Below are positions 1-64,000 of a stretch of 64,000 nucleotides of DNA, piece after piece. Below the pieces are notes generated by a model that was not told the DNA's origin, searched no databases, and worked only from the letters and a program-made list of their open reading frames with translations. Each line of letters opens with the position of its first letter. Position 1 is the stretch's first letter. Source of the DNA: Closterium sp. NIES-65 (lineage: Eukaryota; Streptophyta; Zygnematophyceae; Desmidiales; Closteriaceae); assembly GCA_948144175.1 (NCBI GenBank), contig CANXME010002520.1:62001-126000 (forward strand). The letters are read 5' to 3'. The position numbers and the translations under genes are program-made.

Positions 1-224
1 TTCGTTATTCTTGCTACTACAGGTAAAATGCACAGTGCGGCTTCTCACTTTACTATTCGTAAAACATGTCAAGATCATAATCATTGTGGCTTTCTAATTT
101 GGCATAATAAGCAATTAGAGTGGTTAAGGTTCCTTTTTAATAAATATATAGAGTACGTGTGTGTGTATATGTAAATTTACAGTCATACGCCTTACTTCTG
201 GGACTAGTGGGCCTAGGTGGTCAC

Positions 225-317
225 CATGAATGGGGAACATGTTATTTGAATGTGTTGTTGGCTGTGATTTGCATGGAACAAAGCGAGTGTTACAGCATAT
301 CAAAGTATTGTGGCAAA
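225..317. repeat. Left copy of a 93-bp direct repeat flanking the LINE
   Basis: This 93-bp stretch recurs at 9074-9166, offset by 8849 bp, with one mismatch seen by eye (TGTGT here, TCTGT there). Sequence outside the 93 bp does not match on either side. The simplest reading is a long target-site duplication made by the non-LTR element between the copies. A shared fragment of another repeat family is the alternative. Bases 1-224 hold nothing I recognise. Confidence 0.75.
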
Positions 318-435
318 CCCAAAGAAGTGTGAACGTGAGAGCTGAACACGTCCCTAATGAAAGAAGGTAGCTGTTGCCGTCAAATGCGCTGGCTGGACGG
401 AGAGGTGAAGTCAACACAACCAAAACGACTAGCTG

Positions 436-575
436 TTAGGCAGCAGCGCGATTCCCGCTAGGCAGCAGCGCGATTCCCGCTAGGCAGCAGCGCGATTCCC
501 GCTACCTAGGCAGCAGCGCGATTCCCGCTAGGCAGCAGCCTGACTCCCGCTAGGCAGCAGCTCTTTCATCGCTAG
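436..575 (+). repeat. 22-bp tandem repeats, LINE 5' region
   Basis: About six units of consensus TAGGCAGCAGCGCGATTCCC plus GC, the last two degenerate. This is the first of three successive short-period arrays upstream of the LINE reading frame. Confidence 0.85.
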
Positions 576-595
576 TAGCAGCGCGATCCCGCCAC

Positions 596-850
596 GTAGC
601 CCGCGACTCAGCCTCTTAGCCCGCAATTCAGCCGCCCAGGCCGCGATCTAGCCGCCTAGCCCGCGATTTAGCCGCCCAGCCCGCGATCTAGCCGCCCAGC
701 CCGCGATCTAGCCGCCTTCGCCTCGATCTAGCCGCCTAGCCCGCATCTTAGCCGCTTAGCCAGCGATTTAGCCGCCCCGCCCGTGACCTAGCTGCAAAGC
801 AGCGATCTTGCTGACCAACCGGTGATTTAGCCGCTTAGCCCGCGAACTGC
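596..850 (+). repeat. 20-bp tandem repeats, second array
   Basis: About twelve degenerate units close to TAGCCCGCGATCTAGCCGCC. Period and composition are related to the arrays on either side, suggesting one ancestral 20-bp unit that diverged in blocks. Confidence 0.8.
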
Positions 851-860
851 AGGTAGCAGC

Positions 861-1560
861 GCGCAGGTAGGCAGTGGAACCCGCGCTGTAACAGCGAAAT
901 CCGCATCGCAGCAGCGAAAATCGCGCCGTAGCAGCAAAATCCACGCCGTAGCAGCGAAATTCGCGCCGTGGCAGCGAAATCCCCGTTGTAGCAGCGACAT
1001 CCACACCTAGGCAGCAAAACCCGCGCTGTAGCAGCGACATCTGCGCCGTAGCAGCGAAATCTGCGCCGTATCAGCAAAATCCGCGCCGTAGCAGCGAAGC
1101 CCGCGCCGTAGCGTCGAAGTGCGCGCTGTAGCAGCAAAGTGCGCGCCGTAGCAGCGAATTGCGCGCCGTAGCGGCGAATTGCGCGCCGTAGCAGCGCAAT
1201 CCAGTGCCTCGGCAGTGAAACCCGCGCCGTAGCAGCGAAATCCGCGCCGTAGCAGCGAAGTGCGTGCCGTAGCAGCGAAGTGCGCGCCGTAGTAACGAAG
1301 TGCACGCCGTAGCAGCGAAGTGCGCGCCGTAGCAGCGAAGTGCACGCCGTAGCAGCGAAGTCCGGGCAAAGAGCAGCGAAGTCCGCCATGTAACAGTGAA
1401 ACCCGCGCCGTAGCAACGAAATCTGCGTCGCGGCGGAGGGATCAGCGCCCAGGCAGCTATACTCGCGCGTAGGAGCGCCATCGCAGCGAAGCTCGTGCCT
1501 AGGCAGCGACTACCGCGTGTAGGGAGGGCCACAAAGCGAGACCCGCGCCTAGGTACCAAC
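861..1560 (+). repeat. 20-bp tandem repeats, third array
   Basis: More than thirty units near GCAGCGAAATCCGCGCCGTA. The period is kept at 20 bp with few indels until about 1440, after which it decays. Long open frames here on the minus strand are by-products of the repeat, since a 60-bp superperiod avoids stops. It may act as a repeated promoter region as in some LINE 5' UTRs; that is inference. Confidence 0.85.
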
Positions 1561-1700
1561 ACCTGCAGGTAGGAGCGTCCATCGTATAGGGGAGTCTCCG
1601 TGCGCCAGCGACGCCCAACACCTTCGACTCACCCGGACTGCGAACCTTATATCGAGGGCGGGAGGCGCCCCTCCAGCGCTCCCCGCAAACAGCTTCCGCC

Positions 1701-4700
1701 ATGAACAACGATCTAGACCCCCCAGACCGGGGGAGGAAGATCATCGCGAGGATTGGCCACAAGAGACCCAGGGAGGCAGCACCGAGTATGCAATACCCAC
1801 AACTCTGTCGCCTCCACCACGAGGATGCACTCTGCCTTTTTGGCAAGCCCAGCAAGCGACAAAGGTATGGACCCCTCTCGACAGGGGGGGGGATAGAGGA
1901 GCCACCCAAAGACACTCTCGGCGGCTTCGTAGGCGGCAGCGACACCATCTCCAGCCGGGACCTGGACGTGACGGACGAGGGCGAGTGCGGTCATGGGGTG
2001 CATAGGCAAGGTACCGGTGATGACGCGGCGATGGCTGCATGGGAGGCACACCGCCGGCGACTGCAGGAGTCTCATGATAGGCAGCGGAGGGCCCTGGGAA
2101 ATCCTTTGGCACGCCCAGCCCTCACAGCTCCGCGCGGGCCTCGCCTGGCCCAAAGGCAGGAACAGAGACGGAGAGCTCGGGCGGAAGTGCAGCAATGGAG
2201 TCCAGCGGGGACCCAGCCCTCGAGGCAGGAGGGGGGGCAGCAGAACTGGCTGTTGGGGGAGGCCCAGAAGCCACAAGCAAGGGAGCAGCAAGTGCGGCCG
2301 GCGGGACGGCAGCAGGAGCTGCCGGCGAGAGGGGAGCAGCAGCTGCTGGCGAGAGGGGAGCAGGAGCTGCCGGCGAGAGGGGAGCAGGAGCTGCCGGCGA
2401 GAGGGCAGCAAGAGCCGCAGGCAAGAGGGCGGCAGGCGCGGTCGGCAGGCGAGCAGCAGGTACTGCCGAAGGGAGAGCAGCAGGAGCAGCCGGCGGGAGG
2501 GCAGCTGGAGCTGATGGCGGGGGGGGCAGCAGGAGCTGCAGGCAGGAGGGCAGCGGGAGGTGCCAGCGGGAGGGCAGCAGGAGGTGCCAGCGGGAGGGCA
2601 GCAGGAGGTGCCAGCGGGAGGGCAGCAGGAGGCGCCGGCGAGAGGGCAGCAAGAGGTGCCGGCGAGAGGGCAGCAGGAGGTGCCGGCGAGAGGGCAGCAG
2701 GAGCTGTCGGCTGGGGGGCAGCAAATGGTAGAAGCGGAGATGGCCGAGCTACAGCCAGAGGTGCAGCAGGACCACTCGGGGAACCGGGCCCGGCCACACG
2801 CAGGAGGGCAGCAGGAGCCGCCCGGGGGAGAGCAGCGTGAGCTGCCAAGGGAAGAGCAGCAGGAGCTGCCGGCAAGGGAGCAGCAAGCAAGGGAGCAGCA
2901 AGCAAGGGATCAGCAAGCGGTAGAAGTGGAGATGGCCGAGCTACAGCCAGAGTCACAGCAGGACCAATTGGGAAACCAGGCCTGGCCACAGGCAGGAGGG
3001 CAGCAGGGGCCGCCCGGGGGAGAGCAGCTTGAGCTACGAAGGGAAGAGCAGCAGAAGCCGCCGGGGGTGGGGCAGCTGCCGGCAAGGGAGCAGCAAGCGG
3101 TGGATGTGGAGATGGCCGAGCTACTGCCAGAGGTGCAGCAGGACCAATCAGGGAACCAGGTCCGGCTGCAGGCAGGAGGGCAGCAGGAGCTGCCGGGGGA
3201 GGAGCGGCAGGAGCTGCCAACAGGAGGGCAGCTGGGGCTGTCGGGGGGAGGGCAGCAGGAGCTGTCGGAGGGGGAGCGGCGGGAGCTGCCGGCGCGGGGG
3301 CAGCTGGAGGTCGCTAGTGCGGACTCTACAAGCCAAGCGAAGAGAACCCGGGCACGGGGCCGAGGCGGGCGACGACACACCCGTAAGACGCAAGGCCGAA
3401 CTGGAAGCGGAGCTGCCGCCCAGCAGGCGGAGGGGCAGCCCGGGGCGACCGAGACACCCCCGGGAGCTCCGCGGGTGGGGGGGCAGCCCTGGGTGCCCGG
3501 GGCGCCCCAAGGAGAGCAGCAGCCAGGGGGGCAGCCGGGGGTGCCCGGGGCACCCCAGGGAGTGCAGCAGGCAGGGGGGCAGCCGGGGGTGCCCGGGGCA
3601 CCCCAGGGAGTGCTGCAGGCAGGGGGGCAGCCGAGGGTGCCCGGAGCACCCCAGGGAGTGCAGCAGGCAGGGGGGCAGCCGGGGGTGCCCGGGGCACCCC
3701 AGGGAGTGCAGCAGGCAGGGGGGCAGCCGGGGGTGCCCGGGGCTCCCCAGGGAGTGCAGCAGGCAGGAGGGCAGCTGAGGGTGCCCGGGGCACCCCAGGG
3801 AGCGCAGCAGGCAGGAGGGCAGCCGAGGGTGCCCAGGGCACCCCAGGGAGTGCAGCAGGCAGGAGGGCAGCCGAGGTTGCCCGGGGCACCCCAGGGAGTG
3901 CAGCAGGCAGGAGGGCAGCAGGGGGTGCCCGGGGCACCCCATGGAGTGCAGCAGGCAGGAGGGCAGCCGAGGGTACCCGGAGCACCCCAGGGAGGGCAGC
4001 AGGCAGGGGGGCAGCCGAGGGTGCCCGGGGCACCCCAGGGAGTGCAGCAGGCAGGGGGGCAGCCGGGGGTGCCCGGGGCTCCCCAGAGAGTGCAGCAGGC
4101 AGGAGGGCAGCTGAGGGTGCCCGGGGCACCCCAGGGAGCGCAGCAGGCAGGAGGGCAGCCGAGGGTGCCCAGGGCACCCCAGGGAGTACAGCAGGCAGGA
4201 GGGCAGCCGAGGGTGCCCGGGGCACCCCAGGGAGTGCAGCAGGCAGGAGGGCAGCAGGGGGTGCCCGGGGCACCCCAGGGAGTGCAGCAGGCAGGAGGGC
4301 AGCCGAGGGTGCCCGGGGCACCCCAGGGAGTGCAGCAGGCAGGAGGGCAGCAGGGGGTGCCCGGGGCACCCCAGGGAGTGCAGCAGGCAGGAGGGCAGCC
4401 GAGGGTGCCCGGGGCACCCCAGGGAGTGCAGCAGGCAGGGGGGCAGCTGGGGGTGCCCGGGGCACCCCAGGGAGTGCAGCAGGCAGGAGGGCAGCCGAGG
4501 GTGCCCGGGGCACCCCAGGGAACGCAGCAGGCAGGAGGGCAGCCGGGGGTGCCCGGGGCACCCCAGGGAGTGCAGCAGGCAGGGGGGCAGCCGGGGGTGC
4601 CCGGGGCACCCCAGGGAGTGCAGCAGGCAGGGGGGCAGCCGGGGGTGCCCGGGGCACCCCAGGGAGTGCAGCAGGCAGGAGGGCAGCCGAGGGTGCCTGG

Positions 4701-5826
4701 GGCACCCCAGGGAGTGCAGCAGGCAGGAGGGCAGCCGAGGGTGCCCGGGGCACCCCAGGGTGTGCAGCAGGCAGGAGGGCAGCCGGGGGTGCCCAGGGCA
4801 CCCCAGGGAGTGCAGCAGGCAGGGGGGCAACCGGGGGTGCCCGGGGCACCCCAGGGGGTGCAGCAGGCAGGGGGGCAGCCGGGGGTGCCCGGAGCACCCC
4901 AGGGAGTGCAGCAGGCAGGAGGGCAGCCGAGGGTGCCCGGGGCACCCCAGGGAGTGCAGCGGGCAGGTGGGGAGCCAGGGGTGCCCGGAGCACCCCAGGG
5001 AGTGCAGCAGGCAGGAGGGCAGCCGGGGGTGCCCGGGGCATCCCAGGGAGTGCAGCAGGCAGGAGGGCAGCCGAGGGTGCCCGGGGCACCCCAGGGAGTG
5101 CAGCAGGCAGGAGGGCAGCTGAGGGTGCCCGGGGCACCCCAGGGAGTGCAGCAGGTAGGAGGGCAACCGAGGATGCCTGGAGCACCCCAGGGAGAGCAGC
5201 AGGCTGGGGGGCAGCCGGGGGTGACCGGAGCACCCCAGGGGGAGCAGCAGCTAGGGGGGCAGCCGGGGGTGACCCGAGCACCCCAGGGCGAGCAGCAGGC
5301 AGGGGAGCAGCCGGGGGTGACCGGAGCACCCCAGGGAGTGCAGCTGGCAGGAGGGCAGCCGATGGTGCCTGGGGAACCCCAGGGAGTGCAGCAGGCAGGA
5401 GGGCAGCCGAGGGTGCCCAGAGCACCCCAGGGAGAGCAGCAGGCAGGGGGGCAGCCGGGGGTGACCGGGGCACCCCAGGGAGCGCAGCAGCCAGGGGGGC
5501 AGCCGAGGGTGCCCTGGGCACCCCAAGGAGCGCAGCAAGCAGGGGGGAGATCGATGGACGACCAGGAGCAACAGTTGGAGGAGTGGTGTCGACTTCTGGA
5601 GCTTGATACCCCCATGGCGACTACGGAGGAGTCAGAGGCGGACGAAGAACCTCCCATGCCGCCTTCCCCATGCCCCCGCTTCCCGTGCGACACGTGTTTC
5701 CACACTTTCGCTACGCGGGGGGCCGCTGCGAACCACCTGAGGGTATGCCGAGCGGCTGAGGCGGAGAGGCGTGCACAGGCTCTCGGCTCGATTCCGTCTC
5801 TGGTGGAGACCGACACGCAGGAGTGA
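1701..5826 (+). pseudogene. LINE N-terminal region: repetitive Gln/Gly/Pro protein with C2HC zinc finger (frameshifted)
   Basis: The frame opens at ATG 1701 with a charged, non-repetitive start, then turns into variants of GGQQE(L/V)PA. At the eight-G run 2519-2526 the pattern leaves this frame and continues one frame over. Seven G would keep it in register, so one G has been inserted or mis-sequenced. From 3480 to 5550 the protein is about 43 copies of a 16-residue unit. It ends with an acidic stretch and a C2HC finger (FPCDTC, then H and C in HLRVC) at about 5688-5750. This finger sits just before the RT as in R2-type proteins. TGA at 5824-5826 ends it, but the same frame runs on into the RT, so the ancestral product was probably one polyprotein. 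Confidence 0.7.
3480..5550 (+). repeat. 48-bp coding minisatellite, about 43 copies
   Basis: Head-to-tail 48-bp units encode 16-residue repeats of the type GGQPGVPGAPQGVQQA. Variation is mostly Q/P, G/R and V/A/E at fixed positions, and the period never breaks, so the frame is kept. Blocks of several units recur in the same variant order (for example near 3770-3960 and 4090-4270), pointing to multi-unit duplications. Long minus-strand and shifted-frame ORFs over this stretch are shadows. Confidence 0.95.
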
Positions 5827-8814
5827 TCGACGCCGGGGGAATTCGGGGACGAGGCGTGGGCTGGGGTTATGTCATGGGAATGGGAAACATTTTTCAGTGT
5901 GGAGGCGGTTAGAGGGAGGACAGTTCGCCGGATCCCACAGCGGGCCAGGTCGGGGGTCTTAGACGCGCTCTGTTGCATCCTTAAGCGCTTGAAGAGTCAG
6001 CCGGGAGATGAAGCCGCTACCCTCCTACTCTTGGCGTTTCCGCGCCTCATCCTAGCCATGCCTCCCAAGCCAGGCATAGGTCAGAAGGCGCTGATCACAG
6101 AGCGGTTGGGTGCTTTCTGGGAGGGGAGGTGGCGGGAGCTGTTCGACTTTGCCATGGCGGCAGCGCGGCCAGCAATTCGCCCACTTTCCTACACTCGCTC
6201 TGTCCATGACCCGGATGCCATCCGCCTGTCACGGTGCCGATCTCGGTGCAAAGTGGGGGAGTGGAGCCGAGGATTGGCCTGCCTTACAGCAGGGGAGTTG
6301 GCTCGACCGTCTGAGGTCATGGTGCAGTCGCTGCGAGAGAAGCACCCGGCTAGCGCAGGCGAGGTACCACAGTGGGTCCGCAATTTCACCATCGATACCG
6401 CTCAGCGGCCTTCACTCACGACCGACATCCTGGCCAGAGCTATCCATACAGCCGCTCGAGCCTCAGCAGCAGGGCCATCAGGGTGGGTCACAGAGCATCT
6501 GCGCGACACCTTCCTCACTGAACCTACCTGCCTCTCCCACCTGTTGGAAGTGTTCAACCAATGGGTGGCGGGACAGGTCCCCGAGCGGGCTCGGCCGTGG
6601 CTCGCCGCATCCAACCTAGTCGGGCTTTCCAAGCCTAACGGCGACGTCCGGCCGGTGGCGATCGGGGAGGTGCTTCCTCGTATCCTTGCTCGAGCTCTCT
6701 GCATCTCGCTCCGCCCTGCGATGGTTTCCTACTTCCTGCCGTGCAACCAGCTGGGAGCGGGCACCAGGGTCGGGGCGGAAATTCTCACTCATTCTTTCCG
6801 GTCAGCGCTGGCCACTCACCCCGACGGGTGTGCGCTACAGATAGACGTCGCAAACGCCTTCAATTCGTTTCACCGTCATGTGATGTTCGATGGGCTGCGG
6901 GAGTCGCCTTTCTCAGGGATGATCCCATTCTTGCGTGTCTTTTATGGGACACCTAGCGACCTGTACCTCCGAGCGGGCCCTTTCGTACAGAGCCTCGAGT
7001 CAGCACGGGGATCGAGGCAAGGGGACCCGCTCGGCCCTTTTCTTTTCGCGTTCACGCAGCAGCAGGTGATGGAGCCGGTTACTAGGGAGTTCAAGGACCT
7101 ACTTTTCCTCAGCTATGCAGACGATACCTATATTTTGGGGCCAGCGGCTAGGATTCTAGAGGCTTTTGGGGTGCTGCGGGAGCGGTTGGAGTGGGTAGGG
7201 CTGGAGGTGCAGGCGCACAAGTGCCGGTTTTGGGAGCGCGAGGGCAAGGAGGTGGAGCGGGCACTGCCATTGGGGATGCAGCAGGTGGATGAGGGTCTTA
7301 TTTTGGTGGGCGTGCCTATTGGAGAGGAGGTTTGGGAGGTGGTCCGGCTACGGGAGCGGCTTCGATAGTTGCAGGCGCCACTGCCATGGCTCCCCTTGCT
7401 CGACCACCCCCAGATGGCTTCACACCTCCTCGCCATTGCAGTTTCAGCGCGGCCGATGTACCTCGCCCGGACTATGCCGCCGCGTCCGGAGGTGGTTGAG
7501 GCTTTTAGGGATTGGGACAGCTGTTTAGAGGATTGCTTTGAGCAGCTTTTCCCACCTGGCACTTGGGAGCAGGACCCCGACCGGTCTAGGCGCGCACGCA
7601 TGCAGCTGCATCTCCCTGTGCGTCTCGGTGGGTTCGGGATCCGGGCGGCGGCCTCTTTGAGCCCACTGTCCTATGTTTGCGGGTGGGCGCAGGCCGCGCG
7701 GGACATTGCACAGTTAGGGGTGGCGGGTGAGGAGGCGATGTTTGCTGAGTACCTCACCACTTCGATAGGGGCAGAGTTTCTTGACCCGTGGTTTGTCAAG
7801 GCTCTCGAGCAGCTGCCAGCGACTATCCGCCACGAGATACCGGGCTTACCTCTGTGTGTAGCGGCCCCTCCTGTTCGGCTTTTCCAGGCGCGTCAACGGC
7901 AGTTAGCTGTAGAGGAGCTCCACCCACTGCGCCGCTTGGCTCGTGACGATGCTACCTTGGCCCGTTTCACATCCCTTCAGGGCCCGGGGGCAGGTGCATG
8001 GGTTTCGGCGGTTCCGGCTCACTCAGATCTCACATTCACTGCGGCTGAGTGGGGCATTGCTGCTGCTATACGGCTCGGCCTCCCAACTCAGCAGCTGCAG
8101 GTGGCGGGGAGGTGTGTTTGTCGCACAGCGTATGTTGACCCAGCAGACCCGCACCATGCCCTGAGATGCAGGCACCAGCATGGTCCTTCTCGGGTGCATG
8201 ATGAGGTGAAGTTTGCGGTGGCGAAGATCTCTAAGGCGTCGGGGGGGGTGGTGACATTGGAGGATAGTGTGGTGCTGCAAGGGAAGCGGGTTGATGTGGC
8301 GATGCGACGTCCAATGGCTGGAGAGGCTCACGCCCTAGAGATCAGCGTCGCGGACCCGCTATCGCTGTCTCCATCACTGCTGGGACAGTGCGGGCGTCAA
8401 ATAGGTGTGGCGGCAAGGGAATGGGAGCGTCGCAAAACGAGTGATTACGCGCCTCTGCTTGCACGCAACCGGGGCGTGCAGTTCACCCCTTTGATAGTTG
8501 AGACGTGGGGGTGTCTCGGCGGTCGTTTTCAGCGGTGGCTTCGTCAGCAGGGGGATGCGCACGTGGGGCTAGCTGTGTCGCGGGGGGCTTGTCGAGAGGA
8601 CGACTCTGTGTTTTCGGCTTATCTTTTAGGGTCACTGAAGGCGCTCATCGGGGTGGCGTTACAACGTGCGCAAGCCCGTGTCATCCTGCTTCAAGCGGCG
8701 TCTTCCATGGGGGGGATTAACGTAGATTTGGCGGATCGGGAGAGGGACGATGTCGATGTGGAAGGCAAGGCTCTCTGGGTGGAGGCCCCGTACATGGTCG
8801 ATACGTTGATGTGA
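5827..8814 (+). pseudogene. LINE reverse transcriptase and restriction-like endonuclease (internal stop)
   Basis: The frame continues that of the finger region, with ATG at 5869. RT signatures in order: IDVANAF (catalytic Asp of motif A, about 6840), SRQGDPLGPFLF (motif B, about 7010) and LSYADDTYI (motif C, about 7110). TAG at 7366-7368 interrupts the frame between LR and LQAPLPW; it lies in register and fits a CAG codon mutated once. After the thumb come Cys and His residues (CVCRTAYVDP, HHALRC; about 8112-8170), VHDEV, and KRVDVAMR followed by ALEISVADP (about 8285-8360). This resembles the CCHC plus PD-(D/E)xK layout of RLE-type LINEs. The product would nick the target and prime reverse transcription from it. 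The endonuclease call is weaker than the RT call. Confidence 0.75.
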
Positions 8815-9073
8815 TTGAGGGGGGGGGGGGGGGATGGGATGTCTTGATGGGGTGTCTTGACTGGGCGTTTTGATTGGGTAACTTGAGGGGGGGGTTTATG
8901 TGTGTTGCATTTGGGTTCTTTTTGGGAGTTTCATTTTCCTTCTCCCTTTCTTTCTCCATTCCCTTTCTTTTTCAGACACACTATGGCGAGACACATGGTG
9001 TGAATGATTTTTTGAGACAGCAGGCGGGGGTATGTAACCAGCAACCATATTAAGGATGAAGACGAGTAATGTA

Positions 9074-9166
9074 CATGAATGGGGAACATGTTATTTGAAT
9101 CTGTTGTTGGCTGTGATTTGCATGGAACAAAGCGAGTGTTACAGCATATCAAAGTATTGTGGCAAA
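9074..9166. repeat. Right copy of the 93-bp direct repeat
   Basis: Second copy of the repeat at 225-317. It follows directly on the presumed 3' untranslated region of the LINE, and no poly(A) tail separates them. Near identity of the copies implies a fairly recent insertion if they are a target-site duplication. Confidence 0.75.
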
Positions 9167-11398
9167 TCGGATCAAGTAACCACATATCGTAAGAACCGTT
9201 GAGGAATCCAATCGAATTTCAGATTGCCAGCAATCAACGGTACCAAAAGTAAAAAATCCCCAAGCGGGGTCGCTTCCAGTGCTTCAAAAGCAGGTTTCAA
9301 GAGGATTCGTTGTTCTGCATCTCTGTTTTTGCAAAATCCTCGAGCTGAATCAGTATTTGCACACTAGCATTGGACAACCAATCGTGCATTTTTGCAACGG
9401 GACCAATTTAATCATCGAATCAATGGCAGCCGTCTTCTTCTCGCGCCTGGTTCACTTGAGGGTGGTGGCGATACTTCCTTCCCAACTTAGTACACATAGT
9501 CCGCGGTATTTTAACCAGGTGAACTTTGTTCATTCAAACCCTCTTTGTTCGTTTCTGGGTAGTGTTTTTAGCACCCAGAGTCATCGAGGCTACGATTCTG
9601 TAGCCGAAAGCACTTCCGTCTAAGGAACTCACACTTAGTGCTCCAAGATAGACGGATTGACATTTGTCACACTCGGCATTCACTGAGTTTTTTCTGCTGT
9701 CATCTCGCGAAGGGAATGCTAGATTCTACCCTCGTAAAGTTTGAAACAACCCGACTAAATAAGTTTGATAAAGGAGAAGTACCCTCGCGTGGTTAAGATA
9801 GCGCCGGTTAAAATACCGCGGACTAGGTGTAAGATCAATATCTACGTTGGGAGTTCATCCCTGTGAGCTTGCTTCAATTGCCGTGGCCCTCTCGCAATCA
9901 TGTTTACCTTCTCTTATGAATGTCATATCTTGATTGCTCAGGTACAGTACTTCCCTAATTTTGACTCGTCCGCCCAGGACTCACCCGTTCACCTAGGTAT
10001 TTTTCTGGCATGCCTCTTTCCAGGAGCTTTCCATCTGGCGAAGTGACGGCGGTAGAATTCTCGTTTAGGACTATCCAGTTGGCGAGTGACGTGAGCTCGT
10101 TTGCGACATCAGCTGGGAGTGGGCGCGGGTGTCGGACGGGACGAATTGCCCCAACGTTGTCATTTTCTTACAGTTTTTGTTTCGGCGGCGAGTTGAACAA
10201 GTAATGCCGATTTCGTCCGAAGTCCCATGTGGGTACAGGTCAGAGGTGACTTCGCAAACCTAGGAGGATGTTGGCCCTTCTGGCTGTTCGCTCCTGCGAA
10301 GGACAGTCTGCACTGCTACTGCCACTGGCCTTGGTATCTCTGTCAGATACGCTTGTCTCACTTATTGCGTCTCCCGCGCACGCGCAGCGCAGTAGTGTGG
10401 ATATGGCTACTGCTCAGGAAATGCGCGCATGATGGGTACAGGTGAGGCGGGATCTCGACAACATCTCGTTAGTGAAGTGAACACGTACGTGTACAACGCG
10501 ATCTTCTTTCCATCTCTGTCTCTCGTACCGAACCCGACAATAATCCCTCCATCTGGCACTACACAGTGGTAGTACGGTACGGCTGTTACAGTTCATGGTG
10601 CATTCACGACATCGCGCTTTCGGTGACGTGGCGGGCTAACATTAGATTAGGTCGACCTAAACCACACCCGCGCTGTCACATCTGAATGTGACACCGCACC
10701 TTCAGACGCGACGCAGTTTTCTGACGCGTCAGCAAAACCTTATCTGATTCAAGTGTCGCTATAGTTTGTTCGGTTATAACACCACTAAACCTCCGTCGAT
10801 GCAAGTTCAAATGCCAGATTCATGCAAGCTTGGCACCACTGTACACCCAACACAACCGAAGTATATTCGATGTACTAGCACAAGTTGGCACGTGTGGGAC
10901 GGTTTGGAAGCGAACTACTAGCGGCTGTAGAGACAATGGGGAAGGGGAGACATTGTTCACCTATCCTACAGCAAAGGTTCAGCACTGCTTACCCTCCTAA
11001 ACACTGTTTCACGTAACCCTAGTCATTGCTCGTGCAAAGGTTAGTGTGCAAAGATGGGGAAAACCGAGATTTGGGCATGGTATGTGGCGTTGTGAATTTT
11101 GTAGAGTAGTACAGGAGCAGTCCTTCCTATCTATCAGCCTCGCAGCGGATTCATTATTAGTATTATCTGGACCGTGTCGTCACGACAAATTGTGCTTTGG
11201 TGAACTGTGTCGCGATTTTAGTACTAGTGACTGAGCTGATGCGTGATTGTTTGAGACAGATTTTTCACCCCAGCGACGTCGGTTCCAGATTCTCCAAGTA
11301 CGACTCCGGAAAGTGCTCTGTCGCGGCGACACGCTTTTTCCGTTCCTGCGGCTACGACAACGACAGTTCGTCCGAAGCTTTTGCCATTCATTCTCCTC
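9167..11398. other. Region without a recognisable gene, upstream of the bHLH gene
   Basis: Short ORFs here (for example 9279-9623, 10010-10204, 11046-11234) have no recognisable domain and no consistent splice links. The stretch contains the hairpin-rich unit at 9497-9825 and must hold the promoter and leader of the bHLH gene, though I cannot point to a TATA box with confidence. Confidence 0.5.
9497..9825. repeat. 329-bp unit bounded by 20-bp perfect inverted repeats
   Basis: TAGTCCGCGGTATTTTAACC at 9497-9516 is the exact reverse complement of 9806-9825. Inside are further short inverted pairs: CTGGGT/ACCCAG (9555-9560, 9573-9578), GGCTAC/GTAGCC (9588-9593, 9600-9605), AGCACT/AGTGCT (9609-9614, 9637-9642) and CCGTCTA/TAGACGG (9616-9622, 9649-9655). 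The last two interleave. I see no clear target-site duplication. It could be a MITE-like foldback element or a structured transcript. Confidence 0.55.
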
Positions 11399-14071
11399 AT
11401 GGACTCAGTCAACGCGGCGCTTCGGTTTCAAACGGGAGAACCAGGATTCCCCAACGCGCCTCAAACGGGGAAACCAGCATCATGCTTCGACATGCTTCAA
11501 AAGGGGGAGCTGCAAGGCAGCAGCGCGCTGGCAGCGGATTGGAGCAGCATCAGCCGGAACGAGCTGAGCCTCATCCAAGCAGCTCTGCAGCGCGCCGAGC
11601 ACCCTGGATTGCCACTGGGTGACTCTTCTTTGATCGCCGCGCAGCAATTTCCGAGTGACTTGGAGCCTGCGTTAACCGCGGCGCACCCCGGACTGCCACT
11701 GGGTGGCTCCGCTTTGACCGCCATGGCGCAGCGGCAAGGGCTGGGTGACACCGAGCCGGCTTTAATCGCGGGGCAGGCAGCGCGGCAACAGAGAGTGAAG
11801 GAGAGAGAGAGTTCGGCTGCAGAGACAGCACCCTCTGCAGCGCTTTTTGAGGCGCCTCAAAAACCCTCTGCAGCGCTCCTGCAGGATGGGTATGGTGCTC
11901 TGGGGCAGCTATCTCCAACCACCCCCCTGCTGGTTCAAATCTCGAATGAGACCTGCGGCAGTTCCCTTTCGCCCCTTCCTTCGCCACTCAACACCTCCCT
12001 TCCTCCCCCTGCTTGTCGCACCTTCACCCTGCCGTCGCTTCCCCCGGTCCTGCACCCATCAACAGCGCTGAGGGCTCGCTGCAGTCCCGGCTTTGTGCCA
12101 TCCGGCTTTGTGCCATCTTTTGGCACGAAGCGAAGGCTGTTAGCCGCCCAGATTCATGATCTTGCGGATATGGAGGCTCTTCAGGTGAGGAAGAGGTTAC
12201 GTGGTAACCCTACTGCCGCTGACTCTGGCCTCCCTCTTGCTGCAACTGCTGCTGCTGCTCCTCCTCCTGCTCCTCCTCCCCCTCCTGCTGCTGCTGCTAC
12301 TGCTGCTATTGCTGCAACTGCTGCTGTATTCTCTAGCAGCAGTATAACCAGGCACGAAGCGCCATGGAGTGCAGAATCAGCAGCAGCAGCAGCAGCAGCA
12401 GTGCCTGCTGCTGTTATGGCCGGCCCAACCTCTGCAACCTTCGTGGCAAGAAGCACACATGCTGCAGTGCCCTCCTCCTGGACTGCTGCTGCTGCTGCTG
12501 CCACTCCTGCTGCAACTTCTGCTGCTGCCACTCCTGCTGCAACTGCTGCTGCTGCTGCAACCGCCTTCCCAAGAGACGCTGGCATGTGCCGCACACGTCT
12601 CAGCATGAGCCCCACACACTCTGGCCTGGACGCCACCCACCCTGACACGTTGCCCACACGTGCTGGTGTGAGCCCAACACGTGCTGGTGTGAGCCCAACA
12701 CGTGCTGGTGTGAGCCCAACGTGTGCTGGTGTGAGCCCAACGTGTGCTGGTGTGAGCCCAACACGTGCTGGCGTGTGCCTGCCACAGCACCCATTGGACC
12801 AGCTTGCTGCAGCTCTCGTGAAGCCGCCGCATCCCTTCAAGAGGGAGAGTGGGGTGGGACTTGATGGGTGCGTGGACAGTTTTCCTCGTGCCGCTGCTGC
12901 TATTGATGATGATGCTGCTGCTGGTGCTGGTGGTGCACCTGTTGGTGGTGATGCTGTTGCTGCCGCTGCCTCTGCTCCAGCTGCTCCTGCAATGCCAACC
13001 TCGTCCCTTGCACACCAGCAGAGGCAAGCAGCTATTAGCAGTCTCTTCAGGCGACTCCAAGCGCAATCACCTGGCAGCACCGCTCTGCACCGCTCCGTGT
13101 CTTCAGAGCTGCGTTTTGAACCGTCTCAAGGGCTGTCGCAACCGCAGCAGCACCCCCGCAGCAGCACCTCCCTAATGCAACCATCAGTGCAACCAGCAGC
13201 AGTGCAACCAGGGTCCTTCCAGGCACACGCGCACAAGCCTTTTCCCCCCAAGTCCTCTGGCCTCCTGCCGTGCACCCAGCAACCGTTCTCTCCAGATTCT
13301 CCACAAATTCAGGCAGCAGCAGCAGCGTTTCGGTCGCCCTCAGCAGCACCCCGGGAATCAACGCCAGGAGGAAACACGGGCTTTAAGTCGCCCTCTGCAA
13401 CCCCGTCTCCGTTGTCCCAGTCGCCAAGGGCAGGGGTGGGACGCGCAAGGGCTGTTGCAGCGGCAGTGGGAGGAGCAGGGGCGAGGCAGATCACAGGGAA
13501 GAGTGCCACAGAGAAGCAGCGGCGGTCCAGAATAACGTGAGTTGGGTGAGAGTTCGGTGCAATGTGTGTGTTGACTCCTGCTGACTTGAGGGCACGGTTA
13601 TGTTCACGCTTCTTGACTCTTGCTGACTTGAAGCCTCGTGTTGACTCTTGATGACTCTAGTTGAATATGGTTGACTCTGGTTGACCAGGTCATGACAGAT
13701 GGCACATGCGTGTAAACACATTGCTCACACTGTTGTGCCCCGTCCCTTCCTCCGCCCATGTCTGTCTCACAGTGAGCGGTTAGGTGCCCTCAAGGCAGTG
13801 ATTCCACTTTCAAGTCAACTTCAATAACCAACCTAATGTGTGCCTTGCCCCCTCTCCTTCCCTCCCGTTCCTCTTCCCATGTGTGGCTCACAGAGAGCGG
13901 TTAGAAGCCCTCAAGGCAGCAATACCAGCGGAGGTGCTGCTGAGGCAGCAGGGCCGGACGGGGTTCAGCAATCGCACTCAGATCGCCACCCTTCTGGATG
14001 CTGCCGTGGGTTTTATTGAGGGAATGCGCGAATACAAGCTGGAGCTGGAGAGGCAGCTGTTGGCCTCATAA
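11399..14071 (+). CDS. bHLH transcription factor (two exons)
   Basis: Exon 1 is 11399-13536 (ATG 11399, 713 residues) and exon 2 is 13894-14071. The donor GTGAGT at 13537 and acceptor CACAG before 13894 join the frame cleanly, giving about 771 residues. The basic region KSATEKQRRSRI and first helix end at the junction; exon 2 supplies ERLEALKAAIP, the loop and helix 2 (TQIATLLDAAVGFIEGM), then a short tail. Glu-9 and Arg-13 of E-box-binding bHLH proteins are present; position 5 is Lys instead of His. The SATE-RRSRI pattern is like plant BIM-type factors, which act in the nucleus in brassinosteroid and light signalling in land plants; that role is not shown here. The N-terminal 700 residues are low complexity: poly-Ala from GCN triplets, two HPGLPLG repeats and six TRAGVSP-type repeats. 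Terminal stop is TAA. Confidence 0.8.
12230..12575 (+). repeat. GCT/GCA trinucleotide repeats in bHLH exon 1
   Basis: Interrupted GCT and GCA triplets encode alanine runs; neighbouring frames read as poly-Ser, poly-Cys, poly-Leu or poly-Gln and are shadows. Such runs are prone to length change without frameshift. Confidence 0.8.
12650..12776 (+). repeat. 21-bp tandem repeat encoding TRAGVSP
   Basis: Six head-to-tail units encode seven-residue repeats (TRAGVSP or TCAGVSP) in the bHLH N-terminal region. The third-position pattern is nearly uniform, so expansion is recent. Confidence 0.9.
13773..13827 (+). pseudogene. Partial duplicate of bHLH exon 2 inside the intron
   Basis: The sequence preceding and including this stretch (CTCACAG, then TGAGCGGTTAGGTGCCCTCA) matches the true acceptor and start of exon 2 at about 13885-13930. 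If spliced from the same donor it reads ERLGALKAVIP and then reaches a stop within about 18 codons. Use of this acceptor would give a bHLH protein cut in helix 1. Whether it is used cannot be told from sequence. Confidence 0.65.
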
Positions 14072-14095
14072 CGGCTTTCGAGGCGCCTCAAAAGT

Positions 14096-14190
14096 CACAC
14101 GCAGATCGCCACTCTTTTCTGCATGCTGCCGTGGGGTTCTTTGAAGGAATGCGCGCATACAAGCTGGCGCTGGAGAGGCAGCTGCTGGCC
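14096..14190 (+). pseudogene. Degenerate copy 1 of bHLH terminal exon
   Basis: Matches 13973-14071 (TQIATLLDAAVGFIEGMREY region) with an added base (CTTTTCTG for CCTTCTG) that breaks the frame. It is followed by AGGACCAAG-like spacer sequence shared with later copies. Confidence 0.75.
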
Positions 14191-14267
14191 TTTTATTCCC
14201 ACGGACCAAGTCTCGCCTCAAGAGGCGGGACAACTTAAGCAGGCACCACCAGCTGACAGTGCAGTTG

Positions 14268-14366
14268 CACGCACATAGGCACTCTTTTCTGGATGCTGCT
14301 GTGGGGTTCATTGAGGGAATGTGCGTGTACAAGCTGGCTCTTCAGAGGCAGGTGCTGGCCACGTGA
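14268..14366 (+). pseudogene. Degenerate copy 2 of bHLH terminal exon
   Basis: Copy of the helix 2 coding stretch with the same extra T as copy 1; downstream of that base the frame reads LDAAVGFIEGMCVYKLALQRQ to a TGA. The shared indel suggests copies 1 and 2 arose from one another. Confidence 0.75.
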
Positions 14367-14459
14367 CAGTACTTTGGAGAGAACTACCTACCTCATAAGC
14401 TCAACGCTTATGCACAAGCGTCTGACTGCTCTGCAGCAGGCTTCAGTTGAGAAGCCAGT

Positions 14460-14558
14460 CGCGTGCAGATAGCCACTGTTCTGGATGCTGCTGTGGGGTT
14501 AACTGAGGGCATGCTGGAGTGCAAGCTGGGGCTGGAGAGGCAGCTTCTAGCCTCGTAA
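14460..14558 (+). pseudogene. Copy 3 of bHLH terminal exon, frame open
   Basis: Reads RVQIATVLDAAVGLTEGM and continues to the same ...RQLLAS stop as the real exon. No frame break. It lacks the exon 2 start (ERLEALKAAIP), so it could serve only as a replacement 3' exon if a splice acceptor upstream were used. Confidence 0.75.
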
Positions 14559-14643
14559 CAGGGTGTCTGGTCGGATCGGGTTCTCAAGGACCAAGTCTGA
14601 AAGGGGCAGGATGACTGAAGCCCACTTGAGTTGCAGCGCCAGT

Positions 14644-14742
14644 CGCACCCAGATGGCCACTCTTCTGGATGCTGCCGTGGGGTTCATTGAGGGAATGCGC
14701 GAGTACAAGCTGGAGCTGGAGAGGCAGCTGCGGGCCTCGTAA
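14644..14742 (+). pseudogene. Copy 4 of bHLH terminal exon, nearly identical
   Basis: Reads RTQMATLLDAAVGFIEGM and ends RQLRAS then TAA, differing from the true exon at only a few codons. It is preceded by TTGCAGCGCCAGT, which contains possible AG acceptors. This is the best-preserved downstream copy. Confidence 0.8.
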
Positions 14743-14819
14743 TGGCGCGTCTGTTTCGAGCACATTACCTTGAATTCTCAAGGACCAAGTTCGGAACAGG
14801 CTTTAGTTGTGCAGCCATT

Positions 14820-14875
14820 CGCATGCACGTGGCCACTCCCCTGGATGCTTCAGTGGGGTTCATTGAGAGAATGCA
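14820..14875 (+). pseudogene. Truncated copy 5 of bHLH terminal exon
   Basis: Only the middle (ATPLDASVGFIERM) remains before similarity stops. It marks the end of the local tandem array. From here to 15461 I see no gene; the sequence is AT-richer and unassigned. Confidence 0.65.
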
Positions 14876-15461
14876 TTCGTCTTGGCTCTTCGCATACCTC
14901 CAATACCGGTACAGTCGCTGAGTTCATCTTGGCACATATTTCCAAGAACTACAGTTTATAATGCTCGCGCTGAGCCTCAGCCCATCACATCCCAAGCCTT
15001 GAGCTACAAGGTTCTTAAAGCGAGGGTCCACAATTGTAGTGGAGGGGAAAGAAGTTTGGAACATGAATGCATGGGCATTTGCAACACCTGCTGTTGCGCA
15101 GTTAGAAATCCCAAGCAGCATACCTGCTGACAGACAAATGTACAACCTTGGTTGAAGGTTCGAGATTCTACGCGCAAGCTGAATACTTGTGCACAAGCAG
15201 GGTTTGTCTTCACAAACAGGCAGCCATTCTGCTGGAAGATGTTATTGACTACATGCATAAGCTACTGGTAGAGGCTTCCATGTTTGTAGATAAGCTTCCT
15301 TATGTTTACGCATGTGTCATAATATTTGCAGTTTGCTTCCAGATTATATGACTGTATGGAATCACACGTTGCTGATGCTACATTGCATTTGGATTGGTCA
15401 AATGTATTGTTCACCAACATTGTGTACCTTAAGCCCCCGGATATAAGCGGATGCCTCAGAT

Positions 15462-15601
15462 TGTTAAAACATATTTGCATGTTCCTAGTTCTGCTAGGCT
15501 ACAGTGAGGTGCTCAGTATAGAGTACAACCCTAGTTAGGGTTTACTATGTGTATCTCACTCTTGCTAGTCATTCACCATTCCTGCACAGATTAACCTGAC
15601 A
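15462..15601 (+). repeat. 5' LTR of Copia A
   Basis: 140 bp, TGTTAAAAC to CTGACA, similar along its length to 20921-21060. It shares the CAGTGAGGTGCTCAGTATAG core with the 3' LTR. Confidence 0.85.
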
Positions 15602-16180
15602 TGGTTTCAGAGTAGGAAACCTGTTAAGCTTTTAGGGCCGACCGATAGTTCCGCCCGTTCCTGCCCGAAGCGCCCTTGCGCTGAAGTGCCCTGCTCGCAC
15701 AGTGTCGCGCTGCCCTGCTACCACGCACGCTGCCTGCCCTAGTGCGCTCCCCTGCTACTGCCCGCGCGTCGCGCCCTGCAGCCAGCACGTCGCGCCCTGC
15801 TGCAGCCTGCACGTTGCGCCCTGCTGCCCTGCCCAGCGAGTGCCGCCCTGCCGCAGCCCGCGCCCAGCTGCCCTGCAGCCCGTGCATCGCGCTGCCCTGC
15901 CCTTAGGCCTGCGCGCCGCCCTGCCCTACAGCCCACGCACTGCGCTGCCCTACTCTTAGGCCCGCGCGCTCTGCCCTACAGCCCACGAGCCGCGATGCCC
16001 TGCCTTTAGGCCAGCGCGCCGCCCTGCCCTGCGGCCCGCGCACCCTACTGGCCTCCACAACCACAGTGACCACCGCCACTTCTACAGCTGCAGCTACAGC
16101 AGTTGCTACTCACGCCCTTGCGCCGCTGCTACTAACTGCGACTGCCAGTCATGGCCACTCTCACGGTCGTAGCAGCGTCT

Positions 16181-19100
16181 AGGGGTGGACAGCAGCAGCC
16201 ACTGCCTCACCCGGACACTCTATCACCACAGCAGATTTGTGAGTGGGTTGTTTAGCGAGTCCGTGCTGGTGGTGGAGGTTTTGGTTTTACATATCCTGGA
16301 CAGCAGCGGCAGCGGCGTCAGCAGGAGACCTTCTCCCCGCATCGGCTTCGTGACTGTGTTTCTTAGCGAGGCGTCCCTGGGTATAAAGAGGTTGCTGCTC
16401 TATGTGCTAGTGAGTCTGCTGCCGCTCCAGGTGCCAGTGAGTCTGTAGCAGCTCTAGGTGCAAGTGAGTCTGCTTCCACTCTAGGTGCTAGTGAGTGTGC
16501 TGCAGCGCTAGGTGCTAGTGCGTCTACCGCCACTGGTCGTGCCTTAGCTGAGGCCTTGCACACTTTCACACTTGACTCAGGAGCGTCACGTTGCTTCTTT
16601 CGTGATTGCACCACAGTTACACCGCTCGCAGCACCTGTCCCAGTCTCACTGGCTGACCCCACTTGGGGCCCAGTAGTAGCGCGAGCCTCCAGTGTCCTCC
16701 CGTGTCCGGCAATCCCCTCTTGCTCTTTTTCAGGCCTCCACCTCCCCTCGTTCTCGACGAACTTGGTGAGCAATGCATTCCTTCAGGATGTTTGGCTTAA
16801 CACCTTTATCCTTAAAAAACAGCGTGTGGCGATATGTGCGTGCTCCCGAACTGGACGTCACCTTGCTACATTCACTCGGCATCCTGGGTCCAATCAGTAC
16901 ACCCTGACCACTGCGTCTGCACAAGTGGTTGCGTCACATCAGGTGGCTGCGTCGAGTCAGGTGTCTACGTCTGGTCAGGTTGCACCGTCTTGCTCGTATC
17001 AGGTACCTTCCCACCAGACTCTCCTCTGGCACCACCGACTCGGTCACCCCTCTCTGCCGCGTCTGCGTAGCATGCACTCCCGTCTCCTTGTCTCTGGCCT
17101 TCCCAGGTCTCTGCCCCCCCTCCCACGCTCGCCTGCCCCGCCGTGCCTTCCCTGCGTTGAGGGGCGGCAGCGCGCCGCTCCTCACTCCTCCGAGTTTCCT
17201 CCGACCACTACTCCTCTGCAGACTCTCCACATGGACAAGTGGGGCCCAGCCTGTGTCAGTGGGACGAACCAGGAGCGCTACTTCCTGCTGGTCGTTGACG
17301 ACTATTCGCGCTACACCACATTCTTCCCCTTGTGCCAGCAAGGCGGACGTCACTGGTGTTTTGATCCCCTTGATCCGAGCTGATCGTCTCTTGCTGCGCG
17401 AGTGGTTTCGGCGGGACCTTCAAGTCCTGCGTCTGCATTCTGACAGGGGTGGTGAGTTCTCTTTTGGCCTCCTTGCAGAGTTTTGTCGAGACGAGGGCAT
17501 CTGCCAGACGTTCACGCTTCCGCCCTCTCCACAGCAAAATGGGATTGCAGAGCACCGCATTGGCTTGGTGATGGAGGTTGCTCGCACCTCCATCATCCAT
17601 GCAGCTGCTCCCCATTTTCTGTGGCCGTTTGCGATCTGATACGCCACGCACCAGCTCAACCTCTGGCCTCGTGTCTCTTTGCTAGAGACCTCGCCCACAC
17701 TCCGTTGGACGGGAGAGGTTGGTGATGCGTCGACGTTTTGGGTCTGGGACACGCTCTCCTTTGTTTGCGATACCACCGCGAGCAATTTCTCTCCTCGCAC
17801 TCTCCGTTGCACCTTCCTTGGCTTCCCCACCGACGCCCCGCCGTGGCAGTTTTATTACCCTCTCTCGCGTCGCGTGTTCTCTTCCCAGGACGTCACCTTT
17901 GACGAGTCAGTCTGTTTCTACAGGCTCCACTCGCACGCGTCCCACCCGGTCCCCCTGGCGCCTCTCTTCCTGGTACCAGTTCCCCCCCCGGTAGACCCCC
18001 TCCCTGGAGGTGCTTGTACTAGAGGTACTGAATCTGCCGGAGCTGGTGGTGCTGCTGGTGCTGGAGGTGCTGCTGGAGGTGCTGGGGGTACTGGAGCTGC
18101 TGGCACTGGAGGTGTTGGTACTACTGGTGCTGGAGCTGCTGGAGCTGCTGGTCCTGGTGGTGCTCGTACTAGAGTTGCTGAAGCTATCGGAGCCGGTGGT
18201 GCTGGTGGTGCTGGAGGTGCTACTGGAGGTGCTGGCACTGGTGCTTCTAGTGCTGGAGGCGTTGGAGCTGGAGAAACTGGGGGTAGTGGAGCTGCTGGCA
18301 CTGGAGGTGTTGGTGCTCTTGGTGCTGGAGCTGCTGGTCCTGGAGGTGCTCATACTAGAGGTACTAGAGTTGTCGGGGCTGATGGTGCTGCTGGTGGTGG
18401 AGGTGCTTCCGGAGCTGCTGGCACTTGAGGTGTTGGTGCTGTTGATGCTGGAGGTGCTGCTGGTACTGGAGGCGCTGGAGCTGGAGGTACTGGAGGTACC
18501 GGAGCTGCTGATGGTACGGGTACTGTGCCACGCCGACCGTTTTTCTAACTGCAGCCGCAGTCATCCCTTCCACTGCCTGACTCAGCCCTTCGCGAGGTTC
18601 TTAGTCTCCCGTCTTCCATTGGCCTCACTCCACCTCTCTTGCGTCCACCGACACACCAGTCTCAGCCACAGCTACTGCCTGGCTCTCCGCTGCCTGCTCC
18701 TATTCCTCACACTGAGGTGACTGAGTCCCTGACTGAGCGTCGTGAGCCTGAGACTCGTGCTTCCATACCTGTTCGTGCTCATCGTGTCGCCTGTCCTCGT
18801 CCTCATGCTATCCCAAGCACACACAATATGGCACTTCATCCTTCCTCTGTTCCACAGTGTGTTGTCCTGCCTGAGCCTCCAGCGTCCTGTCTTTCGCACG
18901 TTCCTCAACCTGAGTCTAACCTTGCTCGTGCTGCCAGTCCTACTGTCAATCGTCTCCTCGCTACTGTAGTCACTGACCCTGACTTTGAGTCTACTGCTGC
19001 GTTTTCCCTAGTCACTGCGCTAGTCAAATTTGCATCTAGGAGTCGTCTGGAATAGGTCGCGAGTCTTGTTACTGAGTCTGGGTTTGTCTGTCCTGCGTCC

Positions 19101-20673
19101 GTCAGGGGTGAGCCTGCCCTTGGCAGTGACGTCCTTGAGGACAGACAGTTTGAGCTTGAGGGTCTTGCGGCCGTTTTACCTCGTTACGCATCCAGGCGAC
19201 TTTTCCCTGAGGGAGATCCGGATGCACTGGACATCCCGACCCCGTACTCTTACGTTGAGGCGATCGCGGGTGAGTACTCCTCTCTGTGGCAGATAGCCAT
19301 GGATGCAGAGATGGCTTCCTAGAACTCTACATGCACCTATGTCAATGGGGTTCCTCCTCCTGGGGCGATGACATGTGGATTTTCAGAGTGAATCGGCCGC
19401 CGGGTTCTCCGCCTGCCTTCAAGGTGCGTTAAGTTGCTCGAGGCTTCAGTCATCGACAGGGGGTCGACTACTTCTATACCTTATCCTCCACCCCGAAGAT
19501 GACTACTCTTTGGGTGTTGCTGCACGTTGCAGCACAGCGTGACTATGAGCTGCACTCCCTCGACTTCTCCACAGCTTTCTTGCAGGGCAACCTTCACGAG
19601 GAGATCTGGCTGCGCCGCCCACCTGGCTTCATTGGGTCGTTTCCTGCTGGTACCCAGTGGAGCCTGTGGCAGCCAGTCTACGGTCTCCCCCAGGCGCCCC
19701 GCAAGTGGCACGATACACTGAGGACTGCACTTGCGGCTCTTGGGTTTGCTCCGTCGACTGCTGACCCGTCGCTGTTTTTACGCACCGACACTACCCTGCC
19801 GCCATTCTACGTTCTCGTGTACGTCGACGACTTGGTTTTTGCTACTGCTGACACTGAGGGGCTAGCCCTAGTGAAGGTGGAGTTGCAGGAGAGACACACC
19901 TATTCTTACCGGGGTGAGCTGCGTAGCTATCTTGGCTTGCAGATCACCCGGGACAGAGCACGGCGCACCATCACCCTGACTCAGTCACACATGGTGCACC
20001 AGGTCCTTCAGCTCTTCGGCTTCCAGTAATCCTCGCCATAACCTACTCCTCTGCCTACTGGCCACTCGCTCTCAGCTCCACCTTCGGACGAGTCCGTAGA
20101 GCCAAGTGGTCCATATCCAGAGCTTGTGGGTTGCCTCATGTACCTGATGACGTGCACACGACCTGCCCTCGCGTACCCTCTTAGTCTCCTGGCTCGCTAC
20201 GTGGCTCCCGATAGACAACGAAAGGTGCACTAGGATGCTGCGAAGAAGGTACTGCGTTACTTGTGCAGTACATTGGACATGGGGCTCGTGCTTGGAGGAC
20301 AGGGTTCAGTGGTACTTACAGGACACTCCGACGCTTCTTGGGCCGACGACTAGGTGACTCAGCGTTCGTTACAGGGTTTAACCTTCAGTCTTGGCTCTGG
20401 CTCTATTTCATGGAGGTCCATTTGTTCTTCTTTTGTGCTTGGTTTCAGCTGTGTTCTATGGCCGCATAGGAGTTACATTGGCTAACCTACTTGCTGACCA
20501 ACTTAGGGGACGACCTCGTTGCTCAAGAGCTGTACCAGCGTGGTCAGCTTCGCGTGGCCTCTCAGCCCAACATTGCTGATGTCTTCACCAAGGCCCTCGG
20601 GTCTGGTGATCTTCAGCGTTTTTGTACTGCTCTTGGGCTTCTGCCCGTTCTGCCTCACCTGCTTGTCTCTTGA
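16181..20673 (+). pseudogene. Copia A pol remnants
   Basis: Protease FTLDSGASRCFFRD (about 16563), GAG-pre-integrase HHRLGHPS and PCLPC (about 17025-17160), integrase VDDYSRYTTF (about 17296) and LHSDRGGEF (about 17430; a frameshift lies between them), NGIAEHRIG, a stop where relatives have Gln or Trp before YATHQLN (17637), then the variable Gly/Ala/Thr spacer. RT runs open 19499-20029 with YVDDLVFA and YLGLQITRD. RNase H is reduced to scraps, the last being ADVFTKALGSGD ending at 20673. Multiple frame breaks make it non-functional. Confidence 0.85.
18001..18520 (+). repeat. GGTGCTGGAGCT-type repeats in the Copia A spacer
   Basis: Low-complexity stretch encoding Gly/Ala/Thr between integrase and RT, a position where every Copia of this family in the window has low-complexity coding sequence. 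Long ORFs in the other frames are shadows. Confidence 0.8.
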
Positions 20674-20920
20674 TCTTGCACTTGTCATACACTAATTTCT
20701 ATATTTATACCTGCATGTTTCTTCTTGCTAAGTTGTGATCAGTGTACTGCCTTGCTATTATCACTCTACATATGAACTGGCCTTGTGGCCGCTTGCTTGT
20801 GCTCAGCATGAGTGGTGATCCTGAGATCCACCCTGGGCTTTGCATTGCATTGTTCTCTTGCCTGATTGGTCTTGTGATCGTTTGTTGTGTTGGCTATCCC
20901 TCATTTTGCCTAGGGGGGTG

Positions 20921-21060
20921 TGTCAAAACTTATTTGTATGTTCCTAGTTTTGCTAGGCTACAGTGAGGTGCTCAGTATAGAGTACAACCCCTGTTAGGGT
21001 TTACTACTTGTATCTCACTCTTGCTAGTCATTCGTAATTTCTGCACAGATTATTCTGACA
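20921..21060 (+). repeat. 3' LTR of Copia A
   Basis: 140 bp, TGTCAAAAC to CTGACA, preceded by a purine-rich tract. Several substitutions against the 5' LTR. Confidence 0.85.
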
Positions 21061-22035
21061 TGGATAAGCACCGGACGCTTATAGAACGCGCATGGCACTT
21101 ATATCCGATCCTTGATTACCGTATAAGCGCAACCCCAACGCCTTATAGATTATAAGCGCCCCCTCTATATATATTAATTCTTTAATGAAACACCTGTAAC
21201 GAAACACAAAATTTGCATCCCAAAATTTAGGATTTCAATGCCCTTCACCCTTGTGCGACTCACTTCGTGCGTGTCTTGTCAGAATGATTTTTCATGGGGA
21301 AAAAATGACTCATTATGACTAGCTGTACTGGCAAGAAATCTTTCCCTGCCAACTTAGGCAAGATTCTCATTCACAGCCCTCTATGATTATGAATCGATTT
21401 AAATCGCAAGAACGAGATGAACACTTTGATGTGAAAAAACTAGATTTCATATATGTCATTGTATAAGCCCCTGCGCTTATAACATTCCTCGATTATAAGC
21501 CCACCCCACTAGAAAAGCGTGTTTTATTATACCCCTAGGGACGGGCATATCCAGGGCGTGACGGTAAGAAACGAGCATGAATGACTAGCATAGGAAGGTA
21601 GACAAGTGTTTCTGTTACGAGTGTAATGAACTGAACGAACAAGAATTGCACTATGGTATTGAAGCAAATCTGTACAACTGAGCGAAGGCATGAGCAAAAA
21701 AAGTGGCACGGTAACATGTGAACCGAAGGGTGCCCTACGGGTCTAGTGGTGCGGTTGGGGATTGTTGGGGCATAGGGCCGGGTCGCGGCAAGCCTAGTGG
21801 TTTGGGCGCGATGGTCGTAATGGCAAGAACAGTGCTCGAGGTGGTAATGGGATATTGTTTGGGTGCTTTGTGGGGGACTGTCCTGTACGCGATATTCAGT
21901 GTGACATGAAGTAAGGAAAAGTTGTTCACTAACGCCACCCCCCTCCCCAAGGGAGGCCCTTATGAAAGTGTATAGATGTCGCGGAAATTTTGGCTACGTA
22001 GATACTCGGTCAGGACAGGGTGATTTTCGTTTTTT
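21061..22035. other. No gene seen; TATAAGCG-type motifs
   Basis: AT-richer sequence with repeated TATAAGCGC and GCGCTTATA words (about 21073-21160 and 21463-21500). A related word (GGATATAAGCGG) lies left of Copia A at 15440-15450, so Copia A may have inserted into a decayed repeat of this kind. Short ORFs here are not credible. Confidence 0.4.
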
Positions 22036-22048
22036 CTCTCTCTTTCTC

Positions 22049-22120
<72 letters not shown>
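22036..22120. repeat. (CT)n microsatellite 1
   Basis: Almost pure CT dinucleotide run. Similar to a second, longer run about 300 bp downstream; the sequence between them (22121-22418) holds AAGGCAAGG-type purine-rich words but no gene. Confidence 0.95.
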
Positions 22121-22123
<3 letters not shown>

Positions 22124-22414
22124 CAGTCCTTCATTGATAGGTTCATAGGGGTACAGGCATGGCAAGAACAGGTGCAGAACATCCCTAGTACTAAGAGCAG
22201 CCGGTAATGCTTGGCAGGGCTGAGGTAGGCACCACGGGTGGCCAGGCGAGCAAGTCCACTGTGCCAGTAGGTCAGGACCTTGAGGGCAAGGGAGGGGATG
22301 CAAAACACACAGAACAGGCACACAAGGCAAGGCCAACCCGAGCAAGGCAAGCAAGGCAAGGCAGGGCAAGCAAACAAGGCAGGAGCCAGAAATGCATTTG
22401 GCTAACACTCAGCT

Positions 22415-22530
<116 letters not shown>

Positions 22531-23021
22531 GGGGGACATAATTGTCTTAGACCAGTGTTATGTCTTTCCAGTGAAGTAGAAACTCGATGCAACGGGCCTT
22601 ACATAGATCACGGACGCGGTGGCTGAGAATTTTGTTGGGCGCGATTGTTGGCCTCGTGGGTGGCCGCCTCATGCTCAATAGCCAGCTGTGTGGGAGTTGA
22701 CCTGTTAACGAGACATAGGGGAGGAGGAGGCTGATGTGGAATGAATAATTGGCGTACCAGTCAACAGGGAGGAAGAGGTGTGCTTTTACGGAGGTGATCA
22801 TGTGGTTGATTTGAAATGCCCCCCAGTATATGGGGCACAATTTTGGGGTCACAAGCAGGCGAAGGTTCTAAGTGTCAAGTAATACTAGATCATCAGTTGG
22901 TATGTGACGGGGTGGTGATGGGGCGGCGGTGGCTATCAGCGTTGCGCTAAGCGATGATGTTGGAATTCGTTTTGTTGCGTCTACTGCTTGGGTCCGGGTA
23001 GCTTGAAAATTTATGGCGAAC

Positions 23022-24828
23022 ATATGTATCCAACCTCATTACTCACCTGCGCTCCCTTGACACGCGCTACCGTGCTGCTCTCCCATCAGAGTTTCTGACT
23101 ATGAACCAACCTCATGTGTATCTCACTCTCTACATCTTAGTGACTCGCCTCCCTGACTCTCTCCGCATGGTTTGACACTACTTTCTCTCCCTAGGCCCCA
23201 CTGAGATCACCCTTGCCTTGTTTGAGAAGCGTCTCCTCGAGACTGAGACCATTGCCCATGCTATAGCTGCCTCTCATGGCAACCCCCTCCCCTTCTTCTT
23301 TGAAGGGTGCCCCCCTCCCACCTAGCGCCTGCTGTTGCCTTTGCTGCTGCTGCTGTTGACATCCTTAGAGCTGAGGAGGTCGTGTTGGGTCTGCTCCTAA
23401 TGGCAGGCACAGCGGCAGGGGTGGGCGTAAGAAGGTTGGGGGCGGTGGGGGTGATGGAGGCAATGGTGGCAGTGGTAGAGGTGGTGGCGATGGCAGTGGT
23501 GGGGGTGGTGGAGGTGGTGGTGGTGGTGGCGGAGCCGGGGGTGGTGGAGGGGCACGGATGGTGGTCGGGGTGGAGCTGGAGGGGGAAGAGGCTCGGGTAC
23601 GGCTTCCAGAGGAGATGCGTCTGGCGGTACATCTGGTGGAGGTGGAAGTGCTGGGGATGGACAGCAGCAACATCAACAGGAGGCTCTCTCGCCATAGCAG
23701 CTTCGTGAGTGGGTTGCCCAGCGAGGTGGCCCCAGAGGCGGAGGCCGTTGCAAGTACCGCCGCCGCACGGGCCGGTAGGCAGGGGAGGTATGCCGCAAGT
23801 TGGGGCATACTGAGGCTCGCAGCTTCTACCGCCTCGACGACGCCTTTCACGAGGAGTTTGGTGAGAGGCCGAAGCTTCCTGACTGGTTTGGATTGCTCAA
23901 GAAGAACATCGATGTATTTGCTCTTGATTGGGAGCAGATCACCACTGGCATGTATGATATGTACTGTGCTACTACTAGTGCTGAGGGTGACTATTATTGT
24001 TGTAGACCTAGATCTGCTAGTGTAGAGGCTGTTAGTCTAAGTGCTTGTGAATCTACTAGCACTGGTGCAGTTCCCTGTGGAGGCTCTGCACACCTTCACG
24101 CGTGACTCAGGCGCGTCTCGTTGTTTCTTCTGCGATTGCACCACAATCACACCACTCACAGCACCTGTACCTGTCATTCTGGACGACCCCTCCTCTGGCC
24201 CAGTTGTTGCATGTAGTTCCACTGTTCTGCCGTGTTCGGCAGCCTCCTTTGGCTCCCTCAGAGGTCTCCACCTCCCCTCGTTCGCACGAACTTGGTGCGT
24301 CGGACTGTCCTCCAGAATCAGTTGGTCACTACCACCACTCCTGGGGGCAAGCTAGTGGCAATCTATACGGACTCAGTGAGTGACGACCACCTCGCCAGGT
24401 TCACTCGGAGGCCTGGGTCTGGCCTGTACAGGCTGCACACTGAGTCAGCACAGGGGGCTGCGTTTGGTCAGGTAGCAGCGTCTTGCTCATGCTGGTTACT
24501 CACGCACCCGTCTCTCTTTAGGCACCACCGCCTTGATCACCCCTCTCTGCACCATATGCATTGCATACACTCGCATATCCTTCTCTCTAGCCTCCCGGAT
24601 TCCCTGCTGTGTTGCTCCCACTATTGCTTGCGCCGCCATGCACTCCCTGTGTCAAGGGGCAGCAGCGCGCCACTCCTCACTCCTCCTCATTCCCTCCAAC
24701 CTTTGCTCCTCTGCAGACCGTGCACATGGACGTGTGAGGCCCCGCCCCCGTCTCTGGGCCGGGCCGGGAGCGCTACTTCTTGCTGGACGTTAACGACTAC
24801 GCGCGCTACACCACAGTAGTACCCTCTC
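23022..24828 (+). mobile_element. Copia fragment B (gag to integrase, no LTRs)
   Basis: Starts inside gag (LITHLRSLDTRYRAALPSEF) and passes through LPFFFEGC, a Gly-rich region, a Cys-rich remnant and DAFHEEFGERPKLPDWFGLL. It reaches the protease (DSGASRCFFCD), the pre-integrase HHRLDHPS and the start of integrase, where it stops abruptly at about 24828. Several stops and frameshifts. Neither LTR is present, so this is a truncated remnant. Confidence 0.8.
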
Positions 24829-26545
24829 CATAGCTACTTACCGAACAGGTGACAAATTGGAGGTGTATTTTTCCTGCAATGTACAGCGCCCACTTTCCTT
24901 ATACACTGTACAACCCACAAAATTATAACGACGACCACTAAGCTTCCCACTTCCCCTCCTCTGCCTTTTGCCTGGTTGTTGTTTACATACTCCGCGTTTG
25001 AATCAGCACAAACATGCACTTTACCACGGAAAAGGGAGGTGCGGAAAAATACTTAAAAGTTACTGGCGCGTAACTTTTGGGTTGCATTTTCCCCGCAATA
25101 AAGAAAACCTTATTCGAAAACAGTGGTAGCATTAGTCACTTCGAAGTCGCTTACTATCAACATGGTGTACACATTCGAACAACTTTCCCTACACCTCTCG
25201 GGCAACCTAAAATAAATTGTACTGTAAAGTCTGACGCTGCGTTGCATTTCACGATAACGTTGTTTCGCAACCACCCACCACATATACGTGAATGCAACCA
25301 AAAACCCCAGTCTCGTACACGTGCCCACGTGGAGTACAATGACAACCATCTCTGCCACGTAAGTGTACACACCCTACTCTCCACTTGCATCCACACCGTC
25401 GGATGTTCACACCCTCAACCGATCACCCCCGTTCACGTGGAGGCATTCCTCAACATCGTACACAAAATTACACATTCGCGAAACAACTTAGCTAACTTCA
25501 CAAGCTCCTCCAGATTAGATCGTGTCCGTCCATCCCCACACCTTGTCTCTAGTGATCGCGCCCCATTAGCATATACCGTCAACCACAATGAGCGCACCAC
25601 GTGCTGCATTTTTATCACTTTTTGACTGTGCAACATCCACACAACCTCTCGAAATCGTGACGGTTCAGCTGTCGCCATCTCCTGCATTTGTGCACTTGGT
25701 AACAACCTCGCGACTCCAACTTCGCATGTGTCGCCCATCAGCCGCGAACAAACTACGGTCGTCCATCCAGTTCACCAACAACAAATCCCTCCACGCCACG
25801 CAGGAAGCAAAGTAGCCAACCCGCATACGTTCTCTACTCCGTGAACAATCATGGATCGGAAATCGTATCCGTCACCCAGCCTGCATCCGACCCCTGTGAT
25901 GAGGTTCATATCGTGCAATCCCTGGCACACACGTGTCAGTTTACACTTTCTCTCATCTCGCGTAACACCTTCGCCACATCGACTTCGCGGTCATCACCTC
26001 TTTCGCAGCAACATCAGCACCCCTACATTGCTCACTGGCCCTCACCATTCACAGACGGCCACGCGTCATTATGACGCCATCCAATCACAGAAACCAAAAC
26101 GTAACTTCCAATCACCTTCCGACATATGCACCTCTACTCACCACAAATCGCGATTATACAACACCGTGGGCCACTAGCATCCACCCATCACATGCTTGCG
26201 CAACGACCACTATCACATGATTCGAAAAAATAATAGCTACATACTGTCCATCGCGCCGCATGTGGCGCCGCCAAAACTGGTGGCATTTGAGTCGCAGTAC
26301 GGCGACAATTTGAAACACTTGTCTACACTCGTTTCCACGGTAACCCATAACACTTTCACTATATTTAAGCGAATGTAGCAATTGCAACCCAGGGAGAGTA
26401 CCCACCATCAACTACACACTCCAAATCGCCAACTGGCCCTCTAAACCCCACATCATACATCCAGGTTCCATTACAAACATAGGAATACTGCAAACACGCT
26501 TCCCTGAAACCCCAACCCATAAACCAAAAATAGTAGAGTTCAACT
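24829..26545. other. No recognisable gene
   Basis: Lower-GC stretch following the truncated Copia B. ORF 25077-25625 (plus, 182 codons) has no domain I know and lacks supporting context. The right end probably includes the 3' flank of gene X on the minus strand. Confidence 0.4.
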
Positions 26546-28200
26546 CTACTCATCTTCGACTGACACCGACTGCGCATCATTCCCTGTGCCTTCCACCCCT
26601 TTGGCGCCAATGGTTGGCTTCATGTTCTCAAGGCCACATGCGGAAATAAGAAGGCCATGGCGTCCCCAAATCCACTCCTCCTTCTCAGAGTCGTACTCTG
26701 GATTGAAGTGATGGATCGCCTGTGCAACAGATGCGTTAACAAGCGCCTTGAGACCATTCACGACGTGGCCATTGCCCCCCGCCGAGTTCAAGAGCCGCCC
26801 CATCTGCTGCTCCCAGAATATGATGCTGTCGGCCACCTGCAGCACGACAAACTCAACAAATGCTCTATCAGTCCTTGAAAATAACAACATAGCTGGCAAC
26901 ATAGCCTTCACTCACCACTTGATCCAACCACGCGAGGTGGTACACCTTCAAAGACAGCGGTAGTGCTGCCTTTTTGGGATTGAAGGCAGCCTTAGCACAA
27001 GCAGCAAACGCGGCAGATGCGAACGACATCCCATCACGATCGTTGGACCAATTGGTCAGCACCAGCAAATCTGCAAACACGGGGTTATTAAGACGCCGGC
27101 ATTAAACCTACTTATTGACCAACAATGCAATGAGGCATGAACTTAGGCATTTGAGCCTTACCGCTCTCCTCTACACCGAGCCCAATGCGTTGTTGAATCT
27201 GAGCGTGCGTTGTCCTGAGCCCACGGACTAGCCTCGTCACGCTCATCCCTGAACAATCCAAGCTTGGGAAGCGCAATGTCCCGAACCCACGCGGCAGCCC
27301 TTGTCTTCCACTCACTCAACGTCTTGTTAAGGTCCGCGCGACATGACTTGTTTGGGGCAAGAGCGAGGCATGTGAAGCTATGCGGCAGGCAGTCAATGAC
27401 TGCGCATACGCCGTACACACAGTCATCGGAGCTTGGGTACAAATTCATGCTGGCGGACGACTCCATGAGGAACAGCTGCACTCGGACAAGTTCGCAAAGG
27501 CGCTGCACAAGCAGAGATGCACCATAGGAGGAATAGGGGGGGAGGAGGGGGGGGCGGGGGTGGGGGGTAGTAGAGGTGTCACTAGAGTCACGCCGCATAT
27601 ATGTGAAATACTATTACAACCTCCGCGACCCGTCCAACACACACCTTCCAAGCCTTATCAGCCGACAGCAGATCAAGGGCACGCTGCAAGACAGGCGACT
27701 TCGCAAAGCGCATGTGTTCACGACGTGTGGGAAAGGGGATGCAGTCCTCGTAGTCGTCGTCCTCCTCCTCATCGTCGTCCTCATCACTGTCGGCCACGGC
27801 CTCGCCGCAACACACACGCTTCGAGTCCATACATCCCTATCCGGGATCCCTCTGCTTCTCCGCTTTGTGATGACGGGAACCCCCGTCTGACTTAGCCAGT
27901 GCTTGCAGGAGGAGATTTTCCAAGTGGGCGACCTTCTGCGCACTCTCATCCTACGATTTCATGAGACACCGGAAGACCGCGATAGAAACGCGCACCTCCT
28001 CACCATTAGTGTGCAACGCTTCATTGTCGCGGTTGAGGTTGTTGTTGAACATGTTGCGCATCGTGGCTCCCTTGTCCTAATCATCCTCCTGTTTAGTAGC
28101 ATCCTGCAATCCAGTTGTTGGCTCATGTTCGCCACCGATAACGTCATCGGCGCGCATCTGCCTCTCTTGACTTTCAGCATCGTCGCTCATAGGAGAGTCG

Positions 28201-28327
28201 TGTCAGAAACAAGAAGTGATCAACTAGGAACATTTTGGGAGTACAAGTATGAAACCCTAGAGAAATGTACACCCTAAAGGCTAACCTACTGTAGCCTACA
28301 ATACAGAAACATATACAATGTTTGACA
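28201..28327 (-). repeat. 3' LTR of Copia C
   Basis: 127 bp, about three differences from the 5' LTR (for example CCTAAAGG against CCTAGAGG). Preceded on the minus strand by the purine tract CCTATGGGGGTG. Confidence 0.95.
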
Positions 28328-28529
28328 CACCCCCATAGGCTAAGTAGGGGAGAACAAGAGGTCACAAGACCAGTCAAGAAAGCCAAAGCAAGCTCAGGGT
28401 GGATCACAACGTCACCACACACTCTGAGCACAAGCAAGAAGCATATATGTAACACAAGCATCACAGTGATCTATACCTAGCAAAGCAAGGATGCAGGTAT
28501 ATATATATAGATCACAGTATAGACAGAGT

Positions 28530-31500
28530 CTACAACAAGTGAGGAAAAGTGGGCACAAGCCCTAGCAAAGTGCAGAAACGCTGATGATCACCAGACTGAA
28601 GTGCCTTGGTGAATATATCAGTAGTGTTGGCTTGAGTGGCCACGTAACGCAGACAAAGCTGACCACGCTGCTGCAACTCTAGAGCCAGAAAGTAACGTAG
28701 AGCGATGTGCTTTGTTCTGTGCTCCAGTCTCTGCTCCTCACACAAGGCAATGGCAGCCTTGTTGTCGACGTACAGCACTAGAGGAGAACGAGGCCGCTCT
28801 CCCAGGTCGGTCAGCAGGTAGGTGAGCCAAGGTAACTCCTGTGCAGCCATGGCCGTGGCGTAGATCTCAGCCTCACAACTAGAGCTGAGAACTAAAGACG
28901 AACGCGTAGAATGCCACGAAACTAAGCCAGAGCCAAGGCTGAAGGTGTAACCCTGTGACGACCGCTGAGTAGCCTGGTCGTCAACCCAAGAAGCGTCTGA
29001 GTGCCCAGTGAGAACAACTGAGCTCCCTCCTCCAAGCACGAGCCCCATGCCCGATGTACTGCACAAGTAGCGCAATACCCTCTTTGCAGCATCCCAGTGC
29101 ACCTTTCGGTGCCTACCAGGAGCCACATAGCGGGCCAGAAGGCCAAGAGGGTACGCTAGGTTGGGACGAGTGCAAGTCATCAGGTACATGAGGCAGCCAA
29201 CTAGCTCTGGGTAAGGACCACTCGGCTCTACGGACTCATCCAAAGGCAGAGCTGAGAGCGAGTGACCTATAGCCAGAGGAGTGGCCTGTGCTGAGGACCA
29301 GGTGAAGCCGAAGCGCTGAAGGACCTGCTGCACCATGTGTGACTGAGTCAGTGTGATGGTGCGGCGTGCTCTGTCCCGGGTGATCTGCAAGCCAAGGTAG
29401 CTGCGCAGTTCACCCAGGTCTGTGCACGTGTGTCTCTTCTGCAGCTCCGACTTCACGTGGGCGAGAGCCTCAGTGTCAGCAGTGGCAAAGACCAAGTCGT
29501 CGACGTACACAAGGATGTAGAACGGCGGCAGCGAAGTGTCGGTGCGCAGAAACAGCGACGGGTCGGCAGTAGTAGGCGCGAACCCAAGTGCCGCAAGAGT
29601 ATTCCTCAGTGAGTCGTGCCACTCATGTGGCGCCTGACGGAGACCGTAGACCGGCCGCCGGAGGCTCCACTAGGTACCAGGAGGAAACGACCCAGTGAAG
29701 CCAAGTGGGCGGCGCAGCCAGATCTCCTCGTGCAGGCTGCCCTGCAAGAAAGCTGTGCTGAAGTCAAGAGAGTGGAGCTCGTAGTCACGCTGAGCAGCAA
29801 CGTGCAGTAGCACACGAAGAGTGGTCATCTTCAGGGTGGGGGAGAAGGTTTGAAAGAAGTCTACTCCCTCTCGCTTATTGAAGCCTCGAGCAACGTAACG
29901 AGCCTTGAAGACAGGCGGAGAACCCGGCGGCCTCTTCACCCTGAAAATCCACATGTTACTGACAATGTTCGCTCCAGAAGGGGGAACCTCGTTGATGTAA
30001 GTTCCAGTGGACTTCCAGGATGCCATCTCTGCGTCCATTGCTGATTGCCACTGAGAGGAGTACTCACCCGCGATTGCCTCTGTGTAAGAGAGCGGGGTCG
30101 GGATGTCTGGTGTATCCGGGTCTCCCTCAGAGGCAATCAGCATGGACACGAGATGAGGCGCAGCGGCTGCAAGACACTCAAGGTCCTCCTGTCTGTCCTC
30201 AAGGACGTCCGTGCCTAGAGCACACTCACTCGCGACGCATGGAGGACAGACAGACTCAGACTCAGCAACAAGACTCGCGGCGTATTCTAGACGATAGCGA
30301 GCAGCAAAGTCGACAAGCTCAGCAACTAGGGCAGACGCAGCAGCAGACTCAAAGGAAGGGTCAGTGACAGCAGTGGCCACGAGACCCGTGACAGTAGGAC
30401 TGGCAGCACGAAAAGATTCTGACTCCGAGTCAGCAAGAAAAGGAAGAGAGGACGCAGGAGGAGACGGCAGAGGGACACGCTGTGGAGCAGTGGAAGGGCG
30501 CAGAGTCATTTAGTGTGTGCCAGGGACAGGTGGAGGACGCATACGCGGAACACGACGACGAGTGCGAGCAGCACGAATAGGTGACACAGGACGAGACACA
30601 GGCAACACAGGACGGGACTCAGGCTCATGACGCTCTATAAGACCGCCTGTCGAACCAGTGTAGGGAGAAGGACCAGGAAGTGGCGAGGCAGGCGGTAGCT
30701 CTGACTGCGACTGGACAGGCGGAGGACACTTTAAGGAGGGAGGAGGACTAGGAGGAGGCGGCTGACCAAGAACCTGCTGAAGGAGCGGAACGAAGTACGG
30801 CCGCGGCCGTGAAGTGCCCCCAGAAGCAGCAGAGACAACACCAGAACCTCCAGCCAAACCAGCACCAGCAACACCTCCAGCAGCTCCAGAACCTCCAGCA
30901 GCACCAGCAGTACCTCCAGCAGCTCCAGTACCTCCAGCAGCACCTCCAGCAGCTCTAGGACCTCCAGCACCACTAGTAGCACCTCCAGCAGCTCCAACAC
31001 CTCCCGCAGCAGCAGGGCCTCCAGCTGGCGGTACCTCAACACCAGGAGCTCCACTCCTGAGGCTGCAGCGCTGAGCGTACCACTCACATAGCCGCTGACG
31101 AGAGGGAGGCTCCGGCTGCGACACTGCACCCGCAGGGCCACCAGCCCCGACTCCAGTAGACCCCCCAGCTCCAGTAGCCCCACGACGGAGGCTGTAACGC
31201 TGGGAGTACCACTCACGCAGTTGCTGTGAAGAGGGAGTGCCAACAGGCGCAGTACGGTCAGTCTCAGAACCCCCAGCCTCAGCTCCTCTAGGCTCAGCAC
31301 CCCTAGTCGGAGCCCCCCCAGGCTCAGCACCCCCAGTCTCAGTACCCCTAGACCCAGCACCACCAGGCTTAGCACGCTCAGCACCTCGCGCAGGACCAGA
31401 GTCAACAGCTACCTTGACAGGCTCGACCGGGTCTACCTGGGAAACACCTGAGGGAGCAACACCCTGGGGAGGGAGGGGGTCTACCGACGGGACACCTGGG

Positions 31501-34388
31501 GTGAGGAAGAGCGGCGGGGGGGGGAGCGGGGCTGTGCGGTAGGGGAAGAGACGGTAAAAGGGTACCGACTCGTCAAAGGTGACGTCCTGAGAGGCGAAGA
31601 CACGGCGCGAGGTGGGGTGGTAAAATTGCCAGCCAGGCGCGTCAGGGACAAAGCCAAGGAAGACACAGGGAACGGCACGGGAGGAGAGCTTGTCCGCGGA
31701 CGTATCGCGGACAAAGGCTCGACATCCCCAGACTCGGAACACCGACGCATCGCCAACCTCCCCCGTCCAACGCAAGGTAGGCGAGGTCTCCGGAACAGAG
31801 ACACGAGGCCAGAGGTTGAGCTGATGCGCAGCGTATTGCACTGCAAACGGCCACAGGAAATGGGGGGCAGCCGCATGGATCATGGAGGTACGAGCGACCT
31901 CCATGACGAGACCAATGCAGCGCTCAGCAACCCCATTCTGGTGCGGAGAGGTCGGGAGAGTGAACGTCTGGCAGATGCCGTGCTCCGCACAGTAGGCTGC
32001 CAAGAGGTCAGAGGAAAACTCGCCACCTCTGTCAGAGTGCAGACGTAGGACAGAAAAGTCCGACTGGAACCGCTCGCGGAGCTGGAGACGAGCAGCGCGG
32101 ATCTAGGGGATCAAGACATCAGGGACCTCACCCTTGGTACGCAAGGGGAAGACTGTGGTGTAGCGCGTGTAGTCATCGACGACCAGCAGAAAGTACCGCT
32201 CGTGGCCCTGTCCCGGGACGGGGGCGGGGCCCCACACGTCCAGGTGGAGAGTCTGCAGGGGAGCCTCTGTGGGAGGGAACGAGGAGGAGTGAGGAGCGGC
32301 GCGCAGCCGCCCCTCGACACAGGGAAGACAGGGAGGAGCAGGCGAGGGTGGCAGGGGAGGGAGAACCCTGGGAAGACCAGAGACAAGGTACCTGGAGTGC
32401 ATGCCGCGAAGGCGCTGCACTGACGGGTGACCAAGGCGGTGGTGCCAGAGGACAGTCTTGTGCGACAGGGAGCGACACGCATAGGGGGCCGACAGCTGAC
32501 CTGGCGCAGACGCAGACGCAGCTACCTGAGGGGACTTAGTGGCCAGTGTGAACAAGTCCGACCCCGGCTGCCGAGTGAAGGTAGCCAGGTGACGACCCGT
32601 CTGGGCACACGTGCAGTGTGTCACACGCTCGTAGGTAGGGGTGAACTGGTGAACACCCGCGTCCTGGAGCGCGGAACCCGCCACCAAGTTCGTAAAGAAC
32701 GAGGGGAGGTAGAGGCCCGACAGCGTGCCAGACGGGACAGCAGGACAAGGGAGGGCAGTGGTGGAGGTCGCAAGGACCGGACCCCCTGAGGGGTCAGCCA
32801 GGGAGACAGCAACCGGTCTAGGAAGCTGCTCTAGGGCAGTGCGGTCGCGAAAGAAACAGAGGGAAGCACCTGAGTCCAGTGTGAAGGTGTGCAGTGCCTC
32901 AGTAGGTGCGGTACCAGCAGACGCAGACGCACTAGCACCTAGGGCAGCAGCCTCACCAGGACCTAGAGCAGTAGACGCAGTAGCACCTAGAGCTGCAGCC
33001 TCACTGGTCCCAATACCCGGGTCGGGCGGTACACTCAGGTAACAGTCACCCTCAACACTAATTGTCAATGCATACATAGCAGCAAGGATAGCATCATATT
33101 CAAGAGCAAAGATATCAATCCCCTTCTTAAGCAGATCAGCCCAGCGGGGCAGCTCAGAGGCGTCACGAAACTGCTCGCGCCACGCGTTGTCGAGGCAAAA
33201 GAAACAACGTTGCGCCGTGTGAAACCTCCCACAGGTCTGGCCAGTGCGGTCACCTGTGCGGATGACGTACGGGCAGGCACCTCTACCCCCAGACCCCCCA
33301 CGCTGAGAGTACCACTCACGGAGCTGCTGGGGCGATTGGGTCTTGCTGGGACGCTGCTGGTGCTGCCTCTGGCCGCCGCCGAGCCCGCCACGCTGCAGCG
33401 CTCCACCGCGCCCTCCACCTCCACCGCCGCCACCACCGCCACCACCACCCCCGCCACCTCCACCACCGCCGCCTCCACCACCCCCGGCTCCGCCACCGCC
33501 CCCCCCACCACCAGCACCACTCCCACCACCGCCGCCACCGCTGCCGCCCCCTCCACCCCCTCCACCACTACTTCCCCCGCCGCCACCTCCGCCACCCCGG
33601 CCCCCCTTGCCCCTGCCACCCTTGCGCCGCCCACTGGGTGCGTACGCAGTTCCGACCCCCTCAGCACCTAGGAAGTCGACAGTAGTAGCAGATGCAATGG
33701 AGGGGAGAAGGGGGGAGGGGGAACATCCCTCAAAGAAGGGAGTGCGAGGGTCGTCACGAGAGGCACCTACAGCTACAATGCTCTTCTCAGCTGCAAGGAG
33801 TTCCTTCTCGAGTAGGTCGACAATGAGGTCTGTGGGGGAGAGAGTGAGAAATTGGTCCTTGACAGCGCGAAGAGAGTCAGGGAGGCGAGTGACTAGGTGG
33901 TAGAGGGTGAGGTACATCGGGGGGGGGTTCTTGGCTAGGAAATTGGGGGGGAGCGCGGCACGGTAGCGGAGATCACTAGTATGGAGGTGAGTGATGAGGT
34001 CAGCTACCGTCACAAAGGCAGACATATCCGGGAAGAGATAGGGCAGTGAGAGACGGCCTATCGCAGCAGTAGCAGGGGAGGAGTAGCGTGCAACTACAGC
34101 ATCGTACAGCTCCTTAGCGGTCTTATGCTGGCCGAAGTGCTCGCGCTCATCTAACGGCATGTGACTGCGAACGGCTAGGCGAGCATGGGCATCACGAGTC
34201 TGCCACGGTGAGCGAGCAGTACTGTCAGCAGTAGCAGCATGTGCGGGGGCAGCGCCGGACGTGTGGTCATATAGGGAAACGTCGTCCTTGGCAGTGATAT
34301 GAAGGAACAGGTGTAGGTCATCAAGCCGGACATCAAACTTAATCGGTCGACCCTCAGCGTCAAAAGTGAGAACAGTGGGACTGGCCAT
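28530..34388 (-). pseudogene. Copia C gag-pol polyprotein with three stops
   Basis: ATG at 34388 opens gag (MASPTVLTFDAEGRP). Gag carries a long Gly-rich tract (about 33420-33640) and a Cys/His cluster (CGRFHTAQRCFFC). Protease is FTLDSGASLCFFRD, pre-integrase HHRLGHPS, integrase VDDYTRYTT, LHSDRGGEF and NGVAER, RT YVDDLVFA, and RNase H ends at DIFTKALQSGD. In-frame stops: TAG 32103-32105 (Trp in relatives), TAA at 30510-30512 (Arg in Copia D), TAG 29670-29672 (Gln in relatives). No frameshift was found, so only point mutations separate it from a full reading frame. Confidence 0.9.
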
Positions 34389-34500
34389 AGTCGTAGTAGC
34401 AGTAGCAGCAGTAGCAGTAGCAGTAGCAGCAGTAGCAGTAGCAGTAGCAGCAGTAGTAGTAGCAGTAGCAGTAGCAGCAGTAGCAGTAGCAGTTGTAGCA
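34388..34500 (-). repeat. TAG/CAG triplet repeat in Copia C leader
   Basis: On the plus strand, AGCAGTAGCAGTAGC-type triplets just upstream of the gag start; on the sense strand it is CTGCTACTG. The leader continues to about 35060 as GC-rich GGCGCGGCTCGG-like repeats. Confidence 0.85.
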
Positions 34501-35074
34501 GGAACAAAAGCAGTAGTTGCTGCACGTGGGGCGGCGCGGCTCGGTCAGGGCGGCGCGATTCGGGCAGCGCGACTCGGGCGGCGCGGCTCGGGCAGGGCGG
34601 CGCGGCGCGGCTCGGACTAGGCTACGCGGCACGGCGCAACGGTGGGCCTGCGCGGGGCGGCTGTAGCGGGCGGTCCATGGTTGTGCGTGGGCTGCAGTCG
34701 CGCGTGGGCGGCGGCTTACGCGGGCGACGCGAAACCCTACGGGCGGGGCTGCGGGCCGCTAGCGGGCTACGCGCGGCCAGGAGGGCCGGTCGACGGGCGG
34801 CTAGCGGGCTGCTCGTGGCGGCGTGGGCGGCTAATGGTCGATGCGCGCGCAGAAATGGCCGCGCGCGGGCTGCTAGCGGGCGACGCGCGCTAAAAAAAAA
34901 AGGCCGCGCGCGGCACTAGCGAGCTGCGCACGGGCAGCATGAGAAGGAGAGGCGCACGAGGGCGCACTAGGAGAGAGGCGCTCGAGGGCGCTAAGTTGAT
35001 ACGGCGCTTGAGGGCGCTTCTAGCGGTGGGCCCTTAGGTAAGTCCTAGGTCTAGAACCTAAGCTCTTAATACCA

Positions 35075-35201
35075 TGTCAGAAACAAGAAGTGATCAACTA
35101 GGAACATTTTGGGAGTACAAGTATGAAACCCTAGAGAAATGTACACCCTAGAGGCTAACCCACTGTAGCCTACAAAACAGAAACATATACAATGTTTGAC
35201 A
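35075..35201 (-). repeat. 5' LTR of Copia C
   Basis: 127 bp; on the minus strand it runs from TGTCAAACATTG to TTTCTGACA and is followed by the primer site. Confidence 0.95.
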
Positions 35202-35638
35202 AGTCGCTCTGCGGAACCTGGGCCGAAGCCCTGCTAGGAGACACTTCAGATGTCTCACCTTCGGTATTCTCTAAAAATGTGCCGAATTATAGTCTGCAGA
35301 ATTATAGTCAAACATTTCTGAAAAAACGACAAATATTGTATGCAGAACCAAGACAACGTAGTTTGTAAAATGCAACCCAAGCATACATTACTTACCGTCA
35401 CGTCCTGCCTTCCCTCCGGCTCCCTCTCGCGGAAAGGCCAAACGCTTTGGCAAAGCAGTTGCGCGGGAGCGGTTTGCCATGCGACCCTGTGGAGTTGTCA
35501 CCTGGTATGCTACTCGCAGATACGTGGGAGGCTTGGAGATCCTGCAGGCTCGTCCCGTGTTCTCAGTATCCTCAGATGCAATGGAAGTTTCCATCTTTAG
35601 AGTCGGCTTGAATTGGAATGCAGAAAGCCTCGCATTAT

Positions 35639-35967
35639 TGTCAGAATCCCAACCACTAGACCATTGGGATTAAAGGGCTTGTTTCAGTAGCGGGTCAGTG
35701 CGCCCATAACCCCCCAGGCTAACATGCCTGTAACCCCCCAAGGATCAATCGGGGATCTCACAGTGCAGCTCTACTGACACCCCCCCACACTCGGAGGCCC
35801 AGGACTGAGCACAGCGGCAATGGCCTGCATATGCATACACCGAGATTCGAACCCAAGACCGCTCTGATACCATGTCAGAATCCCAACCACTAGACCATTG
35901 GGATAAAAGGGCTTGTTTCAGTAGCGGGTCAGTGCGCCCATAACCCCCCAGGCTAACATGCCTGTAA
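35639..35967 (-). repeat. TRIM- or SINE-like tandem unit with tRNA-like boxes
   Basis: A 95-bp direct repeat (35639-35733 and 35873-35967, one mismatch) brackets 139 bp. On the minus strand the repeat ends in CTGACA, directly followed by TGGTATCAGAGC, an iMet-type primer site, as in a tiny LTR element (TRIM). The same strand also has TGGTCTAGTGG and, 43 nt on, GGGTTCGAATCTC, which match tRNA A and B boxes and their spacing. The right flank of the next Copia (found inverted at 40232-40261) shows the unit continued as another 139-bp segment, so this was a tandem array. Confidence 0.65.
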
Positions 35968-36099
35968 TGTCAAACATTATATATGTTGTGTTAGTTTAGG
36001 CTACAGTGGGTTACCCTATAGGGGGTACACAATTCTAGGGTTAGGTACTTGTACTCATTTCACTGCTAGTTCATTCATTCCTATTCAGTGATTCCAACA
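35968..36099 (+). repeat. LTR at left end of complex (plus)
   Basis: 132 bp, TGTCAAACATT to GATTCCAACA, followed by TGGTATAGAG as primer site. Preceded by TGTAA. Confidence 0.9.
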
Positions 36100-36199
36100 T
36101 GGTATAGAGCAGGTCCTTCCTAGGACCGAAATTTTCTAAGGGCCCACCACTACGTAACTACCTACCTACCTACCTACCTGTGCCCTAGGGCGCCTCGGC

Positions 36200-36790
36200 G
36201 TGTCACGCCCCTAGAGGCCCCTCTTGACGGCCCCGCGCTAGCCCCGTTCAGGCCCCGTCGGCCCCACGCCCGCTCTCCCTAGCGGCCCCGTTCAGGCCCC
36301 GTCGGCCCCTTTAAGGCCCCGTTCAGGCCCCGCGCTAGCCCCGTTCAGGCCCCGTTCAGGCCCCGTCGGCCCCGTTTCAGGCCCCGTCGGCCCCGCGCTA
36401 GCCCCTCTCAGGCCCCGTCGGCCCGCGCTAGCCCCGTTTCAGGCCCCGTTGGCCCCGTTTCAGGCCCCGTCGGCCCCGCGCTAGCCCCTCTCAGGCCCCG
36501 TCGGCCCGCGCTAGCCCCGTTTCAGGCCCCGTCGGCCCCGCGCTAGCCCCATTCAGGCCCCGATCGGGTCCGCGCTAGCCCCGTTTCAGGCCCCGTCGGC
36601 CCCGTTTCAGGCCCCGTCGGCCCCGTTTCAGGCCCCGTCGGCCCCGCGCTAGCCCCGTTCAGGCCCCGTCGGCCCCTTGCTAGCCCCGTCAAGGCCCCGT
36701 TTGGCCCCGCGCTAGCCCCGCTCAGGCCCCGATCGGCCCCGCGCTCGCCCCTCTAGGGCCCCAACCGGCCCCGTGCCGACTTCGCCGACC
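36200..36790 (+). repeat. GC-rich leader repeats, plus copy
   Basis: Degenerate units of GGCCCCGTTTCAGGCCCCGT and CGCGCTAGCCCCGTTCAGG between LTR and gag. The same sequence lies in reverse orientation at 42870-43450. Confidence 0.9.
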
Positions 36791-37044
36791 CGTGCCCACC
36801 ACCTAGAGGCCCCGGGCGGCCCGTTCCCGCCGCAGCACACGAGGGAGAGTGGGCGGCCCGTCCCCGCCGTGACCCGAGCCGCGCGACCCGAGCCGCGCGC
36901 CCCGAGCCGAGCCGCGCGCCCTGAACCGAGCCACGCCACCCAGCCGAGCCGCGACCCGACGTGAACCGAGCCGCGCCGCCCTGCCCTACCTGGTTCGTCC
37001 TACCTGCTTCTCCTACTGCTACTGCTGCTATTTCTACTGTTCCT

Positions 37045-37590
37045 ATGGCTAGCCCACAGTTTCTCGTGTTCGATGCTGAGGGCCGCCCTGTGAAGTTTGA
37101 CACCTGGCTCGATGACCTGCACCTCTACCTACAGCTCACAGCCAAGGATGACATCTCACTGTACGATCACGCCCTAGGCCATGTCACTGCCCCTGCTGCT
37201 ACTGCTGACAGCACTGCTCGCTCACAGTGGCAGACTCGTGATGCCCACGCTCGCTTCGCCATTCGCAACTCCCTGCCGATAGACGAACGCGAGCACTTTG
37301 GTCAGCACAAGAGTGCACAGGCACTGTACACAGCTGTAGTTGCTCGCTACTCCTCACCTGCCTCTGCCGCACTAGGCTGTCTCTCCCTCCCCTACCTGTT
37401 TCCCGACCTGGCCTCCTTTCACACAGTCGCTGACCTCATCACGCACCTCCGTACTAGTGAGGCCCGCTTCCGTGCCGCCATGCCTGCTGAATTCCTTGCC
37501 ACGCACCCCCCTCCACTCTGGCTCACTCTCTACCACCTAGTCACCCGCCTCCCTGACACACTGCGTGCTGTCAGGGACCACTTCCTAGCT
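37045..37590 (+). pseudogene. Copia E gag N-terminus (truncated by inversion)
   Basis: ATG 37045 gives MASPQFLVFDAEGRPVKFD and runs open for about 180 codons through LTLYHLVTRLPDTLRAV. At about 37590 similarity to gag ends and the sequence becomes the minus-strand spacer of another pol segment. The frame then runs out at 37681. Confidence 0.85.
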
Positions 37591-40231
37591 CGGTACCTCT
37601 CCGGAGGCTGCAGTACTCTAAGTACCACGCACGCAGCTGCTCCGAGGAGAGGGCTCCTCCAGGTGCAGGACTCCCAGGCCTAGTACCTCCAGACTCAGAA
37701 CCCCCAGACTCCGGACTCCGCAGCTCAGCACCACGAGGCTCCACACCCCCAAGCTCAGCACCCTCAAGCTCCACACCCCCAAGCTCCACACCCCCAGGCT
37801 CCACACCCCCAGGCTCCACACCCCCAGGCTCCACACCCCCAGGCTCAGCACCCCCAGGCTCAGCACCCCCAGCAGGACGAGAGTCGACAGCTACCTCAAC
37901 AGGCTTAACCGGGTCTACCTGAGACACACCTGAGGGAGCGGCACCCTGAGGGGGGAGGGGGTCTTCAACAGCAGCACCTGGCGCGAGGAAGAGAGGCGGG
38001 GGGGGGAGCGGGGCAGTGCGGTAGGGGAAGAGGCGGTAGTAGGGGACGGACTCGTCAAAAGTGACGTCCTGGGAGGGCAAGACTCGGCGCAAGGTGGCGT
38101 GGTAAAACTGCCAACCAGACGCGTCCGGGACAAAGCCGAGGAAGACGCAGGGAACAGCACGGGAGGAGAGCTTGTCCGCAGACGAATCGCGGACAAAAGC
38201 TCGAGACCCCTAGACCCGGAAACGCGACGCATCGCCAACCTCCCCCGTCCACAGCAGCGTGGGCGAGGTCTCCTGCAAGGAGACACGGGGCCAGAGGTTG
38301 AGCTGATGCGCAGCGTACCAGACCGCAAACGGCCACAGAAAGTGGGGGGCAGCCGCATGGATCAAGGAGGTACGGGCGACCTCCATGACCAGGCCAATGC
38401 GGCGCTCCGCAACCCCATTCTGCTGTGGAGAAGCCGGAAGCGTGAACGTCTGCTCAATGCCGTGCTCAGCACAGTAGGCTGCCAAGAGGTCGGAGGAGAA
38501 CTCACCACCTCTGTCAGAGTGCAAGCGCAGGACAGGAAAGTCCGAGTGAAAACGCTCGCTGAGCTGGAGACGGGCTCTGCGGATCCAAGGGATCAAGACA
38601 TCAGGGACCTCACCCTTGGTGCGCAAGGGGAAGACCGAGGTGTAGCGCGAGTAGTCGTCAACAACTATCAGGAAGTACCTCTCCTGACCCTGACCACGGA
38701 CGCGGGCTGGGCCCCACACGTCCATGTGGAGTGTCTGCAAGGGAGCAGTCGTCGGGGGGAACGAGGAGGAGTGAGGAGTGGCGCGCTGCCGTCCCTCGAC
38801 ACAGGGGAGACAGGTAGGAGCAGGCGAGGGTGGGAGGGGAGGAAGGACCCTGGGCAGGCCAGAGACAAGGTACCGGGAGTGCATGGCACGAATCCGCTGC
38901 ACAGACGGGTGGCCAAGGCGGTGGTGCCAGAGGACAGTCTCGTGTGCCAAAGAGCGACACGAGCAGGGGGCGGACAGCAGACCTGACGCGGACGCGGACG
39001 CAGTCGCAGCAACCTGAGGGGACTCAGTAGTCAGTGTGTACAGGTCCGACCCCGGCTGCCGAGTGAAGGTAGCCAAGTGACAGCCCGTACGAGCACACGT
39101 GCAGTGTGTCACGCGCTCGTAGGCAGGGGTGAACTGGTGAACACCTCCGTCCTGGAGTGCACATCCTGCCACCAAGTTCGTAGAGAACGAGGGGAGGTGG
39201 AGACCTGACAGTGTGCCCGACGGGACCGCAGGGCAGGGAAGGACAGTGGAAGAGGTCGCAATGACCGGACCCCCAGAGGGGTCAGCAAGGGAGACAGCAG
39301 CTGGCCGAGCAAGCGGCTCAAGGGCAGTGCGGTCACGAAAGAAGCAGCGAGAAGCACCTGAGTCCAGTGTGAAGGTGTGCAGTGCAGCAGTCAACGCAGT
39401 ACCAAGGGGGGGAGAAACACGAGCACCTAGAGCAGCAGCCTCACCAGCACCTGGGGTAGCCGACACGCGAGTACCTGGAGCGGCAGACGCACTGGCCCTA
39501 ATGCCCGGGTCGGGCGGCACACACAAGTACTCAGCACCCTCTCCACTAGTAGACATCACATACATGGCAGATAGAATAACATCAAAGTCTAGAGCATAGA
39601 TATCAATCCCCTTCTTCAGGAGATCAAGCCAGCGGGGCAGCTCAGTGGCCTGAGGGAACTGAACACGCCAAGCGTCGTCGAGACGAGAGAAGCAGCGCTG
39701 TGTGGCGTGCGGTCGTCCACACTGCTGACCAGTGCGGTCACCAGTGCGAATGACGTACGTGCAGCTAAGACCACCCCCACCCCCGTGCTGAGAGTACCAC
39801 TCACGGACCTCCTGGGGCGAGGGAGTGTGCTGCTGGCCCTGGCCACCGCCAGTGCCTCCACGGCCACCACCACCGCTGCCACCTCCTCGACCACCCCAAC
39901 CCCTGCCGCCGCCTCGTCCACCGCCACCCCAACCGCTGCCTCCACTCCTGCCACCTCCCCCGCCACTGCCGCCACCACCCCCACCGCTACCACTCGCCCC
40001 TCCAGCCGAGCCACCACCCCCATTGCCTCCACCGCCCCCACCGCTGCCTCCCCCGCCGTCACCGCCACCACCCTTGCCCCCTTTGCCCTTGTCGCTGGGG
40101 CGTCCGCTCGAGGCAGACGCAGCGCCGAGCTTCTCAGTACCAAGAAGGTCGACAGCAGCAGCAGAGGCGACAGAGGGAAGAAGGGGGGAAGGAGAACACC
40201 CCTCAAAGAACGGGGTACGGGGGTCGCCACG
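37590..40231 (-). pseudogene. Inverted Copia segment: gag C-terminus, protease, integrase, spacer
   Basis: On the minus strand it begins at DPRTPFFEGC, then Gly-rich gag, DSGASRCFFRD, HHRLGHPS, VDDYSRYTSVF, LHSDRGGEF and NGVAERRIG, then the variable spacer to the junction. One in-frame TAG at 38210-38212 replaces a Trp codon (FRVWGSRAF in relatives). This is the middle of the polyprotein whose N-terminus lies at 37045-37590 on the other strand. Confidence 0.85.
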
Positions 40232-40261
40232 AGATCCCCGATTGATCCTTGGGGGGTTACA
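40232..40261 (-). other. Thirty bases of displaced host flank
   Basis: On the minus strand this reads TGTAA, then CCCCCCAAGGATCAATCGGG and a few more bases, identical to 35729-35758 of the tandem TRIM-like array. It is the expected right flank, with target-site copy, of a Copia inserted after TGTAA at 35967. Confidence 0.8.
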
Positions 40262-40394
40262 TGTTGGAATCACTGAACAAGAATGAAATGAACTAGCAGT
40301 GAAATGAGTACAAGTACCTAACCCAAGAATTGTGTACCCCCTATAGGCTAACCCACTGTAGCCTAAACTAACACAACATATATAATGTTTGACA
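40262..40394 (-). repeat. 3' LTR of Copia D
   Basis: 133 bp, same family as 35968-36099, minus orientation, preceded on its own strand by CCTATGGGGGTG. Confidence 0.9.
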
Positions 40395-40627
40395 CACCCC
40401 CATAGGCAAAGTGGGGGAGAACTAGGGGTCACAAGACGAGTCAAGGCAAAGCAAGGCAAAACAAGCTCAGGGTGGATCTCAAGGATACCACACAAATTCC
40501 GAGCACAAGCAAGTGGTCACAAGACCAGTTCACATGCAGGTTTATAATAGAGCAAAAGGTACAATGATCACAACCTAACAAGAGTAAACATGCAGGTATA
40601 TATATAGAGATCACAGTACAAACAGAC

Positions 40628-42613
40628 TCAAGAAGTAAGCAAGTGAGGTCCAGTAGGCACAAGGCCTTGAAGAGTGCAAAAGCGCTGATGGTCACAAGGC
40701 TGAAGCGCCTTGGTGAACACATCAGCAGTGTTGGCCTCAGAGGCCACGTAACGCAGGCGAAGCAGACCACGCTGCTGCAGCTCTCGAGCAAGGAAGTATT
40801 GCAGAGCAATGTGCTTCGTTCTGTGCTCCAGTCTGTGCTCCTTAAACAAGGCAATGGCTGCCTTGTTGTCGACGTACAGCACTGGAGGAGAACGAGGCTG
40901 CTCTCCAAGGTCGGTCAGCAAGTAGGTGAGCCAGCGTAGCTCCTGGGCCGCCATGGCTATGGCGTAGATCTCAGCCTCACAACTGGAGCTGAGAACAGAA
41001 GAAGAGCGAGTAGAACGCCAAGAAACAGAACCAGAGCCAAGACTGAAGGAGTAACCCTGAGACGACCGCTGAGTAGCCTGGTCGTCTGCCCAAGAAGCGT
41101 CTGAGTGCCCAGTGAGAACAACTGGGACTCGCCCTCCAAGCACTAGCCCCATGCCCGACGTACTGCACAAGTAGCGCAACACCCTCTTAGCTGCATCCAT
41201 GTGCTCCTTCCGGTGACGGCCGGGAGCGACATAGCGTGCAAGAATGCTGAGAGGGTATGCAAGGTCTGGTCGAGTGCAGGTCATCAGGTACATGAGGCAA
41301 CCCACAAGCTCTGGATACGGGCCACTCGGCTCTACGGACTCATCCGAAGGCAGAGCTGAGAGCGAGTGACCGGTAGGCAGAGGAGTGGGCTGAGGCGAGG
41401 AGTACGTGAAGCGGAAGCGCTGAAGGACCTGTTGCACCATGTGTGACTGAGTCAAGGTGATGGTGCGGCGTCCTCTGTCCCGGGTGATCCGCAAGCCAAG
41501 ATAGCTTGTCGGTTCACCCAGGTCTGTGCACGTGTGTCTCTTCTACAGCTCCGACTTCACGTGGGCGAGTGCCACAGTGTCAGCAGTAGCAAAGACCAAG
41601 TCGTCGACGTACACAAGGACGTAGAACGGCGGCAGTGAGGTGTCGGTGCGTAGAAACAGCGACGGGTCAGCAGTAGAAGGCGCGAACCCAAGAGCCGCAA
41701 GCGTAGTCCTCAGTGTGTCGTGCCACTCACGAGGCGCCTGGCGGAGACCGTAGACTGGCCGTCGGAGGCTCCACTGGGTACCAGGAGGGAACGACCCAGT
41801 GAAGCCAGGTGGACGGCGCAGCCAGATCTCCTCGTGCAGGCTACCCTGCAGGAAAGCAGTGCTGAAGTCAAGCGAGTGGAGCTCGTAGTCACGCTGAGCG
41901 GCGACGTGCAGCAGAACCCAAAGAGTGGTCATCTTCGGGGTCGGGGAGAAGGTTTGGAAGAAGTCAACTCCCTCTCGCTGACTGAAGCCTCGTGCAACGT
42001 AACGCGCCTTGAAGACAGTCGGAGAGCTCGGCGGCCGCTTCACCCTGAAAATCCACATGCCACTGACGATGTTCGCCCCAGGTGGGGGAACCTCGTCGAC
42101 GTAGGTGCCTGTGGACTTCCAGGAAGCCATCTCTGTGTCCATGGCTGACTGCCACTGAGAGGAGTAGGGACCGGCCATCGCCTCTGCGTAAGAGCGTGGG
42201 GTCGGGATGTCTGGTGCATCCGGGTCTCCCTCAGGGGCAACAAGCATGGACACGAGATGGGGCAAAGCGGCAGCAAAGCACTCAAAATCCTCCTGCCTGT
42301 CCTCAAGGACGTCAGTGCCAAGAGCACACTCACCCCCGACGGACGGAGGACAGACAGACTCAGACTCAGCAACTAGGCTAGCAGCGTAGTCTAGACGACA
42401 GCGAGCCGCAAAGTTGACAAGCTCAGCAACTAAGGTAGACGCAGCAGCAGACTCAAAGGAAGGGTCAGTGACAACAGTAGCCAAGAGATGCGTGACAGTA
42501 GGAGTGGTAGCACGAAGAGAGTCTGACCCAGGGTCAGCAAGAGCAGGAAGAGAGGAAGCAGGAGGAGACGGCAGTGGGACACGCTGTGGAGCAGTGGACG
42601 GACGAAGCGCCAT
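40628..42613 (-). pseudogene. Copia D RT-RNase H
   Basis: ATG 42613 (MALRPSTAPQRVPLPSPP) to a stop after GLVPTGPHLLTS near 40628. It contains YVDDLVFA, YLGL-ITRDR and ADVFTKALQPCD. One in-frame TAG at 41543-41545 lies between SEL and KRHTC where Copia C has Gln. Otherwise continuous. Confidence 0.85.
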
Positions 42614-42869
42614 CCGGTGAGTGCCTGGGACAGCAGGTAGGACGGACCAGGTAGGGCAGGGCGGCGCGGCTCGGTTCAGGTCGGGTCGCGGCTCGGCTGG
42701 GTGGCGCGGCTCGGTTCGGGGCGCGCGGCTCGGCTCGGGGCGCGCGGCTCGGGTCGCGCGGCTCGGGTCACGGCGGGGACGGGCCGCCCGCTCTCCCTCG
42801 TGTGCTGCGAAGGGAACGGGCCGCCCGGGGCCTCTAGGTGGTGGGCACGGGTCGGCGAGGTCGGCACGG

Positions 42870-43450
42870 GGCCGGTTGGGGCCCTAGAGGGGCGAGCGCG
42901 GGGCCGATCGGGGCCTGAGCGGGGCTAGCGCGGGGCCAAACGGGGCCTTGACGGGGCTAGCAAGGGGCCGATGGGGCCTGAACGGGGCTAGCGCGGGGCC
43001 GACGGGGCCTGAAACGGGGCCGACGGGGCCTGAAACGGGGCTAGCGCGGGCCCGATCGGGGCCTGAATGGGGCTAGCGCGGGGCCGACGGGGCCTGAAAC
43101 GGGGCTAGCGCGGGCCGACGGGGCCTGAGAGGGGCTAGCGCGGGGCCGACGGGGCCTGAAACGGGGCCAACGGGGCCTGAAACGGGGCTAGCGCGGGCCG
43201 ACGGGGCCTGAGAGGGGCTAGCGCGGGGCCGACGGGGCCTGAAACGGGGCCGACGGGGCCTGAAACGGGGCTAGCGCGGGCCGACGGGGCCTGAGAGGGG
43301 CTAGCGCGGGGCCGACGGGGCCTGAACGGGGCTAGCGCGGGGCCTGAACGGGGCCTTAAAGGGGCCGACGGGGCCTGAACGGGGCCGCTAGGGAGAGCGG
43401 GCGTGGGGCCGACGGGGCCTGAACGGGGCTAGCGCGGGGCCGTCAAGAGG
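42870..43450 (-). repeat. GC-rich leader repeats, minus copy
   Basis: Reverse-oriented counterpart of 36200-36790. The two form a large imperfect inverted repeat about 6 kb apart. Confidence 0.9.
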
Positions 43451-43570
43451 GGCCTCTAGGGGTGTGACACGCCGAGGCGCCCTAGGGCACAGGTAGGTAG
43501 GTAGGTAGGTAGTTACGTAGTGGTGGGCCCTTAGAAAATTTCGGTCCTAGGAAGGACCTGCTCTATACCA

Positions 43571-43702
43571 TGTTGGAATCACTGAACAGGAATGAAATGA
43601 ACTAGCAGTGAAATGAGTACAAGTACCTAACCCTAGAATTGTGTACCCCCTATAGGCTGACCCACTGTAGCCTAAACTAGCACAACATATATAATGTTTG
43701 AC
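43571..43702 (-). repeat. 5' LTR of Copia D
   Basis: 132 bp with TGGTATAGAG as the following primer site. The last expected base at its outer end is missing or changed (GTTTGACG for GTTTGACA). Confidence 0.85.
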
Positions 43703-44002
43703 GGCCTTTCATTGACGTCTTCTTGATAAGAGCAATCTCAGTCGACCAGTAAAAAACTTCCAGCTCGAGCCTTGAAATCAATAACAGCGAATGCGAGCAA
43801 TCCGTGAATCACCGACATGTTGGATGCATTCATCCGGCTATTCCATAATATATCACGCAATGTTGTTGCATTTTCATACAATGCACGCTTTCTGCAAACT
43901 TTCTTCACAACAAAACTTTAAACATTAGAACAAAACTACATATAAAAATCAGCAAGGTTGCAATCTACACCACACAAACAAGCGACAAGCGCAGAAGCAG
44001 AA
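43703..44002. other. Presumed 3' flank of gene Y
   Basis: Starts at the breakpoint with Copia D. AT-rich, no coding signal; probably the 3' untranslated region of the Ulp1/AP2 gene on the minus strand. Confidence 0.4.
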
Positions 44003-47000
44003 CTAATCGCCATCATACAAAACCTCACTCCTCGGTAATATCCCAACCACCTTCTTTCTGGCTCCCACGCCCACTCTCCACATCCTTGTCCTCACACCTT
44101 CCTTCAGCACCAGTACTTGTCTTGTCCAACTGTCTAGAGACTTGTTCTGAACAATCTCAGTGTCCTCACTACCAGGCTTCTCACGATCACCATCTGCTTC
44201 CCTCCCCCCCGCTTGCACGCCACTCTGCTTCCACTTCCTCCCCCTCTTTGTATGTGTTGCCTTCTGCTTAGCTTGGGCTGCCTTCCACATCAGACCCTTG
44301 TACGTCTCCCTCCACACCCTCCAGCGCCACCATATGCGGGCATCCACCAGTATTTTCATGTGGTCTTCGGTGCACCCTTTCAGAGTGGCTTTTTCAGCTG
44401 CTGATAACACCACAGTGTTTCGAATGCTGTCCCTGGGCCTCAGCATAAATGCAGCCGCCACGTAAGCAGTGGCAGCCTCCTCTATCGTAGTGTAAGCACC
44501 CACCCTCTTCTGTCTCTTCTTCCCATCCTTATCCTTCATAAGAATCTTTACCCCAAACTTGCCGGTGTCCGCCTCCACATATACCCCAATGTACTTAGTA
44601 GGCTTAGAACCGGGGTCATTTTCACCCTCGCCATCATCCTCGAGCTCCTCTCCTCCTGCTAATGGCTCCTGTTTAGGGGCAGCTAAGAAGCCTGACGTTG
44701 CGGCTGCACCTTCTTGCGCCAGTCTATATAGCTGATAGGAGGGATGAACAACGGAAACTACTGGTCCTTGCTGCCGGGACAACACCCAGTGCGGAATTGT
44801 GCCAGGAATTAGCAACTGGGCCAGGATCTGGTGGTAAGCACCAACTGCAGCCGCAAACTTGCTGTCAAGAGAGATTCTGGTGCTGGTACATTAGACATCC
44901 TTGTCTGGGATCTCATGCTACTGCTTTGCATACCCAGATAGCCGTAGTGGAGTGTTTGGTCCATGCTTGCGACCATCATTCTCTCTTGCGCTCTGCTCAC
45001 CCATAGAACCATGCTGCAAGAGGTTATCGACAGCCGTGCAATCCCTTTTGTTCCTGATTATCCAGCAAGAATAAAAAACGCAAACTACATTATAAATCTC
45101 TAACATGCGCACTCTAAACCGTCACCCATGTGTCGGGTACCGCAACACTCACATTGAGCACATGGCGCGGAACCACTTCCAGCATCTTATCAATATGCGC
45201 CTTGTCTGCATGTGGATGCGTGGCTTTAGCTAATGTAAACTGAGAAAACAGAAACAAGAATGAATGAACTATGAATGAAGTGGGTACAAGTACTAACCCT
45301 AATTGGGTTGTACCCCCTATGGGATACCCCACTACAGCCTACACAAAAGCATAAGCTATAATGTTCTGACATAAACAACACCCTGCACCCAAAGAAATAA
45401 CCCAGACACGTGTTTCAATCAGCATGTACTTGTGTGCACCAAAAACACGATACCGAGAAGTTGCACATACAACTTGGTGCCGCTGAAAACCTTCTTCATG
45501 TTCTTTGGGCGTCGGGAGCTGTCAAACAACACCATCTCAAAAGGCGTGCAATCCCTTTTGGTCCTACTTTCCAGCATGCGGCAGGGTGATATTACGGTCA
45601 CGAAGGCATAGTGATCTCTGCATCAAATGAAGCATCCCACACGGATGAAGTTTAATTAAACACAAAAACCACTAAAAAGTGCTTAAAACATGGATGCGGG
45701 CTCACTCCAGGAAGACGAGGACCGCTAGGAAGTCGTGCTCAAGGAGCAGGAGCCCGTTTCCAGCCATGACTGGCAAATTCCATGCCGTGGTTTGCTTGAA
45801 AGCCTTGCATTCAAGCGCCGCCCACGTTTTATCGTTGCTCAGCTTCGGCACACGAATGCTTAGCAGCCTGCAATACAAAGAACACTCATAGTGTATGCCT
45901 GTTAAGCTTAGCGACCTGCCCTCTTGCGGCAAGTTTACATGTACTCTTATCCTACTCACACAAAGTGCACTCAATGCAACGTTACTCACACGTTGTGAAA
46001 GTCGACGACTGCGTCTGACAGCCATGTGTCATCCGCGATCGAGATAAGTTCCTTCTTGTCCACAACACATGCCACGCCCCGATGATCCACGAACTCCATG
46101 TTCCGGTACTCGACTTTGTGGTAATTCTTCACTAGGGACGCCACAAGATCGTCGAGCTGAGGGTCTTCTGGTGGTGCGATTGTCAACGGGAGTCGTTGTG
46201 AGACCCCGTCCTTGCTTGGGCGGAGCCGACTTCGTGGTCGGGTGTACGGGGGAGTGCAGCCGACCTGCAGCAGTAGGCGTGCTGGTCGATGAGGAGTTTG
46301 ACCTGCACGGGGGCCACTACGACGGGCGCCGACTTCCGGGCGCCTAAGAGGTTGACCAGGAGGTCGACCGAACGGAGTGGTTGATGAAGGAGAGGCCGAC
46401 GTCGACCTCGATAGGGGAGACTGGGGATATTGAGCTGGTGGGCATCGAAGAGCAAGACGCCCGGGCAGCTGGATGTCGAGCAATAGGGCGCCGGGGTGGA
46501 GGGCGCCGCCCTTGGGCGGCCGACGACTTGGCGAAGTCGGCGGCCTGGTCCCGTCGCGGTCGACGAGGGGACACCAACCAGGGATGATCCCGACCTGACG
46601 CGGCGAACTGGTTGCCCGGTCGACCGGGATACCCGGGCGACGTGTGCGAAGATTGCCGGGGCAGTTCTGCGAGGCCGACCTCAGGGGTGGTATCCCGAGG
46701 TCGACGTGGCTGGTGGGCGCAGTCGCTGGTGTGGAGTCAACCTGGGCGTCTGCGTTGTGCACGTGATATGGAAGAGCGCACCAACCAGCTGCGCGCACTT
46801 GCTTCGTAGGGTCACCATTGTCCTGCGGGTGCAACGCTGTGCAGCCGACTTGCTGCAGCGTTGGCACGCTATGGACTTGCAACGTTGGCAAGCCGCGACC
46901 TTGCTCTGCTGGAGCGCGGTCAACCGAGTCCTACTGGCATGCGGTCGACCGTGCTCCGCTAGAAGTAGACCAGCAGCTTTGCTAGATCTGATGTAGTCTT

Positions 47001-47370
47001 GCATGCCAATAGTGTTGCTATCATTATTATGAACTTTTGCTAGTGAAACTCTTGCCAACTTTCCCTGTGAACCAGCAAACAGTGCAAGCACAAGTAAACG
47101 ACTAAGTGAACGAACACAGAAATCACACGAGCACCTGTGCCTAGCCCATAGTCAACCTCCTGATGTTAGAGTTATCTCCGCAGCGATGATCTTTGCATTG
47201 AACTTACTGGGACTCTTCTCTTCCGCATCTTCCACGGTCCGCCGCTGCTTCTTTTTCTGCGCGTCAGCATCCTTACCCTTTCGCGAGCGCATAGCGCGGA
47301 CTTCAAGAACTTCGTCTTCCGAGCCGTCGCTAGAAGCGTTATTCCGGCTAAGAGCCTTTTTGGGTGCCAT
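44003..47370 (-). CDS. Gene Y: Ulp1-like protease region joined to an AP2-like domain
   Basis: Minus strand, several exons. 47370-47152 encodes a basic start (MAPKKALSRNNAS). An exon ending at 45990 ends TWLSDAVVDFHNV; then 45867-45706, 45617-45454 (DHYAFVTVI, VLFDSSRRPKN), 45205-45153, an exon ending 44934 (NKRDCTAVDNLL) and 44876-44003. Junctions 45990/45867, 45706/45617, 45454/45205 and 44934/44876 keep phase with GT-AG. The WL-D entry motif, HY, FDS and later DC follow the order His, Asp, Cys of Ulp1/SENP (C48) SUMO proteases. The last exon has KYIGVYVEADTGKFGVKI, then KRVGAYTTIEEAATAYVAAA, a recognisable AP2/ERF-like domain. The junction 45153 to the DC exon does not keep phase, and the links upstream of 45990 are unproven. 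If joined, it is an unusual protease and DNA-binding fusion. Confidence 0.55.
45241..45371 (-). mobile_element. Solo LTR in an intron of gene Y, TSD TAAAC
   Basis: 131 bp from TGAGAAAACAG to ATGTTCTGACA, with the ACTAACCCT and GTACCCCCTATGGG core shared by the Copia LTRs of this window. TAAAC precedes (45236-45240) and follows (45372-45376). It lies between exons 45454 and 45205, so splicing could remove it. Confidence 0.9.
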
Positions 47371-47664
47371 TAGACGAAGTGTAGAGAAGCGTTAGGGTAC
47401 TAAATGGAAATGCAAGTCGCTAGTGAGCAGAAGCAAAAATGGTGCACTGAATCCACACCTGCGTTAGGTTAGGGTTCCGAGCAGGACAGATTCGTTTCCG
47501 CGCATATAACTCTTTCAAGTCGTAAGCCCCAGTCACCACCTATCCACCAAAGAAAATGAGATATACACGTCGGGCAACACGATGTGCAACGCAGCATGCG
47601 CATCTTCTCGAGACGATGACACATGTCAGCCGATGTGTTCTCCTGGCACTTTGATGGGTGCATA

Positions 47665-47882
47665 TGTCAGAATATGTTGTTTGGGTAGTCTGCATTGGGG
47701 CACTCAATAGTGAGTACAGCCCCTTAGGGTTTGCTATTTGTATCCTGCTGCTTGCTAGTTCAATCATTCCCTTCTCAATTCCATTCCTGCACACAACCTA
47801 GCTCGTACTTGGCGCCTCATTGCTCTAGTCCTACTGTGGCCTAGGCTACTAAGCCTAGGCCGTGCTCTCACTATATCTGACA
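47665..47882 (+). repeat. 5' LTR of the non-autonomous element
   Basis: 218 bp, TGTCAGAATATG to TATCTGACA; contains the inverted GGCCTAGGCTACTAAGCCTA word near its 3' part. Confidence 0.95.
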
Positions 47883-48059
47883 TGGTATCAGAGGGCGGCA
47901 TGTCTGCCGCCTTCCTGTGTATGGGCCCACCACCTGCTTCCGCTGCCCTACCGTCCGCCGCGCGCCCCGTGGTGCGCGGCGGCGAAACCCTAATTTCTGC
48001 CCGCCGCGCGCTCGGGGCGCCTGGCGGGTTTCCCTTCAATGGCGCCCGTCGTGGTGCCC

Positions 48060-48540
48060 TTGGGGGGGCCTCCGCGGTCCCCTCCCGTCGAAGCGCCCGT
48101 CGAGGCGCTCTCGGGGACCCGCGCGGCCTCCCCTCCCGTCGCCCGTCGAGGCGACCTCGGGGACCCGCGCGGCCTCCCCTCCCGTCGCCCGTCGTGGCGA
48201 CACGGGGGCCGCCCTCCCCGTCGCCCGTCGTGGCGACCACAGGGGCCGTGCGCGGCGCCCTCCCCGTCGCCCGTCGAGGCGACTTCGGGGGCCGTGCGCG
48301 ACGCCCTCCCCGTCGCCCGTCGAGGCGACTTCGGGGGCCGTGCACGGCCCTCCCCGTCGCCCGTCGTGGCGACTTCAGGGGGCCCGCGCGGCGCCCTCCC
48401 CGTCGCCCGTCACGGCGACTTCGGGGGGCCTGCGCGGCGCCCTCCCCGTCGCCCGTCGAGGCGGCTCTGGAGGCCCGTCGCGGCGCCCTCTCTGGTGCCC
48501 GTCGTGGCGCCCCGGGGGGGGGGGGCCGCGCGGCTCCTTG
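48060..48540 (+). repeat. GC-rich repeats of the CCCGTCGAGGCGACTTCGGG type
   Basis: Degenerate tandem units in the element interior, with CGTCGCCCGTCG recurring about every 40-60 bp. ORFs across it (for example 47882-48829) are open only because stops are rare in this composition. Confidence 0.8.
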
Positions 48541-49444
48541 CTCGTCGCCCCTCGGGGCGCCCCTCCCTCCTCCTAACTCCTCCTACCTCCTCCTACCTCT
48601 CACCTGCAGCGGCCGCCCCTGGAGCAGCCCGCACCTGCAGCAGCAGCCCGCACCTGCAGCAGCAGCCCCTGGAGCAGCCTGTGCCTGCAGCAGCCGCCCC
48701 AGGACCCGCGCGAGCCACCCCTACGGAAGCCCGTCCCGTCCCCCCCCCCCCCCCCCGTGCTGCCCATTTCTCCCATTCCGCCGTGCGTTCCGCGGTGGTG
48801 GGGGTGTGGGGTGGCAAGCATGGGGGTGAGAGGAGTGGGTTCTCCCCTCCTCCTTTTTTATCTCCCACTGCTGCAGCTGCCACTGAGGGGGGTGGAGGTG
48901 TGGGAGCAGTGAGGAGTGGAGCTATGGGGGTGATGTGGGGAGTGGAGCTATGGGGGTGATGTGGGAGTGGAGCTAGGGGTGAAACTGGGAGTGTGTGTAG
49001 GGGGGTGTGGGACTTCTTGGGGAGGCTGAGAGGAGGCTGCCGTCTAGTCGTCCGCAGCACCTGTAGTCCGGGGCGCTCTACTGGTAGCCCAGAGAGCCTG
49101 CTGCGCCTGTCGCCCGTGGGTCCGTTGCTCCTGCCGCTCGTCGTAGCCCGTGAGCCAGTTACTCCAGTAGTCCGGGGCGCTGTCCCGGTAGCCACTGTGC
49201 CAGCCGCTCCTGTTGCCCGTGTGTCTGCAGCTTCAACCGTCGTCTCCCATCTTCTCTCCTCTCACAGTCCCTCCTCCTCCTCACTTGCCCGCTGTGACTA
49301 CCACTAGCTTTGCTCATAATTGTGAACTTTAAACTGTTGCTTCTTGTAATTGTGCTCAGAATGTGTGGTGACATTGTGATCCACCCTGAGCTTGTTCTGC
49401 TTTGCTTACTGTGCTGATTACACCCCACTTTGGCTATGGGGGTG

Positions 49445-49662
49445 TGTCAGAAAATGTTGTTTGGGTAGCCTGCAGTGGGGCACTCAATAGTGAGTACAGC
49501 CCCTTAGGGTTTGCTATTTGTATCCTGCTGCTTGCTAGTTCAATCATTCCCTTCTCAATTCCATTCCTACACACAACCTAGCTCGTACTTGGCGCCTCAT
49601 TGCTCTAGTCCTACTGTGGCCTAGGCTACTAAGCCTAGGCCGTGCTCCTACTATATCTGTCA
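49445..49662 (+). repeat. 3' LTR of the non-autonomous element
   Basis: 218 bp, TGTCAGAAAATG to TATCTGTCA, nearly identical to the 5' copy. Confidence 0.95.
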
Positions 49663-49859
49663 GCATATGCGACCACTACAACCCTTTCATCATAGATCTC
49701 CGGCAGTAGTCGATGTGATTGTATCGAGGGGTTGGGAATAAGGCGTGTAACAAGCTATTATTAACGGAAATAGCTAGTATCTATTGTGACTGCGGGAGTG
49801 CATATCAAATAGCTCTAAGCCCATTAGGTGCCCAGTTTAGGGTTTCACATACAAGCAAA

Positions 49860-50856
49860 ATGATAGGAAACAAGCGTGGAGTTTGCAGGAATGATTTTAC
49901 AAGTGACCGCGACTTACAGTCCCATCTTGCTAATGGAAACAAATGCGGCAACAAGCTCAAGCGAAATCTTGAACAGCTTATGTTTAATGCCTATCTGGAT
50001 GCGCTGAATAGACTCGGGCACAGTCGACCTAGCAGCCCGGCGAGATCAAAAGCCAGAACCAGTGGGGGGCTTATACAACAGCCGCCAAGACCCTCTATTC
50101 CATTGACGACGCCCGAGCATCCATCAAGGGCTCATGACGAAGATGACGTCTCAAAATGTTCTGAGGCTGTCGACGTCTCTATGGTTTTCGACACGCTTAC
50201 GGAGTTGTATTTGTTTTTCCGCGACGTGGACTTATCGCGCCGAGAAGTGAACCGTCTACTTAATATTTTCTGGAACCCACTGTTCAATCTTAAAGCCTTA
50301 CGATATTGGCACAACTACGCTGATGTTAAGCGATGGGGCAAGGAGCGAGCCCCGCCATACATGGTTCCGTGGAAAACTAAAGAGATAATCGTGCGCGGAC
50401 CTAAAGGAATTTCGCAAAAGCCACCCCTTCACTACCGCGACACGGAGTTGGTAAGTCACAAATGTCATGAGTGCGGCGATGCTACCAACGACTAGATGTT
50501 TGGGTTGCAGGAATGAGGGTTTATATAACTACATTGACCTAACATGTTTGTTGCTTGTGATGTGTCCGGCTCGTAAAGAAGCTTGTCCGTATCTTTTCTG
50601 GGAAGAAAGGATTCGTGTGGAAGCCTAAAAAAACAAAATCAAGAAGGGAAAGCGAGTTTTTGAGGGGCCGGAGACGGGTACTTAGATGCACGAGGCGTAG
50701 GTACGCTGCCAAAGTGATACGTCTTTGCTCTCCATATGCAGAAGACTACCGTCTACACCCTCCTTTCATTCCCCCACCGTAGGTCTTAGTGGCAGAAAGA
50801 AATTAAGGACAATAAAGCTCTGATTCTCGGCGTCATCGTGTACAGCGACAGCACGC
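49860..50856 (+). pseudogene. Transposase-like gene, 5' exons (Plavaka/CACTA-like)
   Basis: ATG 49860 (MIGNKRGVCRNDFTSD) opens an exon to a GTAAGT donor at 50451. It has a finger-like start (C, then H and C in HLANGNKC), a Pro/Ser linker and LSRREVNRLLNIFWNP. A second exon probably begins at 50579. A third begins at 50790 (WQKEIKDNKALILGVIVYSD) and is cut at 50856 by Copia G. The C-x-F-x-H-x-C start, the RREVNRLL segment and the I-YSD-T word are what I associate with Plavaka/En-Spm-like transposases. The exon resumes at 53510 in phase. Upstream of ATG, about 200 bp separate it from the non-autonomous LTR element. Confidence 0.5.
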
Positions 50857-50880
50857 TGTCAGATTTATATGACATATTTG

Positions 50881-51899
50881 CTGAGCGGCTATGTGCAGCA
50901 GCACCCGAAGAGTGGTCATCTTCGGGGTGGGAGAGAAGGTCTGAAAGTAGTCAACTCCCTGCCGCTGACTGAAGCCACGAGCAACGTACCGCGCCTTGAA
51001 GACAGGTGGAGAGCCCGGCGGCCGCTTCACCCTGAAGATCCACATGCCACTGACGATGTTCGCCCCAGGAGGGGGAACTGCGTCAACGTAGGTGCCTGTG
51101 GACTTCCAGGAAGCCATCTCTGCATCCATAGCTGCCTGCCACTGAGACGAGTAGGGACCCTCTACGGCCTCCGCGTAAGAGCGCGGAGTCGGGATGTCTA
51201 GTGCATCCGGGTCTCCCTCAGGAGCAAGCAGTACAGACGCAAGATGAGGTGAAGCAGCAGCCAGACACTGTAACTCCTCCTGCCTGTCCTCTAGGACGTC
51301 CGTGCCAAGAGCACACTCACCCTCGACGGACGGAGGACAGACAGACGCAGACTCAGCAACAAGACTAGCAGCGTAGTCTAGACGACAGCGAGCAGCAAAG
51401 TCGTCTAGCTGCTAGTCTTGTTGCTGAGTCTGCGTCTGTCTGTCCTCCGTCCGTCGAGGGTGAGTGTGCTCTTGGCACGGACGTCCTAGAGGACAGGCAG
51501 GAGGAGTTACAGTGTCTGGCTGCTGCTTCACCTCATCTTGCGTCTGTACTGCTTGCTCCTGAGGGAGACCCGGATGCACTAGACATCCCGACTCCGCGCT
51601 CTTACGCGGAGGCCGTAGAGGGTCCCTACTCGTCTCAGTGGCAGGCAGCTATGGATGCAGAGATGGCTTCCTGGAAGTCCACAGGCACCTACGTTGACGC
51701 AGTTCCCCCTCCTGGGGCGAACATCGTCAGTGGCATGTGGATCTTCAGGGTGAAGCGGCCGCCGGGCTCTCCACCTGTCTTCAAGGCGCGGTACGTTGCT
51801 CGTGGCTTCAGTCAGCGGCAGGGAGTTGACTACTTTCAGACCTTCTCTCCCACCCCGAAGATGACCACTCTTCGGGTGCTGCTGCACATAGCCGCTCAG
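50881..51899. repeat. 492-bp inverted repeat with 35-bp centre
   Basis: 50881-51372 is the reverse complement of 51408-51899; every stretch I compared matched. The 35-bp centre (51373-51407) is itself a natural continuation of the RT-side sequence on the minus strand, as expected of a snap-back copy. Confidence 0.9.
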
Positions 51900-53165
51900 C
51901 GCGACTACGAGCTTCACTCTCTCGACTTCAGCACTGCGTTCCTACAGGGTAGCCTGCACGAGGAGATCTGGCTGCGCCGTCCACCTGGCTTCACTGGGAC
52001 TTTCCCTCCTGGCACCCAGTGGAGCCTCCGACGGCCAGTCTACGGTCTCCGCCAAGCACCGCGTGAGTGGCACGACACACTGAGGACTACGCTTGCGGCT
52101 CTTGGGTTTGCTCCTTCTACTGCTGACCCGTCGCTGTTTCTGCGCACCGACACTTCTCTGCCGCCGTTCTACATCCTCGTGTACGTCGACGACTTGGTCT
52201 TTACCACAGCGGACACTGCTGGACTCGCCTACGTGAAGTCCGAGCTGCTGAAGAGACACACGTGCACAGACCTGGGTGAACTGCGCAGCTACCTTGGCTT
52301 GCAGATCACTCGGGACAGAGCACGCCGCACCATTACCCTGACTCAGTCACACATGGTGCAGCAGGTCCTTCAGCGCTTCGGCTTCACGTACTCCTCGCCT
52401 CAGGCCACTCCTCTGCCTACTCGCCACTCGCTCTCAGCTCTGCCTTCGGATGAGTCCGTAGAGCCAAGTGGCCCGTACCCAGAGCTTGTTGGCTGCCTCA
52501 TGTACCTGATGACCTGCACACGACCTGACCTTGCATACCCTCTGAGCATTCTTGCACGCTATGTTGCTCCTGGGAGACACCGACCAGAGCACATGGCTGC
52601 AGCGAAGAGGGTGTTGCGCTACCTGTGCAGTACGTCGGGCATGGGGCTAGTGCTTGGAGGGCGCAGTCCAGTGGTCCTTACAGGGCACGCGGACGCTTCT
52701 TGGGCTGACGACCAGGCTACGCAGCGGTCGTCACAGGGTTACACCTTCAGTCTTGGTTCCGGCTCTGTCTCTTGGCGGGCTACTCGCTCGTCTTCGGTTC
52801 TCAGCTCCAGTTGTGAGGCTGAGATCTACGCTGGGGCCATGGCTGCACAGGAGCTTCGCTGGCTCACCTACCTGCTGACTGACCTTGGAGAGCCGCCTCG
52901 TTCTCCTCCAGTGCTGTACGTAGACAACAAGGCCATGCTGGCCTTGTGTCGAGAGCAGCGTCTGGAGCACAGAACGAAGCACATTGCTCTTTGCTACTTC
53001 CTTGCTCGTGAGCTGCAGCAGCGTGGACAGTTGCGGCTTGCGTACGTGGCCTCTGAGGCCAACACTGCTGATGTGTTCACCAAGGCACTCGCGCCTTGTG
53101 ACCATCAGCGCCTCTGCACCCAGCTGGGTCTTGTGCCTGTCTTGCCTCACTTGCTCTCCTCTTGA
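51408..53165 (+). pseudogene. Copia G RT-RNase H, open frame
   Basis: Open from the centre of the palindrome to the stop after VLPHLLSS, with no internal stop. MWIFRVKRPPGSPPVFKARY, AFLQGSLHEEIW, YVDDLVFTTAD, YLGLQITRD and RNase H to ADVFTKALAPCD. The N-terminal polyprotein parts are absent, so it cannot be made as a normal Gag-Pol product. Confidence 0.85.
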
Positions 53166-53376
53166 CTTTACTTGTACTGTGACATATATATACCTGCTCT
53201 TGCTTGTCTAGTTTTATATTTATATGTCTGTACTCCTGCATGTGAACTGGCCTCTGGCCCTGCTCTTGTGCTCGGACTGTGTGGTGACGTTGTGATCCAC
53301 CCTGAGCTTGCTCTGCTTTGCTTTACTTGACTGGTCTTGTGACCCCTTGCTCTCCCCCACTTTGCCTATGGGGGTG

Positions 53377-53504
53377 TGTCAGATTTATATGACATATTTG
53401 CTGTAGGCTATAGTGGGGTAGCACATATGGGGTACAGGGTTTCTAGGGTTGTATTTGTACCCAATCTTTCCTTAGTCATTTCATTCCTGTTTACTTGTTT
53501 CACA
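53377..53504 (+). repeat. 3' LTR of Copia G
   Basis: 128 bp, TGTCAGATTTATATG to TTGTTTCACA; its first ~27 bp recur at 50857-50883. Confidence 0.9.
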
Positions 53505-53509
53505 CACGC

Positions 53510-53605
53510 ATGCGTCGCGCAATGGCATGCGAAATACCTTATCTGCCCTTATTTCGCTTATTAATATAACTCCCAAAAAGGATCCCCGAACCCCGGAGAA
53601 GCAGA
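53510..53605 (+). pseudogene. Transposase-like gene, continuation of the interrupted exon
   Basis: Joined in phase to 50856 it reads ST-HASRNGMRNTLSALISL, then INITPKKDPRTPEKQKD. The pattern of YSD-T followed some residues later by SL-NI is kept. It ends within about 10 bp of where the RT of Copia H begins on the minus strand. Confidence 0.55.
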
Positions 53606-56600
53606 AGGACATTGTTGGGCATCAAGGTGTAGCTGAAATCCTGAGGGTAGTGGAGTCTTTACACTCCTCCCTTCCTCCAGCCCATACCTCTCCCCCATGG
53701 CTGCAAGGTACTTGTGTTGGTGAAGCCTCAACCATCCCTTCACCTCGTCCCTCTCCATGTGAAGACCAAGGTAATACCCCACCGGTCCAAGGGCCTTGCA
53801 TTGAAAGGTCTCCTTCAGCTTTCCTTGCACCTCCTTGATTCTCTCTAGGGATGGAGAGAAGAGGAGAATGTCATCGACGTAGACAAGGAGAAACACCTTC
53901 TCCTCCTCCCCCTCGGTCATGAAGAGACTCTCATCGCACCCGCTGACTTTGAAGCCAAGAGCCTCCAACGCCTCCATCAGCCTTGCATACCAGCACCTTG
54001 GAGCTTGTTTGAGGCCATAAATGGCCTTGTTGAGCCTGCAAACACGTCCGCTCCCATCGTCGTACCCCTCTGGCTGCTTCATGTAGATCTCCTCATCTAC
54101 CTCGCCATAGAGGAAAGCCGTCTTCACATCCATTTGCTCCACCTTCCAACCACAAACGGCAGCTACTGCCAGCAACACCCGGAGCGTAGGAGCCTTGGCA
54201 ACAGGAGCAAACACCTCCTTAAAGTCAACCCCCTCCCTCTGCTGAAAACCCTTGATCACAAGTCTTGTTTTGCGCCTCTCCAACTTCCCCTCCACATCGG
54301 TCTTCACACGTAATATCCACATGCAATCCAATGCCTTTCTTCCCGGGGGCAGATCAGTGAGGGTCCATGTTCCATTCTCCATGAGGCTCTGAAGCTCATC
54401 CTCACTTGAAGCCAACCAAGCCTCTCGATCATCTCCAGCAAGTGCTTCCTCCATTGAAGCCGGTTCATGAGGTAAGTTGACACCGAAGCAACAAATCTGC
54501 TCCATCTCTCCCTCGGCTCCCTTCTCCTCATCATCTTCCTCCTCCTGGACCAGCAATGCCTTGGGACCCCCAAGCCTTTCATACTTGAGGAAATCCCTTG
54601 GGTGGGCAGCTTTCTTGGGCCTCTCCTTGGCTGCACCCTCCTTAGCTCCACCGCGGACAGCACCATGCTTCCCTTGGGTTGTCCGCCTTGGTGGAAGTGA
54701 AGGGGATGGTGTAGGCTGCTGCACCTCCTCCCCGGCAGCACCTCTCTTAGCTACAGGAGCCGCCTCTTGCTGCAACACTCCCTCCACCTCTGCTGCCTCC
54801 CCTTCAGCACCTCCCAAGTCATGTGACACCTCCGTTACCTCTGAAGATGAAGACAACTCGATGGGAATGAGGAGTGGGTCATTCGTTCCCACCTCTATTC
54901 CGAGCGGAATGGTGACCTTGCTCCTCCCTCACTCCAACCACTCCTTGAACATGAGCCCCTCCATGAACTTGGCATCTCTGGTGGTGAAGATAGTGTTGGC
55001 TTTTGGGTCCCACATGAGCCACCCCTTGCTCCCTTGTGCAAGTCCCAAATGAACAGCCCACACCGCCGCCGCTTGAAGCTTGTCACGCTTCTCCTTAGGG
55101 ACGTGCACGAGTCCCATGCACCCGAAGACTCGAAGCATATCCACCAGGGGCTTATTGCCTCTCCACTTCTCCATAGGGACCCAATGCTGCCCTCCCACAT
55201 GAGTCAATACTTGGGTCTTCATGACGGTGGCATGGCGAATAGCGAGGGGCCATAATCGTAAGGGTAGACCCGAGTCTACCAACGTCGTTCTCCCACCCTC
55301 CATGATGGTCCGGTTCGCTCTCTCTGCCACGCCATTGGATTGAGGAGTGTAGGCCGTGGTAAGCTGCTGCTTGATGCCGTGCCGCTTCAGCCAGCTCCGG
55401 AACTCCGCTCCCAAGAACTCCCCACCACGGTCGCTACGAATCGCCTTCACCCGCTTGCCACTCTTTCGCTCCACCATGGGCAGCCACTCTTCGATGATGA
55501 CCCTTGCAGCATCACTTTTCTTTGCAAGTGGAAAGGACCAGGTGAGCCTTGTGTTGTCATCCACCATGGTCATGGAATACAGGGCCCCACCATCTCCCTT
55601 CACCTTCATGGGTCCAACGAGATCCACATGCACGAGCTCCACCGGGTCACTTGACTTCCCCTCCACCGAATGGAATGGAAACCGTGAAAACTTGCTGGTC
55701 AAGCAAGTCTCACAAGATCCCACCTCCTTGGGCTCCCCCTTTATCCTCAGCCTCTGGACTCTTTCCTCCTTAAACAGCTGCTGCAACTGAGGTAGCGCCA
55801 CGTGGCCAAAGCGACAGTGTGCGGTGAGCCAATCCGTCTCACCCGTGCTAGGAGTTACACTTGGTAGCGCAGCCCCTCCATGCCCAAGGAGCCCACCATC
55901 ACTGTCATCACCACCTCCTCCATTTTCCACGTGGTTAACACGCCCTCCTCTCACATCTCCAGTAGCCAAGCGTGCAGCTGCCTCCTTCCATGGCAGCACC
56001 GGTATCTCCCACATGGACTGGTGCATGTCCTTGCCACCTCGGAGGTCCCACAACACGCGCCCATCCAGAGTTGCCTTGAAAACCTTTGTGCCCGACATCT
56101 CCATCTTCATCCCTGCCTCACTTAGGGCCTTGGTAGAGAGGAGGTTGGCACACAATCCAGGAACAAGGAGAACACGCTTCAGCCTCACAAGCCTCCCATC
56201 CGCACCCATGAACATGGCTCTCCCCTCGCCACGCACGGGTACAACTTGGCCGGTGGCTGAAACGACGGTGGCTGCCTTTGATGGCCTAACTTCATCCAGT
56301 AGATCCTCTCGGTTGGTCATGGTCATGAAGGCTCCCGCGTCGATGACCCAATGGGAGGAGCGGTGAAGAGCAATCTTGCTGGCCGGCACAACCATGTCCT
56401 TGGGGCACGCCTCCCCTACATGGTAGAACATGCCGCCGTATCCACCAGCACCTCCATCGCCCTCCTCACTGCCCATGCCTTCTCCCATAGCTCCATGAAC
56501 ACCCTTGGAGCCCTCAATTGATGGCTGACTAGGCCTCCAACCGTCAGGTAGCTTGCGGCACTTGAACCATGGGTGCCCTTCCACATGGCAATACCAACAC

Positions 56601-57460
56601 TTGACGCCACACCGCTTGCCTCCCTTGTTGCCACGCTTCCCTCCCGAATGCTGCTCCCCTCCAGAGCCTTCCTTGGCCTTGCCTTTCTTGCTGCCACGCC
56701 CCTTGAGGCCCTTCATGCTGTAGGCTGAACCTCCACCTTCACCGGCAGCGGCGGTCAGCTCCTTCCTCTGAAACTCCTCTTGAAGAACTTGCGCGCGAAT
56801 CCACTCAAGGGACCACGAGTCCTTCATGCCATTAAGGTTGACCACCAAGGGCCCCCACGACTCTGGCAGCAGGGAGAGAGCCTTGTAGCACTTGATTTTC
56901 TCAGGGTAGTCCACACCAGCAGCAGAGAGCTTCACATAGAGGTCCCTGAGTTGATCGAACGCTCCTTGTACGGCATCACCGTCGTTGATCTTCACCGCAT
57001 GGAGATGTCGCTCGAGCACCACCACCATAGCTTTGCTGCTGGGGGCATGGACATCCTTCAATATCTTCCATGCCTTAGGACCACACTCAAATTCCTTGAT
57101 GAGATGCTTGATGTGGTGCAGCTGGTTGGATGAGAGGCATTGGGAGAGAAGGAAGAATCCATCCTTAGACCGGCGATCCCATTCTTTGGTCGCTCCTTCG
57201 CTCGCAGGCCTCTTCAATTCTCCATCCATCACTTCAAGCAGCCCATAATGGTTGAAGAGAAGCTCCATCCTGAAGCTCCATGATGCCCAATCCTCCCCAG
57301 AGAACTTCTCCAGGTTGAATGCCTTCACATCATCCTTAGCTGATGTTGAAACGGAAGCCATTGGTGCAGATCTGCCTGCAACGCCTATTCCCACTTCCCC
57401 AGCGCCTCTCACGCCACCACTGCCACTGGGACCAGCTGGAGCAGAACTTTCAGCCTCCAT
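53605..57460 (-). pseudogene. Copia H gag-pol (one stop, truncated)
   Basis: ATG 57460. Gag with FNLEKFSGEDWASWSFRM and a CCHC knuckle (CWYCHVEGHPWFKC). The protease active site reads VIDAGAFMTM, so the usual Asp-Ser-Gly is Asp-Ala-Gly. Pre-integrase HCRFGHVALPQL and CETC, integrase VHVDLVGPM, IRSDRGGEF and PQSNGVAERANR, then TGA at 54929-54931. Past it the same frame continues to RT: AFLYGEVDEEIYMKQPEGY, GLKQAPRCWY, LLVYVDDILLFS. RNase H is missing. Confidence 0.85.
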
Positions 57461-57499
57461 ATTCACCCACGAACAAAGTAGAACAGCTCTGATACCACT

Positions 57500-58309
57500 T
57501 GTTATAGTCTGCAGTCCACTTAGGGGTCGCGGATGGCCATGAAACCGCCTAAGTAGAAGCTGACGACTTGGAACCGCCTCTGTTCAAAACACTGTCACGG
57601 CCAGCTCCGATAAGATACAAAGCTGAAACTTGGACAGCAATTAGCCTTAGTTGTCTGCTTTCCAACGGTGTACTATTTGCTGCTATCAGAGGTGTACGCA
57701 CTACGCAATGAACTAAAACGTAAGCTCGGCTGAAAATCGTGTATTCTCATTTATGCAAGGAAGAGGTGAGGTACAACATTGCCTAGGGGTCTCTTAAGGG
57801 GTTGGGATCATCCTGGGAACTCAGAGAAGGTTGAGTCCTAGGGGAGAAAGGCTAGAGAAGGATGGGAAACGTCCTAGCTAGGTCAGCAAAGCCAACCACA
57901 CATGGATGTTCAGAGCTATACTCAAGGCAACCAATTGTGAGTCAAGCCAACCATGAGTCAGCTTGTCTTCCCACTTGCACCCTCTTGCAAGATGGTTCCA
58001 AGAAGACCAGACTTCTCAAAAGGAGGGTTGTAGATTCCCACTTGACCACCTGTACTTCTTGTCTCATTCTCTGTCCCTGCACCATTGGCATGACAACAAT
58101 GAAAGGGTGGCAAGGGAAATGCTGCCAACAGTGCACCATGACTACAGAACAGTGAATTTCGGCAGCTGTCACGCAATGCTCAGAAGTTGGATCGTTCTAA
58201 ACCTTGGTGAACACCTGCACAGCGGGGCAAAGGACTAATAGACCGAATTTCAGACCAATCCGATCTTGGTAGACAAGTCAGCAGCCGAAATGGTGAACTC
58301 GGGTGTTAC
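57500..58309 (-). repeat. Probable 5' LTR of Copia H
   Basis: The inner end is fixed by the primer site; the outer end is inferred from a TG start and cannot be checked because the other LTR is missing. 58310-58497, between it and the next Copia fragment, is unassigned. Confidence 0.4.
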
Positions 58310-58497
58310 CAAAAAGGAGTAAGACACACTTCCGGGATGCCATAAGTCTTGAAACATAAAATTTTGTCATGCCTTGGTAACTGCTTCAAAAACTCCGAAG
58401 AACACATGTTGAACAACCTCCCCATGAAATTCCAGAAGCTGAGCAGGCTTGTAGGCCGAATGGGAGTGCGATGACCGTGCCACTGTAATGTGTTGGC

Positions 58498-59779
58498 ACA
58501 ACACTCAGCACCCCTAGCAGCACTAGAGTCAACAGCTACCTCGACAGGCTCGACTGTGTCTACCTGGGACACACGTGAGGGGGCATGACCCTGAGGGGGG
58601 AGGGGGTCTACCAGGGGAGGACCTGGCACGAGGAAGAGCGGCGGGGGGGGGGGAGGGGGGCAGTGCGGTAGGGGAAGAGACGGTAGTAAGGAACCGACTC
58701 GTCAAACGTGACGTCCTGAGAAGACAGAACACGGTGCGAGGTGGGGTGGTAAAACTGTCAACCAGGCGCCTCAGGGGGGAAGCCAAGGAAGATGCAGGGA
58801 ACAGCACGGGAGGACAGCTTGTCCGCAGACAAGTCGCGGACAAAAGCTCGAGATCCCCAGACACGGAACGCAGACGCATCGTCAACCTTCCCCGTCCACC
58901 GCAGAGTAGGTGTGGTCTCCGGCAAGGAGACACCAGGCGGAAGGTTGATCTGATGCGTAGCGTACTGAACCGCGAACGGCCACAGAAAATGGGGAGCAGC
59001 CGCATGGATCATGGACGTAGGAGCGACGTCCATGACCATGCCAATGCGGCGCTCAGCAATCCCATTTTGCTGTGGAGAGGCCGGAAGCGTGAACGTCTGG
59101 CGGATGCCCTCCGCACGACAGAAGGCTCGCAGAAGGTCGGAGGAAAAATCTCCACCTCTGTCGGAGTGCAGACGCAAAACAGGACGGTCCGAGCCGAAAC
59201 TCTCGCTGAGCTGACGACAGGCAGCGCGGATCCAGTCGATCAGCACCTCAGTGACCTCACCCTTGCTGCGCAAGGGGAAGACGGTGGTGTAACGCGAGTA
59301 GTCGTCAACGACTAACAGAAAGTAGCGCTCGTGACCCTGGCCATGGACGCGGGCTGGGCCCCACACGTCCATGTGAAGCGTCTGCAGGGGAGCCTCCGTT
59401 GGAGGGAACTCGAAGGACTGACGAGCGGCGTGCTGCTGCCCCTCGACGCAAGGAACGCAGGTAGGGGCAGGCCCCGGGGGAAGGAGAGGGAGAGACCGGG
59501 GAAGACCAGTGACAAGGACACGGGAGGCCATGCCAAGGAGAGTCAGAGGAGAGGGGAGAGGTGATACGGTAGGGAGGGGTGACCAAGGTGGTGGTGCCAG
59601 AGGAGAGTCTGGTGAGACAGGAGGCGACACGAGCAGGGGGCGGTTTTTGTTTTTTTTTAAGAACGAGGAATGGTTGCATTGAGCAGCATGAGGAGTACAA
59701 GTAGGAAACCCTAAAGTGTTGTACCCCATATGAACTACCCCACTACAGCCTACACAGACTATATCATATAAGTTTGACA
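58498..59779 (-). mobile_element. Copia fragment I (integrase plus an LTR piece)
   Basis: Minus strand: an LTR-like piece ending at 59779 (AGTTTGACA on the plus strand) joins near 59640 to the pre-integrase/integrase region (VDDYSRYTTVF, LHSDRGGDF, NGIAERRIG) and stops in the spacer at about 58498. Gag and protease, and everything after the spacer, are absent. The integrase frame is largely intact to about 58758, where a stop replaces the WQFYH of relatives. Confidence 0.8.
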
Positions 59780-60508
59780 CCTATGCCGACGACCAGAGTG
59801 ATCGGCGCTCTTCCCAAGGGTATTGCTTCACCCTTGGCAGTGGGGTTGTAAGTTGGCGCTCCACTCGGTCGTCGTCAGTCTCCCTGTCAACCTGTGAGGC
59901 TGAGCTGTATGTTGGGACCATGGCTGCCCAGGAGGCTCCTTGGCTCTCCTTCCTGCTGACAGAACTGGGGTATCCTCAACCAACCCCAAAGCTTTGGTGT
60001 GACAACGAGAGCACCATTCATCTCACCAAGGACCCCGTTTTCCACGGTCGCACCAAGCACATTGAAGTCTGTCAATATTTTCTTCGTGAGCTGGTGCAGC
60101 GCGAGCAGCTGAAGGCTGAACACATTGCTTCCGACTGCAACCTTGCTGATTTGTTTACCAACTCGCTTGTTCGCCAGGACCATTACCGCCTCTTCTCAAC
60201 CATGGGTGTTGGGCCTTCTTGTGGGTGATGTGTTGCAGCCTAGGGGGTGTGTTAGAATTAGGCTGTCAACACTTAGTGTACTATATTTTTATATCGCGTA
60301 GGTTATTTGCGGGTTCGGTATAGTTTGTAATCCCAACCCTATCTGGTCGGGATTCCCTCGTAATCCTGCAAATCTGCCAACTCACCAATTGGAGATTTGC
60401 TAGGATTCCCATCCCATTCTTTCCCTAGCTTTGCTCAACCCAACCTCGTTTGTACTTAAGGCCTAGTGCCTCCTCTACTAGTCAATCAGTTCAGCTCCAT
60501 TTCTGTCA
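59780..60508 (+). mobile_element. Copia fragment J (RNase H end and 3' LTR)
   Basis: Plus strand: RNase H from YADDQSDRRSSQGY through STCEAELYVGTMAAQEAPW and LWCDNESTIHL to a stop at 60228, then CCTAGGGGGTG and an LTR beginning TGTTAGAATTAGG at 60250. The LTR probably ends near 60508 (TCTGTCA). The 5' part is missing, replaced by fragment I, so J was truncated or I inserted into it. Confidence 0.75.
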
Positions 60509-60558
60509 AGAAGTGCATGATTTATTGCATTTAGGTTGGGATACTAACATTGTGATCA

Positions 60559-62131
60559 ATGCGTGGTAGGCGGAAGAAGGAATTGAAGAGTGCCACGCCA
60601 AGTGTGCTACTCAGGATTCCTGGCGGGGCGTCATTTTTCCTATCTGGCGCACACTATTTGGCATTCGAGCACCGCACCATGATGCAAATCATGCCGATCC
60701 TGATTGCCGACAGCAGTACACTAAAGAATGACGCAGAGGGAGAGTTGAGGGCGCTGCAGGTCAGAGCGTTCCGCTTGTATGCGCTCTTCTACAAGACATT
60801 TTTGAGTGTGGCGTCGCACACCCGCGACTCTCTGTGCATTGCGCGTCAGCAAGCTATCACGTAAGTTGGGAGCACAGAACGGGGTGATGGGTTTAGTGTT
60901 TACATGGTGTTGGTGTGCGGTTTGTGGTCTTTTTAATAAGCAAGGTTTATGTGAATTGCACAACGTCAATACCGTACACTTTTTGAGTTGCAGACTATTG
61001 GAGTTGCTCCCCAAAGCTTTCAAGACGAAGAGCTCATACTGGAAAATACCCAAGATCCACATGATAAACCATCTGATAGAGAATGTGGAGACACGTGGGA
61101 TGCCGCACCACTACAACACGGAGATGTGGGAGCACACACATAAGGGCACTGTGAAGGGACCTGTGTGGGGGAGCAATTGGGCTGACATTCCGCGTAGGAT
61201 TGTGGAGGAGGAGGTGCAGCGTGAGATAAACAAAGAAGTTGCGACAGATGCGGGAGGAGGGCGCCAATATGTATCCGCACTGTGTAAGGTGAGTGCCTTG
61301 TTGAGTACGGTTAGTACGGGTATAGCGCATACCTTGGGTGATTATGCTCGTGGTGTTCTGTATATGTGCATGGTCCCCACACAAGCATTGTATGTGGTTG
61401 TCTACGGCAGGCTGTTGAAGAGCAAGAGCCAGTGCTCACGAAGAAGCATCAAGTCATGCGCATTGGATGCAACGCGGATAGTGTGTGGGCGTATTACAAA
61501 GTGATACACGGGGATCAAATGGCGGGGCTGCCTGGTCAGCTGAAGGAGATGCGTTATGCATGTGATAGTGTGCAGGTATGTTGCATTAAGTGTGCAGTGT
61601 TGAAATGTTGATATGCATATATTGAATACTGCACGTGTCCATTTTGCTTTGTGCCTTGTCCATGCACCAATTTACAGACACACACAGCGGTGGCCATACC
61701 TCGGCCGCAGAGTGGTGCACTGGTGGCCAAGAGGACCTTCGTGAAAGCCTCATCGAGGGAGAAGTTGTTTTCGTATGTGGCCCTTTTGTCACCTAAGGGG
61801 AGAGATTGGTTCGGTAAATGCTTATGTATTTTCAAGGCGCTCAATGCGGAGGGGAAGCGGATAGGGTGTACGTACGTGAGGTATTACGAAGCAGCCGGTC
61901 AGTGTCCCATCACAACGTGTACCCAGCTCTCTCCCACTCGCCAGGATGTGAGGTTCGCAGTGGTGCTGTTGAAGAGCGTCCAGACGGTTGTGCATGTATG
62001 CCCATCGTATAGCAACCCCAAGGTATTGCTAGTCAACAGTTTTTGCTGTGCATGTAATCATCTGAGGGGCATCCCCTATACCTGTTTTTTAGTTCTATGT
62101 TAGACAATTGGGACCTAAAAAGTTTGTCTAA
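60559..62131 (+). pseudogene. Transposase-like gene, 3' exons (Plavaka/CACTA-like)
   Basis: Exons 60559-60860, 60994-61288, 61411-61575, 61678-62022 and 62093-62131. All four junctions have GT-AG and keep phase, ending at TAA 62129. Key words: AFRLYALFYKTFLSV, then LLPKAFKTKSSYWKIPKIHM and MPHHYNTEMWEHTHKG. The pattern of a (F/Y)W-PK-H word followed by YNTE-E-H is what I know from the C-terminal part of Plavaka/CACTA-type transposases. The central catalytic part between 53605 and 60559 is not found, so the gene is dead. The start at 60559 only marks where coding becomes visible, since a stop lies just upstream. Confidence 0.55.
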
Positions 62132-62150
62132 GTCATGTAAGGAATGACCT

Positions 62151-62427
62151 TGTAAGGAATTTTTCCGAATTCCTTATCGGGGTTGACAGCTTCGCATACA
62201 ACCCGATTTTCGGAGTTCGCACGTTCGGCCGATTTCAACGCTGCCGAGGCTCCTCGCGTCGCCTTCCGCATTCCCATCGCCAAACCTGCACCCAACCTCG
62301 CTCGTCCGAGGTTTCCTCCTAGCTAGACTAGCCCTACATTAGTCTGTGCACTCATTGTATTCGCAGTTCATTCAGTCACAGTCTCGTTATTCGTTTACCT
62401 GCGCACTCTCTTTTACAACTCATAACA
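62151..62427 (+). mobile_element. Solo LTR, TSD GACCT
   Basis: 277 bp from TGTAAGGAATTTTTCCG to CTCATAACA, with GACCT at 62146-62150 and 62428-62432. It lies just after the stop of the transposase-like gene. Not of the small Copia LTR family seen elsewhere. Orientation inferred from the promoter-like order of its parts and is weak. Confidence 0.8.
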
Positions 62428-62499
62428 GACCTGGATGGATAAGAAATTTTAGTGTGGTATTTCATTTTTGGAAGATGGAGTTGTATTTGTGAGAGTACG

Positions 62500-64000
62500 A
62501 CGGCTTATGCCAGCTATTCTTGCTTGCCTTTACTTTATCATGCTATTTTTAGCATAGGATAATTATATGCATGCATGAATTGCTTGATTTCCTAGGCTAG
62601 GTGCTTTCCTATATTATATTATAGTTATAGCACCGAGCTAGGTTGCGTGCACCAAATTCTGGCTTTTCGGCTGCCACCGAATTGCCTTCTACCGAATTTG
62701 GGAAGGATCTGTTCGGGACGCTTCGCGACCCGCGGAACCTTCGCGTTAGACCTGGTTACTGGGCCTTGTGTCGAGCCTATATATAGCCTCGTGTTGTACC
62801 CAGGTGATCATTCAATTCAATTACAACTCTCTTTTCTGAACTCGATCCTAGATCTAACACTTGGTAATCAGAGCCTGTTTACACAGCAAGTTTTCGACCA
62901 CGAAAAACTAGCTTTTAAAACCGCGGGGGCAACGGCGGAAAGCGCCAATTACGGGTACGTAAACCAGTCCCGCACTATTTTTTAACATCCCCCTCGAACC
63001 GGTTTTCTAACCCTCCTCAGGTCCAGTGGCGAAAAAGTTGGAATTTCGACCGTCGGATCGATTCGAATCTCAACGGCCCTGAGAATTTCGCCTAAAAACG
63101 TTGGAATTTGAAGCGTCGGATCGAATTTCTTCTCAACGGCCGAGATCGGACGCGAATTTCGACTAAGGGAGAATCACGCGACATACAGAATCAGCACTCG
63201 TCATTTCTACAGTCGATTCGATTTAGAGTAAGATGACCAGCGCCTAGAATTCAAATATTTTCATCGCAAATCTTCCAATAAATCGCCAAATGGAGGAAAA
63301 TGGTGATAATTCCGTACGGAAAATTACAGAGTTACACACCGACTTGGACCAGACGCGAGCGGCACTCCAGTGAATAGAGGAGCATCTCGCAAACCAGTCG
63401 GCAGCCGCCAAGGCAGCAACGAACGCAGCGGCGAATGCAGCAGCGGCTACATCGACATTTCACCCAGTAGCAGCGGCAGCGGCTACAGTGAATCTAGAGG
63501 CGGCACGTCCGAGGCTACCGGAAAAGTTCAATCCGAATGCGAGAGACACCGACGTCCGTCGATTCATTGCGACCCTCGAAATTTACTTCGAGGCCGTTGG
63601 CTGTACGACCCCGACACACGATGCAATGCGGATTCGGCTCGCAGCGACACTGTTACGAGGCCCGGAGCTCGAGTGGATTTACAACAGCAATAAGATCCGA
63701 GGCAAGGGGTCATGGACGCAGATTCGGGAAGCTTTAATTCAACGCTTCGAACCAATCAACTCCAGCTACATGGCGCGGCAGCAGATTCATCGGCATAAAC
63801 AGTTCGGCAGTGTAACACAGTACACGCAGCAGATGGAGAGCCTCTTCAACCGAATAACCGACCTGACTGAAGGGGAAAAAATCCAAGCGTATACCGAGGG
63901 GCTAAAGATGGAAGTCCGCCGACAGGTGATTGCCGCGAACTACAACAATTACCGCGACTTGGTGTGTGCAGCAGAGAGATTCGATGCGTTGACTCCAGGC
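62500..64000 (+). mobile_element. Ty3/Gypsy-type LTR element, 5' end (runs off window)
   Basis: An LTR ends at TCTAACA (62859) and is followed by TGGTAATCAGAGC (62862-62874) as primer site. CTATATATAG at about 62778 could be its TATA box. The 5' edge of the LTR cannot be placed (somewhere after 62432). Leader 62875-63289, then gag. Confidence 0.7.
63290..64000 (+). pseudogene. Gypsy gag (retrotransposon gag domain), partial
   Basis: ATG 63290 (MEENGDNSVRKITELHTDL). TGA at 63371-63373 interrupts between AALQ and IEEHLANQ and fits CGA mutated to TGA; the same frame then stays open to the window end. An Ala-rich stretch precedes LPEKFNPNARDTDVRRF, then ATLLRGPELEW, IREALIQRFEPINSSY and TEGEKIQAYTEGLKMEVRR, the pattern of the retrotransposon gag capsid domain of Ty3/Gypsy elements. 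Gag forms the particle that packages element RNA. Confidence 0.8.

Follow-up and report, generated by a model that had tools for sequence, protein, structure and literature searches.

A fusion of a Ulp1 protease with an AP2-like domain travels with a Plavaka-type transposase in the genome of Closterium sp. NIES-65

The window, a 64,000-nucleotide stretch of contig CANXME010002520.1 (C2222) of Closterium sp. NIES-65, carries two divergent genes. One lies on the minus strand, from about 47372 down to 44003, and encodes an Ulp1-type protease with an AP2-like domain; the other encodes a transposase and runs on the plus strand from about 49860 to 62043. The first-pass annotation had already reported both genes here, pointing in opposite directions. 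Exons of a further gene, gene X, are found to the left. The region that begins at about 24.8 kb and extends to at least 62.0 kb is very probably what is left of an old Plavaka-type cut-and-paste DNA transposon, now broken. We identified the following features, in window positions, partly by comparison with the active element, the complete element of a related subfamily in the same genome.

24826–24850, no strand: probable left edge, putative as to the exact terminus; homology common to Copia elements ends at about 24825
26549–26860, minus: gene X exon, active element 1530–1841 (58% at the amino-acid level, tblastn E=4e-38)
27200–27517, minus: gene X exon, active element 2088–2600 (70% amino acid, tblastn E=1e-45, plus a DNA match)
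27600–28022, minus: gene X exon, active element 2389–3270 (41% amino acid, tblastn E=1e-19)
35421–35594, minus: 5' exon of gene X, split from the others by a retrotransposon insertion (tblastn E=6e-16)
44003–44890, minus: last exon of the Ulp1/AP2 gene, AP2-like core at 44438–44599 (Pfam AP2, PDB AP2/ERF matches, 133 genomic matches)
45470–45616, minus: Ulp1 exon whose DHYAF and LFDSS would supply the catalytic His and Asp (match to active-element exon A3, E=2e-6; residues by eye)
45711–45887, minus: Ulp1 exon (match to the active element, E=4e-17)
45989–46219, minus: Ulp1 exon (WLSDAVVDFHN; E=1e-19; 124 genomic matches)
47158–47372, minus: putative exon 1 of the Ulp1/AP2 gene (MAPKKAL...; modelled by eye)
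47665–49662, no strand: 2.0-kb LTR element between the two genes (5-bp TSD GCATA; LTR pair 94%; in both haplotypes)
49860–50447, plus: transposase exon 1, C2H2-like N terminus (weak Pfam matches; 150 scored genomic matches; 50% amino acid to the active element)
50561–50856, plus: transposase exons as far as the presumptive first catalytic D (IVYSDST; match to the active element and reading)
50857–53504, no strand: Copia insertion within a transposase exon (TSD CACGC; other haplotype without it)
53505–53621, plus: continuation of the transposase exon after Copia (read from sequence)
53622–60508, no strand: nested LTR retrotransposon remnants within the transposase gene (outer TSD AGAAG, read from both haplotypes)
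60568–60858, plus: transposase exon (71% amino acid to the active element, tblastn E=4e-44)
60992–61291, plus: transposase exon with HMINH and NTEMWE, the latter expected to contain the last catalytic E (73% amino acid, E=2e-49)
61408–61578, plus: transposase exon (42% amino acid, E=4e-12)
61675–62043, plus: last recognised transposase exon (62% amino acid, E=2e-47)
62151–62427, no strand: solo LTR (TSD GACCT, read from sequence)

With the 2-kb LTR element subtracted, the first ATGs of the two genes lie about 0.48 kb apart by sequence reading, in agreement with the earlier estimate of about 0.5 kb. The first-pass annotation also placed all LTR elements inside or between these genes; both genes are indeed interrupted, but other LTR elements lie outside the range that it gave. 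It further suggested an AP2 domain as the DNA-binding partner of the Ulp1 gene. Both are present, with the correction that Ulp1 and AP2 form one fused gene.

The Ulp1 part of the window gene matches no Pfam family, and we call it Ulp1 because the same gene in intact relatives matches Pfam C48 (41.7 bits, E=1.6e-10). The active copy shows, by eye, a His-Asp-Gln-Cys site (EHYSL, LLDS, LPQQPNKEDCG), and its Ulp1 part aligns to SENP at the Cys and, for SENP2, at the His. The AP2-like core of the window, used as a 97-residue query, matched Pfam AP2 at E=2e-5 with 25.2 bits, against a curated cut-off of 33.3, while the whole 295-residue last exon matched no family at E≤1. The AP2 part of the active copy likewise scored under the cut-off (17.1–17.7 bits, E=0.0044–0.007). 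In the PDB, all five matches up to E=10 were plant AP2/ERF proteins (E 0.0065–0.34). As a candidate AP2 target, no subterminal motif rose above shuffled sequences.

Twenty copies of the related subfamily define an element of 13,366 bp with the termini CATCGCGAAA...TTTCGCGATG. It contains genes for the Plavaka-type transposase, the fusion of Ulp1 protease and AP2-like domain, and a DDE_1-type protein, together with gene X. Two loci share the whole 13,366 bp as a gap-free block at 99.7% identity and have nothing else in common within 20 kb. The 23-bp left terminus has 21 exact matches in the genome, compared with none for the control. A matching 2-bp TSD accompanies 16 of the 18 copies with both ends; the flanks sort into 17 sites, 15 of them with 2-bp TSDs, and the two exceptions, both on contig C2325, are reciprocal to each other. 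We tested 10 of the 15 joined flank pairs for element-free sites, and five of these insertions have sites without the element that span the junction at 96–100% identity. The near-identical complete copies are thus a single mobile unit that moved recently in the same genome. Among other relatives, C896 retains the right terminus and has Copia-like sequence at the expected left end, and C213, which like C1652 and C255 belongs to the subfamily nearest the window, has a broken right end.

For the Pfam scans of the Plavaka, C48, and DDE_1 families, we joined active-copy exon readings by hand, with the introns removed. The active-copy transposase matched PF18759 (Plavaka) over model positions 15–322 of 325 at 99.4 bits (E=3.2e-28, cut-off 26.3); a single active-copy exon reached 21.6 bits. 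None of the scanned window pieces of transposase or Ulp1 alone matched its own Pfam family, and the transposase exons of the window match the active copy at 42–73% amino acid. In the active copy, the motifs YSDST, PADFPE, CANC, HMMRH, and STEMWE, identified by eye, conform to a D-D-E arrangement with C(2)C and H(3–4)H, in which the catalytic D and E are presumptive. Pfam gives Plavaka and no MULE model at E≤1, which does not fit MULE/Vandal. Zisupton (KDZ) does not fit either, since the TSD is 2 bp rather than the 8 bp required according to the excerpted text of PMC12730594. The earlier label "Plavaka/CACTA-like" narrows to Plavaka (PF18759, 99.4 bits). It is very unlikely that the element is CACTA/EnSpm and not Plavaka: the excerpts of PMC12730594 place Plavaka and EnSpm as relatives in one clade, but no transposase model other than Plavaka matched at E≤1, and CATC..GATG termini with a 2-bp TSD differ from the CAC..GTG and 3 bp given there for CACTA/EnSpm.

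The first-pass annotation had proposed a candidate giant DNA transposon carrying both genes, and it had suggested looking for other loci with the two side by side. We searched the genome (874 Mb) and found a transposase exon-1 match within 40 kb of 110 of the 133 scored AP2-exon matches, where chance would provide about 1.8. The orientation is divergent, as in the window, in 107 of these 110 pairs, and 63 pairs are at most 5 kb apart. The Ulp1 exon has a transposase partner at 104 of its 123 matches, divergent in 103 cases, and the DDE_1 gene at 90 of 122, with 82 on the same strand as the transposase. Counting haplotypes apart, Ulp1-AP2 is linked at 105 matched transposase places in this one genome. 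Together with the shared TIRs and 2-bp TSDs of the subfamily examined, the divergent pairs support a transposon carrying both genes, as opposed to independent genes with no common ends.

Two unrelated host or repeat genes that are neighbours by chance, with the transposase alone being mobile, might have been suggested by the lack of clear termini in the window copy and by the matches without a partner within 40 kb (23 of 133 for AP2, 40 of 150 for the transposase). This reading deserves virtually no credence. The divergent linkage recurs across the genome, both genes sit in one 99.7% identical block with TIRs and a TSD, and the common ends together with the element-free sites refute it. Large segmental duplications, rather than transposition, would account for linked copies in another way, and we consider them highly improbable. 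Contig C1729 does match the window across more than 100 kb, and part of the transposase matches are arranged in regular arrays; the duplicates of the window itself represent haplotypes or duplications. The duplication reading is refuted for the active subfamily: the two compared copies share just the 13.4-kb block within 20 kb, the 17 flank sites include 15 with 2-bp TSDs, and element-free sites exist.

The window copy itself is fossil; its start probably lies at about 24.8 kb and not at 43.7 kb, which moves the left boundary of 43703 in the first-pass annotation some 19 kb further left. No inverted repeats were found between 43000–44100 and 62000–63400 (no shared 9-mers, compared with 6.4 in shuffles), a search placed too far inward, given a left edge near 24.8 kb. 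A search up to C2222:176000 did not reveal the right terminus, and the termini of the active subfamily were likewise not found in C2222:52001–176000. TIRs and 2-bp TSDs, of the kind for which the first-pass annotation had advised looking, are present in the related subfamily, but the right terminus and TSD of the window copy were not found. A further 21.4 kb, with additional transposase exons, is present at 53621 in the other haplotype but missing from that of the window, and the segment with the second D and CxxC is missing from both haplotypes. Neither an exon with the catalytic Cys of Ulp1 nor the fourth, DDE_1-type gene was detected in the window copy.

Gene X, previously noted as possibly related, lies within the complete element, and its exons follow the same order in the window. 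Its mapping covers three sequences: both haplotypes of the window copy and one active copy. The fourth gene of the active copy matches Pfam DDE_1 (PF03184; 41.8 bits, E=1.1e-10), the family of pogo/CENP-B-type transposases. We compared three subfamilies by eye with the expected catalytic motifs. The third catalytic position is L, L, and M; the expected second position holds T, T, and V, with E or D three residues on in two of the three; and the first was seen in the active copy alone, where it is H. The conserved protein, which had no convincing match in the PDB, appears to lack the catalytic acids and is probably not an active enzyme. It resembles DDE_1 transposases in its profile family and differs from them in the apparent loss of these acids and in being cargo alongside another transposase.

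A close parallel is PlavakaB, described for fungi in PMC12730594. According to its excerpted text, PlavakaB shares with our element the transposase family (PF18759), the CxxC and H(3)H motifs, the 2-bp TSD, termini that start with CATC and end with GATG, and an accessory gene adjoining the transposase. The termini are CATCG..CGATG here and CATCA..TGATG there, with four of five bases the same. The cargo is Ulp1-AP2, gene X, and the DDE_1-type protein here, whereas it is a TET/JBP dioxygenase there. The green alga Auxenochlorella also has Plavaka-type cut-and-paste transposons (EnSpm-Plavaka), and its repeat families include insertions polymorphic between haplotypes (PMC12636532); no cargo is mentioned in the excerpts, and "ulp1" and "ap2" are absent from the main text. 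Among open-licence papers, we found none combining Plavaka, Ulp1, and transposase, or transposase, AP2 domain, Ulp1, and DNA transposon, and "Plavaka" was absent among the matches listed for any two of Plavaka, peptidase C48, SUMO protease, and AP2. A 100-residue query found no relatives among viral contigs, and a 291-base piece none among phage records.

An Ulp1-bearing anti-silencing protein has a precedent in the KIU/VANC genes of Vandal (MULE) elements, according to the excerpts of PMC13317346. These proteins, too, are transposon-borne and combine an Ulp1 domain with sequence-specific DNA recognition, which is predicted for the AP2 part here, although the Vandal transposase superfamily is unrelated and the DNA-binding part of our protein is AP2-like. 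By analogy, AP2-targeted deSUMOylation could plausibly keep the Plavaka-type element expressible, at slightly less than even chances. The transposase would bind the termini and move the element. The AP2 part would bring the deSUMOylase onto the element's own DNA, where it would strip SUMO off silencing factors, or off the transposase, so that the element stays expressible. The DDE_1 protein may serve as a non-catalytic DNA-binding helper. We infer that sequence-targeted SUMO removal against silencing is the most likely role of the cargo.

Alternatively, Ulp1-AP2 might be transposition machinery and no anti-silencing factor, with AP2 as a second end-binding subunit and the protease deSUMOylating or processing the transposase. 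In CACTA elements, DNA binding falls to a separate protein, which speaks for such a role, and the divergent orientation (107/110), often within 5 kb (63/110), is compatible with co-expression. However, the Plavaka transposase already has a C2H2-like N terminus, by weak Pfam matches, and the two ends showed no conspicuous shared repeat motif. We regard this role as possible but somewhat doubtful.

Returning to the anti-silencing reading, we tentatively propose that this Plavaka lineage may have independently evolved an AP2-addressed anti-silencing deSUMOylase and domesticated a dead DDE_1 protein as an architectural DNA-binding partner. If so, its AP2-aimed Ulp1 would have evolved convergently with the Ulp1-bearing VANC/KIU proteins. 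Ulp1 proteases have been acquired by transposons of unrelated superfamilies. The linked, conserved, and apparently dead DDE_1 protein would be a relative of transposases that another transposon retains for a purpose other than cutting DNA. The fused protease, its linkage to the transposase, and near-identical sites free of the element occur together in this genome, and the purpose of Ulp1 capture is therefore testable in one system.

The searches covered the 874-Mb assembly (2400 contigs), in which the window lies at C2222:62001-126000. Two loci on other contigs, C2325:94277-107642 and C2165:2104397-2117762, have in common one gap-free block of 13,366 bp (99.7% identity); over the 20 kb compared, they share no other sequence. 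This subfamily, whose transposase exon is 53% identical to that of the window, provides the complete element (the active copy), which begins with CATCGCGAAA and ends with TTTCGCGATG. The 23-bp left terminus gave 21 exact matches in the genome and the reversed control none, and 38 of the last 45 positions at the right end are identical in a distant copy on C896. We inspected the ends of 20 copies of the subfamily; 18 retain both ends and two have a damaged left end. An identical 2-bp duplication flanks 16 of the 18 two-ended copies, or 15 of 17 sites, since two copies share one site. The remaining two copies, at C2325:94277-161 kb, lie in inverted orientation and have reciprocal flanks (GG/GT and GT/GG). 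An inversion between the two copies would leave such flanks, which suggests that the approximately 40-65 kb between them was inverted by recombination.

For ten of 15 joined flank pairs, we looked for sites without the element, and all ten gave a junction-spanning match. For five of them, near-identical element-free sites (96-100%) were found (C1838, C957, C2165b, C212, and C501), indicating that at least those five insertions are recent; the remaining five hit other loci at 86-94%, possibly related sequences and not alleles. At C1934:1777678, the joined left and right flanks of the copy resemble by eye a protein-kinase coding sequence, according to a motif that we take to be typical of kinases, and some insertions may thus hit genes.

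The inverted termini of such transposons are cut by a DDE transposase. Pfam scans of the active-copy proteins, after removing introns by hand, identified the transposase as Plavaka (positions 15-322 of 325, E=3.2e-28, 99.4 bits). The first-pass annotation had proposed an Ulp1/AP2 gene and, transcribed away from it, a Plavaka/CACTA-like transposase; both genes are indeed present in the window, and the Plavaka match comes from the active relative. The transposase motifs YSDST, PADFPE, CANC, HMMRH, and STEMWE, recognized by eye, agree with the C(2)C and H(3-4)H motifs that PMC12730594 gives for this clade; its PlavakaB termini and TSDs (CATCA..TGATG, 2-3 bp) are also close to those of the present element.

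Ulp1-AP2 of the active copy is one fused gene, divergent from the transposase. It matches Peptidase_C48 (E=1.6e-10, 41.7 bits) with the stretches EHYSL, LLDS, and LPQQPNKEDCG, and SENP proteins align around its Cys. The AP2-like domain following C48 scores 17.1-17.7 bits, under the Pfam cut-off, and shares a 481-aa open frame with the Ulp1 Cys. Gene X lies left of Ulp1-AP2 on the minus strand; the one exon scanned has no Pfam match.

The DDE_1-type protein, encoded downstream of the transposase, matches Pfam in the active copy (E=1.1e-10, 41.8 bits), reaches 21.9 bits on C896, just below the cut-off of 22, and has no Pfam match on C1714. SWWRAGCVP and other stretches are conserved among the three. 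Against what we take to be the catalytic motifs of a working DDE_1 enzyme, the first acidic position is His in the active copy, the expected place of the second holds T, T, and V (with E or D three residues on in two of three), and the third holds L, L, and M, in the active copy, C896, and C1714, respectively. On this reading, the protein is conserved but has probably lost catalysis. Four partial copies of this gene form a tandem array at C842:1205795-1211917, repeating every 1,943 bp.

Genome-wide match counts are lower bounds because scoring covered part of the candidates: at least 150 for the transposase first exon, 133 for the AP2 exon, 124 for the Ulp1 exon, and 122 for the DDE_1-type gene. 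The AP2 exon lies within 40 kb of a transposase match in 110 of the 133 scored matches, against approximately 1.8 pairs expected under uniform placement, at a median distance of 4.2 kb (<5 kb in 63 of 110). Rather than occurring apart without shared ends, the two genes are divergent in 107 of these 110 pairs and have common termini in the subfamily examined; 23 AP2 matches have no transposase match, and 40 of the 150 transposase matches no AP2 match, within 40 kb. The Ulp1 exon is near the transposase in 104 of the 123 matches used (103 divergent), the DDE_1 gene in 90 of 122 (82 on the same strand), and all three partners accompany 70 of the 150 transposase matches. In a distant subfamily (C1714, C1827, C343, C2079, and C1721), the DDE_1 gene separates the transposase from Ulp1-AP2 and is divergent from the former, a rearranged gene order. 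Distant transposase matches occur several per contig on C660, C1915, C563, and C1103; three on C660 are spaced approximately 21.3 kb apart, as tandem amplification of entire elements would produce.

With defined ends, TSDs, element-free sites, and linked genes, the element is a mobile unit. The single giant transposon first proposed at approximately 43.7-62.5 kb holds as a unit, but probably not in its left boundary. DNA and proteins of the active element map collinearly onto the window at gene X (26549-35594), Ulp1-AP2 (44291-46219), and the transposase (49791-62043), and these ordered matches place the start most likely far left of 43703. The left edge is probably at approximately 24825, where Copia homology ends. 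Up to C2222:176000, neither a right terminus nor a DDE_1 gene of this copy was found. The features of the locus are:

44438-44599, minus strand: AP2-like core (Pfam E=2e-5, 25.2 bits, under the cut-off of 33.3)
47665-49662: 2.0-kb LTR element with TSD GCATA, between the starts of the Ulp1/AP2 gene and the transposase
49860, plus strand: transposase start
50857-53504: Copia insertion with TSD CACGC, missing from C1729

Without the LTR element, the two gene starts, read from the sequence, are approximately 0.48 kb apart. The whole AP2 exon retrieved no Pfam family at E<=1, and five plant AP2/ERF chains are the sole PDB matches to the AP2-like core up to E=10. Ulp1 exons are readable upstream of the core; the Pfam scan of window pieces gave nothing for Ulp1. 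The first part of the Copia insertion repeats its own interior in inverted orientation (493 bp, 100%, 35 bp apart), yet 5-bp TSDs flank the insertion, and it looks like an aberrant cDNA that became integrated. Elsewhere in the window, a 48-bp unit is repeated in tandem over a long stretch (3277-5640).

C1729 is collinear with the window over >100 kb at approximately 97-99.9%, and is hence the other haplotype, as we call it throughout, or a recent large duplication. A third copy, C2273:1-5000, is 96.4% identical to window 46312-41413, so the region is present in more than two copies. At C1729:513.4-515.8 kb, Tc1/mariner-like reading frames, seen by eye within a Copia LTR, are broken by an LTR-like element whose direct repeats span 178 bp (98% identical). 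The window haplotype lacks 21.4 kb held by the other haplotype, including transposase exons. In neither haplotype did we detect the transposase segment that carries the second D and CxxC, or an exon with the Ulp1 catalytic Cys. Both haplotypes carry a fossil copy.

As for the cargo, the AP2 domain would recruit the Ulp1 deSUMOylase to the element, and Ulp1-AP2 might, by analogy, be an anti-silencing factor, a tentative reading that we rate close to an even call. This role is weakened by the lack of a repeated subterminal motif beyond shuffles and by the AP2 scores below threshold. That Ulp1-AP2 acts inside the transposition complex is somewhat less likely. The nearest functional parallel to an anti-silencing role comes from Vandal elements, whose VANC (KIU) group is also Ulp1-bearing and makes related elements hypomethylated; the exact part played by the Ulp1 domain is unknown (PMC13317346).

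Fungi are known to harbor Plavaka elements (PMC12730594), and a green alga has been reported to do so (PMC12636532); for MULEs, Ulp1 domains have been described (PMC13317346). In the open-licence literature searched, no paper connects Plavaka to Ulp1 or reports AP2 together with a transposon Ulp1. As far as these searches reach, two features are new: the Ulp1-AP2 fusion and, as cargo, a conserved, probably non-catalytic DDE_1 protein.
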